DNA of 45,051 nt from a virus. The translations under genes and the position numbers were made by a program. The stretch is from positions 1 through 45,051 of IMG/VR virus record IMGVR_UViG_3300005532_000022; one strand, written 5' to 3'. The notes under the pieces are model-generated. The model was not told the DNA's origin and did no database searches. It saw nothing but the letters and a program-made list of their open reading frames with translations. Of this stretch, positions 1-45,051 are shown piece after piece; position 1 is the stretch's first letter, and every line of letters starts with the position of its first letter.

Positions 1-19
1 TATTGTCTGCGGAAATGAG

Positions 20-146
20 TGTCAGTGGAAGCGAGGCGCGGCGAGAGGAAGCGAGTGGCGCGTAAGTAGGAGAGTTTTGTTGTTGTTGCGCGGGGCCAGT
101 GAGGCGGGGCGCGACAAAATCACTAACGACATTCGTTGTCAGTAGA
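20..146. repeat. Left-end TGTCAGT motifs (putative transposase sites)
   Basis: TGTCAGTGGAA lies at 20-30 and TGTCAGTAGA at 137-146. The second is an exact 10-bp inverted match to 44780-44789 at the right end. Short repeated sites near both ends in opposite orientation are typical of MuA- or IstA-like DDE transposases. No gene is seen in 1-350. Which copy is terminal is unknown. Confidence 0.5.
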
Positions 147-153
147 TGAGCAA

Positions 154-325
154 ATGTCCGTTGGATGGAAGCTCTAAGTCTTTTGTTTTGTGTAACCGGT
201 CGCAAAATCCAGCGGACATGCCCCCAAGACCCGCCAGGGAAGCGCGCAACGATCTGATTCTACTAGGCTAATCCAGCGGACATGCGGCCAAGGGAGCCAA
301 AATCCAGCGGACATCCAACGGACAT
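154..325. repeat. Array of five 13-bp repeats ATCCARCGGACAT
   Basis: ATCCAGCGGACAT occurs at 207-219, 271-283 and 302-314. ATCCAACGGACAT occurs at 313-325, overlapping the third copy by 2 bp, and as its exact reverse complement at 154-166. The array lies in the gene-free left end, so the copies may be internal binding sites for transposase or repressor (inference). A separate perfect palindrome, TCGCCTATAGGCGA, sits at 336-349 just past the stop of the leftward gene. It is not followed by a U-run in the leftward transcript, so it is not a standard terminator. Confidence 0.6.
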
Positions 326-350
326 CGCTTTTTCTTCGCCTATAGGCGAG

Positions 351-1547
351 CTAGTCAGATGAAAATGTGATGCGGAACTGCGCCGAATTCCGATTCCAAT
401 GTGCCGTTCCAGGAGAAGGAAGGGGATTGCTCACGCGGATCGCCGAGATGCAGAGCTGGTCGCCGTCAGGCTTCTCAACCCGGAAATCCAGGATCTCCCC
501 GTCGCGCGAAATCGTTAGCACAGCCGAGCAGGAGATCGGCAAGGACCCGAGGACAAGGGACCGAAGGTTGCGCGAAAGATCGCGCCGCACCATTTCGACG
601 TAACCCGGTTCAAGCGAGGAAGAGGAGGAAGGCGCGGCACAGGCGGAGCGGAGAAAGGTCAAAGCCTGGCTAAAGCCCAGGAGCGAATAGGCCTCGCCAT
701 CAAACTCGACCAGCCCAGAACTACCCGCGGCCGCCGCGGCTGAGAGCAGGGCCTCAAATGAGGGCTCGCGTCCGAGCTCGCGGAGCAGGCGCCCGCCATC
801 ATCCATAAAGCGCGATGGCGATGCGACAAATTGTCTTCCGTCGAAATGCCCAAAATTCGAACTCAGGCCAAAATCAAGGTCGCATGTTCCATCAGTCTTG
901 CCGCTAACCGTCCAGCCGCCCTCGAGCGGGAAGAATGTTTGATCTGCCTGAGATAAATCCGAGGTGTCCTTCATGCCGGCGGAATCGACGTTCGGATGGA
1001 TCGCCGCGATCCTTAAAGGGAGCCAGCGGCATAGCCGCACGGCCGTGTCATAGGCGGAGGCGAAATCGCCGAGAGCCAGGTCGCCATCGTTGACGCGGCC
1101 GTCCGGCCACTCGATGAAGCGCAGGCGGATGCGCTGATGGGAATAGAGCGCGCGGACGACGGAAGCCGCGCGCGAGAGCGGAATGAAGAGAACGTGGGGC
1201 CGCTGAGGAATGATGAGCTGGAAAGGCTTCGCATCTCCGAGACGCAGCACAGCCGGCTGGTAGTAGTCGGCTTGCACATCGAGAGCCAGATTCACGAAGA
1301 CTGCTTTACCCATGAAGCTGATCGTGACGCCGCGAGTCATGGGCGTCTGCGCGACGCAGAGCTTACGATCCGTCATGGAATCGCGTCCGATGCGGAGCTG
1401 GACCCCGCCGGCGAAGTTGAATTGCTCGATTATGGCGCCGGCGCCCGCTGGGGGATTTTGTGCGGCGAGCGAGGCGGCAAAAAGGAGCGCGGCCGGCAGG
1501 AACGCGAAGGCCGCGGTTACCTTATGATGAGACGGGTGAAGCTGCAT
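351..1547 (-). CDS. Exported protein with TonB/TolA-like C-terminal domain
   Basis: A 398-residue protein. The N-terminus (about residues 8-30) is a clear signal peptide ending in Ala-Ala-Gln, so it should be exported. The middle is unrecognised. The last 90 residues, with the pattern 'LTISRDGEILDFRV' then an Ala-rich stretch and 'NPLPSP', resemble the C-terminal domain of TonB/TolA-type periplasmic proteins. It overlaps the end of the 98-aa gene upstream by 31 bp and lies downstream of the phage repressor on the same strand, the usual place for a lysogenic-conversion (moron) gene expressed in the prophage. No strong ribosome site precedes the ATG, so coupling to the upstream gene is likely. 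A host gene caught at the phage edge is less likely because the end repeats lie outside it. Confidence 0.7.
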   Translation of the reverse strand: MQLHPSHHKVTAAFAFLPAALLFAASLAAQNPPAGAGAIIEQFNFAGGVQLRIGRDSMTDRKLCVAQTPMTRGVTISFMGKAVFVNLALDVQADYYQPAVLRLGDAKPFQLIIPQRPHVLFIPLSRAASVVRALYSHQRIRLRFIEWPDGRVNDGDLALGDFASAYDTAVRLCRWLPLRIAAIHPNVDSAGMKDTSDLSQADQTFFPLEGGWTVSGKTDGTCDLDFGLSSNFGHFDGRQFVASPSRFMDDGGRLLRELGREPSFEALLSAAAAAGSSGLVEFDGEAYSLLGFSQALTFLRSACAAPSSSSSLEPGYVEMVRRDLSRNLRSLVLGSLPISCSAVLTISRDGEILDFRVEKPDGDQLCISAIRVSNPLPSPGTAHWNRNSAQFRITFSSD

Positions 1548-1813
1548 GGCGGCACATTGTAGCCCGATTTGGTGGTGGTGAGGATTTCCGCCGAGTAGAG
1601 ACCGGGCTCTATCCGGGCGCCGCAGCGGATGGCGGTGGCCACCTTCTGCTGCAGCTCGTCCAGCTCTCTTTTTTCCTGCCTGAGCCTGGCGCGCCGATCC
1701 ACGATCTCCGCCATCTCCTCCTGGTAGACTGTGTGAACGAAACGGGCAGCAGTGCGACTATCGAGAGATACGACCTCGGCAAAATGGCGATGCTGCTGGA
1801 CCTGGGATGCCAT
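1517..1813 (-). CDS. Small coiled-coil protein, passenger gene
   Basis: A 98-residue protein of unknown function. Residues 30-62 are rich in Glu, Arg, Leu and Gln ('EEMAEIVDRRARLRQEKRE') and should form a helix or coiled coil. There is no signal peptide or membrane segment. The ATG at 1813 is preceded by AGGTGA at a good distance. Its 3' end overlaps the start of the exported TonB-like gene, and 115 bp separate it from the repressor upstream, so the three probably share a leftward lysogenic transcript. Confidence 0.6.
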   Translation of the reverse strand: MASQVQQHRHFAEVVSLDSRTAARFVHTVYQEEMAEIVDRRARLRQEKRELDELQQKVATAIRCGARIEPGLYSAEILTTTKSGYNVPPCSFTRLIIR

Positions 1814-1928
1814 AGATATTCACCTGGGCCTTGGGCTTCACCTGGGGCAGGCGGCGATAGCCGTGAATTTAGGTGCGACGAACGGGCAAAAATTAGCATC
1901 CGGGGACGTGCCTGTCAATGGACTTGCC

Positions 1929-2384
1929 TCAAGCGACGTGTGATTTTTTTCTATCCTTGTCGCGGCCGGCACGGCGAACAGTTCCGTGGGGATCGAAATG
2001 GCGAATCCCGAGCTTGATGACTCGCTCGAGCAAGATGGAGACTTCCTGCCCGCTGCCCGCAGAGAGCTGCAAAAGTTCCTCCCACTGCTCGGCGGAGATT
2101 TCCCGGGGCCTTTCCTGGCGAGCAGGCGCGACCGAGCCAGCTGCCGCGCTCTTATGTCGGCTCGCGTGATGCGAATATTCGTCAGCCAGCTTAATCGCCA
2201 GTTCTGCCTGCTCTGGCACTAGCTCGGCGAGCTTGCGAAGTATCTGTTCGTTGGGCCTCGTGTGGCCATTGAACCAAAGGCCGACGGCGCCTTCTTTCCT
2301 TCCGACGGCTGCGCCAAGTTTGGCCTGCGTGCCGAATTTGGCGACCGCGATTCGGACTAGTTTTGCGTATTCCGGAAACTTCAA
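1929..2384 (-). CDS. Phage repressor, HTH (CI-like)
   Basis: A 151-residue DNA-binding protein. Residues about 17-45 ('TQAKLGAAVGRKEGAVGLWF') form a helix-turn-helix of the Cro/CI class. The basic C-terminus has no recognisable peptidase-type self-cleavage domain. The start is a TTG at 2384 preceded by AGAGGA 7 bp away. An in-frame stop lies just upstream, which supports the TTG. It is divergent from the Ner-like gene with a 30-bp perfect palindrome between them. By position it should hold the prophage silent by blocking the rightward early promoter. Lack of a cleavage domain suggests it is not an SOS-cleaved repressor (inference). Confidence 0.8.
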   Translation of the reverse strand: MKFPEYAKLVRIAVAKFGTQAKLGAAVGRKEGAVGLWFNGHTRPNEQILRKLAELVPEQAELAIKLADEYSHHASRHKSAAAGSVAPARQERPREISAEQWEELLQLSAGSGQEVSILLERVIKLGIRHFDPHGTVRRAGRDKDRKKSHVA

Positions 2385-2394
2385 AAGATTCCTC

Positions 2395-2422
2395 TTGACA
2401 CGGGCACAACGTTAGGCATAAC
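2395..2422 (+). promoter_or_regulatory. Predicted early promoter
   Basis: A consensus -35 box TTGACA (2395-2400) is followed after 16 bp by CATAAC (2417-2422), a four-of-six match to a -10 box. Predicted transcription starts near 2429, only a few bases before ATG 2432, so the first early mRNA may be leaderless. The spacer and -10 lie inside the operator palindrome, so bound repressor would exclude RNA polymerase. Confidence 0.6.
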
Positions 2423-2431
2423 GTTGTGCCC
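2402..2431. promoter_or_regulatory. Operator palindrome between repressor and Ner-like gene
   Basis: GGGCACAACGTTA (2402-2414) and TAACGTTGTGCCC (2419-2431) are perfect 13-bp inverted arms around a 4-bp spacer, each containing AACGTT. It sits between divergent HTH genes and overlaps the early promoter. It is the obvious binding site for one or both regulators. Confidence 0.8.
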
Positions 2432-2635
2432 ATGAGCACTAACCGTGCGCGCACCAAATCTACTACAAGCCTGCAGAAAGCGCTGCAGTACCGCGGCCTG
2501 CTGACGCGCGTGGCAAATCAGCTGGGCGTGAATCGTACGCACGTCGGGCGCGTGGCGCGAGGCGAGCGGCAATCGAAGCGCGTTCTTTGCGCGCTGCTCG
2601 CCGAAGTCGAGCGCATCGAGCGGAGGGCCGCATGA
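2432..2635 (+). CDS. Ner/Cro-like transcriptional regulator
   Basis: A 67-residue protein. Residues about 23-45 ('LLTRVANQLGVNRTHVGRVA') are a helix-turn-helix with the second helix typical of Cro/Ner proteins. ATG 2432 lies immediately after the operator palindrome. GTG 2426 in the same frame is inside it and less likely. In Mu-like phages the first rightward gene, ner, turns down early transcription and the repressor, favouring lytic growth. Position and size fit that role. The next gene begins within the stop codon (ATGA). Confidence 0.75.
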   Translation: MSTNRARTKSTTSLQKALQYRGLLTRVANQLGVNRTHVGRVARGERQSKRVLCALLAEVERIERRAA

Positions 2636-3018
2636 TCGCACTGACCCAGCCCGCATCCTCCCCACTGCCGCTACAGATGAGCATCGACGACCGGAAGCTG
2701 GTTACGGTGCGGCTCGAGCCGGAGCTGCACGCGCGGGCGTATGACGAAGCGCGCCGGCGGAGCAGCACCGATCGCGATCCCCTGGTCGGTCCCTTCTGCG
2801 CGTGGTGCGTTCGTCAAATCATCAAGCTGGATTTCCTTTCCTCCGAGAACCGCGAATTTCTGGACGGAATGCTGCGCGAGCTCGGCCGGCCATGGAATGC
2901 GCTCGATCTGATCGACGTGCTGGTCTCTACGGTGCGCAAGGAAGTGCGCGCGGGAAGGTTACGACCGACTTTCTGGACCGGGCAAATCAAAACTTCGGTG
3001 AAAGGCGAGGCGCGGTGA
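2632..3018 (+). CDS. Hypothetical early protein with ribbon-helix-helix-like segment
   Basis: A 128-residue protein. Residues about 22-43 ('KLVTVRLEPELHARAYDEAR') look like the strand plus first helix of a ribbon-helix-helix DNA-binding fold, but the second helix is not clear. The remainder is unrecognised. It starts at ATG 2632, overlapping the stop of the Ner-like gene, so it is co-expressed from the early promoter. A regulatory role is possible but only inferred. Confidence 0.6.
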   Translation: MIALTQPASSPLPLQMSIDDRKLVTVRLEPELHARAYDEARRRSSTDRDPLVGPFCAWCVRQIIKLDFLSSENREFLDGMLRELGRPWNALDLIDVLVSTVRKEVRAGRLRPTFWTGQIKTSVKGEAR

Positions 3019-3335
3019 TGCGCGGCTGCGGAGGAAGCTCAACATCTAGAGGTTCCCTCAGGGGCCACCCCAAGGGAAAGGCGGCACAGGGCCCCTCCTC
3101 CCCGGGGGCCAACGCCAGATTGGCTCCCGGCCGCCGCCTTCGTTCAGCTAGTCTCCGAGCATCGAGCCCGGAGGCCACGGCGGTACAGGTGGCATACGGC
3201 ACCTCCGCGAACAATTCTAAGGCTCACGCCAAGAAGAGGCATCGCGAAATCTACGTGCCGTTGCAAAGGCACATGTTCACCGACGACCGCATATTCCTGC
3301 CTTGCGCGAACGCGCGGAAACGGCGGCCATCGTGA
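3018..3335 (+). CDS. Small basic protein, doubtful
   Basis: An open frame of 105 codons from ATG 3018, overlapping the previous stop (TGATG) and ending inside the next start (GTGA). The product is rich in Arg, Lys, Ser and Gly, without a recognisable domain. The C-terminal third ('REIYVPLQRHMFTDDRIF') is the most protein-like part. The first 50 codons are low-complexity and GC-rich, so this stretch could instead be a non-coding spacer. Its exact fit between neighbours is the main support. Confidence 0.4.
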   Translation: MRGCGGSSTSRGSLRGHPKGKAAQGPSSPGANARLAPGRRLRSASLRASSPEATAVQVAYGTSANNSKAHAKKRHREIYVPLQRHMFTDDRIFLPCANARKRRPS

Positions 3336-4024
3336 GATACGCGATCTGCCTGGCGCCGGACGTGCTGCTGCTGATCGCGCTGCTGCGGATGGTGTATATC
3401 GGACTGCACGCAGAGCGGCGCTGGATGTTCCTGTTCCTCTGCGCCTGGCTTTGCTATTCCATCGTCGCTCTGTTCATCGGGCAGATCGCGCCGGTGACTT
3501 CCTCCGGCTACGCGATGATTTTTCTTTTGGCGTGCGGAGCGGTCTGGCTTTGCGGGGCTCCGGAACTGTTCCGCGCCGCCGGCCAGGTGGCGCAGCTCCC
3601 GCGCCAGGCGGCCGCGGTGCTCGGTGTGCTGGCGATCGCCGGTCTCGCTTCGCGGTACGCCGTGCTGAACTCATCCCTGAGCCAGCTGGCGAAATACTTC
3701 GCGCTGAACGCTTGGATCGCGGTGATCTTCGGCGCGACGTTCTTACTCGCTTCCGCCGGCGCGGAAAAACCCGACGCGCTGCTTTGGCGATGCGCGGGAG
3801 CATTTTTCCTGATTTTCGGTTTCGGCTATCTGCTGATCGGCGCGCTGCGCCTCGGCACCTGGAGCTATCCGGCGCTGGTCCTGCTGGCGAGCCTGGCATG
3901 GCTCGCTCTCGCGCTGTTTACCAGGCCTACACCAGAACACGTATGGAATCACGGAAAGCTGGCGCTGGCGCGGTCCGCCTATTTCGCGCCGCTGCATGCA
4001 AAGAAAGGCGTGGCGCGTGGCTGA
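3332..4024 (+). CDS. Polytopic membrane protein
   Basis: A 230-residue protein with about seven hydrophobic segments (roughly residues 5-22, 30-50, 57-75, 92-108, 122-142, 153-173, 180-200), so an integral inner-membrane protein. The family is not recognised. The GTG at 3332 overlaps the previous stop, and the 3' end overlaps the transposase start by 8 bp, placing it in the early operon. A seven-segment membrane protein directly before the transposase is unusual for Mu-like phages. Superinfection exclusion or another membrane effect is possible but not shown. Confidence 0.7.
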   Translation: MRYAICLAPDVLLLIALLRMVYIGLHAERRWMFLFLCAWLCYSIVALFIGQIAPVTSSGYAMIFLLACGAVWLCGAPELFRAAGQVAQLPRQAAAVLGVLAIAGLASRYAVLNSSLSQLAKYFALNAWIAVIFGATFLLASAGAEKPDALLWRCAGAFFLIFGFGYLLIGALRLGTWSYPALVLLASLAWLALALFTRPTPEHVWNHGKLALARSAYFAPLHAKKGVARG

Positions 4025-6080
4025 AGTCTGGCTCAAATGCGCGGAAGCGGCGCGGCTCACGGGATGGAGCAAAAGGCACATCCGTCGAGTACTGAACAAC
4101 TCGAGTCGTGAATCCGAAACGCGTGGGCGGAACGGACGACTCGAGCGCGAGTATGCGCTTTCGGGATTGCCGGCGGCCGCGCAACTGAAATATGCCCGGC
4201 TTCTCCAGGGTCCGTCGCGGCAGACCGGCGAACAAACGGCCATTGCGCGCGCGAACGTCTTGCCGCTGCTTGCGAAAGCGGAAACGGAAAAGCCGATCAT
4301 CGTCGCGCTGCACGAGGAGCACCGCGACCTGGCGCACGCGCGGCTCGAGGCGCTCGAGCCGCTGCTGGAGTTCCGCCGGCGCACGAACGGCCACCGTCCG
4401 GTGATCCCTCTTCCGGACGGCCGGAAAGTGGACACGCTGAACGACCTGGCGGAGTGGATCGCGGCGCAGCAGAAGCCGCCGGTTTCGATGCGAACGCTCT
4501 ATCGCTGGCTGGACCGCTTCGACAAGGGCGGTCTCGCGGCGCTCGGCGAAGCGCCGCGTAGGGACAAAGGGCAGTCGCGCTACTTTGCGCAGCATCCGCT
4601 GGCCGCGGAATTTCTGCGGCACAAGTGGCTGAACGAGGGTCTCTCCGCGCAGATGTGCTGGGAAGCGCTGCGCCGCGACTGGAAGAACATCGGTGAGCCT
4701 GGCTATCCGCCTTCCTACAGCGCCGCGCTCGCGTTCATCAACACCATCCCGGAACCCATCAAGGTGATGGGACGACAGGGCAAAGAAGCGTACGAGCGGA
4801 AGTGCTCTCCCCATGTGCAGCGCGCGCCGGTGGATGCGATGGCCTGGTGGGTCTCCGACCATCGGCAATTCGATGTGATGGTGCGAAACACGCTGTTCGC
4901 TGAGCTGAAGCCGGACGAGCCCTATCGCGTTTGGTTCACGGCGATTCTGGACTGGGGCAGCCGGAAGATCGTGGGCTGGTGCTTCGCGCCAAGTCCGTCT
5001 TCGAGGACGATCTGCTCCGCGCTGCGCATTGCGGCGCTGAGCCACGGCTTCCCGCGGAATTTCTACTGGGACAACGGAGAAGACTACAAAAAGGTGCGGC
5101 GGGACCTCGAGCGAATCGAGCTGCCCGAAAACCTACGCTCCGTGCTGAACCGCGAAGGCGTGGGGATCACGAGCGCTCTGCCCTACCATCCGCGATCGAA
5201 GCCTATCGAGGCGCACTTCACGCACTGGTCGAAGCGCTTCGATGTGATCTGGCAGCAAGCCTACCTCGGCAACAAGCCGGGCAACCGGCCGGAAAAAGCG
5301 CGTCAGGCGGAAGCGCTGCACCAGAAATACCTAAAGGGCCAGCGTGCTCGCAGCCCGCTGCCGACGGACGCGGAATTCATCCTGGCGGCAATGCAGGCGA
5401 TCGAGGACTACAACGACAAACCCCACCGCTCGCTGCAGCACCGCTCGCCGAACGAAGTGATGGAAGAGCAGTTCCCCGAATGTCGCCGGACGGGCGCGGA
5501 CCCGCGGCTGGTCGACCTGCTCTTCTGCGAGCGGGAAATCCGCACGGTGAGGCAGGGCGGCTGCGTGCAGCTGGATCAGATGATTTACGAGCCGGACGAC
5601 GCGAGCCTGTTCGCGATGGATCTGCGGAAGGGGCAGGACGTGCTGGTGCTGCGCGATCCCTACAACCTGGGCGAAGCGACGGCGGCCGATCCGAAGACGC
5701 TGCAGTTCGTGGGCTCGCTGCGCGTCCAGGAGCTGGTCAGCCAGGCGCCCGGCGGAAGAGTGACGCGCGACCAGATCAATGCCGGCATGCGCAAACAGCG
5801 TTCCCTGCGGAAAGGCTACGCGGAGTATCTGGCGGCGCTCGGGGCCATGGCTACGAGCATGGATTGGAAAAGCGAGCGCGAGGAGCTCGTGGCACGGGCG
5901 CTCGAGAACACGGGCACGGACGGAATAGAGAAAGCGGCGCCGGGAATGGCGCGGGCGCAGGCCGCGGCCCTGCCTGCCGGCAGGCAGGCAAGAGCGAAAG
6001 CCGCGCTGCAGCCCGCTTTTATTTCGGATGCGGTGGCGGAAGACGCGGAAATCTTCCGCGAGATCCGAACGGAGGAGTGA
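4017..6080 (+). CDS. MuA-like DDE transposase
   Basis: A 687-residue transposase that cuts and joins the phage ends for integration and replicative transposition. An N-terminal helix-turn-helix (residues 3-30, 'WLKCAEAARLTGWSKRHIRR') and a following Mu-type 'YALSGLPAAAQ' segment are end-binding regions. A second HTH is near 155-175 ('SMRTLYRWLDRFDKGG'). The RNase-H-fold core has D281 ('VSDHRQF'), D352 ('YWDNGEDY') and E398 ('KPIEAHF'). A beta-barrel and a basic tail follow. GTG 4017 is chosen over ATG 3996 because it gives an 8-bp overlap with the upstream gene and is preceded by AAAGG. The C-terminal tail contains an in-frame 20-bp palindrome (5969-5988). The ATPase partner follows directly. 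Confidence 0.95.
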   Translation: MAEVWLKCAEAARLTGWSKRHIRRVLNNSSRESETRGRNGRLEREYALSGLPAAAQLKYARLLQGPSRQTGEQTAIARANVLPLLAKAETEKPIIVALHEEHRDLAHARLEALEPLLEFRRRTNGHRPVIPLPDGRKVDTLNDLAEWIAAQQKPPVSMRTLYRWLDRFDKGGLAALGEAPRRDKGQSRYFAQHPLAAEFLRHKWLNEGLSAQMCWEALRRDWKNIGEPGYPPSYSAALAFINTIPEPIKVMGRQGKEAYERKCSPHVQRAPVDAMAWWVSDHRQFDVMVRNTLFAELKPDEPYRVWFTAILDWGSRKIVGWCFAPSPSSRTICSALRIAALSHGFPRNFYWDNGEDYKKVRRDLERIELPENLRSVLNREGVGITSALPYHPRSKPIEAHFTHWSKRFDVIWQQAYLGNKPGNRPEKARQAEALHQKYLKGQRARSPLPTDAEFILAAMQAIEDYNDKPHRSLQHRSPNEVMEEQFPECRRTGADPRLVDLLFCEREIRTVRQGGCVQLDQMIYEPDDASLFAMDLRKGQDVLVLRDPYNLGEATAADPKTLQFVGSLRVQELVSQAPGGRVTRDQINAGMRKQRSLRKGYAEYLAALGAMATSMDWKSEREELVARALENTGTDGIEKAAPGMARAQAAALPAGRQARAKAALQPAFISDAVAEDAEIFREIRTEE
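5969..5988. repeat. 20-bp perfect palindrome inside the transposase gene
   Basis: CCTGCCTGCC followed by GGCAGGCAGG, encoding Leu-Pro-Ala-Gly-Arg-Gln-Ala in frame. It is located in the Ala-rich tail after the catalytic domain. It could be a short palindromic insertion sequence picked up in frame. Related GGCAGGC arms appear in the terminator at 20292-20319. Confidence 0.6.
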
Positions 6081-6851
6081 ATGGCCCAAATCGAAATGCT
6101 GCACACGAAAAGCTACAAGCTGCTCAAGGAGCGGATGGAAGAAGCCGCCGAAGAGGGCGTGAACGCGATTGTGTACGGACCGCCTTCGAGCGAGAAATCG
6201 TACGTGCTCGAAAATCTGTGCCGCAAGTTCAACGCCGCCGGAAAGCCGGCGGTCTACGTCTACTGCGGCCCGAGGTGCACGGAGACGCACATGTGGCGTT
6301 CCGTGGCCGAAGCGGCCGGCGTGAAGCTGCGCTCCTCGCTCCGCTGGGCGGCGCGCTACGGAGTGCTCGAAGCCATCCGCGGGATGAAGAAGCTGCCCGC
6401 GATCGTGCTGGACGAAGCGCAGCACCTCGACGTGGACGCGCTCGAAGGAATCCGGCAACTGCATGACCTGACGCGGCGCGAAGACCGCCGGGGCTGCGGG
6501 ATCATCCTGGCGGGGAGCCACCGGCTGCTGCAGGAATTTCTGCGTCCGTGCCGCAGGCCGCGGCTCGAGCAGATGCTTTCGCGCTTTCCGCACCGCCTGC
6601 AGCTCGAGGGGATGGCCAAGGAGGAGATCCTGACGCTCGCGGCGAAAGCCTTCGGCAACGGAAAGCCGGCGGTGCTGACCGACAAGCAGCAGAAGGCGCT
6701 GCTCGAACGCTGCACGGTCGAAGATCCGTACTTCATTTCCGCGGAGAGCGAACCGCAATCGCGGACTTACTACTCCTCGCGGCGGCTGCTCGAATACGTC
6801 CGGCAGCAGAAGAAGCGCGCGGAGAAGCCCGGAGAAAGGCGGGTGGCGTGA
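6081..6851 (+). CDS. MuB-like AAA+ ATPase (transposition target activator)
   Basis: A 256-residue ATPase. Walker A is 'GPPSSEKS' (residues 33-40, Lys39) and Walker B is 'AIVLDEAQ' (Asp111, Glu112), followed by a sensor-like segment 'GCGIILAGSHRL' around 140. MuB-family proteins bind target DNA, stimulate the transposase and give target immunity. It starts one base after the transposase stop with a GGAGG site inside the end of that gene, so the two are coupled. It is shorter than Mu B (312 residues) and lacks its N-terminal DNA-binding region, as is common in B3-type phages. Confidence 0.9.
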   Translation: MAQIEMLHTKSYKLLKERMEEAAEEGVNAIVYGPPSSEKSYVLENLCRKFNAAGKPAVYVYCGPRCTETHMWRSVAEAAGVKLRSSLRWAARYGVLEAIRGMKKLPAIVLDEAQHLDVDALEGIRQLHDLTRREDRRGCGIILAGSHRLLQEFLRPCRRPRLEQMLSRFPHRLQLEGMAKEEILTLAAKAFGNGKPAVLTDKQQKALLERCTVEDPYFISAESEPQSRTYYSSRRLLEYVRQQKKRAEKPGERRVA

Positions 6852-7204
6852 TGGAAAGCGAACGCGAAGTGCTGCTGCTGCCGTGCTCGCGCTGCGGAAG
6901 GGACACGCTGCCGCCGACGCCCGCGCAAATGGCCGAGCTCGATCGGGAATTCGGGACGATCGACGACTTTGTGCTGGTGTGTTCGCTGTGCATGACGCCG
7001 CAGGAGAGCGCGGCGCTCGAGGGCCCGAAGCAGCGGGAACCCGAACTGCCCGAGCATGTCGCCGCGCGCCAGGCGCGCATCGCGAAGCTCAATGATGCCC
7101 GCGTGCTTTTCTTTGCGCGGGCCTTTTCGGGAAGCGTCTGGATCGGCGTCGGGATCGTCTGCGGAACGCTCGCGGGAGCGCTGCTGGGAGTTTTGCTGCG
7201 ATGA
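6851..7204 (+). CDS. Zinc-ribbon protein with C-terminal membrane anchor
   Basis: A 117-residue protein. Two CxxC pairs (residues 13-16 'CSRC' and about 48-51 'CSLC') form a probable zinc ribbon. The last 25 residues are a hydrophobic Gly-rich segment, so the protein is probably tail-anchored with its ribbon in the cytoplasm. ATG 6851 overlaps the stop of the ATPase gene. The function is unknown. The join of ribbon and anchor suggests a small membrane-tethered regulator (inference). Confidence 0.65.
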   Translation: MESEREVLLLPCSRCGRDTLPPTPAQMAELDREFGTIDDFVLVCSLCMTPQESAALEGPKQREPELPEHVAARQARIAKLNDARVLFFARAFSGSVWIGVGIVCGTLAGALLGVLLR

Positions 7205-7476
7205 GCAAGATTGCCGAACCGTACCGATGCGACGGGCCGGGCTGCGCGAAGCAGCGCTCGAGCGACGCGAATCACTGGTGGCTGGTGCGCCTTGCGCGGG
7301 CGGGAAACACTGGGCCGCTTTTCGTTGAAGTGAGCGCCTGGAATCCGAACGACGCGGACATCGCAGGCATGCGCCATGCTTGCGGGATCGATTGCATGAC
7401 GAAGATTGTGGCGGGAATCGCGGGGCAGATGGTGGATGCGGAAAGCGCGGGGAAAGGAGCTGCCAATGGCGCTTAG
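7201..7476 (+). CDS. Small cysteine-motif early protein
   Basis: A 91-residue protein of unknown function. Cysteines occur as a C-x4-C near residues 10-15 and a C-x3-C near 61-65 ('HACGIDCM'), compatible with a metal site. 'HWWLVRLA' and 'LFVEVSAWNP' look like strands of a small beta fold. The ATGA overlap with the previous gene indicates co-translation. Confidence 0.55.
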   Translation: MSKIAEPYRCDGPGCAKQRSSDANHWWLVRLARAGNTGPLFVEVSAWNPNDADIAGMRHACGIDCMTKIVAGIAGQMVDAESAGKGAANGA

Positions 7477-7969
7477 CAAAATGTCGCTGGACGCGACGGC
7501 GGAACGGTATCTCGAGCTGCAGCGGAAAGCGGACGAGGCGAACCGCGACCTGGCTACGCTGCGGAAATCGCTGATTGAGGAAGTGCTCGAGGAAGGGTCG
7601 ACGCCGGCGCGCGCGACCAAGACCAAAGCGCTGCTCGGCGAGCGTTACGAGCTGCGCGTTTCGCAGCCGCTGGAGATCAGCGTGGACACGCGCGTCGCGC
7701 TGCGGATCCGCTCGGCTTGCGCGGCTTCGCCGAGACTTTTCACGCGGCTCTTCCGGAAGGTCGAAAGCTTCGTCCTGGCGGACGGCACACAGAAGCTGAT
7801 CAACGCGGCGAAACTGCCGGCGCGTGCTCCGAGGACGCTGCGCAGCCTTTTTGCGAGGGCGATCCAGGTGCGGGAGCTGCCGCCGGCGCTCGAGATCCGC
7901 GCGAGAAAAGAGCGGCGCGGCGAAGAGCGGACCGTGCCGGTGTGCCGGACGTGTAGGGGCGAGAGATGA
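7466..7969 (+). CDS. Hypothetical early protein, possible Gam-position gene
   Basis: A 167-residue protein. The N-terminal third is a probable coiled coil ('ATAERYLELQRKADEANRDL'). A middle beta-rich part begins 'KTKALLGERYELRVSQP', and the C-terminus is Arg-rich with 'CRTC'. ATG 7466 has GGAAAGGAG 6 bp upstream and overlaps the previous gene slightly. In many Mu-like phages the gene soon after MuB encodes the Gam DNA-end-binding protein. The coil followed by a beta region is vaguely similar, but no Gam signature is recognised, so function is left open. Confidence 0.6.
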   Translation: MALSKMSLDATAERYLELQRKADEANRDLATLRKSLIEEVLEEGSTPARATKTKALLGERYELRVSQPLEISVDTRVALRIRSACAASPRLFTRLFRKVESFVLADGTQKLINAAKLPARAPRTLRSLFARAIQVRELPPALEIRARKERRGEERTVPVCRTCRGER

Positions 7970-8328
7970 GCGATCCGCTTTGCAGGCCGCATTGGGAGCG
8001 CGCGGCCGCGAGTCCGCGCATGAGCACGGCGGAAGAGCGGTTCGCGGCGATCCGCGAGTTCTTTCTGCAGCAGCTGAAGATGGCGGGGAGCTCGCGGCGG
8101 GAGCTCTATTCGTTCCCGAAGGCGGGGGCGCCGTCGGGCGAAAAGACGGAGCGAGACGTGGTGCTCGAGTGGGCGCGGTGCGACGCGGCGGTGAACGACA
8201 TTCTGCTGGGCATCCAGCGGGCTTTCGAGAAAGCGGAAGAGCGCGGCGACGTGGTGACGAGCTTCCGCTACTGCGAGCCGCACATTGTGAACACGGTGAC
8301 GGAAGGCGCGAGGAGACGCCGATGCTAA
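7966..8328 (+). CDS. Hypothetical early protein
   Basis: A 120-residue, mostly helical protein ('AEERFAAIREFFLQQLKMAG', then 'CDAAVNDILLGIQRAFEKAE') of unknown function. It begins MSDPLCR, the same seven residues as the gene at 8920. The surrounding DNA is also similar, suggesting a copied start module. The ATGA overlap joins it to the previous gene. Confidence 0.55.
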   Translation: MSDPLCRPHWERAAASPRMSTAEERFAAIREFFLQQLKMAGSSRRELYSFPKAGAPSGEKTERDVVLEWARCDAAVNDILLGIQRAFEKAEERGDVVTSFRYCEPHIVNTVTEGARRRRC

Positions 8329-8561
8329 GCCAAACAAACCCGCTGCTCGCGAACATCGTGACGCTCGAGCTTGCCGGCGAGATCGAGATGTGGAGCTTCA
8401 TCGGTGATGCCGTCCAGGTCATGCTGCGGACGGAGCGGAGGTGCCGGTGCCGGGAGATGCACTACTGGTTTGTGAACCGGGACGGCGTTACGCGTTGCGT
8501 GGCCTGCGACGAGAAATATACGCGTGACGCCGCAGCGACGAGAAAGGCGGGGTCAGCGTGA
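8322..8561 (+). CDS. Small zinc-ribbon protein
   Basis: A 79-residue protein. After a helical N-terminus ('VTLELAGEIEMWSFIGDAV') come C-x-C and CxxC pairs ('RCRCREM' and 'RCVACDEKY') about 18 residues apart, a likely zinc site. ATG 8322 lies 7 bp inside the end of the previous gene. The function is unknown. It may bind DNA or a host protein (inference). Confidence 0.55.
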   Translation: MLSQTNPLLANIVTLELAGEIEMWSFIGDAVQVMLRTERRCRCREMHYWFVNRDGVTRCVACDEKYTRDAAATRKAGSA

Positions 8562-8923
8562 GCGATCCCGGGACGAAGACGACGCGAGGGGAAGCGATGG
8601 TCAGGATCAGCGACCTGCAGGGGGCGTTCGACGCGCTTTGCGCAGACTGCCAGAAGTCGGTCCGTGAAGCGCTGCTCTACAAGCTCTCGACGCGAAGGCC
8701 GAATGCGCTGCGCGAGCTTGAGCGGCTCAGGGCGGAGACGGCGGCGGAACTGGGCGTCGGAGAGGACATTCTGACCGGCAGATCGAGGACGCCTCGCGCC
8801 GTCGGCGCGAGAGCGAAATTCATCGCCCGCGCAAGGCGCGAGGGATTTTCGCTCACGGAGATCGCAGGCGTGATCAACCGCGATCACACGACCGTGCACT
8901 ATTTCGCCAGGAGGAGGCGATGA
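8558..8923 (+). CDS. DnaA domain IV-like DNA-binding protein
   Basis: A 121-residue protein. Residues about 72-117 read like domain IV of the replication initiator DnaA: a basic helix 'RSRTPRAVGARAKFIARARR', then 'GFSLTEIAGVINRDHTTVHY'. The RDHTTV segment is the DnaA signature that contacts the DnaA box. No AAA+ domain is present, so it cannot act as an initiator ATPase alone. It may recognise DnaA-box-like sites or regulate transcription. The helical N-terminus has one CxxC ('CADC'). The GTG start overlaps the previous stop. Confidence 0.7.
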   Translation: MSDPGTKTTRGEAMVRISDLQGAFDALCADCQKSVREALLYKLSTRRPNALRELERLRAETAAELGVGEDILTGRSRTPRAVGARAKFIARARREGFSLTEIAGVINRDHTTVHYFARRRR

Positions 8924-9417
8924 GCGATCCGCTGTGCAGGGACTGCCTCGAGCGCGGCAGCGAGGTGAAAGCGACGCGGATCGTCAGAACGACGCCGGTC
9001 TGTGACGCGCACATGCGCGAGAGGCTGGGAATGCCTGCGGTCAGGCCGTTCAACGTCATCGCGGCGAAAACTAACTTGGCGTTGGACGAAGAGCAGGCGC
9101 CGGAACAGCGGAGGCAGAGCATGGCGAAGAGAATCGACGAGGAAACGCGAAAGGAAATTCTCGCGCACCACGCCGCGGGAATGAGCATCAACGCGATCGC
9201 GAGAAAGCACGACATTTCGTGGCCCACGGCGAGGAACATCATTGCCGTATGGGGTAAGTCAAAGCGGAGCTCGGTGTCGCGCCTTCGAGCTCCAAAGGCG
9301 AGCCGCGCCCCGACCGTGGACCAGAGAAATGGATACATCCACGGAATCCTTGAATCGCTTCTTGCGCTACAAGCGAAGCTCGACAGCGCCATTCGGGCGC
9401 TTGAGGAGCTCGAGTAG
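8920..9417 (+). CDS. HTH protein with N-terminal cysteine motif
   Basis: A 165-residue protein. The N-terminus has 'CRDCLERG' and 'VCDAHM' (CxxC and CxxH), a potential zinc finger. Residues 68-110 ('MAKRIDEETRKEILAHHAAG', then 'SINAIARKHDISWPTARNI') form a Hin/resolvase-like helix-turn-helix. The C-terminus is helical. It begins MSDPLCR like the 7966 gene. A DNA-binding regulator, perhaps of middle or late transcription (the role of Mor/C in Mu), is possible but not shown. Confidence 0.65.
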   Translation: MSDPLCRDCLERGSEVKATRIVRTTPVCDAHMRERLGMPAVRPFNVIAAKTNLALDEEQAPEQRRQSMAKRIDEETRKEILAHHAAGMSINAIARKHDISWPTARNIIAVWGKSKRSSVSRLRAPKASRAPTVDQRNGYIHGILESLLALQAKLDSAIRALEELE

Positions 9418-9427
9418 AGCGGGAGCC

Positions 9428-9901
9428 GTGAGCGAGCAACTTCAACTCGGCAATCTGCTCTTCGATCGCTGGCGGGAGATTGACGCGCGTATCGAGGAGG
9501 CGCTCCGCTCGAACTTATTTAGCGAAAGCGATAAGGAGATCCTGCGCGTGGTCGCCTCGCATAAGAGCGCTCACAACGCGATCCGCGCGGAAGAAATCGC
9601 CTCGCGCGCGGGCCTGGCCTGGAACGAGCAAACGCGCAGGCAGATCACGGGCACGGTGGAGACGGCAATTCTGCTCTTTCATGTACCGATCGGCGGTCTG
9701 CGGACTAAGCCCTACGGATATTTTTTGATCGTGACGCCGAAGGATCTCGAGCTGGCGCTTGGGCCGCTGACGGGAGAGTTCCGCAGCCTGCTGCGGAGGA
9801 TCCGCGCGCTCACCTCGAAGCAGGAAGCGGCGCGGCTTTTCGGGCAGGCGATGCTGAGGCTGGACAAAGAAAGCGGCGGACAAAAGGGAGAGGCGGCATG
9901 A
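9428..9901 (+). CDS. Winged-helix-like early protein
   Basis: A 157-residue protein. 'SDKEILRVVASHKSAHNAIR' followed by 'AEEIASRAGLAWNEQTRRQI' and a strand pair 'GGLRTKPYGYFLIVTP' resembles a winged helix-turn-helix of the type found in phage replication or regulatory proteins. The GTG at 9428 is chosen because GGGAG precedes it and it clears the upstream gene by 10 bp. Earlier in-frame starts would overlap that gene heavily. Confidence 0.6.
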   Translation: MSEQLQLGNLLFDRWREIDARIEEALRSNLFSESDKEILRVVASHKSAHNAIRAEEIASRAGLAWNEQTRRQITGTVETAILLFHVPIGGLRTKPYGYFLIVTPKDLELALGPLTGEFRSLLRRIRALTSKQEAARLFGQAMLRLDKESGGQKGEAA

Positions 9902-10281
9902 GCACGATGTTCGATTCGGAAGTGCATATTCGGCGGAATGCGACGCCGTGCGCGCAAATCGATTTCGCGCGGCTACTGCGAAGGCTGGCGTGGCATTCGG
10001 CAAATCAGAAAGAAAAACAAGTGCAGCTCACCGTCAGCTATCGGCCGTCCGTCTCTTCTCGGATGTGGTGGGAGCTGCGGTACGTGGGCGAAGACGGCGA
10101 GCAGCGCGTTCACTGGTCGCAGGATCTGGATCTGTTGCTGTGGCGTGTAGCGACGAGCGAAGCCCTGATCGAGCAGAAGCGAAAGCTGAAACGAAAAGCG
10201 CCCGATCAGGCCGACCTCCCGAGTGCGGAGGATCTGGATCGCGTTGCGGAAGAAGAGGAAGTGCGGAGGAAGACCGCCTAA
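9898..10281 (+). CDS. Hypothetical early protein
   Basis: A 127-residue protein of unknown function. A beta-rich middle ('QVQLTVSYRPSVSSRMWWEL', then 'RYVGEDGEQRVHW') is followed by a helix and a charged C-terminal tail of Glu and Arg. There is no membrane segment or cysteine motif. The ATGA-type overlap on both sides places it in the same translational chain. Confidence 0.5.
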   Translation: MSTMFDSEVHIRRNATPCAQIDFARLLRRLAWHSANQKEKQVQLTVSYRPSVSSRMWWELRYVGEDGEQRVHWSQDLDLLLWRVATSEALIEQKRKLKRKAPDQADLPSAEDLDRVAEEEEVRRKTA

Positions 10282-10544
10282 TGGAGCTCGAAGCAACACA
10301 GAGATTTCGGATTCGCGACATGGTGGATTTGCTCATCAGCTGGTCGCGGCTCGAAGAAGCGAAGCGCGCGCTCGCAAACATGCCGCACCATACCGATTGC
10401 CGGGACGGACTGCCGTGCTTCCCAGGGTCGGACGAGCAACCGCCGTGCATGCGAGTTTTCCAGGAGCGCCGGATCCGCGTGCTCGAACGGCGGACCGAGC
10501 GGGCGGTGAGGAAGCTGAAGAAGTACGCGAGGAAAAAGGTTTAA
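10281..10544 (+). CDS. Small hypothetical early protein
   Basis: An 87-residue protein, probably helical at both ends, with a central Cys/His-containing loop ('HHTDCRDGLPCFPGSDEQPP', then 'CMR') that could bind metal. The C-terminus is strongly basic ('RTERAVRKLKKYARKKV'). ATG 10281 overlaps the TAA of the previous gene by one base. The function is unknown. Confidence 0.55.
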   Translation: MELEATQRFRIRDMVDLLISWSRLEEAKRALANMPHHTDCRDGLPCFPGSDEQPPCMRVFQERRIRVLERRTERAVRKLKKYARKKV

Positions 10545-10588
10545 TTGGAAGACGGTACCGGAACCTGTTTGAAGGGGGGCGCCCGGGC

Positions 10589-11269
10589 GTGAGCGAGAGG
10601 CTGAAGATCAGCGAGGAGTGGCTGTGCGCGAGCGGGTTCAAGTGGCATCAGCCCGACGGCCAGGACCGGAAGCATTGGCTGCTGTGGCTTGGCGATGCGA
10701 TCCGCGACGGCAACGGCTTTTGCTCGTTCGAGGATCTCGGCGTAGAGGTCGCTGAAGGCCGCGATGGACTGTGGTTCTGCTGGCTGAGGGCGGATTACGC
10801 GGGCCGCTATAGCCGTTTCATCCATGTGCGGCATCTGCGCTTTGTGGACGAGCTGGCGGCTTTGATCGAGGGAATCACGGGCTGGCCGTTAGAGCGCGAG
10901 CATTGCCAGTATGGCTCGATGCGTTCGCCAAAAGACTGGAAAGCGCTGCGAGAGGCAGATGAACGGCTCGATCTGCGGTGGCTGCGCGAGAGCCGGAAGT
11001 GGCGGGAAATCGAAGAGGACAACTCGCGGGGCCGCGCATTGCCGGAGCATTACGACTTTCACGAACGGGCGCGGGGCACCGTGACGAACTTCGAGAAGAC
11101 GCACGCGAGCTTCGGGTGGATCGATGGACGGCTGCAGCAGCCTGGAAAAGAAGAAGCGATCCTGTTCGCCGGGCCGGCGGGAGTCGGCACGGCGAAAGGC
11201 GACGCGATCGGCTGGGACAAATTGCGCTGGTGGATGCCGCTGCCGAAAGCGCCGGAGGAGCAACGCTGA
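10589..11269 (+). CDS. Conserved phage-type hypothetical protein
   Basis: A 226-residue protein. Its first 110 residues ('FKWHQPDGQDRKHWLLWLGD', 'GLWFCWLRADYAGRYSRFIH', 'VRHLRFVDELAALIEGITGW') are rich in aromatics and resemble a family of phage hypothetical proteins of unknown function. The C-terminal half is charged and less ordered. The GTG at 10589 has GAAGGGGGG 10 bp upstream. The 44 bp before it are non-coding. No catalytic motif is recognised. Confidence 0.6.
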   Translation: MSERLKISEEWLCASGFKWHQPDGQDRKHWLLWLGDAIRDGNGFCSFEDLGVEVAEGRDGLWFCWLRADYAGRYSRFIHVRHLRFVDELAALIEGITGWPLEREHCQYGSMRSPKDWKALREADERLDLRWLRESRKWREIEEDNSRGRALPEHYDFHERARGTVTNFEKTHASFGWIDGRLQQPGKEEAILFAGPAGVGTAKGDAIGWDKLRWWMPLPKAPEEQR

Positions 11270-11535
11270 TGGAATCGCGGCACATCGCGGGCAGCAAGCT
11301 GCGGGCGCGCACCAGCGGCGGCGAATCGTCGGTGCCGACGGAATTCTGGATCGTCCTTTTTTTCGATTGGCTGCCCTGCTCTCAGTTCAAATGCTACACG
11401 ACGATCGGCGGCCTGCTGGCCGGCCAGAAAGACAACTTCGGGTTTTCCGAGGAACGCAAGCTCGACCACCAGGTGTACCACGTCAGCCTGGAGGCGGGCA
11501 CGTCGAAGCCCGTTGGCGGCCCTGAGTGGAGGTGA
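11269..11535 (+). CDS. Small hypothetical early protein
   Basis: An 88-residue protein without a recognised domain. A short hydrophobic stretch ('EFWIVLFFDWLPCSQF') is too short for a confident membrane anchor. ATG 11269 overlaps the previous stop. It lies in the terminal part of the early run of small genes. Confidence 0.45.
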   Translation: MESRHIAGSKLRARTSGGESSVPTEFWIVLFFDWLPCSQFKCYTTIGGLLAGQKDNFGFSEERKLDHQVYHVSLEAGTSKPVGGPEWR

Positions 11536-11537
11536 TC

Positions 11538-11753
11538 GTGGAATCGCTGATGCAGGAAGCGGTGCGGGAGCTCGGCGCGGTGCGGTGCGCGTCGTGCGGC
11601 GGCGCGAAGGCGCGCGGCAAATCCTTCTGTGGCGCTTGCTGGTACGCGCTGCCGGAGGGATTGCGACGCGGACTGTGGAAGACGCTGAGCGAAGGCTACG
11701 CGACCGCCTACGACGAGGCGAAGGAATGGCTCCGCGTGAACACGAAGATTTGA
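11538..11753 (+). CDS. Small zinc-ribbon protein
   Basis: A 71-residue protein with 'CASCGGAKARGKSFCGACW', two CxxC pairs ten residues apart, a compact zinc ribbon, followed by a helical tail. GTG 11538 is preceded by GGAGGTGATC, a near-perfect ribosome-binding site. GTG 11526 would place that site inside the gene. The function is unknown. Confidence 0.6.
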   Translation: MESLMQEAVRELGAVRCASCGGAKARGKSFCGACWYALPEGLRRGLWKTLSEGYATAYDEAKEWLRVNTKI

Positions 11754-11779
11754 GCAACCGAAGCCGCGGAAGCGCCAGG

Positions 11780-11974
11780 ATGAAGTGCCCGGTGCACGTC
11801 GGCGCGCTGATGCGTCCTGAGATCAAGCCATATCCGAGGTGGGCTTCGCTGACGGACAACGAAAGGAAGAAGCGCAATCGCGTGATTTGGAAGTGCCCGG
11901 TCGATGGATGCCACCGCGTGGACGGCAGGCGAGAGGACTCGGACACTGAGTTTGGGGAACGCGAATGGAACTGA
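11780..11974 (+). CDS. Small Cys/His-motif protein
   Basis: A 64-residue protein beginning MKCPVH and carrying a matching 'WKCPVDGCH' near residue 40. The two CPV repeats suggest a metal-binding pair of knuckles. ATG 11780 has GGAAG 7 bp upstream. An in-frame ATG at 11726 would overlap the previous gene. Function unknown. Confidence 0.5.
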   Translation: MKCPVHVGALMRPEIKPYPRWASLTDNERKKRNRVIWKCPVDGCHRVDGRREDSDTEFGEREWN

Positions 11975-12093
11975 GCGCGGCGCGGGAAATGGCGGCAGAG
12001 GTCGTGAGGACGCTCAAGACGCACCGGGAGACGATCGAAATCGCGATCTGCGCGAGTGCGCGGGCGGCATGCGGGTTTCGTCAGCTCCAGTGA
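11965..12093 (+). CDS. Very small ORF, 42 residues
   Basis: ATG 11965 to TGA 12093 encodes a helical peptide ('MELSAAREMAAEVVRTLKTH'). It overlaps the end of the previous gene by 10 bp. It is the last frame of the early chain before the exported-protein block. Its reality rests on the overlap and codon composition only. Confidence 0.35.
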   Translation: MELSAAREMAAEVVRTLKTHRETIEIAICASARAACGFRQLQ

Positions 12094-12118
12094 AGGCCCA
12101 AAGAAACTGAGGGGAAAG

Positions 12119-15100
12119 GTGAGAGAACCGGAAAATCCAAAGGCAAAAGTCGGAACTCTAACGCGGGGCAGTGTTTCGCTCCGCAGCGGCGTGCTCGGAG
12201 TGACGTTCCTGCTGGGCGCGCTCTTTTTTTTCTGCGGCAGCGGAGCGGCTCAAACGGTCCCGCACGTCACGGGAATGTTCAAGACGCCGGGAAACCAGAC
12301 TCCGCAGGCCGCTGGGCTGCGCTCGATTGCGACGATCGGCGCGACAGCGGTCTATGGCTCCATCGATTTTCAGCCCTATGACTCGAGCGGGAACAAGCCG
12401 GCGAGGATCCTGTGCGGCGGCGTGACATATATTCCGCAAAAGGTGCGCGCCTGGATTAAGGGCGACGGGACGCTCGTCGACAATGCGACGGGAGCGGCCG
12501 GAGTGGATCTCGTGCCTACGCAAGGCTGCACGCCTGCGGGACTCGTGATGCGCGCGACGATCACGCTGGCTCCATCGGGCGATGGACGAATAGCGAGCGT
12601 GACCTGGACGGAGGACAAAAGCCTTCCACAGCAGGCGACTGTCGACTGGGGCTCTCTCGCTGCCGCTGGAATCACCGCTCCGACCTACACTGGCTATTCG
12701 ACGATCGAGAATGACGGCGTCGCGGTGCCATCGCGGAGCATCCTGAACTTCATCGGCGGAGGATGCAGCGACAATTCATTGACGCTGGCGACGGACTGCC
12801 CGACGGGCGGCGGGGGCGGCGGAGCGACGCTCAAGACGAACGGGGTGAATAACAGCTCGCAGACGGTGCTGAACTTCTCCGATTCCGGAAAGATCAACTG
12901 GACGAGCGGCGCGGGCGGCGTGGAGCAGGCGGGAATCGTTGCGGGCTCGATCCAGGACGCGGACCTTGCGGGCGGGATCTCGCCAGCGAAAATCACGAAC
13001 ATCGCGGAGACGCAGAACAATAAAAACGCTGTGAACGGCTATGCGGGGCTGAACGCTTCGGGCTTCGTGCCGCTGGCGCGCGGCGGAACGAGTGCGGACT
13101 TGAGCGCGACGGGCGGAGCTTCTGAGGTGCTGAAGCAGACGACGGCCGGCGGCGCGATCACAGTGGGACAACTGGCATTCAGTGATATTTCAGGAATAGC
13201 TGCGGCCGCGCAAATTCCGAATCTGGACGCCGGCAAGATCACGACCGGAGTCCTGGCCCTGCTGCGGGGCGGGTTGGGCACGCTGCCCTCCGCGGGAGAT
13301 CAGCTCTTCGTTTCAACGGCAGCAAGCACGGCGAGCTGGAGCAGCGTCGCGGATTGCTCGAACGCGACGACGAGCAAATTGCTCTATGCGACGGCGACGC
13401 ATAGCTTCAGCTGCGGCACGGATCAGACCGGCGCGGGCGGGAGCGGAATCACTTCGCTGAACGGACTGACGCCCACGACGCAAGCGTTTGCGAAAGTGGA
13501 CGACGCGAACGTGACGCTCGCAATTACCTCGGCGGGTTCGACGCACACGTTCGCGATGGGATGGACGGGAACGCTCGCGAATGCGCGCGGCGGAACGGGA
13601 GTGAACTCTAGCTCGTCGACGGGAGTGCCGCGCGTGAACGCCGGCACCTGGACGTTCGACGCGAAGACCGTCAATCTGGCGGATTTTTCGGCGACGCCGC
13701 CGGCGGCGGACGGGAAGATTCCCATCTGGAACCAGAGCGCACAGCAGTATCAGCCGGGAGATCCGGTCGTCAGCTGGAACAGCGGCACGGCGCAGACGGC
13801 TGCATGGACATCCGCGACGGCCGTGGATTCCGCGGTGACCGCTTCGCTGACGAGCCCGGTGAACATGAGCGTCGTCATGGTGACGCTGCGGGCCACATCG
13901 ACGATGACCGGCGGAACGCTGAACTTCGAAGCGGACGACGGCAGCGGGAATTTTTCCTTCCCCATAGCCTGCGACAGGCTGGACACGGCGACCGTCGAGA
14001 CGACCTTCGCGCTTTCCGCGACGAACAAGGCCTGGCAGTGCAATATCGCGGGAATGTCGCAATTCCGCGTGAGGCTGAATCCGGCAATTACGGGAACGGG
14101 CACGGCGAACATCCGCGTGACGCCATCCACGGCGCCTGTGGAAGCGCAGGTGACGGTGCAGCAGGCGAGCGGCGCGAATCTGCATGTGAATGTGGACAGC
14201 GCGCCGAATCCCATTCGCATTGACCCGACAGGGACGACGACGCAGCCGGTCTCCTGGTCCGGGCAGTCAGTGACAGTTACCCAGGGGACGGGAACGAATC
14301 TGCACATGGTCTGCGATTCGGGTTGCGGCGGTTCGGGAGGCACATCTTCCAGTTTTGGAGCCACCTTTCCTTCTGCCGGTACGGCGATCGGCGCGAAAAA
14401 TGGCGCCAACATGGTGAACCTGACCGCGGACGCCTCGAACAACTTGAACGTGAACTGCGTAGTGGGATGCTCTGGCAGCGGGAGTACGACACCGGCGGAC
14501 GCTTTCGCAAACCCCACGACGGCCAGCCTGAGTTTTTCACTTCTTGGCGGATTCAATGGCACGACGTGGGACCGCTTGCGGGTGGACAGCAGCAAGAATC
14601 TGCTTGTTGGCCTGAATGCCATCGGCGGAGCGAGCTTTTCTCAAGGGCAGCGCACGATGGCCAATTCGCTTTCCATCGTGCCGGCGTCCGACTATTCATC
14701 TCCCGACACCGTGGGAACCAGCGGCGCATTGAACGCGCTGAACGCTGCAGCTTCGGTCGCGCTTAATGCCCAGCAGGGCGTTGGCGTTTTCATTGCATCG
14801 GGAACCCTGGTAGGTACGGTTGTGCCGGAAGTAAGTTACGACGGCGGCACAACCTGGGTGTCTTCCTTCTTCTTCGACCCGACAGCGCGAACAGTATCCA
14901 GTTCGCTTGTGCTGACGAATCCGAGTCCGGCGACAACGCTGACGATTCTCTCGCCCGGCGGCTCATCGAATGCGCGTGTGCGAGTCAGCAGCTTCACCTC
15001 GGGCACGGCGACAGCGACACTGCGCGCCACGATGGCGAAGGACAACACGCTGGCTACGCAGCCGGTCAGTGGAACCGTCACCGTCCAGCCTGGCAACACA

Positions 15101-15547
15101 GCGAACACGACGCCGTGGCTCACTACTGATTCGGCAACCAGCGCAACGGGTTCGGCGGTTCCATCGAAAGCTGCGTACATTGGTGGCAACAGTTCAGGCA
15201 ACCTGACCGGCATCATCGCCTGCGACAGCTCGGTCTTTCTCGACATGGCGACGGCGACGACCACGCAGCTTGTGGCGCTGTCCAGCGGAAAGAGCATTTA
15301 CATCTGCTCCTATGACATTCAGTCGAATGGAACGGCCTCAGTGAAATTGGTGTATGGCACCGGTTCGAACTGTGGCACCGGCACGACGCAGCTTACCTCG
15401 AATCTGGATTTGACGGCGCAGACAGGCCTTTCTCGCGGTTCCGGTTTGGGGATGCTCGCCAAGACGGCGGCATCTAACGCCCTGTGCGCCACATCGAGCG
15501 CAGCGGTCAACGTTCACATAGACGTGACGTACACGGTGGCGCCGTGA
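12119..15547 (+). CDS. Exported fibre-like protein
   Basis: A 1142-residue protein. Residues about 20-45 form a signal peptide or anchor ('VTFLLGALFFFCGSGAAQ'). The body is rich in Ala, Gly, Ser and Thr with repeats of the fibre type: 'PLARGGTSADLS', 'LLRGGLGTLPS', 'ANARGGTGVNSS', an early 'LNASGFVPLARGG' and a beta-rich C-terminus ('VPEVSYDGGTTWVSSFF'). Such repeats are typical of trimeric phage tail fibres, but a secretion signal is not. It lies far from the tail genes, in an operon with two more exported proteins. GTG 12119 follows GAGGGGAAAG closely. A prophage-encoded surface adhesin or secreted fibre is the favoured reading. A virion fibre acquired with a fused signal is the alternative. 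Confidence 0.65.
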   Translation: MREPENPKAKVGTLTRGSVSLRSGVLGVTFLLGALFFFCGSGAAQTVPHVTGMFKTPGNQTPQAAGLRSIATIGATAVYGSIDFQPYDSSGNKPARILCGGVTYIPQKVRAWIKGDGTLVDNATGAAGVDLVPTQGCTPAGLVMRATITLAPSGDGRIASVTWTEDKSLPQQATVDWGSLAAAGITAPTYTGYSTIENDGVAVPSRSILNFIGGGCSDNSLTLATDCPTGGGGGGATLKTNGVNNSSQTVLNFSDSGKINWTSGAGGVEQAGIVAGSIQDADLAGGISPAKITNIAETQNNKNAVNGYAGLNASGFVPLARGGTSADLSATGGASEVLKQTTAGGAITVGQLAFSDISGIAAAAQIPNLDAGKITTGVLALLRGGLGTLPSAGDQLFVSTAASTASWSSVADCSNATTSKLLYATATHSFSCGTDQTGAGGSGITSLNGLTPTTQAFAKVDDANVTLAITSAGSTHTFAMGWTGTLANARGGTGVNSSSSTGVPRVNAGTWTFDAKTVNLADFSATPPAADGKIPIWNQSAQQYQPGDPVVSWNSGTAQTAAWTSATAVDSAVTASLTSPVNMSVVMVTLRATSTMTGGTLNFEADDGSGNFSFPIACDRLDTATVETTFALSATNKAWQCNIAGMSQFRVRLNPAITGTGTANIRVTPSTAPVEAQVTVQQASGANLHVNVDSAPNPIRIDPTGTTTQPVSWSGQSVTVTQGTGTNLHMVCDSGCGGSGGTSSSFGATFPSAGTAIGAKNGANMVNLTADASNNLNVNCVVGCSGSGSTTPADAFANPTTASLSFSLLGGFNGTTWDRLRVDSSKNLLVGLNAIGGASFSQGQRTMANSLSIVPASDYSSPDTVGTSGALNALNAAASVALNAQQGVGVFIASGTLVGTVVPEVSYDGGTTWVSSFFFDPTARTVSSSLVLTNPSPATTLTILSPGGSSNARVRVSSFTSGTATATLRATMAKDNTLATQPVSGTVTVQPGNTANTTPWLTTDSATSATGSAVPSKAAYIGGNSSGNLTGIIACDSSVFLDMATATTTQLVALSSGKSIYICSYDIQSNGTASVKLVYGTGSNCGTGTTQLTSNLDLTAQTGLSRGSGLGMLAKTAASNALCATSSAAVNVHIDVTYTVAP

Positions 15548-15555
15548 GGAACGGC

Positions 15556-17154
15556 ATGAGAAAACTGCTCTTACTCGTGTTGCTTGTCACTCCCGCCTGG
15601 GCGCAATTTGGCGGCGGCAAGAAAGGCGCCGTGCGGGCTACCGGAACCGCGATGCCGACGGCGCTCACGCAATCCGGCACGAACTCGCACTACTTTGTGA
15701 ACGCGTCCGGTAAGGCCGTCTATCTGGTTGGTTCTCACACCTGGAACGACTTCCAGGACATCGGGCAAAACGGTTCGCCGCAAACTTTTGACTTCAATGG
15801 TTTCGTGCAGTTCCTGCATCAGCATGGGATGAACGCCACGTTTCTGTGGCGGAAGGACTTGCCGGTCGAGTGCAACTGGCAGGGATTTACCTGGACGCAG
15901 AGTCCGCAGCCTTACGCTCGCAGCGCGATGACCGGGGCTTCAGATGGCGGCAACAAGTTCGACTTGACTCAGTTCAATCAGGCTTATTTTGATCGCCTGC
16001 GCGAACGCGTCAAAACGCTGGGGGATTACGGCATCTACGTCGTCGTGGAAGTGTTCGATGGCAACAACGTTTCTTCGGCCAGGTGCGGGAACACTTCACC
16101 GAGCGGCGATGCCTATCCATACTCCTCGACAAACAACGTGAACGGTGTTGATGACAGCTACGCCTCGGGCGCGTGCGGGGTTGCCAGTTACACGATGACA
16201 GCGGCCAACACGATCACTGGATACCAGGACGCATTGGCACAGAAATACGTAGACACACTATTCGATCTTCCCAACGTGATTTGGGAAGTGGCCGAGGAGC
16301 AACCTGGCACGAGCTTCTCGACCGGTTGCAGCGGATACGGCGGCGCATCGAGCACGACGTTTTGGGCTCCTCACATCATGGGAGTGATTCAGGCGCGAGA
16401 AACGGGAAGACCTTACCAGCATCCGGTAGGCATCGGCGCGATGAACTGGAATGACCGGACGGGCGGCGACTCGACGCTTTACGGCAGCAGCTTCGGGTGG
16501 ATCGCTCCTACAATCGCAACGAGCATTCCGCAGTGGCCCGCGATTGTTTCCGCGAACAATCAGAGCAAGGTCGTGCTGAACGACAGCGACCACAGCTTCG
16601 GCTATCAGGCAATTCTGAACGCCGACGGCACGGTCAACGCTGCGAACACCCATGGATTCGTTTGGGAGAACCTGACGGACGGGGCCGCCGGCGTGTTCTT
16701 CATGGACCCGTACACGGTCTCCATCACGAACACCACGCCGGTACGGAACACCTGTACGTCTGTGACGAACGGAATCTGTAAGGGACTCGACGCCAAGTAT
16801 GAAAATTTTCGCGCCGAGCTAGGGCAGAGCGCCCGCTACGCCAATCAGGTGCTCGACCTGGTGAAGATGACTCCACAGCCGTCGCTGGCGAGCACGGGGC
16901 ACTGCCTTGCGAACAACGTAGCGGTTGGTGGCGAATTTCTCATTTACGCCCCCACCGGCGGAACGTTCACGGTCAATCTTTCGACGCAGAGCGGGCGGCT
17001 GATGAACGTTGAATGGTTCGACCCGACCACCAACAAGGTGAACACGGACACGACGTACACGGCGACGAGCTCGACGACACAGAGTTTCACGACGCCGGGC
17101 GGAATTTCCGCGGACGCTGTTCTTTATATCGTGGATGCTGGAGGGCACCAATGA
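15556..17154 (+). CDS. Exported glycoside-hydrolase-like protein (DUF4038/apiosidase-like)
   Basis: A 532-residue protein with a standard signal peptide ('MRKLLLLVLLVTPAWAQ'). 'YFVNASGKAVYLVGSHTWND' followed by 'FVQFLHQHGMNATFLW' and 'YGIYVVVEVFDGNN' matches the start of (beta/alpha)8-barrel glycosidases of the DUF4038/apiosidase-like group. Candidate catalytic acids are Glu244 in 'VIWEVAEEQ' and Glu371 in 'FVWENLTDG'. A C-terminal beta domain ('YAPTGGTFTVNLSTQSGRL') is common in that group. It would cut a plant or bacterial polysaccharide outside the cell, or act as a depolymerase. ATG 15556 has GAGGA 5 bp upstream. GTG 15544 overlaps the previous stop. Base composition is lower in GC than the early genes. 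Confidence 0.7.
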   Translation: MRKLLLLVLLVTPAWAQFGGGKKGAVRATGTAMPTALTQSGTNSHYFVNASGKAVYLVGSHTWNDFQDIGQNGSPQTFDFNGFVQFLHQHGMNATFLWRKDLPVECNWQGFTWTQSPQPYARSAMTGASDGGNKFDLTQFNQAYFDRLRERVKTLGDYGIYVVVEVFDGNNVSSARCGNTSPSGDAYPYSSTNNVNGVDDSYASGACGVASYTMTAANTITGYQDALAQKYVDTLFDLPNVIWEVAEEQPGTSFSTGCSGYGGASSTTFWAPHIMGVIQARETGRPYQHPVGIGAMNWNDRTGGDSTLYGSSFGWIAPTIATSIPQWPAIVSANNQSKVVLNDSDHSFGYQAILNADGTVNAANTHGFVWENLTDGAAGVFFMDPYTVSITNTTPVRNTCTSVTNGICKGLDAKYENFRAELGQSARYANQVLDLVKMTPQPSLASTGHCLANNVAVGGEFLIYAPTGGTFTVNLSTQSGRLMNVEWFDPTTNKVNTDTTYTATSSTTQSFTTPGGISADAVLYIVDAGGHQ

Positions 17155-18155
17155 AAAAACTACTTCTACTTCTAGCTTTATTTTGGGCGTTTTCAGCCAA
17201 TGCAACGATCACCCGTGTCCAGTCGAACTCTGCGCTGGGCACGGCCAATACGAGTATATCTGCATCGTTCACGACTGCTACCACGGCAGGGAACTGGTAT
17301 GGCGTGCTGTGCCGTTCGGGTAATCAGGCCGGCTGGACGCTCTCCGTTTCCGACACGGAAGGGAACACTTGGCTGTCCCTGACCGCAGCGGTTTCTGCCG
17401 GAAGCCACATGAGTCAGATATTCTACGTCGAGAATGTGAAGGGCGGAACAACGGACACGGTTACGTGTACGCAGTCGAGCGGCGTTTCCGGCACGATGGC
17501 CATTCTAATCCTTGAGTACAGCGGCATTGCAACTTCCGGCAGCCTTGACCAGCAGAATCAAACAGCAGGGACCAACAATACTGCCACGCTGACCGGCGCC
17601 AGCATAACGACAACAAACGCGAACGACCTGGTGATTGGGGGCGCGGGTCTCGGTGCCAATACGACGTTCACCGCAGGGACTGGCTATACGCTCGACGTGA
17701 GCGATGCTCGCTTGGGGTGGGAGACGCAAATCGTTTCTTCCACTGGAACATTTACCCCGACGATGAACTCCACGACGACGGCTTCGTCGTGGACTTTTAC
17801 AACCGCAGCATTCAAGGCGGCGGGCGCTCCTCCAGCAGGCGCTCCTCATCAGCTTACGACGCTTGGCGTTGGCATGGCGATGATTTCGAGTCCCGGGCTG
17901 CCCTTCTCTCTGGGATACCAGGCGAGATTCAGCATTCCCGTCGATCTGAGCGTGCTTTCGACCTATCCGCAGTGCATGGAGACCTGCACCCCGGGAATCC
18001 GGCTCTGCGACGCGAGCGGGGACTGCCTCGATTTGTACGCGGGAGACTCCTCGCTCGACTTTTCGCTGCTGGCCAAAACGGCGGATGGCGTCAAGGCCTA
18101 TCCGCTGGGGAAGGCCACGCTGACGCTGCCCTCGAGCATCGGAATGGTGCCCTGA
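17151..18155 (+). CDS. Exported beta-sandwich protein
   Basis: A 334-residue protein with signal peptide 'MKKLLLLLALFWAFSANA'. Residues 20-240 follow the pattern of an extracellular beta-sandwich domain common in soil bacteria: 'GNWYGVLCRSG', 'VSDTEGNTWLS', 'SQIFYVENVKGGTTDTVTC', 'ILILEYSG', 'TTNANDLVIGGAG'. The C-terminal 90 residues contain several cysteines ('CMETCTPGIRLCDASGDCL'), likely disulphide-bonded. ATG 17151 overlaps the previous stop and has GGAGGG 5 bp upstream, so it is co-translated with the glycosidase. A carbohydrate or surface binding partner is plausible. Confidence 0.6.
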   Translation: MKKLLLLLALFWAFSANATITRVQSNSALGTANTSISASFTTATTAGNWYGVLCRSGNQAGWTLSVSDTEGNTWLSLTAAVSAGSHMSQIFYVENVKGGTTDTVTCTQSSGVSGTMAILILEYSGIATSGSLDQQNQTAGTNNTATLTGASITTTNANDLVIGGAGLGANTTFTAGTGYTLDVSDARLGWETQIVSSTGTFTPTMNSTTTASSWTFTTAAFKAAGAPPAGAPHQLTTLGVGMAMISSPGLPFSLGYQARFSIPVDLSVLSTYPQCMETCTPGIRLCDASGDCLDLYAGDSSLDFSLLAKTADGVKAYPLGKATLTLPSSIGMVP

Positions 18156-18160
18156 CGGAA

Positions 18161-18457
18161 ATGATGCAGTCCAAGATCGAAGACGGCGACCTGGTGGTGC
18201 GGATCCCGCTGGCGGAATGCATCGAAGCGGCTAGGAAGGACCTCGAGCGGAAAAAAGCCACGGCGCTCCTTTCCGCCAGGGAAATGCAGATATTCGAGAT
18301 GATGCGAAAGAACCTGGTCCACAAGGAAATCGCCGCCGCGCTGGGCGTGGCGACGAAAACCGTGAAGACACACGCGACCGAAATCTTCCGCAAGCTGCAG
18401 TGCGAGAGCCGCGCGGAACTGCTCTACAAGTTCGGATTCGACGGGGAGGCGAGATGA
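18161..18457 (+). CDS. LuxR/NarL-type HTH regulator without receiver domain
   Basis: A 98-residue protein. Residues about 36-95 are a LuxR-type helix-turn-helix: 'LSAREMQIFEMMRKNLVHKE', then 'IAAALGVATKTVKTHATEIF' and 'RKLQ'. The 35-residue N-terminus is too short for a receiver or ligand domain. It lies 5 bp after the exported trio and overlaps the next gene by ATGA. It could activate late or cargo promoters, a role played by Mor and C in Mu, but this is inference from position. Confidence 0.75.
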   Translation: MMQSKIEDGDLVVRIPLAECIEAARKDLERKKATALLSAREMQIFEMMRKNLVHKEIAAALGVATKTVKTHATEIFRKLQCESRAELLYKFGFDGEAR

Positions 18458-18879
18458 GAAAGCTGGTAATGCTGTTGGCCATGCTGCTGGCGGCGGGAAC
18501 TTTTTTAGGGCTCGCGTTTGGGGCGGGCGCGAGACAAGCGGAAGAAAGCTCACGCAAAGGCGCGGAGACGCAAAGCAAAGCGAGCGCAGAGAAGCCCTTC
18601 CCGGTGGGTGCGGAATTCACGGAGACGCTGGAGGATTGGCAGCTGATCAACGCGGAGATCGCGCGGATCGAGAAGGCGGAAGGAACGGTAGAGATCCCGG
18701 TGAGCATCGAGAAGCTGCGGCAGCGCGCGGCGGTGAAGACGGCGCGGCTGAATAAGTGGATCCAGGACCACGGCGTGGCGGGATGGAATTACGATGCCAG
18801 GCTGGCGCGGTTCGAGCCGCCTTCTTCGCCAGCAGGCTCCGGCGCGCCAGGAGCGGCCACACCAGGGGCGAGGCCGTGA
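18454..18879 (+). CDS. Exported or anchored small protein
   Basis: A 141-residue protein starting with a signal peptide or single anchor ('KLVMLLAMLLAAGTFLGLAFG'), then a charged helical region with 'AEIARIEKAEGTVEIPVSIE' and a Pro/Gly/Ala-rich tail. No lipobox is evident. Its function is unknown. A spanin-like or periplasmic role is possible. The ATGA overlap ties it to the LuxR-type gene. Confidence 0.5.
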   Translation: MRKLVMLLAMLLAAGTFLGLAFGAGARQAEESSRKGAETQSKASAEKPFPVGAEFTETLEDWQLINAEIARIEKAEGTVEIPVSIEKLRQRAAVKTARLNKWIQDHGVAGWNYDARLARFEPPSSPAGSGAPGAATPGARP

Positions 18880-19187
18880 GCCCGAAGCAAGTTTGCAAGC
18901 TGAGGAGCTGCCGAAAAGCGTTCTGGGCGGACCGCCCCTGGCAGAAGTTTTGCTGCGCGTCCCACAAGGCCGCTTTTTGGAACGCCAGGTATCGCTCCAG
19001 AAAGGCCCGTAAACGCGTTTTCTCCGCGTCCAATGCGTTGCCAACGCATTCCATGAGGTTTTCCCTACCTCGGCTCGGAGAAACGCGGGATTTGCGAAAT
19101 GTGCTGGGCGGCTTGGCGGCGCGGAATCCGGAGTTTTTCCGGAGGCTGGCGAAGGCGGTTCCCAAAATGGAAAAGGCGGCGGAGTGA
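18876..19187 (+). CDS. Treble-clef-like zinc finger protein
   Basis: A 103-residue protein. 'VCKLRSCRKAFWADRPWQKF' then 'CCASHKAAFWNARYRSR' follows the C-x4-C...C-C-x2-H plan of small treble-clef fingers seen in phage and host DNA-associated proteins. The rest is basic. The GTG at 18876 overlaps the previous stop. DNA or RNA binding is likely. The exact role is unknown. Confidence 0.55.
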   Translation: MSPKQVCKLRSCRKAFWADRPWQKFCCASHKAAFWNARYRSRKARKRVFSASNALPTHSMRFSLPRLGETRDLRNVLGGLAARNPEFFRRLAKAVPKMEKAAE

Positions 19188-19188
19188 G

Positions 19189-19356
19189 ATGAACCCTTTC
19201 AGACCAGAGCCGCCGGACTTTGAGACGGTCGGCAAAGCCGCAGGCGGATTCCTCCTGCTGCTCTGCGCCGTGGCGCCGGTAAAAGCATTTGGAGCATGGG
19301 GCGCGGCCATGTTCCTTGGCGTGCTCTGGATTGCGAAGAAGGCGCTGTTCGGATGA
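19189..19356 (+). CDS. Small membrane protein
   Basis: A 55-residue protein with one or two hydrophobic segments (residues 17-34 and 36-52). It starts at ATG 19189 two bases after the previous stop and overlaps the next start. A small holin-like or unknown membrane role is possible, but it is well separated from the lysis block. Confidence 0.45.
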   Translation: MNPFRPEPPDFETVGKAAGGFLLLLCAVAPVKAFGAWGAAMFLGVLWIAKKALFG

Positions 19357-19934
19357 GCGAGGCGAGGATCACAGCCAGGCAGATGAAGCGGCTCCAGACG
19401 CTGTGGGGAATGGTGTGCAAGCAGGTTGGCGCAGGCGCCCCGCCTTTTCCCGCGGCTTCTGCGCGGGAAGCGCGGCTGGCGTGGGTAGGAGGCAAGATCG
19501 GGCGGGAGATCGGCAGCTTCAAGGACCTGACGCTTGAGGAAGCAAAGCGGGCGATCCAGGAGATGCAAAAGCTCCTGCCGCCATCTGCTCTTCGCGCTTC
19601 GGCGCGCCGGCCCGGGCGCCGGACGGCCAGGGCTTACGGAACCGCCGGAAGAAAGGGCTTCGAATCGAGCGAGCTGCGGCTCGTGGACGCGCGGACCTGG
19701 GCGCTGATCGACCGGCTGCTGGGCGAACTCGGGTGGACGCGCGAGCGCCTGGATGCCTTCATTCGGAGCGCGAAGTCGCCGACGCGGGGAAGGCTCGTCA
19801 AAACGCTCGACGACGCGAACCGCGTGATCTGGACGCTCAAGGGGATGCTGCGCCGCGCCGAAACAGCCACGGCCGGCGCGCATGGGCGGGCTGCGGACCA
19901 CACGCCGCAGCCCGCGACCACGGAGGCAGGCTGA
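19353..19934 (+). CDS. GemA (Mu gp16)-like regulatory protein
   Basis: A 193-residue protein. 'ITARQMKRLQTLWGMVCKQV', 'LAWVGGKIGREIGSFKDLTL' and 'EEAKRAIQEMQKLL' fit the GemA/gp16 family of Mu-like phages. The C-terminal part ('WALIDRLLGELGWTRERLDA' and 'LDDANRVIWTLKGML') repeats the same plan, as if duplicated. In Mu, GemA modulates host gene expression and DNA supercoiling late in the early phase. ATG 19353 overlaps the previous stop. The assignment rests on pattern and on position before the lysis block. Confidence 0.55.
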   Translation: MSEARITARQMKRLQTLWGMVCKQVGAGAPPFPAASAREARLAWVGGKIGREIGSFKDLTLEEAKRAIQEMQKLLPPSALRASARRPGRRTARAYGTAGRKGFESSELRLVDARTWALIDRLLGELGWTRERLDAFIRSAKSPTRGRLVKTLDDANRVIWTLKGMLRRAETATAGAHGRAADHTPQPATTEAG

Positions 19935-19962
19935 ACGATTTCGCTTTAGGGAAAGGGGCGCG

Positions 19963-20178
19963 ATGGCGGAGGGACACGGAAGGAAACTTCTTCTGAATTA
20001 CGAGCAGGCTGCGGAATTCCTGAACGTTTCGACGCACACCGTGCGGCGGCTGGCGGAAGCGGGAGAGCTGGAACGCATCTATGTGGTGCCGCGCAGCCCG
20101 CGCATTACCCATGAATCACTTACAGCTTTTCTGACCAAGAAAAGAAAAGAACAGGGCTTCGCCACAAGCCCGGCTTGA
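19963..20178 (+). CDS. MerR/excisionase-type HTH protein
   Basis: A 71-residue protein. 'LNYEQAAEFLNVSTHTVRRL', then 'AEAGELERIYVVPRSPRITH', is the single-domain MerR-like (excisionase family) winged helix with a C-terminal basic tail. AGGGAAAGGGG precedes ATG 19963. It is the last gene before the terminator. Transposable phages need no excisionase, so a transcriptional role, perhaps at the late promoter, is more likely. Confidence 0.7.
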   Translation: MAEGHGRKLLLNYEQAAEFLNVSTHTVRRLAEAGELERIYVVPRSPRITHESLTAFLTKKRKEQGFATSPA

Positions 20179-20291
20179 TTTTTCTTAGCTGACGTGGCCT
20201 GAGGCTTCCCCGGCAGAGCACGCTTTTTCCTGCACATCCCTGATACTGCGCGCTGATGAGCGGTTTCCTCCTTGGGAACACTGCGGCGAAA

Positions 20292-20327
20292 CGGCAGGCG
20301 GATTGGGCCCCGCCTGCCGTCTTCTTT
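20292..20327 (+). terminator. Rho-independent terminator between early/middle and lysis genes
   Basis: CGGCAGGCGG (20292-20301) pairs perfectly with CCGCCTGCCG (20310-20319) around an 8-base loop and is followed by TCTTCTTT. It lies in the 163-bp gap after the HTH gene and ends 14 bp before the next ATG, so it separates two transcription units or attenuates read-through. I see no convincing promoter in the remainder of the gap. Confidence 0.7.
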
Positions 20328-20341
20328 GCCGAAGGAGCGCG

Positions 20342-20653
20342 ATGAGATTCGCTCCGCAAATGATGCTGGCGGCACTGCTCGGCGCGGCGGCGCTCGCGCC
20401 GGGATTCACGATACAAGCCCCGGAATCCGAAATTTTTGTAAAAGTCGTGAGGGTCGACCGGGCGCGGCGGGAAGTGGAAGTGGCCCTGACCGCGCCGCCA
20501 AAAGAGACGCGCATTGTCTTCGACGGCGACCCGAAAGGCCTGACGGCCGGCGACTACGTAAAGATGCGGCTCTTCTCGTCGGCGGCCGGCGGAGCGAATG
20601 CGAAGGTGGGCGGGGCGGAACTGCGGTCGCGCCTGGTGGTCTGGAAGTTCTGA
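20342..20653 (+). CDS. Small exported protein of the lysis block
   Basis: A 103-residue protein with signal peptide 'MMLAALLGAAALAPGFTIQA' and a small beta-rich domain ('EIFVKVVRVDRARREVEVAL'). The function is not recognised. It is first in the lysis block and overlaps the transglycosylase gene by one base. GAAGGAG lies upstream of ATG 20342. Confidence 0.55.
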   Translation: MRFAPQMMLAALLGAAALAPGFTIQAPESEIFVKVVRVDRARREVEVALTAPPKETRIVFDGDPKGLTAGDYVKMRLFSSAAGGANAKVGGAELRSRLVVWKF

Positions 20654-21126
20654 TGAGCACGCACTGGCCCAATTCGCCGCAGTTTGCAGGACGCAGCGAA
20701 TGCATCCAGATCGCGCGGATGCAGGCGATGGCCTATTCGCTCGAAAGCTCGCTCGTGTGCGCGGTGATCGAGCAGGAGTCGGCGTGGAACCCCTGGGCGA
20801 CGCGCTATGAGCCGGCATTCTTCGCGAAGTACGTCGCGCCGCTCTACACCAATCAGAAGATTTCGCCGACCGAAGCCTACGGGCGCGCGTTTTCCTATGG
20901 ACTCATGCAGGTGATGGGCCAGGTGGCGCGGGAGCGCGGATTCGAGGGCGATTTCCTTCCGGAGCTCTGCAATCCCTATGTGGGAGTGGACATCGGCTGC
21001 CGGCACCTCGCCGCGCTTTGGGAGAAGAACCATGGCGACATGTCGCGCACGCTGCTCGCCTGGAACGGCGGCGGGAATCCGGAATATCCGCAGCAGGTGA
21101 TGGCGCGGCTTGGGAATTACCGATGA
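20653..21126 (+). CDS. Lytic transglycosylase endolysin (SLT fold)
   Basis: A 157-residue protein of the soluble lytic transglycosylase fold. 'SLVCAVIEQESAWNPWATRY' holds the likely catalytic Glu42 in the E-S-x-W-N-P-x-A motif. 'FSYGLMQVMG' and 'TLLAWNGGGNPEYPQQV' are the other family motifs. It cleaves peptidoglycan to release phage. There is no signal peptide, so it needs a holin or is released by membrane collapse. Membrane proteins that could serve lie downstream. Confidence 0.85.
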   Translation: MSTHWPNSPQFAGRSECIQIARMQAMAYSLESSLVCAVIEQESAWNPWATRYEPAFFAKYVAPLYTNQKISPTEAYGRAFSYGLMQVMGQVARERGFEGDFLPELCNPYVGVDIGCRHLAALWEKNHGDMSRTLLAWNGGGNPEYPQQVMARLGNYR

Positions 21127-21263
21127 GCTTGGGAGACGCGCAAACACGGAAGGCAGAAACCGCGTCGCACCGCGCTGCTGGCGCTGCGCGGCCCGGCAGC
21201 CGGGATCAGGAGCCTCGGAACGGTTTCTCGGCGCGGCTCCCGGGAATTTCGAGAGGAGCGTGA
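21123..21263 (+). CDS. Very small ORF, 46 residues
   Basis: ATG 21123 overlaps the previous stop (ATGA). The product is Ala/Arg/Gly-rich without recognisable structure. It may be a real coupled small gene or a spacer before the gene at 21268. Confidence 0.3.
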   Translation: MSLGDAQTRKAETASHRAAGAARPGSRDQEPRNGFSARLPGISRGA

Positions 21264-21267
21264 AAAC

Positions 21268-21531
21268 ATGCCGCATTACGCGAACGGAAAAGAAGCGAAG
21301 CCGGGCGATCTTGTGAAAGTGACCTCGCCGGGCGGAGCGCAAAGGGTGATCGGGATCGTGATTCACGTCATGGCGAATGCGGAAAGCTGCAACGCGCAGA
21401 TCATCGCTCTTGCCCGGCAGTGGAGCGACGGGCCTTTATATCCGGCAAACGCGCAGTATGCGGAATGCGTGACGCTGAAGGAATGCCTGCCGCTCATCGA
21501 AGAGACGGCGGCGCCGGCGGAAGCGACGTGA
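21268..21531 (+). CDS. Conserved small phage protein
   Basis: An 87-residue protein. 'HYANGKEAKPGDLVKVTSPG' followed by 'RVIGIVIHVM' resembles an SH3-like small beta barrel found in a group of phage hypothetical proteins. ATG 21268 is preceded by GAGAGGAG at a good distance. The role is unknown. Confidence 0.6.
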   Translation: MPHYANGKEAKPGDLVKVTSPGGAQRVIGIVIHVMANAESCNAQIIALARQWSDGPLYPANAQYAECVTLKECLPLIEETAAPAEAT

Positions 21532-21695
21532 CGGACTTTGCGAAGATCGGGCTGCCGCTGCAGATCGCGGGATTCGCGGTCCTCATTGGCGCGGCGATCG
21601 CTGGCAACGTGCCCGCCACGCGGATCGGCCTGGCCGTGCATTTCGCCGGGGATGCGCTTTTCTTTTTTGCGATGAAGAGAAAGGGATGCCTGTGA
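21528..21695 (+). CDS. Small membrane protein, holin candidate
   Basis: A 55-residue protein with two hydrophobic segments (residues 8-27 and 32-48). The GTG start overlaps the previous stop and the end overlaps the HNH gene. Size and place beside the endolysin suit a holin or antiholin, without proof. Confidence 0.5.
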   Translation: MTDFAKIGLPLQIAGFAVLIGAAIAGNVPATRIGLAVHFAGDALFFFAMKRKGCL

Positions 21696-22222
21696 GGAAG
21701 CGGCGCGCAGTGAGCGGTGCGGCTCCGATCGTTTTGCTGGCCGTGTGCGCGGGCCTCGAAGCCTCGAGCGCTCCTGCCGCCTATCGGCACCACGGGGCGG
21801 CGCTCCTGAACGATCTGAAGGCGACGCCGGGCGCCGCGCGGACGACGGATGCGAAAGCGGTGTGCGGCGGCGAGTCGACGAAGGATTTCCGGCACACCAC
21901 GCCGGCAATGAAGAAGAGCGTCTGCCAGGCCTACGGGCTCGAAGCGCATTGCTACGGCTTCGAGAAAAACGAAATCGACCATTTGATTTCGCTGGAGCTC
22001 GGCGGCGCGGATGACGTGAAAAATCTCTGGCCGCAGCCGTACTACCAGCATCCCGGAGCACACGAGAAGGACGTGGTCGAGAACTACCTGCACAAGCAGG
22101 TGTGCGCCGGAAAGGTGCCGCTCGCCGAAGCGCAGAAGGAAATCGCCTCGGACTGGTATGCGGTTTATCTGGCGATCGAAAAAGAAAAAGTTTCCGCGGG
22201 GAAAACAGGGAGGGAGCGATGA
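21686..22222 (+). CDS. Exported HNH-like nuclease
   Basis: A 178-residue protein. Residues 8-32 form a signal peptide. 'NEIDHLISLELGGADDVKNL' followed by 'WPQPY' is the core of an HNH/beta-beta-alpha metal nuclease of an exported type. Asp98-His99 are the likely metal and catalytic residues, Asn113 the third, with His122 and His126 nearby. Phages often carry an HNH protein near the terminase to aid packaging, but those are cytoplasmic. The signal peptide points to the periplasm instead. ATG 21686 has GAGAAAGG upstream. Confidence 0.65.
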   Translation: MPVRKRRAVSGAAPIVLLAVCAGLEASSAPAAYRHHGAALLNDLKATPGAARTTDAKAVCGGESTKDFRHTTPAMKKSVCQAYGLEAHCYGFEKNEIDHLISLELGGADDVKNLWPQPYYQHPGAHEKDVVENYLHKQVCAGKVPLAEAQKEIASDWYAVYLAIEKEKVSAGKTGRER

Positions 22223-22401
22223 GCTTTCTGAACAAACTCGAAAACACGGTCTACCTGCCGTTCACGCTGCGCCTGGCGGGCTGCGTGATTCTCGGAATCA
22301 CGGTCTGGAAGGGCGTGCATGGATTTTTCCCGACGGCCGGCGTCCTGATCGGCGGGGCGATGGTGCTCGTCGGCGGAATGTTCAGCAAGATCTACCGCTA
22401 G
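22219..22401 (+). CDS. Small two-segment membrane protein, holin candidate
   Basis: A 60-residue protein with hydrophobic segments at about residues 17-34 and 37-55 and a charged C-terminus ('FSKIYR'), the layout of small class II holins. GGGAGGG lies before ATG 22219, which overlaps the HNH stop. Confidence 0.55.
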   Translation: MSFLNKLENTVYLPFTLRLAGCVILGITVWKGVHGFFPTAGVLIGGAMVLVGGMFSKIYR

Positions 22402-22414
22402 AAGAAAGGCGTCA

Positions 22415-22966
22415 ATGGCGGACGTGGCGGGTTTCTTCAAAAAGTTGGCGCCGTTTTTGACCACGGCTCTGCAGTTCGGCGGCCCGGCGGGTCAGATCGC
22501 CGCGGCGGCGATCCGGCAGATACCCGGAATGAGCGACGCGAAGGTTTCCGCCCCGGGAGATCTGGCTGCGGCGATGGCCACGACGCCCGATCAGCAGAAG
22601 TTCATCGAGGATCTCAAGAGCGCCGAGCAGCAGTTCCAGCTGCAGATGAAGCAGCTGGACATCAACTCCGCCGAAGACCTCGAAAAGATTGCCGCGGACG
22701 ACCGCGCTTCGGCGCGTGCGCGAGAAATCGCGCTCCGCGACAAGGTGCCGATGATCCTGGCGGTCACGATCACCGCCGGCTTCTTCGGAATCCTGATGTT
22801 CGTGTTCATGCACGGCGTGCAGGACCAGGCGAAGGACATGGCCTACATCATGGTGGGCACGCTCGGGACGGCCTGGGGCGGAGTGGTGAACTACTACTTC
22901 GGCAGCTCGCACGGCAGCGATAAGAAGACGGAGATCCTTGCGGCGGGAGGGAAAACGGCGCTGTGA
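22415..22966 (+). CDS. Holin of the 3TM/GTA type
   Basis: A 183-residue protein. 'RDKVPMILAVTITAGFFGIL' then 'GTAWGGVVNYYFGSSHGSDK' is the signature of the GTA_holin_3TM family. The N-terminal half contains an amphipathic region and a coiled segment ('QQKFIEDLKSAEQQFQLQMK'). These proteins make membrane lesions that admit the endolysin. They are encoded near terminase genes in many phages and gene-transfer agents. ATG 22415 follows AAGAAAGG. Confidence 0.8.
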   Translation: MADVAGFFKKLAPFLTTALQFGGPAGQIAAAAIRQIPGMSDAKVSAPGDLAAAMATTPDQQKFIEDLKSAEQQFQLQMKQLDINSAEDLEKIAADDRASARAREIALRDKVPMILAVTITAGFFGILMFVFMHGVQDQAKDMAYIMVGTLGTAWGGVVNYYFGSSHGSDKKTEILAAGGKTAL

Positions 22967-23391
22967 CGGAGATCTCGACGCGCGGACGGTTCGGGAAGCT
23001 CGAATGGGCGCTGACCGGTCTCGGCGGCGGAGCGGGCCTGGCGGTCGGTATCGCCGCGATTAAAGCGATTGCGTCGCATCCCGAATTTCTGCCGCAGCTT
23101 CTGAACGGCGGCTTTCTTTACTTCGCGGCTTTGATGTCGGGGATGGTGATCTTCAAGCGCGAGCTGCGGGACTTCAACGCCATGCAGCTGCGCAACGTCG
23201 TGGCGCAGGAGGAGCTCGCGAGGAATGTGGGCGCGATGGTCGCGAAAGACGACCAGCGCGCGCGCGAACAGGAGCTGACGCTCAATCATCTGGCCCGGCG
23301 CAGCGACCAGCTGGCGCAGCAGAACGAAATGCTGGCGGGACAGAACGACGAGATTTTGAAACACCTGAGGGAGATGAGGCAGGGCCAATGA
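22963..23391 (+). CDS. Membrane-anchored coiled-coil protein (Mu gp25/DUF2730-like position)
   Basis: A 142-residue protein with one or two N-terminal membrane segments (about 16-34 and 46-64), then a long charged helix to the end ('RRSDQLAQQNEMLAGQNDEI'). Mu gp25-type proteins have this plan and position just before gp26/gp27. It may assist lysis or membrane-linked assembly. The GTG start overlaps the previous stop. Confidence 0.6.
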   Translation: MTEISTRGRFGKLEWALTGLGGGAGLAVGIAAIKAIASHPEFLPQLLNGGFLYFAALMSGMVIFKRELRDFNAMQLRNVVAQEELARNVGAMVAKDDQRAREQELTLNHLARRSDQLAQQNEMLAGQNDEILKHLREMRQGQ

Positions 23392-23702
23392 GCGCGAACC
23401 CCCAGCTGAAGCGCCGCCTGCGGGGAGTGATCCTACAGCTCGTTTATGAAAATCACGAGAAGCAGAAGCATCGCCTGGACGACGTCACGCTCACGGGCGT
23501 GCTCGAGCGCCTGCAGTTCGACGTCTACGTGAACCTTGTCCGGGAAATCCTGCAGGATCTACAGGAGCGCAAGCTGCTTTCGTTCGAACTCGTGAAGGAT
23601 CGGCAGACGGGCCGGATGTCGATCATGAGGGTTCAGATCTCTCCCGCGGGGCGCGACATCGTGGAAAAGACGACGGCGGATCCGGCCGTGGACGTGGAAT
23701 GA
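23388..23702 (+). CDS. Winged-helix protein (Mu gp26-like position)
   Basis: A 104-residue protein. Helices 'RGVILQLVYENHEKQKHRLD' and 'VTLTGVLERLQFDVYVNLVR' with a following strand pair around residue 80 suggest a winged helix. In Mu-like phages the gene between gp25 and the small-terminase-like gp27 has this size. ATGA overlap upstream; the next gene follows without a gap. Confidence 0.6.
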   Translation: MSANPQLKRRLRGVILQLVYENHEKQKHRLDDVTLTGVLERLQFDVYVNLVREILQDLQERKLLSFELVKDRQTGRMSIMRVQISPAGRDIVEKTTADPAVDVE

Positions 23703-24335
23703 ATGCAGGGCGAGCACAAAGCGGGATACCGGAGGCCGCGCGCCGGCGAGAAGCGCGCGGTGCTGCAGCCGCTGCGCATCGACAAGCTTTCCGCGAAAGT
23801 GCGCGAAGTCATTCTCGCTTCGCGAGCCGCGGGAAAGACCTGGCAGGAAACCGCGCTGGCGGCTTCGGCGGAAGCCGGCGAAACTCTGCACGACACCACG
23901 GTGCGGCGCTGGTACGACCTGCGCGTCGAGCAGGTGCAGAAGGAAGTCATGGAGCAGGCGGAGCGCTCGCGCGCCATCGCGGCGGCGTTCGCGGCGAAGG
24001 GATTCGACAAGCTGCCCGAAGCCGCGCTGAACGCGCTGACGAGCGAAGTCTTCGCGGTGATGGAAGCGGGCGAAGCGGCGAGCCGCGAAAAAGCGCTGGG
24101 CAACCTGGTTTTCGTGATGAGCAAGCTGATCACGGCGCAAGCCAAGCAAAAGGCCGTGGAGCTCGAAGCGGAAAAGATCGAGCTGGCGAAGCAGAAGTTC
24201 GAGCAGCTCAGGAGCAAGGCGGAAAAAGCGACGAATGAAGCGGCGGCAAAACTCGGGAAAGGACGGCAGCTCACCGTCGCGGACATCAACCGCATCCGCG
24301 AGCGCGCCCTCGGACTCCCGCCGATTGCAGGTTAG
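23703..24335 (+). CDS. Small terminase-like protein (Mu gp27, DUF3486)
   Basis: A 210-residue helical protein. The N-terminus has an HTH-like segment ('LSAKVREVILASRAAGKTWQ', then 'TTVRRWYDLRVEQ'), followed by a long coiled region ('QKAVELEAEKIELAKQKFEQ') and a C-terminal tail. DUF3486 proteins precede the large terminase in Mu-like phages and act as the DNA-recognising subunit that starts headful packaging. ATG 23703 follows the previous stop directly. Confidence 0.8.
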   Translation: MQGEHKAGYRRPRAGEKRAVLQPLRIDKLSAKVREVILASRAAGKTWQETALAASAEAGETLHDTTVRRWYDLRVEQVQKEVMEQAERSRAIAAAFAAKGFDKLPEAALNALTSEVFAVMEAGEAASREKALGNLVFVMSKLITAQAKQKAVELEAEKIELAKQKFEQLRSKAEKATNEAAAKLGKGRQLTVADINRIRERALGLPPIAG

Positions 24336-25941
24336 CGAAGCGGCGGGGCGTGCGGCGGAGCATCTTCCGGCGGTACTGCCGCTGCGTCCGTATCAGCGGC
24401 GGTGGATCGACGACGGCGCGCGCTTCAAGGGCGCGGTGAAATCCGCGCGCATCGGATTTTCCTTCGCGACGGCCGGAGAAGCGGTGCTCGATTGCCTGGC
24501 GCATCCCGGAACGACCTGGACGATCGGCAGCCATTCTGCCGCGGGCTCGCAGGAATTCGTCGAAGAAGGCGCCGGGAAGATCATCAAGGCCATCAACGCC
24601 ACGGCCGAGATTTACGACGAAGCGTTCGCGGACGAGCTTGGGACAACGGACATTCAGGTGAAGAAGATCCGCTTCCCGAACGGCGCGCGGATCCTGGCGC
24701 TGCCCGCGAATCCACGGACGATGCGCGGATTTCCGGGAAACGTCGTGCTCGACGAATTCGGCCACCACGAAGGCAGCTATGCGATCTGGGCGGCGGCTTC
24801 GCGGCAAGTGGCACTCGGCCACAAGCTTCGCATGCTTTCGACGCCGAACGGCGAGCAGGGAAAGTTCTACGACCTGGCGCACGAGTTCGGCATGGACGCG
24901 GGCGTTGCTCCGGAAACGAATCCCGTGAAGCGCGGTCCGTGGAGCTGGCACTGGATCGACATCCATATGGCGATCGCGGAAGGCTGCCCGATCAGCCTGG
25001 CGGATATGCGCGAGCTCTATCGCGGAGACGATGACACGTTCGCGCAGGAATTTCTCTGCGTCTTCCTGAAGGCCGTGGGCGCCTGGCTCGACCTCGAATT
25101 GATTGCGCGGGCGGAAGACGAGGCCGCGACGCTCGACTGGCCGGCGGGCTACCTCCCGGCCGGGCCGCTGTATCTCGGAATCGACGTCGGGCGCGACGGC
25201 GACCGCACGGTCGCATGGCTCGACGAAATCATCGGCGACGTCGCCTGGACGCGAAACGTGAAGCGCCTGCACAACGTGCCGTTCTTTACGCCGGAGGGCG
25301 AGACGCTCGAGAACGACCAGGCGCGCCTGCTGCTGCCGCTCGTGCGCATGGCGACGCGGACGGCGATGGACGCGACGGGCATCGGCCTCGGACTCTTCGA
25401 ATTTCTCGCGTCGCGCTGCCCGGGGAAAGTGATGGGCGTGAATTTCGGCGGCAGCGTCCCGGCGGCCGGAGACGTTCCCGCGGCGTACGGCACGGCCGCC
25501 GGCACCGTGAAGATCAAGACGGACATGGCGGTGCGGATGAAGCAGCGCTTCGAGAAATCGCTGAACCGCATCCCGCGCGATCTCGAGATCCGCCAGGAGC
25601 TGCAAGCGGTCAAAAAGGAATACTCGGGCGGAGCGATCCGCTTTGACGCGCCGCGCATCGAGATCGAGACGGCCGTGGCGGGAACGAAGAAGAAGGCTTT
25701 CGCGCACGCGGACTCTTTCTGGGCGAAGGCTCTCGCGGACCTCGCGGCCACGTCCGCGGCGCCGGCGGCTTTCGTGGGCGTGACGGAAAGCGAGCATGCG
25801 GCTCTCGCCGGGAAAACCAGAGGAGACGAGCCGCGCGGGATCATGAGCCGGAGTTTCGCCGAAATACAGCTGCGCGAAGCGCCCGCGCGGGAAGACGGCG
25901 AGCTCATCGGAACGGGACACAGGAGCAGGCTGTGGAGCTGA
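24325..25941 (+). CDS. Large terminase subunit (Mu gp28-like)
   Basis: A 538-residue packaging ATPase-nuclease. 'FKGAVKSARIGFSFATAGEA' is the Mu-type Walker A region ('KSxRIG' form) and 'NVVLDEFGHHEG' is Walker B with its catalytic Glu. 'YLGIDVGRDGDRTVAW', 'MDATGIGLGLFEF' and 'FAHADSFWAKALA' supply the acidic residues of the RNase-H-like nuclease. It cuts and pumps DNA into proheads. The frame is open back to ATG 24235, but that start overlaps the previous gene by 101 bp and adds a Ser/Arg-rich tail that looks out of frame. TTG 24325 gives an 11-bp overlap and is preferred, though neither has a good ribosome site. Confidence 0.9.
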   Translation: MQVSEAAGRAAEHLPAVLPLRPYQRRWIDDGARFKGAVKSARIGFSFATAGEAVLDCLAHPGTTWTIGSHSAAGSQEFVEEGAGKIIKAINATAEIYDEAFADELGTTDIQVKKIRFPNGARILALPANPRTMRGFPGNVVLDEFGHHEGSYAIWAAASRQVALGHKLRMLSTPNGEQGKFYDLAHEFGMDAGVAPETNPVKRGPWSWHWIDIHMAIAEGCPISLADMRELYRGDDDTFAQEFLCVFLKAVGAWLDLELIARAEDEAATLDWPAGYLPAGPLYLGIDVGRDGDRTVAWLDEIIGDVAWTRNVKRLHNVPFFTPEGETLENDQARLLLPLVRMATRTAMDATGIGLGLFEFLASRCPGKVMGVNFGGSVPAAGDVPAAYGTAAGTVKIKTDMAVRMKQRFEKSLNRIPRDLEIRQELQAVKKEYSGGAIRFDAPRIEIETAVAGTKKKAFAHADSFWAKALADLAATSAAPAAFVGVTESEHAALAGKTRGDEPRGIMSRSFAEIQLREAPAREDGELIGTGHRSRLWS

Positions 25942-27428
25942 ACTTCAGCCAGGTGATGCGCGAAGCGAACGCCGCGGAAGCGGAGCGCCAGCAGGAAATG
26001 CGCGCGCGTGCGAAAGAAGCGATCGCTCCGGAGCTGTTCGCGCTGACGGCCGGAGACTCCGAAGATCCCCGCTACCGGAGAATTACTTCGCCGGCGGTGA
26101 TCCGCGATCTGAATCCGCTGATGCAGCTGCGCATGCAGCAGGTCTGTTTCTATCTTTCGGTGACGACGCCCTTCGGAAAGCGAATCGTCCGCGTGATGGT
26201 CGACTACGTCGTCGGCGAAGGCTTCAAAGCCGTGGCCGAGGATCCGGACGTGCAGCAGCTGATCGACAAGTTCTGGACGGATCCCGCGAACAAGATGGAC
26301 GAAAACGTCGAATCGCTCTGCCAGGAGCTGCTCGTTTTCGGCGAGCTGTGCATCCCGGTCGCGGTGAACCCCGTGGACGGCTTCGTGAAGCTCGGCTACA
26401 TCGACCCGCAGGAAATCGAATACGTGGAATTCGCGACGATGCAGACGCAGCTCTCCGAGGAGATCACCGTGCCGGCGGCGGTGCGGCTGCGGCAGAGGCT
26501 CGGCGAATCCGAAGGGCGGAGGCTCAAGATCATCAGCCGGGACGACGACCCTCAATCGCCGACATTCGGAAGGCTGACGGGCGACTGCTTCTATTTCGCG
26601 ATCAACAAGGCCAAAGCGGCTTCGCGCGGAATCTCGGAACTTTTTTCGCTGGCGGACTGGATCGACGTGTTCGACCAGATGGTCTTCGATTTCGCCGACC
26701 GCGTGCGCCTGCTGAATTCCTTCGTGTGGCACTACGTGCTCAAAGGCGGCACGGAGCAGCAGGTCGAAGACCTGAAGAAGAAGGTCCTGAAGTCGCCGCC
26801 GAGGCAGGGCGGCCTGCAGGTCACGAACGACCAGGTGGACATTGAAGCGCGCACGCCGGACCTCAAGGGCGCGGACATGAGCGAAGCGGCGCGCGTCGTC
26901 AAGCTCTACGGCATGGGCGGCGCCGGCCTGCCGGCGTGGTTTTTCGCGGATCCGGTGGACGCGAACCGCGCTACGGCCGAAGAGATGGCCGGGCCGACCG
27001 GAAAAATGCTGACGAACAAGCAAAACATGATGAAGCGCGTCGTCAGGGCGATCATCGATTTTGCTATCGACCAGGCGAGGCAGCACGGCGTTCTGGCGGA
27101 AGACGCCGACGGAAGCTGGACGCTGCAGGTCCCGGATCTTTCGGTGAAAGACATTGCCTCTTCGGCGACGGCGCTCCAGACGATCACGGCCTCAGTCGCG
27201 CAAGCGGAGGACCGCGGCTGGATCCGCGGCGTGACGGCCGCGCGCGCGGTGCACACGCTGCTGACGCAGGTGGGCGTGGACGTCGGCCAGGACGAGTACG
27301 ACCTGGCGCAGCAGGAGAAGCAGGACCGCGAAGCCGAGCAGCAGAACGCGCTGAACGATCAGAAGAATCTGGCGGACGCCCTAAAACAGGCGGCGGGGCA
27401 GAAACCGCCCACGGAGATGGTGCAGTGA
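25932..27428 (+). CDS. Portal protein
   Basis: A 498-residue protein following the terminase with a 10-bp overlap. 'GKRIVRVMVDYVVGEGFKAV', a beta-rich wing ('GYIDPQEIEYVEFATMQ') and 'GLPAWFFADPVDANRATAEE' followed by 'MLTNKQNMMKRVVRAIIDFA' fit a phage portal with wing, stem and crown. The C-terminus is a charged helix. Portals form a 12-mer ring at one vertex, the channel for DNA and the site where terminase docks. GTG 25932 is the start. Confidence 0.85.
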   Translation: MELNFSQVMREANAAEAERQQEMRARAKEAIAPELFALTAGDSEDPRYRRITSPAVIRDLNPLMQLRMQQVCFYLSVTTPFGKRIVRVMVDYVVGEGFKAVAEDPDVQQLIDKFWTDPANKMDENVESLCQELLVFGELCIPVAVNPVDGFVKLGYIDPQEIEYVEFATMQTQLSEEITVPAAVRLRQRLGESEGRRLKIISRDDDPQSPTFGRLTGDCFYFAINKAKAASRGISELFSLADWIDVFDQMVFDFADRVRLLNSFVWHYVLKGGTEQQVEDLKKKVLKSPPRQGGLQVTNDQVDIEARTPDLKGADMSEAARVVKLYGMGGAGLPAWFFADPVDANRATAEEMAGPTGKMLTNKQNMMKRVVRAIIDFAIDQARQHGVLAEDADGSWTLQVPDLSVKDIASSATALQTITASVAQAEDRGWIRGVTAARAVHTLLTQVGVDVGQDEYDLAQQEKQDREAEQQNALNDQKNLADALKQAAGQKPPTEMVQ

Positions 27429-28324
27429 GCTCGGACGCGAAGCAGCAATTCGGAGAGAAGGTGCGCGAGCTGATCCGCGAAGCGCGGCAGCTGGCTCCGG
27501 CGGCGCGGCGCAACGTGATCGAGCTGCTCGAAGAAGCGCGAAAGAGAATCGCGGGGGAAGTTTCCGCGATCGATCCGGCGAGCTTCCAGGCAGCGACGCT
27601 GCGCTCGCTCGCGCAGTCGATCGACAGGACGCTCGACCAGTTCCGGCGCGAGCTGACGCAGACGGTGACTTCGGCGCAAAGCGGAGCGTTCCAGCTCGGC
27701 GCGCAGCAGATCGACGCGCCGCTCGCGGCCGCGGGCCTGCCGACGCCGGCGTTTGGCGGCGTCGACCGCACGACACTCGCGATCGCCCAGGGCTATACGG
27801 CGGATCTGATCTCCGGACTGACGCAGGACGCCGCGGGAAAGCTGAACGCGGCGATTCAGCGCGCTTTTCTGGGCGGCCAGACGATGGGGCAGATCATCGA
27901 CCAGATCGGCCGGGCGATCAACAACGGCAAGGAATTCAGCGGGCTTTTCAGCCCGATCGGCGAGCGGGCGACGACCATCGCGACGAACGAGATCCTGCGC
28001 GTGCATTCGATGGCGGGCCAGGCGCGGCTCGAGGACTTGCAGCGGCAAACTCCGGGAATCCGCAAAAGCTGGAAGCACATTCCGGTGGCGCGCATGCCGC
28101 GGCCCTCGCATCTGGTTGCCGACGGCCAGGTGCGCAAGGTCGACGAGCCGTTCAACGTGGGCGGCGAGGATCTGATGTTTCCGCGCGATCCGAACGGATC
28201 TCCGGAAAACACGATCAACTGCCACTGCCTGCTCGTTCCGGAAGTCACAGACGAACTGCTGAAGCCGACGGATGCGCAGAGCCGGCTGCTGAAGGACTTG
28301 GGGCTGTCCGTTTCGGCGGCTTAG
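27425..28324 (+). CDS. Head morphogenesis protein (SPP1 gp7 / Mu gpF-like)
   Basis: A 299-residue protein. The C-terminal domain has 'ATTIATNEILRVHSMAGQAR', 'KSWKHIPVARMPRPSHLVAD', 'EPFNVGGEDLMFPRDPNGSP' and 'NTINCHCLL', the diagnostic motifs of the SPP1 gp7/Mu F minor head protein family. Such proteins are bound to the portal and enter the head in a few copies. The helical N-terminus differs. GTG 27425 overlaps the portal stop. Confidence 0.9.
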   Translation: MSSDAKQQFGEKVRELIREARQLAPAARRNVIELLEEARKRIAGEVSAIDPASFQAATLRSLAQSIDRTLDQFRRELTQTVTSAQSGAFQLGAQQIDAPLAAAGLPTPAFGGVDRTTLAIAQGYTADLISGLTQDAAGKLNAAIQRAFLGGQTMGQIIDQIGRAINNGKEFSGLFSPIGERATTIATNEILRVHSMAGQARLEDLQRQTPGIRKSWKHIPVARMPRPSHLVADGQVRKVDEPFNVGGEDLMFPRDPNGSPENTINCHCLLVPEVTDELLKPTDAQSRLLKDLGLSVSAA

Positions 28325-28367
28325 AGATTCCCGCCCCGGCCGGATAGCCGGGAGAAGGAAGGAAACG

Positions 28368-28754
28368 ATGGATAGCGAAAAGGTCCAAGTACCGGCGGCG
28401 CCGAGCCTGCCGGGATTCGACTCCGCAGCGCAGGCGAAATGGCGCAGCGAATGGCTCAAGGCGTTCAAGCAGGCGCAGGTGGATCATCAGGGCGATGAGA
28501 TCACCCAGCGCGCCGTCGCGACCCGCGAAGCGAACCGCGTCTTCCGCGTGGAAGCGCCCGCGAGCTACGAGGAAGCGGCGGCGATCGAGGACTTCAAGGT
28601 TCTCTACCGTGGCATGGCGCCTAACGGGAAGTTCTGCGTGGTGACGATCGACGGGAAGAAGCATTACTTCGAAGCGCCGGCCGCGCCGGCAGCCGAGGCG
28701 CCGAAGGAGAAGAGCGTCGCGAATGAGAAGGAAAAAGGCGGCGCGGCGAAGTAG
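28368..28754 (+). CDS. Hypothetical head-region protein
   Basis: A 128-residue protein between gpF-like and protease genes. A helical part ('AKWRSEWLKAFKQAQVDHQG') is followed by a small beta unit ('DFKVLYRGMAPNGKFCVVTI') and an Ala/Lys/Glu-rich tail. No family is recognised. GGAAGGAAACG precedes ATG 28368. It may help head assembly. Confidence 0.6.
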   Translation: MDSEKVQVPAAPSLPGFDSAAQAKWRSEWLKAFKQAQVDHQGDEITQRAVATREANRVFRVEAPASYEEAAAIEDFKVLYRGMAPNGKFCVVTIDGKKHYFEAPAAPAAEAPKEKSVANEKEKGGAAK

Positions 28755-28794
28755 GTAGCCGGGCCGAAGAAATTCGCAGCGGGGAGAAACGTCG

Positions 28795-31485
28795 ATGGCA
28801 AAAACGAAGAGCGTTGGCGGAAAGGAATACGGAGCGTCGGATTTCGCCTACGTCGGAAATCCTGACGATCCGAGCACCTGGCATCTACTCATTGCCGACG
28901 CGGACCACGTACGGGACGCGATGGCGCGCTTCGACCAGACCGATCTTCCCGCGGATGCGAAGGGAAAGGTCGCGCGGAAGCTCGTTTCGCTCGCGAAAAA
29001 ATACGGGATGGATGCGAGCAATTTCGCTTCGCAGCACGACCTGAAGGCCAGCGAGTCGGACGGTGATTCCTACGAGCAGCAGCAAGCGGAGCTCGATCAG
29101 GCGCTGCTCGATCAGTTCGGACTGGACACGAGCGGCTACCGGCGCTACTGCCTGATCGAAACCTTCCCCGACTATGTGATCGCGCGCGGTCCGGACGGCG
29201 ATCTCTATCAGATCGGCTACACCGAGGACAACGACGAAATCAAGTTCGGCGATCCCCAGGAAGTGGAGACGGCGTACGTGCCGGTGCAGCAATCGGCGCG
29301 CTTCCTCGCGAAGGAAGCGGCGGCCGACGCGGACGGATGGGAATGGCCGGTGCAGATCATGGAAGCGGGCTGGGCGAAGGGCAGCGTGGCCGGCCAGGCG
29401 GGTGTGCCGCATTACTTCCCGGCGAGCGTCGTGGCGCAGGTGGCCGAAGCCGCGAACGGCGCGCGATTCCGCAGGCGGCACCCGACCGAGGAAGAAGGCA
29501 GCGGAGCGGATCTTCCCGACCTGACGGCCGGATGGACCTCGCAATGCCGCATGAACGGCAATGCGGCGGTGGGCAAGGTGAACCTGCTCAAGACCGAGAC
29601 GGAGATGCGCGCGAAGCTTCTCGCGGCGCGCGAAGCGGGGAAGCTCGATCTCTTCGGCGTTTCGATCTTCGCGTTCTTCGGATTTCAGCCGGGCGTTCAA
29701 GACGGAAAGAAGGCGCTCATCGCGACGCGCCTCGGCAAATACGTGGGCCTTGACATGTGCGCGGAAGCGGGCGCCGGCGGGAAGATCCTGCCATATGCCG
29801 CTTCGCGCGCCGTGGCGGGCGAAATCGCCGAGCTGCAGAGCAGCGCACTGAAAAAAAGAGTTTCTCCCCCGAGCACGTCGCAGTTGAGGGGAGGCAAAGA
29901 CGGCGGCCCGAAAGGCGCTGCCCGTAAAGGAGCAAGCATGAGGGAGAGCATTCTGAAAGTGCTTGAGGCGCTCCGCCGAATCGATGCGGGCCGCGCCTCC
30001 GAGCTGCAGGCGGAGTTCGACGGAATCGCGGAGGACAAGCATTTCGAGTTCTTCGCGAAGGTCAGCGAAGCGGTCGCGGAAAAGATGGGATCCGCGGTGG
30101 TCAGCGATCCGGCGGCGGCGAATGCGGCGGCCGAGCTGATCCGCGAAGCTTCGAAGACCGCGCTCGCGGCGCGCGACAACGAAGTGCTGGCGAAGACCAA
30201 GGAAGCGCTGGCGGAAGCGAAGAAGGTGAGCTTCGCGGCGACCCTCGAGCGCAAGCTCGGCGAATCGAAGCTGCCGATGCCGGCGCAGACCCTGGTGCGC
30301 GAGCATTTCAACGGCGTGGTGGCCGACGACACGGCAATCGACAGCTATATCGCGAAGGTGCGGCAGTCCTTCGCGGCGTATGAGAGCATCGGCCGCACGA
30401 ACGGAACGATCGAAATCGGCCGCAACAGCCAGGACAAGATCCAGCTGGCGATGGACGCCATGCTGGGAGTCAAGGAAGCGAAGATGGACCGCAACGTGCG
30501 GCCGTTCCGCGGGCTTCGCGAAGCCTACATGCTGATCACCGGCGACCGCGACCTGAACTTCGATCGCGGCGGATTCCTGCGCGTTTCGGAAGCGATCAGC
30601 ACGGCCGACTTTCCGAACATCCTGCTCAGCTCGCTCACGAAGAAGCTGATTCAGGACTACGCCGAATACCAGGTGGTGCCCGGCCTCGAGCGGCTGTACA
30701 TCACGACCCCGCTCAACGACTACAAGACGCAGGACCGCGTGCGCATGGGCTATCTGAGCGACCTGCCGACGGTTGCCGAGGCCGGCCCGTATACGGAGCT
30801 CACGAAGCCCACCGACGAGAAAATCAGCTATACCATCGCGAAGCGTGGCGGATTGCTGACGATCTCGGAGGAAACGATCCGCAACGATGATCTCGGCAAG
30901 ATCGCGCAGTTCCCGAACCGCATGGCGCGCGCGGCGCGGCACACGCTCGCGAGCTTCGTGACGGCGTTCTACACCACGCCGCCGAACTACGATCCGGACG
31001 GCCTTGCGTGGTTCCACGCGACGCACGCGAACCTCGGCTCGACGGCGCTGTCCTCGGCCGAGCTCGACGCAAGGGCGATCGCGCTCGCGAAGCAGTCCGA
31101 AAAGGACAGCGGGAACCGCCTGGGCCTGCCGCTCGAGTGGATCATGATCCCCGTCGACCTGCGGCCCACGGCCATGCAGATCAACCGCAACCAGAGCGGC
31201 ACGAACAACTGGTATCAGAAGTTCGGGGCGAACGAAGAGAACATCATCGTCAACCCGCTTCTGGTCGACGTGACCGACTGGTACTACGGTTGCTTCCCGG
31301 CCACCGCGCCGGCCCTCGAAATCGGCTTCCTCGACGGCTATGAGACGCCGCAAATCTTCATCGCCAACCTGCCGACGCAGGGCACGCAGTTCACGAACGA
31401 TCAGCTTCAGTACAAGGTGAAGTTCGTCTTCGGCGGCAAGCCGATCGACTTCCGTCCTGTGGGCAAAGAGGTCGTGGCCGGCTAG
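28795..31485 (+). CDS. Prohead protease-scaffold-major capsid open frame (apparent fusion)
   Basis: An open frame of 896 codons. Residues 1-65 form a DUF6582-like helical domain ('ADHVRDAMARFDQTDLPADA'). Residues 100-160 contain a beta unit ('YVIARGPDGDLYQIGYTEDN'). Residues about 180-350 resemble a prohead serine protease with 'HYFPASVVAQV', 'RRHPTEE' and 'DLFGVSIFAFFG' (likely His and Ser sites). A low-complexity linker follows, then the capsid part (from residue 382). In Mu, protease/scaffold and capsid are separate genes. The fusion depends on an A7 run at 29851-29857: one extra A, or a -1 shift, would end the protease at TAA 29925-29927, directly before the ribosome site and ATG of the capsid gene. 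The shifted linker also has more G/C in third positions. So this is probably two genes joined by a one-base deletion, an assembly error or slippage. Confidence 0.8.
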   Translation: MAKTKSVGGKEYGASDFAYVGNPDDPSTWHLLIADADHVRDAMARFDQTDLPADAKGKVARKLVSLAKKYGMDASNFASQHDLKASESDGDSYEQQQAELDQALLDQFGLDTSGYRRYCLIETFPDYVIARGPDGDLYQIGYTEDNDEIKFGDPQEVETAYVPVQQSARFLAKEAAADADGWEWPVQIMEAGWAKGSVAGQAGVPHYFPASVVAQVAEAANGARFRRRHPTEEEGSGADLPDLTAGWTSQCRMNGNAAVGKVNLLKTETEMRAKLLAAREAGKLDLFGVSIFAFFGFQPGVQDGKKALIATRLGKYVGLDMCAEAGAGGKILPYAASRAVAGEIAELQSSALKKRVSPPSTSQLRGGKDGGPKGAARKGASMRESILKVLEALRRIDAGRASELQAEFDGIAEDKHFEFFAKVSEAVAEKMGSAVVSDPAAANAAAELIREASKTALAARDNEVLAKTKEALAEAKKVSFAATLERKLGESKLPMPAQTLVREHFNGVVADDTAIDSYIAKVRQSFAAYESIGRTNGTIEIGRNSQDKIQLAMDAMLGVKEAKMDRNVRPFRGLREAYMLITGDRDLNFDRGGFLRVSEAISTADFPNILLSSLTKKLIQDYAEYQVVPGLERLYITTPLNDYKTQDRVRMGYLSDLPTVAEAGPYTELTKPTDEKISYTIAKRGGLLTISEETIRNDDLGKIAQFPNRMARAARHTLASFVTAFYTTPPNYDPDGLAWFHATHANLGSTALSSAELDARAIALAKQSEKDSGNRLGLPLEWIMIPVDLRPTAMQINRNQSGTNNWYQKFGANEENIIVNPLLVDVTDWYYGCFPATAPALEIGFLDGYETPQIFIANLPTQGTQFTNDQLQYKVKFVFGGKPIDFRPVGKEVVAG
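29938..31485 (+). CDS. Major capsid protein (Mu gpT-like) with N-terminal scaffold-like region
   Basis: A 515-residue protein from ATG 29938, which has AAAGGAG 5 bp upstream and a -1-frame stop just before it. Residues 1-180 are charged and helical ('ALAEAKKVSFAATLERKLGE') and may act as an internal scaffold removed by the protease. Residues from about 240 on ('VPGLERLYITTPLNDYKTQD', 'GGLLTISEETIRNDDLGKIA', 'GLAWFHATHANLG', 'PLEWIMIPVDLRPTAMQINR') are the Mu gpT-type HK97-fold capsid. Roughly 400 copies build the shell in Mu. It can be made alone even if the upstream fusion is real. Confidence 0.85.
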   Translation: MRESILKVLEALRRIDAGRASELQAEFDGIAEDKHFEFFAKVSEAVAEKMGSAVVSDPAAANAAAELIREASKTALAARDNEVLAKTKEALAEAKKVSFAATLERKLGESKLPMPAQTLVREHFNGVVADDTAIDSYIAKVRQSFAAYESIGRTNGTIEIGRNSQDKIQLAMDAMLGVKEAKMDRNVRPFRGLREAYMLITGDRDLNFDRGGFLRVSEAISTADFPNILLSSLTKKLIQDYAEYQVVPGLERLYITTPLNDYKTQDRVRMGYLSDLPTVAEAGPYTELTKPTDEKISYTIAKRGGLLTISEETIRNDDLGKIAQFPNRMARAARHTLASFVTAFYTTPPNYDPDGLAWFHATHANLGSTALSSAELDARAIALAKQSEKDSGNRLGLPLEWIMIPVDLRPTAMQINRNQSGTNNWYQKFGANEENIIVNPLLVDVTDWYYGCFPATAPALEIGFLDGYETPQIFIANLPTQGTQFTNDQLQYKVKFVFGGKPIDFRPVGKEVVAG

Positions 31486-31518
31486 TCCGGTTGACGGCTG
31501 AGCGGTCAACTTCGGATG

Positions 31519-31546
31519 CGGGGCCGGACTTCGAAGTCCGGCTCCG
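31519..31546. other. Strong hairpin after the capsid gene
   Basis: A perfect 20-bp palindrome at 31523-31542 (GCCGGACTTC then GAAGTCCGGC), extended to 14-bp arms with one mismatch (31519-31546). It is followed by an A-rich stretch rather than a U-run in the rightward transcript, so it is not a standard terminator. It may protect the 3' end of capsid mRNA or reduce read-through. It fills most of the 88-bp gap. Confidence 0.6.
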
Positions 31547-31573
31547 CGAAAGAAAAAAGAGAGGCGGGAGAAA

Positions 31574-31972
31574 ATGAGCGAAAGTACGGCAGCTTTGCGG
31601 TTCGTGAAGACGCTGCACAAGGCCGGCAACCAGGCGGTGGCGAACGACATCGCCGAATGGCAGGCGCAGTTCGCCGGTCGGATCACGGAAGTGGAAGTAT
31701 CCCTCGGCAATATCGGCGGTACGTCCGGTCAGACGAGCGTGGACGTGAAGAAGAACGGCGTCACGATTCTTTCGGCCGTGGCGAGCATCGCGTTCAATGC
31801 GGCGGCGAAGACCGTGCGCGTCGTTCCGATCGCCGGGCCGAGCGGCGCGGGCGAGCCCGGCGGCCATGACTTCGTGGCCGGCGACGTGTTCCGCGTGGAC
31901 GTCACGGCGATTCCCGCAACGGCGTCCGCGGATCTGACCGTGGATCTTGCCTGCGTCGCGAAGAACACCTGA
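31574..31972 (+). CDS. Probable head decoration or beta-sandwich virion protein
   Basis: A 132-residue, beta-rich protein ('GRITEVEVSLGNIGGTSGQT', 'VDVKKNGVTILSAVASIAFN', 'VFRVDVTAIPATASADLTVD') without charged clusters. A small beta-sandwich encoded right after the capsid is often a capsid decoration or head-fibre protein. GGCGGGAG precedes ATG 31574. The role is inferred from fold pattern and place. Confidence 0.55.
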   Translation: MSESTAALRFVKTLHKAGNQAVANDIAEWQAQFAGRITEVEVSLGNIGGTSGQTSVDVKKNGVTILSAVASIAFNAAAKTVRVVPIAGPSGAGEPGGHDFVAGDVFRVDVTAIPATASADLTVDLACVAKNT

Positions 31973-31990
31973 GACAGCCGCGGAGGCTGA

Positions 31991-32686
31991 ATGAGCCATT
32001 CGTTCGACCAATTTCAGCAGCAGCGCGACGTCGCGTTCGTGGACGAGGCAGGCAAGCTCTCGTCCGCGCGGCGCGACGCGCTGCTGAGGCAGGCGATCGT
32101 GCAGAGATATTCGAGCGACCGCCCGCTGGAAACGGTTTCGGACATCGCCGGGAACGGGACGTCGCTCATCGCCCTGCCGGCAGGTTATGAGCAAGGATTC
32201 TCGAGCATCCGATCGATCGAATTTCCGGTGGGCAGCGTGCCGCCGGTGCTGCTGCTCGACGAGGACTGGCAGCTCTACCGCGACACGAGCGCGCTCAAAA
32301 TCATGCTGCTCGGATCGACCGCTGCGGCGACGGACACGCTGCGAGTCACATTCACCGCGCGTCACCTGGACGATGGCTCGACGGTGCCCGACGCGGACTT
32401 CGAGGCGGTTTGCGATTACGCAGCGGCGCTTTGCTATGACGCGATGGCCGGGCTTTACACGCAGAGCGGCGACCCGTCTCTCGCCGCGGACGTCGTGAAC
32501 TACAGGACGAAGAATCAGGAGTATCAAAGCCTCGCGAATGCCGCGAGGAAGCGCTATTTCCAGCACATGGGGATCGACCCGAGCGACACCTCGACGGGAA
32601 CCGGTCCGGCGATTGCGACGGGCAATCTCTACGAGACGCAGGGTTCGGGGCTTGACAGGCTGACGCATCCGAGGAGTTCGCGCTAG
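31991..32686 (+). CDS. Head-tail connector protein
   Basis: A 231-residue protein. An N-terminal helix ('ARRDALLRQAIVQRYSSDRP'), a beta part ('FSSIRSIEFPVGSVPPVLLL') and a helical region ('DFEAVCDYAAALCYDAMAGL') match the plan of adaptor proteins that bind the portal. The C-terminal tail is flexible. The gene starts 18 bp after its neighbour and overlaps the next by one base. Confidence 0.65.
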   Translation: MSHSFDQFQQQRDVAFVDEAGKLSSARRDALLRQAIVQRYSSDRPLETVSDIAGNGTSLIALPAGYEQGFSSIRSIEFPVGSVPPVLLLDEDWQLYRDTSALKIMLLGSTAAATDTLRVTFTARHLDDGSTVPDADFEAVCDYAAALCYDAMAGLYTQSGDPSLAADVVNYRTKNQEYQSLANAARKRYFQHMGIDPSDTSTGTGPAIATGNLYETQGSGLDRLTHPRSSR

Positions 32687-33210
32687 TGGCCGTGACGTTC
32701 AAAATCGTGGGCCTCGATAAGGCGATCGCGACCGTGCGCGACGCGGTGCTCTCCGGCGTTGACGCGGGCCTCGATGTGGCCGGAGCGCGAGGGCAGCAGC
32801 TCGTCGTCAAGAACATCACGAGCCCGTTTCTCGGGCGCGGGCCGGCAGTGGCTTCGGGAATCCTGGCCGGCAGCATCGCGTTCGAGACGACAAAGACAGT
32901 GGACATCAGCCAGGTGGAGATCCTCGCGCAGCCGCCGGCGGACGTCTATGCGGGGTACGTCGAGGCGGGAACCGGGCCGCACTTTCCACCGCCCGAAGCT
33001 CTGCTTCCGTGGGTAAAGCAAAAGTTCCACGTCGGAGATGAAAAGACCGCGCTGTCGATCGCTTTCGCGGTGGCGAGAAAAATCGCGAAGCGCGGCACTT
33101 CGGCTTTCGGGATGTTCGCGCGGGCGCTGCCGCAGCTGCAGCAGGAGCTCGGAGGGATTTTCGAGCGCGCGATCGGCGAGTCGCTCGTGAAGCGGGGGCT
33201 CGGAAGCTGA
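32686..33210 (+). CDS. Tail completion protein (HK97 gp10-like)
   Basis: A 174-residue protein. 'AGLDVAGARGQQLVVKNITS', 'GILAGSIAFE' and 'VYAGYVEAGTGPHFPPPEAL' are the pattern of the HK97 gp10-like family of head-tail joining proteins. GTG 32686 overlaps the previous stop. Confidence 0.75.
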   Translation: MAVTFKIVGLDKAIATVRDAVLSGVDAGLDVAGARGQQLVVKNITSPFLGRGPAVASGILAGSIAFETTKTVDISQVEILAQPPADVYAGYVEAGTGPHFPPPEALLPWVKQKFHVGDEKTALSIAFAVARKIAKRGTSAFGMFARALPQLQQELGGIFERAIGESLVKRGLGS

Positions 33211-33211
33211 G

Positions 33212-33667
33212 ATGGCGCTCGACGACATCATCACCGAAACGGCTGCCATCCTCGAGACGGTCGCGAACGTGGGAAAAGTGAACGCTTATCGCCGCGCCGT
33301 GAACACGGAAGCCGACGTGGCGGCGGCTTACAAGGACGAAGCGACTGGAATGATCAGAGCCTGGGACGTAACGCGGGAGAGCACGCAGTCGAACGACCGC
33401 ACCGTCGGCGCGACCGAGGAGCTGCATCTGATCGTGTTGCGCGGCTATTTGAGCGTGAAAGATGCTGAGGCTTCCGAGCGCACTTTCCAGAATCTGATCG
33501 AGGCGATTCGCGGAGCTTTCCGCGCGAAGCGGAACCTGAACGGAAAGGCGCTCGATTCGACGCCGATGAACGCGCGCACGGTGACGGCGGCGAGCCTTTC
33601 GGGAATCCTGGTGCATTACTGCGAGCTCGCGTTTACGGTGCAGGAGTTCCCGCTTTCGACGGCGTGA
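33212..33667 (+). CDS. Tail terminator-like protein
   Basis: A 151-residue alpha/beta protein ('DDIITETAAILETVANVGKV', then 'RAWDVTRESTQSNDR', 'VLRGYLSVKDAEASERTFQN' and 'GILVHYCELAFTVQEFPLS'). Plan, length and position between the gp10-like and tube genes fit the ring protein that caps the tail tube. Motif support is weak. Confidence 0.6.
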   Translation: MALDDIITETAAILETVANVGKVNAYRRAVNTEADVAAAYKDEATGMIRAWDVTRESTQSNDRTVGATEELHLIVLRGYLSVKDAEASERTFQNLIEAIRGAFRAKRNLNGKALDSTPMNARTVTAASLSGILVHYCELAFTVQEFPLSTA

Positions 33668-33679
33668 GGAAAGGGCGAG

Positions 33680-33931
33680 ATGACGGCGGAAGATTTTGTG
33701 GACGTGAGGCTGACGGCGGCGGGCGAAGCGGCCGCGGGAAAAGGCGAAAGCGCCTGCGTGCGCGTCCACGGCAGCAATTACCAGTACGCGTTCGCTCCGG
33801 GAAAGATCGTTCGCGTGGCCGCGGCGGAATTCCGCGCGCGCCTCGCGGAGACGCGGATCGACGGAGCGCAGATTTTTGAGATCGTGAAGCCCGGGGCGAA
33901 GAAAAGCGCCGGGAACGGGAGCGGCAAATGA
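33680..33931 (+). CDS. Small hypothetical protein
   Basis: An 83-residue protein with beta-strand pattern ('ACVRVHGSNYQYAFAPGKIV') and a Lys/Gly tail. ATG 33680 is preceded by GGAAAGGGCGAG, and the end overlaps the tube gene. It may be a tail-joining factor. Function unknown. Confidence 0.55.
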   Translation: MTAEDFVDVRLTAAGEAAAGKGESACVRVHGSNYQYAFAPGKIVRVAAAEFRARLAETRIDGAQIFEIVKPGAKKSAGNGSGK

Positions 33932-34935
33932 GCTTTAATTCGCAGTTGATCCGTGCGCGGGCCATCGTGATCAGCGACAAGAAGGAAACAAACTACGGGA
34001 CCGCGCTGCTCGATGCTTCGCTGACGCACAGCCTGCGGTTCGACGGCGGCGCGTTTTCGACGCTGCCGGAACAGCAGTTCTTTTCTGACGCCGGCCTCGC
34101 GAAGGGATTTCCTTGGGCTTCGGTGCGCACGGAGATCCAGCGCGACGCCAAATTCTCGCTGAGCGGCGCGGCGGTGTACGACTACTTCGCCGGCTGGATC
34201 GGAGCGTTCCTTTTCGGCAAGGTGACGACGACCGGCGCCGTGAGCCCCTACACCCACAAGTTCACGGCCGATCTTTCGACGCTGCTTTCGCCTGTCACCA
34301 GCATCTGGATCCAGGACACGGCAGACGTGAAATACAAGCTGATGGATCTTGCGATCACTTCGGCGAAATTCAACGGCGGCGCGGTCGGGCCGGTGACCTG
34401 CGACATCGAGATGATCGGCAGCGGCCATCACCTCGACGCAGGAACCTTTGTGGCGCCGGCGCTAGCGAATCCGACGTTCATCCTCAACAATGACGCCGAT
34501 ATTCTGCTCGGGCCTCCGGGCGCGCCGGTGTCCATAAAACAGCGCGTCCGCAGCTGGAGCGTGAGCATCGACGGGCAGCAGGAAGCGGTGCGGCATCCCG
34601 GCGGCGGAATCTACGCCGGCTACCATCGTCGCGGCGACATGAAGTTCGGCCTGCAGATGCAGGTTTCCGCGAAGGACGTCGACGACATTCGCACGCTGCT
34701 GATCAACGGCACGGAGCAGGAAGTTCAGATCAACGTCAACTCCGGAGCCGCGGCGCAACTGAAGTTCCGCTTCCCGCATGTGAAGTTCAAGGGCGGCCCG
34801 GCGGCGGACGGCAACTTCGTGGCCTATAATCTGACGGTGGACGACAACGGCCTGCTGGCGAACAACTACCCGACCGACGAGCCGTTCGAGATGACCGTGG
34901 TGAACGGCCAGGCGAGCTGGCTCACGGCGGGATGA
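33928..34935 (+). CDS. Major tail tube protein
   Basis: A 335-residue, beta-rich protein. 'SLTHSLRFDGGAFSTLPEQQ', 'YDYFAGWIGAFLFGKVTTTG', 'SPYTHKFTADLSTLLSPVTS', 'KYKLMDLAITSAKFNGGAVG' and 'SWSVSIDGQQEAVRHPGGGI' are the layout of siphovirus tail tube proteins with an extra C-terminal domain. Hexameric rings stack to form the tube. ATG 33928 overlaps the previous stop. Confidence 0.8.
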   Translation: MSFNSQLIRARAIVISDKKETNYGTALLDASLTHSLRFDGGAFSTLPEQQFFSDAGLAKGFPWASVRTEIQRDAKFSLSGAAVYDYFAGWIGAFLFGKVTTTGAVSPYTHKFTADLSTLLSPVTSIWIQDTADVKYKLMDLAITSAKFNGGAVGPVTCDIEMIGSGHHLDAGTFVAPALANPTFILNNDADILLGPPGAPVSIKQRVRSWSVSIDGQQEAVRHPGGGIYAGYHRRGDMKFGLQMQVSAKDVDDIRTLLINGTEQEVQINVNSGAAAQLKFRFPHVKFKGGPAADGNFVAYNLTVDDNGLLANNYPTDEPFEMTVVNGQASWLTAG

Positions 34936-34953
34936 ACGGCAAGACTTTTTCAG

Positions 34954-34992
34954 TTTGGGATTTGCATACACAAACGCTATACAAATCCCGAA
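34954..34992 (+). promoter_or_regulatory. Putative promoter embedded in an inverted repeat before the tail genes
   Basis: TTTGGGATTTG (34954-34964) and CAAATCCCGAA (34982-34992) are inverted arms with one mismatch. Inside them TTGGGA (34955-34960) and TATACA (34978-34983) are spaced 17 bp, each a four-of-six match to -35 and -10 boxes. The AT-rich stretch stands out in a GC-rich region. The rest of the 221-bp gap (34936-35156) has only a 27-codon frame at 35028-35111. A regulated tail promoter or a hairpin is possible. Confidence 0.4.
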
Positions 34993-35156
34993 CCCCGGCG
35001 AACGGGCCCTTCCTCAGGGCAAACAAGATGGCGCGGGGAGCAGCACAACTCAGGGCTCTGGAGCTTGACCCGAGCGGGACACCGGCAACGCCACGCCGGA
35101 CCCGAGCCTGAGACACCGAAAATAGATGCGCCCGCGCGGCGCGGAAAAGGTGTCTC

Positions 35157-35915
35157 ATGACGGAAGAAAGAAACGAACTCCTGGCGCTCGACGCGGCGGA
35201 ACGCGTGGCCACGTTCCAGTCGAAGGGCAAAATCTACCGCCACGTCTTTTCCCGGCTGACTTCGCAGCACTGGGAAAAATTCTTTTCGAACATCATCGTC
35301 GAGTTCAAGCAGGAGGGCGGCGGCTATTCGCAGCTCGTCGATACCGATGTTGCTTCGCTCGAGCTCTACGCCAAGGCTGTGCTGCGCGTGGAGGGCTATT
35401 CGACGCGCGACGGCAGCGACCCGCGAAACCTTCCGACCTGGCCGGAATGCATTCCGCAGAACCATCGCTTCCGCGCGGTGGACGCGTTGACCGCGGTGAG
35501 CCGCGACGAGATGGACGAATCCCTGCTCGACGCGGACCTCGTCACGGTGAAGCTCAACGCGCTGTGGAATGAAAGCGCGCCGGGCGCGATGAAGGAGTTC
35601 CGCGGCCTGGAGCACCGCTTTCGCGTGCCGACCGCGGATCACCGGCGCCGCTACCTGAAGGGCCGGAACCGCGCGTTCATCGCGGGCGGAAGCCGCAGAG
35701 GGCTGACGATCATTCCTTCGTCGCACGCCGTGATGCTCAGGCTGTATGACGAGCTGATCGAAAGCGTGGAAGGATATTCGGTCGGTGGAGCGCCGCTCTC
35801 CGGGCGCGAAGCGATCGCGCGGGAGATGGATCTGTTCCACAAACAGGCGGCGGTGAGCCACCTGTTTCCGGCTTCCGACCGCGCGCAGCAGGCGGAGGCG
35901 ACGGAAGCGGCATGA
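35157..35915 (+). CDS. Tail assembly chaperone-like protein
   Basis: A 252-residue protein. 'ERVATFQSKGKIYRHVFSRL' followed by 'QHWEKFFSNIIVEFK' and a helical C-terminal part ('HAVMLRLYDELIESVEGYSV') suit the chaperone that coats the tape measure in siphoviruses. It lies between tube and tape measure. No slippery sequence is seen at its end. The next frame has its own ATG, so the usual frameshift product appears absent. Confidence 0.6.
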   Translation: MTEERNELLALDAAERVATFQSKGKIYRHVFSRLTSQHWEKFFSNIIVEFKQEGGGYSQLVDTDVASLELYAKAVLRVEGYSTRDGSDPRNLPTWPECIPQNHRFRAVDALTAVSRDEMDESLLDADLVTVKLNALWNESAPGAMKEFRGLEHRFRVPTADHRRRYLKGRNRAFIAGGSRRGLTIIPSSHAVMLRLYDELIESVEGYSVGGAPLSGREAIAREMDLFHKQAAVSHLFPASDRAQQAEATEAA

Positions 35916-36355
35916 ATACTGTCTCCGAGCTCCGAGGCCGGCTGATCGCCGTCACGAGCGACGCGGAAGGTTTGCGCCAGGCGGCGATCGAGCTGATGGA
36001 AGAATCGCTCGACGCGCCGGAGCGCGAGCGGATCGAGCGGCTGGCCAAGACCGCGGCGAACGGCGAGCGCCTGCTCGAATCGCTTCCGCAGAGGCGCACG
36101 CTTTCTCCGGGCTACTATCTGTGGCTCGCTTCGGTGATCGAGACGGTTGTCGAGCCGATGGAAGCGGGCGTGAGCTTCCACTCTTCGGACCTTGACGCCG
36201 ATGAAATGACAACTCTGCGCGCGATCCGCGAAGCGCGGTCGGAATTCCGCAGAATGCATCCGCCCTGCAAGGGATGCGGGAAGCCGCTCGCGGACGCGGC
36301 GCTCGAACGCTGCGCGGAGTGCGATTTCGTGATGAAGCAGGCGGGGAGAAGATAG
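35912..36355 (+). CDS. Second tail chaperone-position protein with zinc ribbon
   Basis: A 147-residue protein, helical for 110 residues, ending in 'CKGCGKPLADAALERCAECD', two CxxC pairs that form a zinc ribbon. Its position directly before the tape measure is that of the second tail chaperone. ATG 35912 overlaps the previous stop. The ribbon is unusual there and may stabilise binding to its partner. Confidence 0.6.
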   Translation: MNTVSELRGRLIAVTSDAEGLRQAAIELMEESLDAPERERIERLAKTAANGERLLESLPQRRTLSPGYYLWLASVIETVVEPMEAGVSFHSSDLDADEMTTLRAIREARSEFRRMHPPCKGCGKPLADAALERCAECDFVMKQAGRR

Positions 36356-38995
36356 ATGCCGGCGACCGCTTCCATCGTGATTCAGGTCGATGAAAAGGGC
36401 GCCGTCGCCTCGTTCAACCGCCTGGATGCAGCGGGGAAGCAGATCAATTTTCAGAACGTGAGCGACCGCGGAACGAAGGCGATGGCCGCGGTGAGCGACT
36501 CGAGCGAGAGAGCGCGGCAATCGGCGCAGCTGCTCGCGAATATGACGGGAATCCAGCTGCCGCGAGCGCTCGAGCAAGTGCTGGCGAAGACGCCGGGAGT
36601 GCAGAGCGCGCTGAACGCAGCATTCGCGGCTACGGTGGTGATCACGCTGACGAAGGAAGTGCTGTCGCTCGTGGATTCGCTCACCGGATATTCCGAGCAG
36701 CTCGCTAAAATCCAGCAGCAGAGCCAGGCGATCATGCAGAGCGTCGGGCAGGCCAACACCGCCCTGCTTGGGCCGCAGACTCTCGAGCAGATCAACCAGA
36801 GGATCCTTCAGACGACGAAGAACATCGACACGCTGAACCAGCACTTCGGGCTTACCGGCGATGCGCTCGGAGATGCGCTGAGGCGAGGCCTCGCGAAGTA
36901 CAGCGCGAGCGAGTCGATTCTGCTCGATGAGCTTGACCAGCAAAAAGACGTTCTGAACCAGCTGAACGTCGAACAGGCGAAGCTGCTCGATCAGCAACGA
37001 AGGCAAGATCCCGTTACGATTTTGCAGCTGCAGAATCAGGCGAGAGAGGCAGGGCTAGAGGGAATTGCGAAAATACGCCAAGCCGAAAAGGATCGAGTCG
37101 CGGAGGCTATCGCCGACGGAAAAGCGAACGCGCAAAACGAGCGGGTGACTCAGGCGCAGATTGTGGCAGCGCATGCCGAAGCGGCTGCGCAGGAAAAGCA
37201 ATATAGCCGTTCCGTTCACGACGCCACCCTGCAGCTCGAGGAGCAGGCCGGAACGGCGCAGCTGAAGGGCATCACTGCAGTGCTTGCGCAGGAGGAGATC
37301 GCCGTCGGGCAGCAGAAAAGGCTGCTGGAAAGAAGGCTGATCGACCAGAGCGATTTCGAGGCCAGAAAATTAGCCATCGAGCTTATCGCCGAAAGGCAGC
37401 GGCAGGAAATCGAGCGGCAAGCCGCCGAGCAGACGACCCAGACCGAGGAAGATGCTGCCGCCGCGATGGCTCTGCCGTGGGAGCGGTCGAACGTGCAAAT
37501 CCAGATCGACGCGCAGCGCAGGATTCGCGCGATTCAGCAGGCTCTGCAGGATTCGACGATCACGGAAGCGCAGGCATCGCAGCAGATTACTGCTGTGTGG
37601 GCCACCGCGTTCGCGCAGATGCGGGACAACCTGGCGCAGCAGCTTGAGGGGCTGTTCGACGACATCACGAGCGGCAACATTGGCAGGACGTTCCTCAATA
37701 ATTTCAAGCACCTGGTCTTCGAAATGATCGCCGCGTGGCTGCTGGGATTGCGGCAGATGCAGAGCTCAACGGCGGGGCTCTTCAGCGGCGGAGGACTTCT
37801 TGGCGGCCTCCTTGGCGGCATCCTCGGAATCAATCTAGGCGGAGGCGGCTTCGGCGCGAGCGGCGCGCAATCGGTCGGCATAGGAGGCACGCCGGGAATT
37901 TTCGGAAGCTTTTTCGGCGGCGGAGGATCGGGCGGCGGCGGCCTGCTGGGCGGCTTGCTCGGCAAAGTCTTTGGAGGCTCATCGTCGAGCAACTCTGCAG
38001 CCTCCTCGGCCGCGTTGGGTTTGGGCAGCCTTCCTTTCGCGCTCTCATCTTCCCAGCTTGGCAATCTGAGTCTGACAGCGCTCCCGCTTTCGGCTGGTGA
38101 TGGTCTTGGGGCTAGATCGGTCCTTCCGGCGGGCGCGAGCGCGGCGATTGGAGGAAAATTCGCCGGGCTTTTGGGCGGACTAGGTTCGCTTGCGACCCTG
38201 GGAGGCCTTGGTTTGCTCGGGCTCGCTGGACGCGCCGGGCCGTTTGGCGGAACAGCTCTCGGTGCTGCTGGTGGGGCCTTGACTGGCCTCGGTTTGACGC
38301 TTGCGTTCCCCGGCGTTTTTGGAAGCCTCGGGGCTGCCGGCATCGCGGGAATTGCTGGCGCATTCACATTTGGGATCGGTGCGCTGATCGGCGGCATCAT
38401 CGGATTTTTCTCCGGGCTCTTCGGAGGCGGTAAACGCCAGCGGGCCGTCGAGCAGCTCGGCCAGCAGGTGAAGGACAAAATCAAGCAAATCGAGGATGCC
38501 TACAACACGCACCAGATCGATGCGGCTTCGGCCATCTCGAACCTCGAGGATCTGCGAAAGCAGGCGCATGCGCAGATGCACAAGCTCGGCGGCGACACGC
38601 GCACGCGGGTCGAACAGCCGGTGGACGCCGCGGAAAAATACATCAACGACACAGAAGCCGAGCGCGCGCGAAGAGCGGCAATCCAGTTCGGTCCCGCGCA
38701 GTTCCACGAAGGCGGCGTCGTGCGCGGCGGCTGGCCGGCAATTCATGGCAGGCCCGCGTTTCACGCGGGCGGCGAGGTGAACGCGAACCTGCTGATCGGC
38801 GAAGGAGTGGTCAATCGCAGAGGCATGGCGCTTCTCGGCGAAAGCGGACTGAACGCGCTAAACAGCGGCGGCGGCGTCGGCGGAGACGTGCATGTGCACT
38901 TCCACGATCAGGTGAACGACACCTGGCTGCGCAACGGCGGCGCGGTGAAAGTGGCGCAAGCGATCAACCAGGCGATCCGCGAAGGCAGGATATGA
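36356..38995 (+). CDS. Tape measure protein
   Basis: An 879-residue protein that sets tail length. N-terminal residues 1-110 are compact, 110-400 are long coiled helices ('GIAKIRQAEKDRVAEAIADG'), 470-720 are Gly-rich and hydrophobic ('GGLLGGLLGGILGINLGGGG'), and the C-terminus ('FHEGGVVRGGWPAIHGRPAF' and 'HVHFHDQVNDTWLRNGGAVK') is typical of tape measures. By family rule of about 0.15 nm per residue, the tail would be near 130 nm. The gene starts right after the previous stop. Confidence 0.9.
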   Translation: MPATASIVIQVDEKGAVASFNRLDAAGKQINFQNVSDRGTKAMAAVSDSSERARQSAQLLANMTGIQLPRALEQVLAKTPGVQSALNAAFAATVVITLTKEVLSLVDSLTGYSEQLAKIQQQSQAIMQSVGQANTALLGPQTLEQINQRILQTTKNIDTLNQHFGLTGDALGDALRRGLAKYSASESILLDELDQQKDVLNQLNVEQAKLLDQQRRQDPVTILQLQNQAREAGLEGIAKIRQAEKDRVAEAIADGKANAQNERVTQAQIVAAHAEAAAQEKQYSRSVHDATLQLEEQAGTAQLKGITAVLAQEEIAVGQQKRLLERRLIDQSDFEARKLAIELIAERQRQEIERQAAEQTTQTEEDAAAAMALPWERSNVQIQIDAQRRIRAIQQALQDSTITEAQASQQITAVWATAFAQMRDNLAQQLEGLFDDITSGNIGRTFLNNFKHLVFEMIAAWLLGLRQMQSSTAGLFSGGGLLGGLLGGILGINLGGGGFGASGAQSVGIGGTPGIFGSFFGGGGSGGGGLLGGLLGKVFGGSSSSNSAASSAALGLGSLPFALSSSQLGNLSLTALPLSAGDGLGARSVLPAGASAAIGGKFAGLLGGLGSLATLGGLGLLGLAGRAGPFGGTALGAAGGALTGLGLTLAFPGVFGSLGAAGIAGIAGAFTFGIGALIGGIIGFFSGLFGGGKRQRAVEQLGQQVKDKIKQIEDAYNTHQIDAASAISNLEDLRKQAHAQMHKLGGDTRTRVEQPVDAAEKYINDTEAERARRAAIQFGPAQFHEGGVVRGGWPAIHGRPAFHAGGEVNANLLIGEGVVNRRGMALLGESGLNALNSGGGVGGDVHVHFHDQVNDTWLRNGGAVKVAQAINQAIREGRI

Positions 38996-39807
38996 GCGAG
39001 CAGAACATCCTGAATCCCTCGGCCACAAGCCTCTTGAATTTCGACTGGGGCTACAGCGAAGGACTGCCGGAGACGGATTCGGTGTGGCAGGCGGCGAGCG
39101 GGAAAGACTACTCGAGGCTGCAGCTCGCGCGCGGTCGGACCTACGAGCTGACCTGGGCGAAGCGTGATCTTGCGACGGCGCTCGCGCTGCAGCAATGGGA
39201 GCGCCAGTACAAGCGGGACTTCTTCACGCTGGTCGACTGGGAAAAGAGCCGCTACTTCACCGGGCGATTCGACGGCCCGCTGACCTACAGTCCCGCCGGC
39301 TTCAATCAGTGGACCATTCGTGGAAGATTTATCGAGCTGCCGGGCGTGGCGATGTTTTCCTATCCCACGAACTGGACGCGGGACGCGATGTTCCTCGAAG
39401 AGCGGAACGGCTTCGGCGAAGACCTTGTGAAGCTGGGAGGCACATGGGCCTTCAATCAGAATGCCAGCTACCACGGTGGATCGCAGTACAACACCGCGCT
39501 GGCGCCGTCCGGCAATGAGACCGCTGAGTGGTTGTATTTGGGGTACGGATTCCGCCTGTGGTCTGCCAAGAACAACGCCTGGGGAATTGCTCAGGTCAGC
39601 GCGACAAGAGTCAGCGACGGCTCCGTCGTACTCGCAGCGACGAACGTCGACCTCTATGCCGCGAGCCTGACGGCTTCGGCGGCGTTGCTGACGAAGAGCG
39701 ACCTTCCCCTCGGCATCTATCGCGTAAAGATCGTGCCCACGTTGACGAAGAACGCCTCTTCGTCCAATTTCCTTGTGACGGCCGACGCCATCGAGGTGAT
39801 GCAGTGA
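38992..39807 (+). CDS. Distal tail protein (DUF2460-like)
   Basis: A 271-residue protein. 'SLLNFDWGYSEGLPETDSVW' and a repeated 'TYELTWAKRDLATALALQQW', 'FTLVDWEKSRYFTGRFDG', 'WTIRGRFIELPG' resemble distal-tail proteins encoded after the tape measure. The C-terminal half is a beta-rich appended domain ('GYGFRLWSAKNNAWGIAQVS'). ATGA overlap upstream. Confidence 0.65.
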   Translation: MSEQNILNPSATSLLNFDWGYSEGLPETDSVWQAASGKDYSRLQLARGRTYELTWAKRDLATALALQQWERQYKRDFFTLVDWEKSRYFTGRFDGPLTYSPAGFNQWTIRGRFIELPGVAMFSYPTNWTRDAMFLEERNGFGEDLVKLGGTWAFNQNASYHGGSQYNTALAPSGNETAEWLYLGYGFRLWSAKNNAWGIAQVSATRVSDGSVVLAATNVDLYAASLTASAALLTKSDLPLGIYRVKIVPTLTKNASSSNFLVTADAIEVMQ

Positions 39808-40973
39808 GGTCGCTTCCGGCGGGACTCGCAGCGGAGCTGGCGAAGCGGCGCTCATCCGCGGTCCGCGTGCATCTACTCGACGTGCAGCGAAGCGATGGCA
39901 CGAATTATTTCTGGGCGACGCATGAGGGCGTCTACCCGTCCGTGCTCACCGGCTCTAACCAGGCGTACAAACCGTGGCTCAAAGCCGATCAGCTGAAGCT
40001 GCAATTCTCGCGCTCGCTTTCGGCCGACTATGGTGAGTTCCACCTCCAGAACCTCAGCGGCAACACGATCGACCGCGAAGTCGCCGCGCTCCTGGCCGCA
40101 GGCGAATTCGAAGGCGCGTACTGCATCTGCCGGCGGTGGTACATGCCGCTGGATGCGGCGGGCTTCGAGTTTCACGGCTTTGCGAGCGAGCCGGAAGTCA
40201 ACGGCGAGGAAGTGATCTTCCGGATTCTCCAGCTTTTCCAGCCGAACGAACAGGCCGCGGCTGGAGTGATTCAGACGCAGACCTGCCACTGGCGGTTCAC
40301 GTCCGCGCAATGCGGATATCGCCGCGGGCAGCTCTTCGTGCCGCTGACGACGGCGACGATTTTCGGCGCCAGTGCGATCGGCGCGGCGGGACTGACGCTA
40401 ACGCCGGATCTCTATAAAGATGAGCTGGTGATGATCCTCAGCGGAACGGGCGCCGGCCAGGAGCGCTACGTGTCGACGCACACCGCGACGACGTTCACGC
40501 TCAAATCCAACTGGACGACGGTTCCGGACGCGACGAGCAAGTTCATCGTTACGGGACCGGGAACCATGAAGGTCGGAGCAACCGTTGCGGACGCCTTCGG
40601 GCCAAACCTCATCGGCAATTCAGGACTCTCACGTACCGTGAATGGCGATACGGACGCGAACGTCTATATCATCAGCGGCATGGGAGCGGGGCAGTTCCGC
40701 TCCATCGTGAGCAACACCGCGACGGCGTTCACGGTGAGCCCTTCATGGTCGACTACGCCCGACGCGACCAGCATGTTTGTGGTCATCTACAAAAGCTGCG
40801 ACAAGGATCGCGCGAGCTGCAACGCCCGCGGCGTGCTCGAGCGCTTCAGCGGGATCATCCATCTGCAAGCTCAAGTGACGAGGGTGCCGGGCAGCCACGG
40901 CGTTCAGCCGGGCTCCGGCAGTGGCCCGGGTGGCGACCCTCATCGTATCGGCAAAGGCAGGATTGTGCTCTAG
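39804..40973 (+). CDS. DUF2163/BR0599-like tail protein with two inserted beta repeats
   Basis: A 389-residue protein. 'VHLLDVQRSDGTNYFWATHE', 'LKLQFSRSLSADYGEFHLQN' and 'GFEFHGFASEPEVNGEEVIF' belong to the DUF2163 family of tail-tip hub proteins. Cys pairs 'CHWRFTSAQCGYRR' and 'SCDKDRASCNARG' form the family metal-binding C-terminus but are separated by about 160 residues. The insertion holds two similar repeats at about 40435-40552 and 40666-40785 ('SGTGAGQERYVSTHTATTFT' and 'SGMGAGQFRSIVSNTATAFT'). GTG 39804 overlaps the previous stop. Confidence 0.75.
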   Translation: MRSLPAGLAAELAKRRSSAVRVHLLDVQRSDGTNYFWATHEGVYPSVLTGSNQAYKPWLKADQLKLQFSRSLSADYGEFHLQNLSGNTIDREVAALLAAGEFEGAYCICRRWYMPLDAAGFEFHGFASEPEVNGEEVIFRILQLFQPNEQAAAGVIQTQTCHWRFTSAQCGYRRGQLFVPLTTATIFGASAIGAAGLTLTPDLYKDELVMILSGTGAGQERYVSTHTATTFTLKSNWTTVPDATSKFIVTGPGTMKVGATVADAFGPNLIGNSGLSRTVNGDTDANVYIISGMGAGQFRSIVSNTATAFTVSPSWSTTPDATSMFVVIYKSCDKDRASCNARGVLERFSGIIHLQAQVTRVPGSHGVQPGSGSGPGGDPHRIGKGRIVL

Positions 40974-40975
40974 CC

Positions 40976-43900
40976 ATGGCAGCAAGCGCGCTCAGCTTCG
41001 ACCTGACAACGGCCTTCCTCAACCAGCCGGCGGCCATCGCGTACGGCCTCGTGCGCGGAGCGGGAAACCTGGTGCTGCAGCAACAGCTCGCCGACAAAGC
41101 TACGCTCGCATTTTATGTGCTGGGCGAAGGTCCGTGGGACTCGCTCGTGCGGCTGTGGATCAACAAAAAAGCTGTCTCGCTGCCGTCAAGCGAAGCGCAT
41201 TTCCATCCGGGAGTGGACGGTGAAATCGGATTCGGAATGGGAACTTCTTCGACCGGCGGGGACCAGCACGTCGACGCGTTCTGGTCGAGCGTTCCGACGC
41301 TGAGCCCGTTAACTTACAGCCGCTACGCTTGGCTGGCGCTGAAGGTTCCTCCTGATCCCGGCGCTCCGGATGCGGCGCTCGATGTGCTGGCGGATTATCA
41401 GGCGATGAAGTGCCGGATCTTCGACGCCAGCGGAAATCAGACCTCATTCCAGTGGACGCAGAATCCCGCGTGGTGGATCTGCGACCGCATCATCCGGAAG
41501 TTCATCCTGCGCGAAGCAAAAGCGAGCCAGCCGCTCACTTCGGCCGAGCTGGCGCGCATCGACTGGCAATCGTTTTCGGACGCCGCGGCATATTTCGACG
41601 AGCCGCTCGGCAGTGGCGTGCCGCGCTTCAGCGACGGAGGCGTCGTCTGGATCGATGGGACGCTCACCGAAGACCGCGTCATCGAGCAGCTTTTGCTGAT
41701 GTGCCGGAGCTACATCCTGGAGCGCAACGGGAAAATCTGCCTTTACGCGGACAAGCCGAGAGCGTCTATTTTCACCTTCAGTGCGGACAATGTGGCGCCT
41801 GGTACTTTTCTCGCGAAGAAAGCAAATCTAAGGAGCGGCAAGAACCAGATCCAGGCTTCCTGGCGCGAGGTTAGCCGCGCCAGCGGCAGCGTCGACGACG
41901 CCACGCGCTTCGCGCTCGCAGGGGACGTGTTCGATCATGAAGCGCACCAGCGGGCCATTGGGGTGCGAGGGCCCGGGCTTTCCCTGATCCCCAAAGCGCT
42001 CCCGCTCGCGCTGGATTTCGGCAACAATACTGCCGAGCGAGTGGCGAGGCTTTCGCTCTTTCAGCTCGCGCGGCAGCTCGGCGATGATGTTGATGCGAAC
42101 AGCGGCTACAACGCGCCTTTCGAGTTCGAGTGGACCGGCTTCGAGGATTCGCTGGCCGTCGAGCCCGGAGACGTCGTCACGCTGGACAAATCGCTCAACG
42201 AGGAATTCGGCGCTACGGACTGCGAGATTCTGACGGTCATTGAGCAGCCGGACGGGACGAGGGCCTTCACCGCGCTAGAATACGAGCCAAATGCCTTCAT
42301 AGACGTCGCTCCGACCCAGCAGCCGATCGAGGCGCCAGTGCCTGGCGCCGGGCTCCCGAGCCCGCTGAGCCTGGACGGCTCGAGCAACCTCGTTGTGTCG
42401 CTCGGGAAGACGAAGGACGACGGAACGAGCGGTCGCTTCGCAGTGTCGTCCATCGACGCGAATCGGAGGGCCCAGATCGATTTCACGCAGGGCGGCCACC
42501 TCGGGAAAAATCTTAACAACATAGACGACACCTCGACCTATATGCGTACGCCCGCCGTGGTCGGCGACGCAATCATCGAGAACGGAAACTTCGAGGCATC
42601 TCCCTCAATTCTACCGCCTCCCGGCTACCAGCTTTATAACTTTACACCGACCCTTGCCTACGACACCTCAACACAATTCTCAGGCAGCCAGAGCATAAAG
42701 ATCACGTCGCCAGCCTCGGGCTCCGGGGGAATCATAACCACGAGGAGGGTCATGTGCAGGGCGGGTGACACGCTGTTTGCCTCCGTCCGGGCGAAAGTTG
42801 TATCCGGGTCCGGCTCCGCTGCAATGACTATATCTTTTAGAGACGCATCGGGGACATCTGTGGGCGGAAACGTGGTGACAACCGCGTCCACTTCCTGGAC
42901 ATTGTTGCAAATGACGCAGACGGCTCCTGCGGGAACCGTATATGCGACATTTGAGCTGTATGCTTCAGGCGCCAGCACCACAGTGGAGTTTGATGAACAC
43001 TATGCAAGGTATGTTCGGATTCTGGACAACGAAGTTGCCGACGGGACGACCTTCAGGCGCACCTCGGCAACTTATGTGGATGCCTCCAACCGCATCGTGA
43101 AGCTACGGCGCACGCTGGGCGCGGTGGACGTGGATGCGGATGACGTATCCAGACACGATGAGGTTACTAATCACATCGGCGGCCTGAACGTGGCCACGGT
43201 TAGCTTGGACTCGAAGGTTACCGACGGGACGACCTACGCCCGTACGATCGCATCCGATTTGACCGGGAACCGGCTGGATTTTAGCAAGCCGCTGCTGAAC
43301 AAGCATCTGGGCAACATCCCCGACGACGCAACGTCGGACCGCGTGGCGGTCAGCAACACAGCGAAAGTGGGTGCTGGGTACGCCTACAACGTCATCACCG
43401 CAGACAACCTATACACTGTCGGCGCGTACCACGATTCCGCGGCAAAGCAGAAGGTCACGACTTCGCGCGGCGGGACGACGACCAGCGCGACGTATGTGAC
43501 CGTCGCATCCTTTTCGCTCGTTTTGCCCGCGAGCGCGACGAAATATCAGGGCATGCTATCAGTGGCAAAGAGCGGTTCAGGGGCTAGCGATCCCAACACG
43601 AAAGTTGCCGGAACCGGCGCGGACGATTCGAGCAGCGGAGGAACGGTCGCGTGGACGGGTCCGGGAAACATTACGACTGCCGGGAATAGCGTCTATGCAA
43701 CGGCTAGCCTGACGGACACGGACGGCTCGGGGCAGGACGTGGTCACACACTTTTTGAAGGCCACGAATTTCGGCTTTGCCATTCCAGCGGGAGCGACAAT
43801 CGTCGGAATCGAGGTTAAGTTTGAGCGTTTTGCTCTGATCACGAACAACGCGGGGCTAGACGACCTTGCAGTTAGGCTGTTGAAGGCTGGCGTTCTGACC

Positions 43901-44368
43901 GGGACGGCAAAGAGCGGCGTTCCGTGGTCCTCAACGAAGTCCATTGACACCTACGGGTCTTCATCTGACCTTTGGGGCGCTACGCTTACCCCAAGCGACG
44001 TGAACAACGCGAATTTTGGCGTTGTGCTGAGCGCGGAGTTGTTTGCTACGGCGGTATGGACTGGGGTGCGGTTTCTGGCCTCTACCGTCCTCGCCAAAGT
44101 GGATTCAGTAACGATTGTGGTTCACACGTCCGGCGGGGGAACGTACGAAGGCCGCGCACGGCTGAAAATCGGAAGCCTCTTGAGCAACGAGATTGCGATG
44201 GTTGACCCTCAAACATACGCATCCGGTACGGCCGTCATCAGCGCCCCGCCGACCGGAACGGACATCACTGTTGAGGTGCAGGCCGAGGTTGTCTCTGGCG
44301 GCATCACGGTGGACGCCGAGTTCTCGCAAGTGACGTACACCGACCAGGCGAAGGAGCACTTCATATGA
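40976..44368 (+). CDS. Tail tip / central fibre protein with C-terminal binding modules
   Basis: A 1130-residue protein. Residues 1-450 are a tail-tip hub of the J/TIM-barrel-associated type ('SYILERNGKICLYADKPRAS', 'FEWTGFEDSLAVEPGDVVTL'). Then come shaft-like repeats ('KDDGTSGRFAVSSIDANRRA', 'VADGTTFRRTSATYVDASNR', 'VTDGTTYARTIASDLTGNRL'). A carbohydrate-binding-like beta domain begins around residue 530 ('ENGNFEASPSILPPPGYQLY'), and further beta domains follow. It should contact the host surface. Base composition falls from about 42560 on, as if the binding part was acquired separately. ATG 40976 follows the previous TAG by 2 bp. Confidence 0.75.
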   Translation: MAASALSFDLTTAFLNQPAAIAYGLVRGAGNLVLQQQLADKATLAFYVLGEGPWDSLVRLWINKKAVSLPSSEAHFHPGVDGEIGFGMGTSSTGGDQHVDAFWSSVPTLSPLTYSRYAWLALKVPPDPGAPDAALDVLADYQAMKCRIFDASGNQTSFQWTQNPAWWICDRIIRKFILREAKASQPLTSAELARIDWQSFSDAAAYFDEPLGSGVPRFSDGGVVWIDGTLTEDRVIEQLLLMCRSYILERNGKICLYADKPRASIFTFSADNVAPGTFLAKKANLRSGKNQIQASWREVSRASGSVDDATRFALAGDVFDHEAHQRAIGVRGPGLSLIPKALPLALDFGNNTAERVARLSLFQLARQLGDDVDANSGYNAPFEFEWTGFEDSLAVEPGDVVTLDKSLNEEFGATDCEILTVIEQPDGTRAFTALEYEPNAFIDVAPTQQPIEAPVPGAGLPSPLSLDGSSNLVVSLGKTKDDGTSGRFAVSSIDANRRAQIDFTQGGHLGKNLNNIDDTSTYMRTPAVVGDAIIENGNFEASPSILPPPGYQLYNFTPTLAYDTSTQFSGSQSIKITSPASGSGGIITTRRVMCRAGDTLFASVRAKVVSGSGSAAMTISFRDASGTSVGGNVVTTASTSWTLLQMTQTAPAGTVYATFELYASGASTTVEFDEHYARYVRILDNEVADGTTFRRTSATYVDASNRIVKLRRTLGAVDVDADDVSRHDEVTNHIGGLNVATVSLDSKVTDGTTYARTIASDLTGNRLDFSKPLLNKHLGNIPDDATSDRVAVSNTAKVGAGYAYNVITADNLYTVGAYHDSAAKQKVTTSRGGTTTSATYVTVASFSLVLPASATKYQGMLSVAKSGSGASDPNTKVAGTGADDSSSGGTVAWTGPGNITTAGNSVYATASLTDTDGSGQDVVTHFLKATNFGFAIPAGATIVGIEVKFERFALITNNAGLDDLAVRLLKAGVLTGTAKSGVPWSSTKSIDTYGSSSDLWGATLTPSDVNNANFGVVLSAELFATAVWTGVRFLASTVLAKVDSVTIVVHTSGGGTYEGRARLKIGSLLSNEIAMVDPQTYASGTAVISAPPTGTDITVEVQAEVVSGGITVDAEFSQVTYTDQAKEHFI

Positions 44369-44682
44369 AGATTCGCTGGATTCTGACTCAGGACATGACG
44401 GCACTTCGTGACGTGACGAAGAGCTTGGAGTTGCCCGGAGGCTGGCGTCTGTGCGAGGCGCGATTTCCTGACAGTAAGGACTTGCTCCGGGCGCAGGGCG
44501 ACATTAGATTGAAAGTGCTTCCCGCTCTATCAACCGCCGTAGCAAAGCTCGATGCTACAAAGACTGCGTTTCTTTCGACGCTCGGCTACACGGCGCAGGC
44601 TGGCGACACCGTTCTCGACGCGCTTCGGTCGCTACGAAACACGCACGCGGTTGACCCGGCATCGTTTGACATCAGCGAATGA
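44365..44682 (+). CDS. Hypothetical protein after the tail tip
   Basis: A 105-residue protein. The N-terminus 'MKIRWILTQDMTALRDVTKS' is followed by a helical region around residue 50. No family is recognised. It may be an accessory of the tip or a fibre chaperone. ATG overlaps the tip stop. It is the last phage gene. Confidence 0.55.
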   Translation: MKIRWILTQDMTALRDVTKSLELPGGWRLCEARFPDSKDLLRAQGDIRLKVLPALSTAVAKLDATKTAFLSTLGYTAQAGDTVLDALRSLRNTHAVDPASFDISE

Positions 44683-44778
44683 TGGCATAAGCTGCAGCTG
44701 ATGTGGCCAGGACGCACTGCACTCGCCATTCGCCCCATGTTCGCCTGTCGGGCCTTTCTGGCTGCCAAAAAGCAGGTG

Positions 44779-44844
44779 TTCTACTGACATTTAATTCCGT
44801 TTTACTGACACCGACTTCGCGATTTACTGACACCGAATTCGCGA
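44779..44844. repeat. Right-end inverted TGTCAGT motifs with a 22-bp tandem repeat
   Basis: TTCTACTGACA at 44779-44789 is the inverse of the left motif at 137-146. Units 44801-44822 and 44823-44844 are 22-bp tandem copies differing at one base, each starting TTTACTGACACCGA. Together they give three TGTCAGT motifs pointing inward, as expected of a right transposase-binding end. Such multiple TGTCAGT sites are also seen at ends of IS21-type elements, whose transposases are related to MuA. Confidence 0.6.
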
Positions 44845-44855
44845 AGCAGTATTTA

Positions 44856-44906
44856 GAATCCGCACTTACAGAATCAAGCACTTAAAGTCCTTTGGAATCC
44901 GCACTT
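44856..44906. repeat. Two GAATCCGCACTT direct repeats
   Basis: GAATCCGCACTT occurs at 44856-44867 and 44895-44906, with a weaker GAATCAAGCACTT at 44871-44883. They lie outside the TGTCAGT motifs and may be further end sites or flanking sequence. No gene is seen in 44683-44965. Confidence 0.5.
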
Positions 44907-44965
44907 CCGAAAAAATACCCAGGGGCAGGCGGGGGGCTGTCCTTCAAAAAGGAGGGTTGACGCAA

Positions 44966-45051
44966 ATGAAGCAAAGTACTAGCGTACTGTCCCTCTGGGT
45001 AGGTGAAGCTGGTACCGTCCCGCTATTGTCTCGTCCTAAGACAGCGGCAAA
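44966..45051 (+). CDS. Start of a gene running off the right edge (partial)
   Basis: ATG 44966 with AAAAAGGAGGG about 10 bp upstream opens a frame that continues to the end of the window (28 complete codons, 'MKQSTSVLSLWVGEAGTVPL'). It is too short to identify. It may be a flanking host gene beyond the phage end, or an unrelated frame. Confidence 0.35.
   Translation, partial: MKQSTSVLSLWVGEAGTVPLLSRPKTAA

Follow-up and report, generated by a model that had tools for sequence, protein, structure and literature searches.

A block of consecutive genes in a Mu-like phage encodes a fibre-like protein (A), a glycosidase-like protein (B) and a beta-sandwich protein (C), and is a member of a wider class of cassettes in tailed phages, made up of fibre, spike and glycan-enzyme genes whose products bear signal peptides. 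This class of exported-fibre cassettes is real, widespread and little recognised. Sequence features strongly indicate that A, B and C are exported through the Sec pathway and that the cysteines of A and of C pair up outside the cytoplasm. A search of open-access papers returned no description of such a class, which is weak evidence, as subscription journals and preprints lay outside its scope; according to one paper, phage targets of diversity-generating retroelements have no signal peptides (PMC6199706).

The cassette and its phage

The window, which is the whole stretch of DNA analysed here (45,051 nt), corresponds to an entire IMG/VR contig and is a near-complete genome of a Mu-like transposable siphophage. 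It carries genes for MuA (4167-6080), MuB (6081-6851), a lytic transglycosylase (20653-21126), the large terminase, portal, head morphogenesis and fused head protease/major head proteins (24325-31485), a tape measure (36356-38995) and a tail-tip protein (40976-44368). Gene calls were made with our own scripts, and the contigs are metagenomic. The N-terminal half of the tail-tip protein is conserved in relatives (about 64% over 464 aa), and its C-terminal part, which differs in length between them, is a candidate receptor-binding region. Further small signal-peptide-like genes are found around the lysis transglycosylase (20342-20653 and 21710-22222); the second is about 60% conserved in relatives, with a weak HNH-like match as its sole family match. 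Since one contig of a Terriglobia (Acidobacteriota) metagenome-assembled genome pairs a close homologue of A with MuA, MuB and many shared early genes, the assignment of the phage host to Acidobacteriota (Terriglobia) is well supported.

All genes of the block lie on the plus strand. Gene A (12119..15547, 1142 aa) has a GTG start and encodes the exported fibre-like protein, gene B (15556..17154, 532 aa) an exported GH140/apiosidase-like glycosidase, and gene C (17151..18155, 334 aa) the exported beta-sandwich protein. Their linkage, as described in the initial annotation, is confirmed: B and C overlap in an ATGA, and Shine-Dalgarno-like sequences are found upstream of A (GAGGGG), B (GTGAGGA) and C (GGAGGG). 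The exported block runs on beyond C, with a gene for a GerE/LuxR-type HTH protein (18164..18457), possibly a late or middle regulator, followed by a fourth signal-peptide gene (18457..18879), which overlaps the HTH stop and encodes a small protein with no cysteines in its mature part.

The head protein is common to six contigs (69-90% identity), and the cassette locus was compared in two of these, G002 and G005. In both, the order is A with a signal peptide, other exported genes, the HTH gene directly behind the cassette, and the small exported gene. B was looked for in these two contigs and is absent from both, so that the conserved three-gene set originally envisaged gives way to one in which A, exported partners and the HTH and small exported genes recur. 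The C domain is also present in exported partners in G002 and in a further locus, L163. The C-type exported proteins of G002 and G005 (L052, 6613-8835, minus strand, and L054, 12502-13239, plus strand) have a basic C-terminal tail, NKRKKLE(K/Q)LE, which C of the window does not carry.

In protein A, the signal peptide is followed by an N-terminal domain that is conserved (about residues 46-195), and then by fibre modules that vary. Its description as fibre-like is borne out by RGGT/RGGL motifs at positions 321, 383 and 490 and an NGTTWDR motif at 813, while searches of A itself against PHROG and Pfam gave no match. The AF2 model of its N-terminal region (pLDDT 50) was not taken into the fold search. 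For B, the AF2 model (pTM 0.83) consists of a TIM barrel and a C-terminal sandwich, and its best match among solved structures is the GH140 apiosidase 8t9w (Foldseek E 4.5e-17), with BT_1012 also matched, in agreement with the glycosidase barrel first proposed. B is termed GH140-like because its C-terminal domain passes the cut-off of PF12904 (30 bits against 22), while the match to PF13204 fails (23.8 bits, below the gathering score of 26.5). The two residues first put forward as its catalytic acids, Glu244 and Glu371, are not conserved in an alignment of 11 sequences, in which E248, D343, D345 and H346 are invariant. From this alignment, E248, D343 and D345 are candidates for the catalytic acid pair.

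Near-full-length homologues of B, with up to 52% identity, are found on Terriglobia contigs, several of them in plainly non-phage surroundings, and the closest relatives identified are secreted proteins encoded on Terriglobia chromosomes. C-like domains are joined to a B-like enzyme in a single chromosomal protein at locus L160, and as one locus and long frame at L153, the protein of which is nearest to B in the tree (on a long branch, and in a clade without strong support). Because of these secreted chromosomal relatives and the two loci joining B-like and C-like parts, B and C look like host-derived cargo. The L153 and L160 fusions suggest host secreted proteins of this type as the source from which the phage genes were taken or split off. 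Single-protein scans of viral contigs with B, C and MuA returned no relative, which for MuA reflects a sensitivity limit, as G002 carries a MuA that is 58% identical. Among phages, B was found in the window phage only. The best explanation is that A represents the phage-type core of the cassette, and B and C exchangeable cargo from the host secretome.

Signal peptides and cysteine counts

Signal peptides were called with our own rule, based on the basic-hydrophobic-AxA architecture, rather than with SignalP. The N-terminus of A runs through SGVLGVTFLLGALFFFCGSGA into AQ and then TVPHV, with predicted cleavage near AAQ; that of B is MRKLLLLVLLVTPAWA followed by QFGG (predicted cleavage between AWA and Q), and that of C is MKKLLLLLALFWAFSANA followed by TITR (predicted cleavage between ANA and T). 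An alternative start of A at 12191 was rejected, as it would cut the signal peptide, and the GTG at 12119, which has a ribosome site, was used. With this rule A, B and C score positive, in line with the clear signal peptides noted initially; of 143 core phage proteins, none does. In the alignment of A relatives, no sequence is shared across the signal region, while conservation is high in the mature domain that starts behind AxAQ. The close relatives of A, which are 65-72% identical to the window protein where their N-terminal parts align with it, all carry a signal peptide and keep all four early cysteines of A. A diverged signal region combined with a conserved mature start is what a real signal peptide under selection would show.

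The number of cysteines provides a second line of evidence. Even counts are favoured in exported bacterial proteins (PMC7678975). The mature part of A has 16 cysteines, whose spacing corresponds to eight likely pairs (99/137, 216/227, 413/432, 618/641, 732/736, 780/784, 1035/1063 and 1085/1123); C has six, and B an odd number, seven. Among signal-peptide-bearing homologues of A modules, 25 of 26 have an even mature count (p 8e-7, cysteine p-values being inflated by relatedness, with the within-family contrast clear), and the clearly unexported homologues mostly have 0-3 cysteines, or 7 in 1575 residues. Five proteins scored as unexported by the rule (L004, L015, L084, L086 and L089) were left out of these clean negatives; rich in cysteine, and with a signal peptide that is visible or likely from another start, they are read as missed calls. 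For phage proteins that are 180 aa or longer and have at least two cysteines, even counts are seen in 74 of 85 exported members, compared with 115 of 187 that lack a signal peptide; the exported ones also have twice the cysteine density. This even-cysteine signature constitutes independent evidence of export.

These observations also bear on whether the N-terminal hydrophobic stretches might instead stay uncleaved, as membrane or assembly segments of ordinary virion proteins that remain in the cytoplasm. Some starts were indeed picked among alternatives, which would leave room for such segments. The recurrence of the basic-hydrophobic-AxA architecture and its absence from the 143 core proteins, the conserved mature start right behind AxAQ, and the confinement of the even-cysteine signature to signal-peptide proteins all argue against it, and we consider it very improbable.

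Exported fibre cassettes in other phages

Modules of A were found in 34 viral loci, and also in the podovirus record MW202554 and two Synechococcus phage records. They also occur in Terriglobia prophages: the profile of the A N-terminal domain matched 17 of 399 Terriglobia genomes, some weak matches being chromosomal. Three of the weak matches (L090, L091 and L092), in ordinary chromosomal contexts, were not counted in the statistics on phages. Proteins with A modules mostly have signal peptides, and many are encoded in runs of consecutive exported genes. Adjacent exported pairs numbered 49, compared to 22.7 +/- 3.4 in 1000 shuffles (shuffle maximum 34) in which each locus keeps its own total of exported genes, the loci having been chosen for holding such genes.

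In MW202554, a complete podovirus record with no annotated integrase, four consecutive signal-peptide genes come directly after the portal gene (L037, 9877-15377) and encode a fibre-like protein, a protein of 195 aa, a lectin-like protein and a tail-spike-like protein annotated as endopolygalacturonase. Locus L165 (G359) has an exported trio of fibre, C-like and fibre proteins between tail-tip and lysis genes, and L163 an A-like/C-like pair upstream of a terminase-like gene. Synechococcus phage Ssp-JY42 has two consecutive exported genes in its fibre region (L036, 11935-14722), the first of which is a lone copy of the C-terminal domain of A; this run would be a good experimental entry point. 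In Synechococcus phage S-SRP01, an unexported relative lies among the capsid genes. A scan of 71 exported proteins gave matches to tail-fibre, tail-spike, minor-tail and pectin-lyase families in PHROG, and to GH26, GH5, GH28, pectate-lyase and laminin-G families in Pfam, each family being matched by one to three of these proteins, and among the genes adjoining exported runs are matches to terminase, portal, head-tail adaptor, tail and endolysin families. The block was initially noted to be far from the tail genes, which is correct for the window and does not hold for related cassettes elsewhere, which lie in the structural/lysis region. The accompanying premise, that fibre-type phage proteins do not carry signal peptides, fails for this class.

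The virions of tailed phages are assembled in the cytoplasm, and fibres and spikes are assumed to be made and attached there. The matches to virion families raise the question of whether the exported fibres could nevertheless be virion parts, which would fold and form disulfides in the periplasm, join tails at lysis and bind receptors. Such a role would be consistent with the tail-fibre, tail-spike and minor-tail matches, with cassettes occupying fibre positions, either behind the tail tip or next to portal/terminase genes, with the combination in A of a conserved N-terminal domain and variable C-terminal modules, and with the S-SRP01 relative. It is at odds with the site of virion assembly and with the apparent origin of B and C from host secreted proteins and not from phage tails; in addition, the C-terminal part of the window tail tip is itself variable and could be the receptor binder. 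We regard a virion role as possible, though unlikely. The broader idea that the fibres and spikes of a widespread class in tailed phages would reach the virion from outside, by Sec export, periplasmic oxidation and attachment to tails once the cell lyses, is held just as tentatively; we know of no description of fibre attachment from outside the cytoplasm for tailed phages.

Possible function and relation to known systems

The cassette is continuous with the phage operon, and a search for promoters at the cassette found none above chance, which is a weak test in a non-model host. Together with the presence of cassettes among structural/lysis genes elsewhere, this favours expression in the lytic cycle as a general rule. 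A prophage could instead express the cassette and alter the surface or sugar use of the lysogen, or exclude other phages. The phage is Mu-like and temperate, B and C are host-derived secreted carbohydrate-active proteins, and their G+C content (0.58) is lower than that of most phage genes (about 0.60-0.66), all of which would fit lysogenic conversion. The operon continuity, the promoter result (for what a weak test is worth) and the related cassettes in late regions and in a podovirus genome without annotated integrase speak against it, making it unlikely in our view.

We give about an even chance to the proposal that A, B and C are exported during the phage programme and act outside the cytoplasm as free surface-binding or glycan-cutting proteins. 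The cassette proteins would be made during the lytic programme, as their position and the weak promoter test suggest, and would cross the inner membrane via Sec, with their cysteines oxidised outside the cytoplasm. A, as a free protein, could then bind a surface glycan or receptor, while B, with C as a partner domain, could cleave polysaccharide at the cell envelope or in the matrix around it. Progeny would leave the cell more easily and would not be recaptured by the same receptor on debris. Three observations count against this proposal: many of the exported relatives have their matches in tail families of virions and are encoded at fibre positions, the mature cysteine count of B is odd, and B was found in this phage only.

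Tail fibres and spikes determine the infection range of phages, and relatives with sequence signs of export are found here in a large environmental phage set, including the two Synechococcus phage records and the complete podovirus record. This points either to an extra fibre-assembly route in tailed phages or to a common release of free fibre-like adhesins and glycan-cutting enzymes, and both alternatives bear on infection range, superinfection and soil polysaccharide turnover.

Compared with tail fibres and spikes (PHROG tail categories), the cassettes share modular fibre repeats, pectate-lyase spike folds, the PHROG matches of exported relatives and a late-region location in several phages, and differ in their predicted Sec signal peptides, probable cysteine pairs and runs of exported genes. 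With GH140 apiosidases (PF13204/PF12904; BT_1012, 8t9w), B shares the modelled fold and the C-terminal domain; it differs in its sub-threshold PF13204 match, its low identity and in being encoded by a phage, its substrate class and catalytic pair being putative. Like the carbohydrate-active auxiliary metabolic genes of soil phages, B is a host-derived glycosidase with a signal peptide in a soil phage, but it is part of an exported fibre cassette and not a lone metabolic gene. T5 Llp is a small phage lipoprotein that masks the receptor. It resembles A in being a phage-made exported protein, with a proposed action on the receptors of the producing cell, whereas A is large and fibre-like, and our script found no lipobox motif in it.
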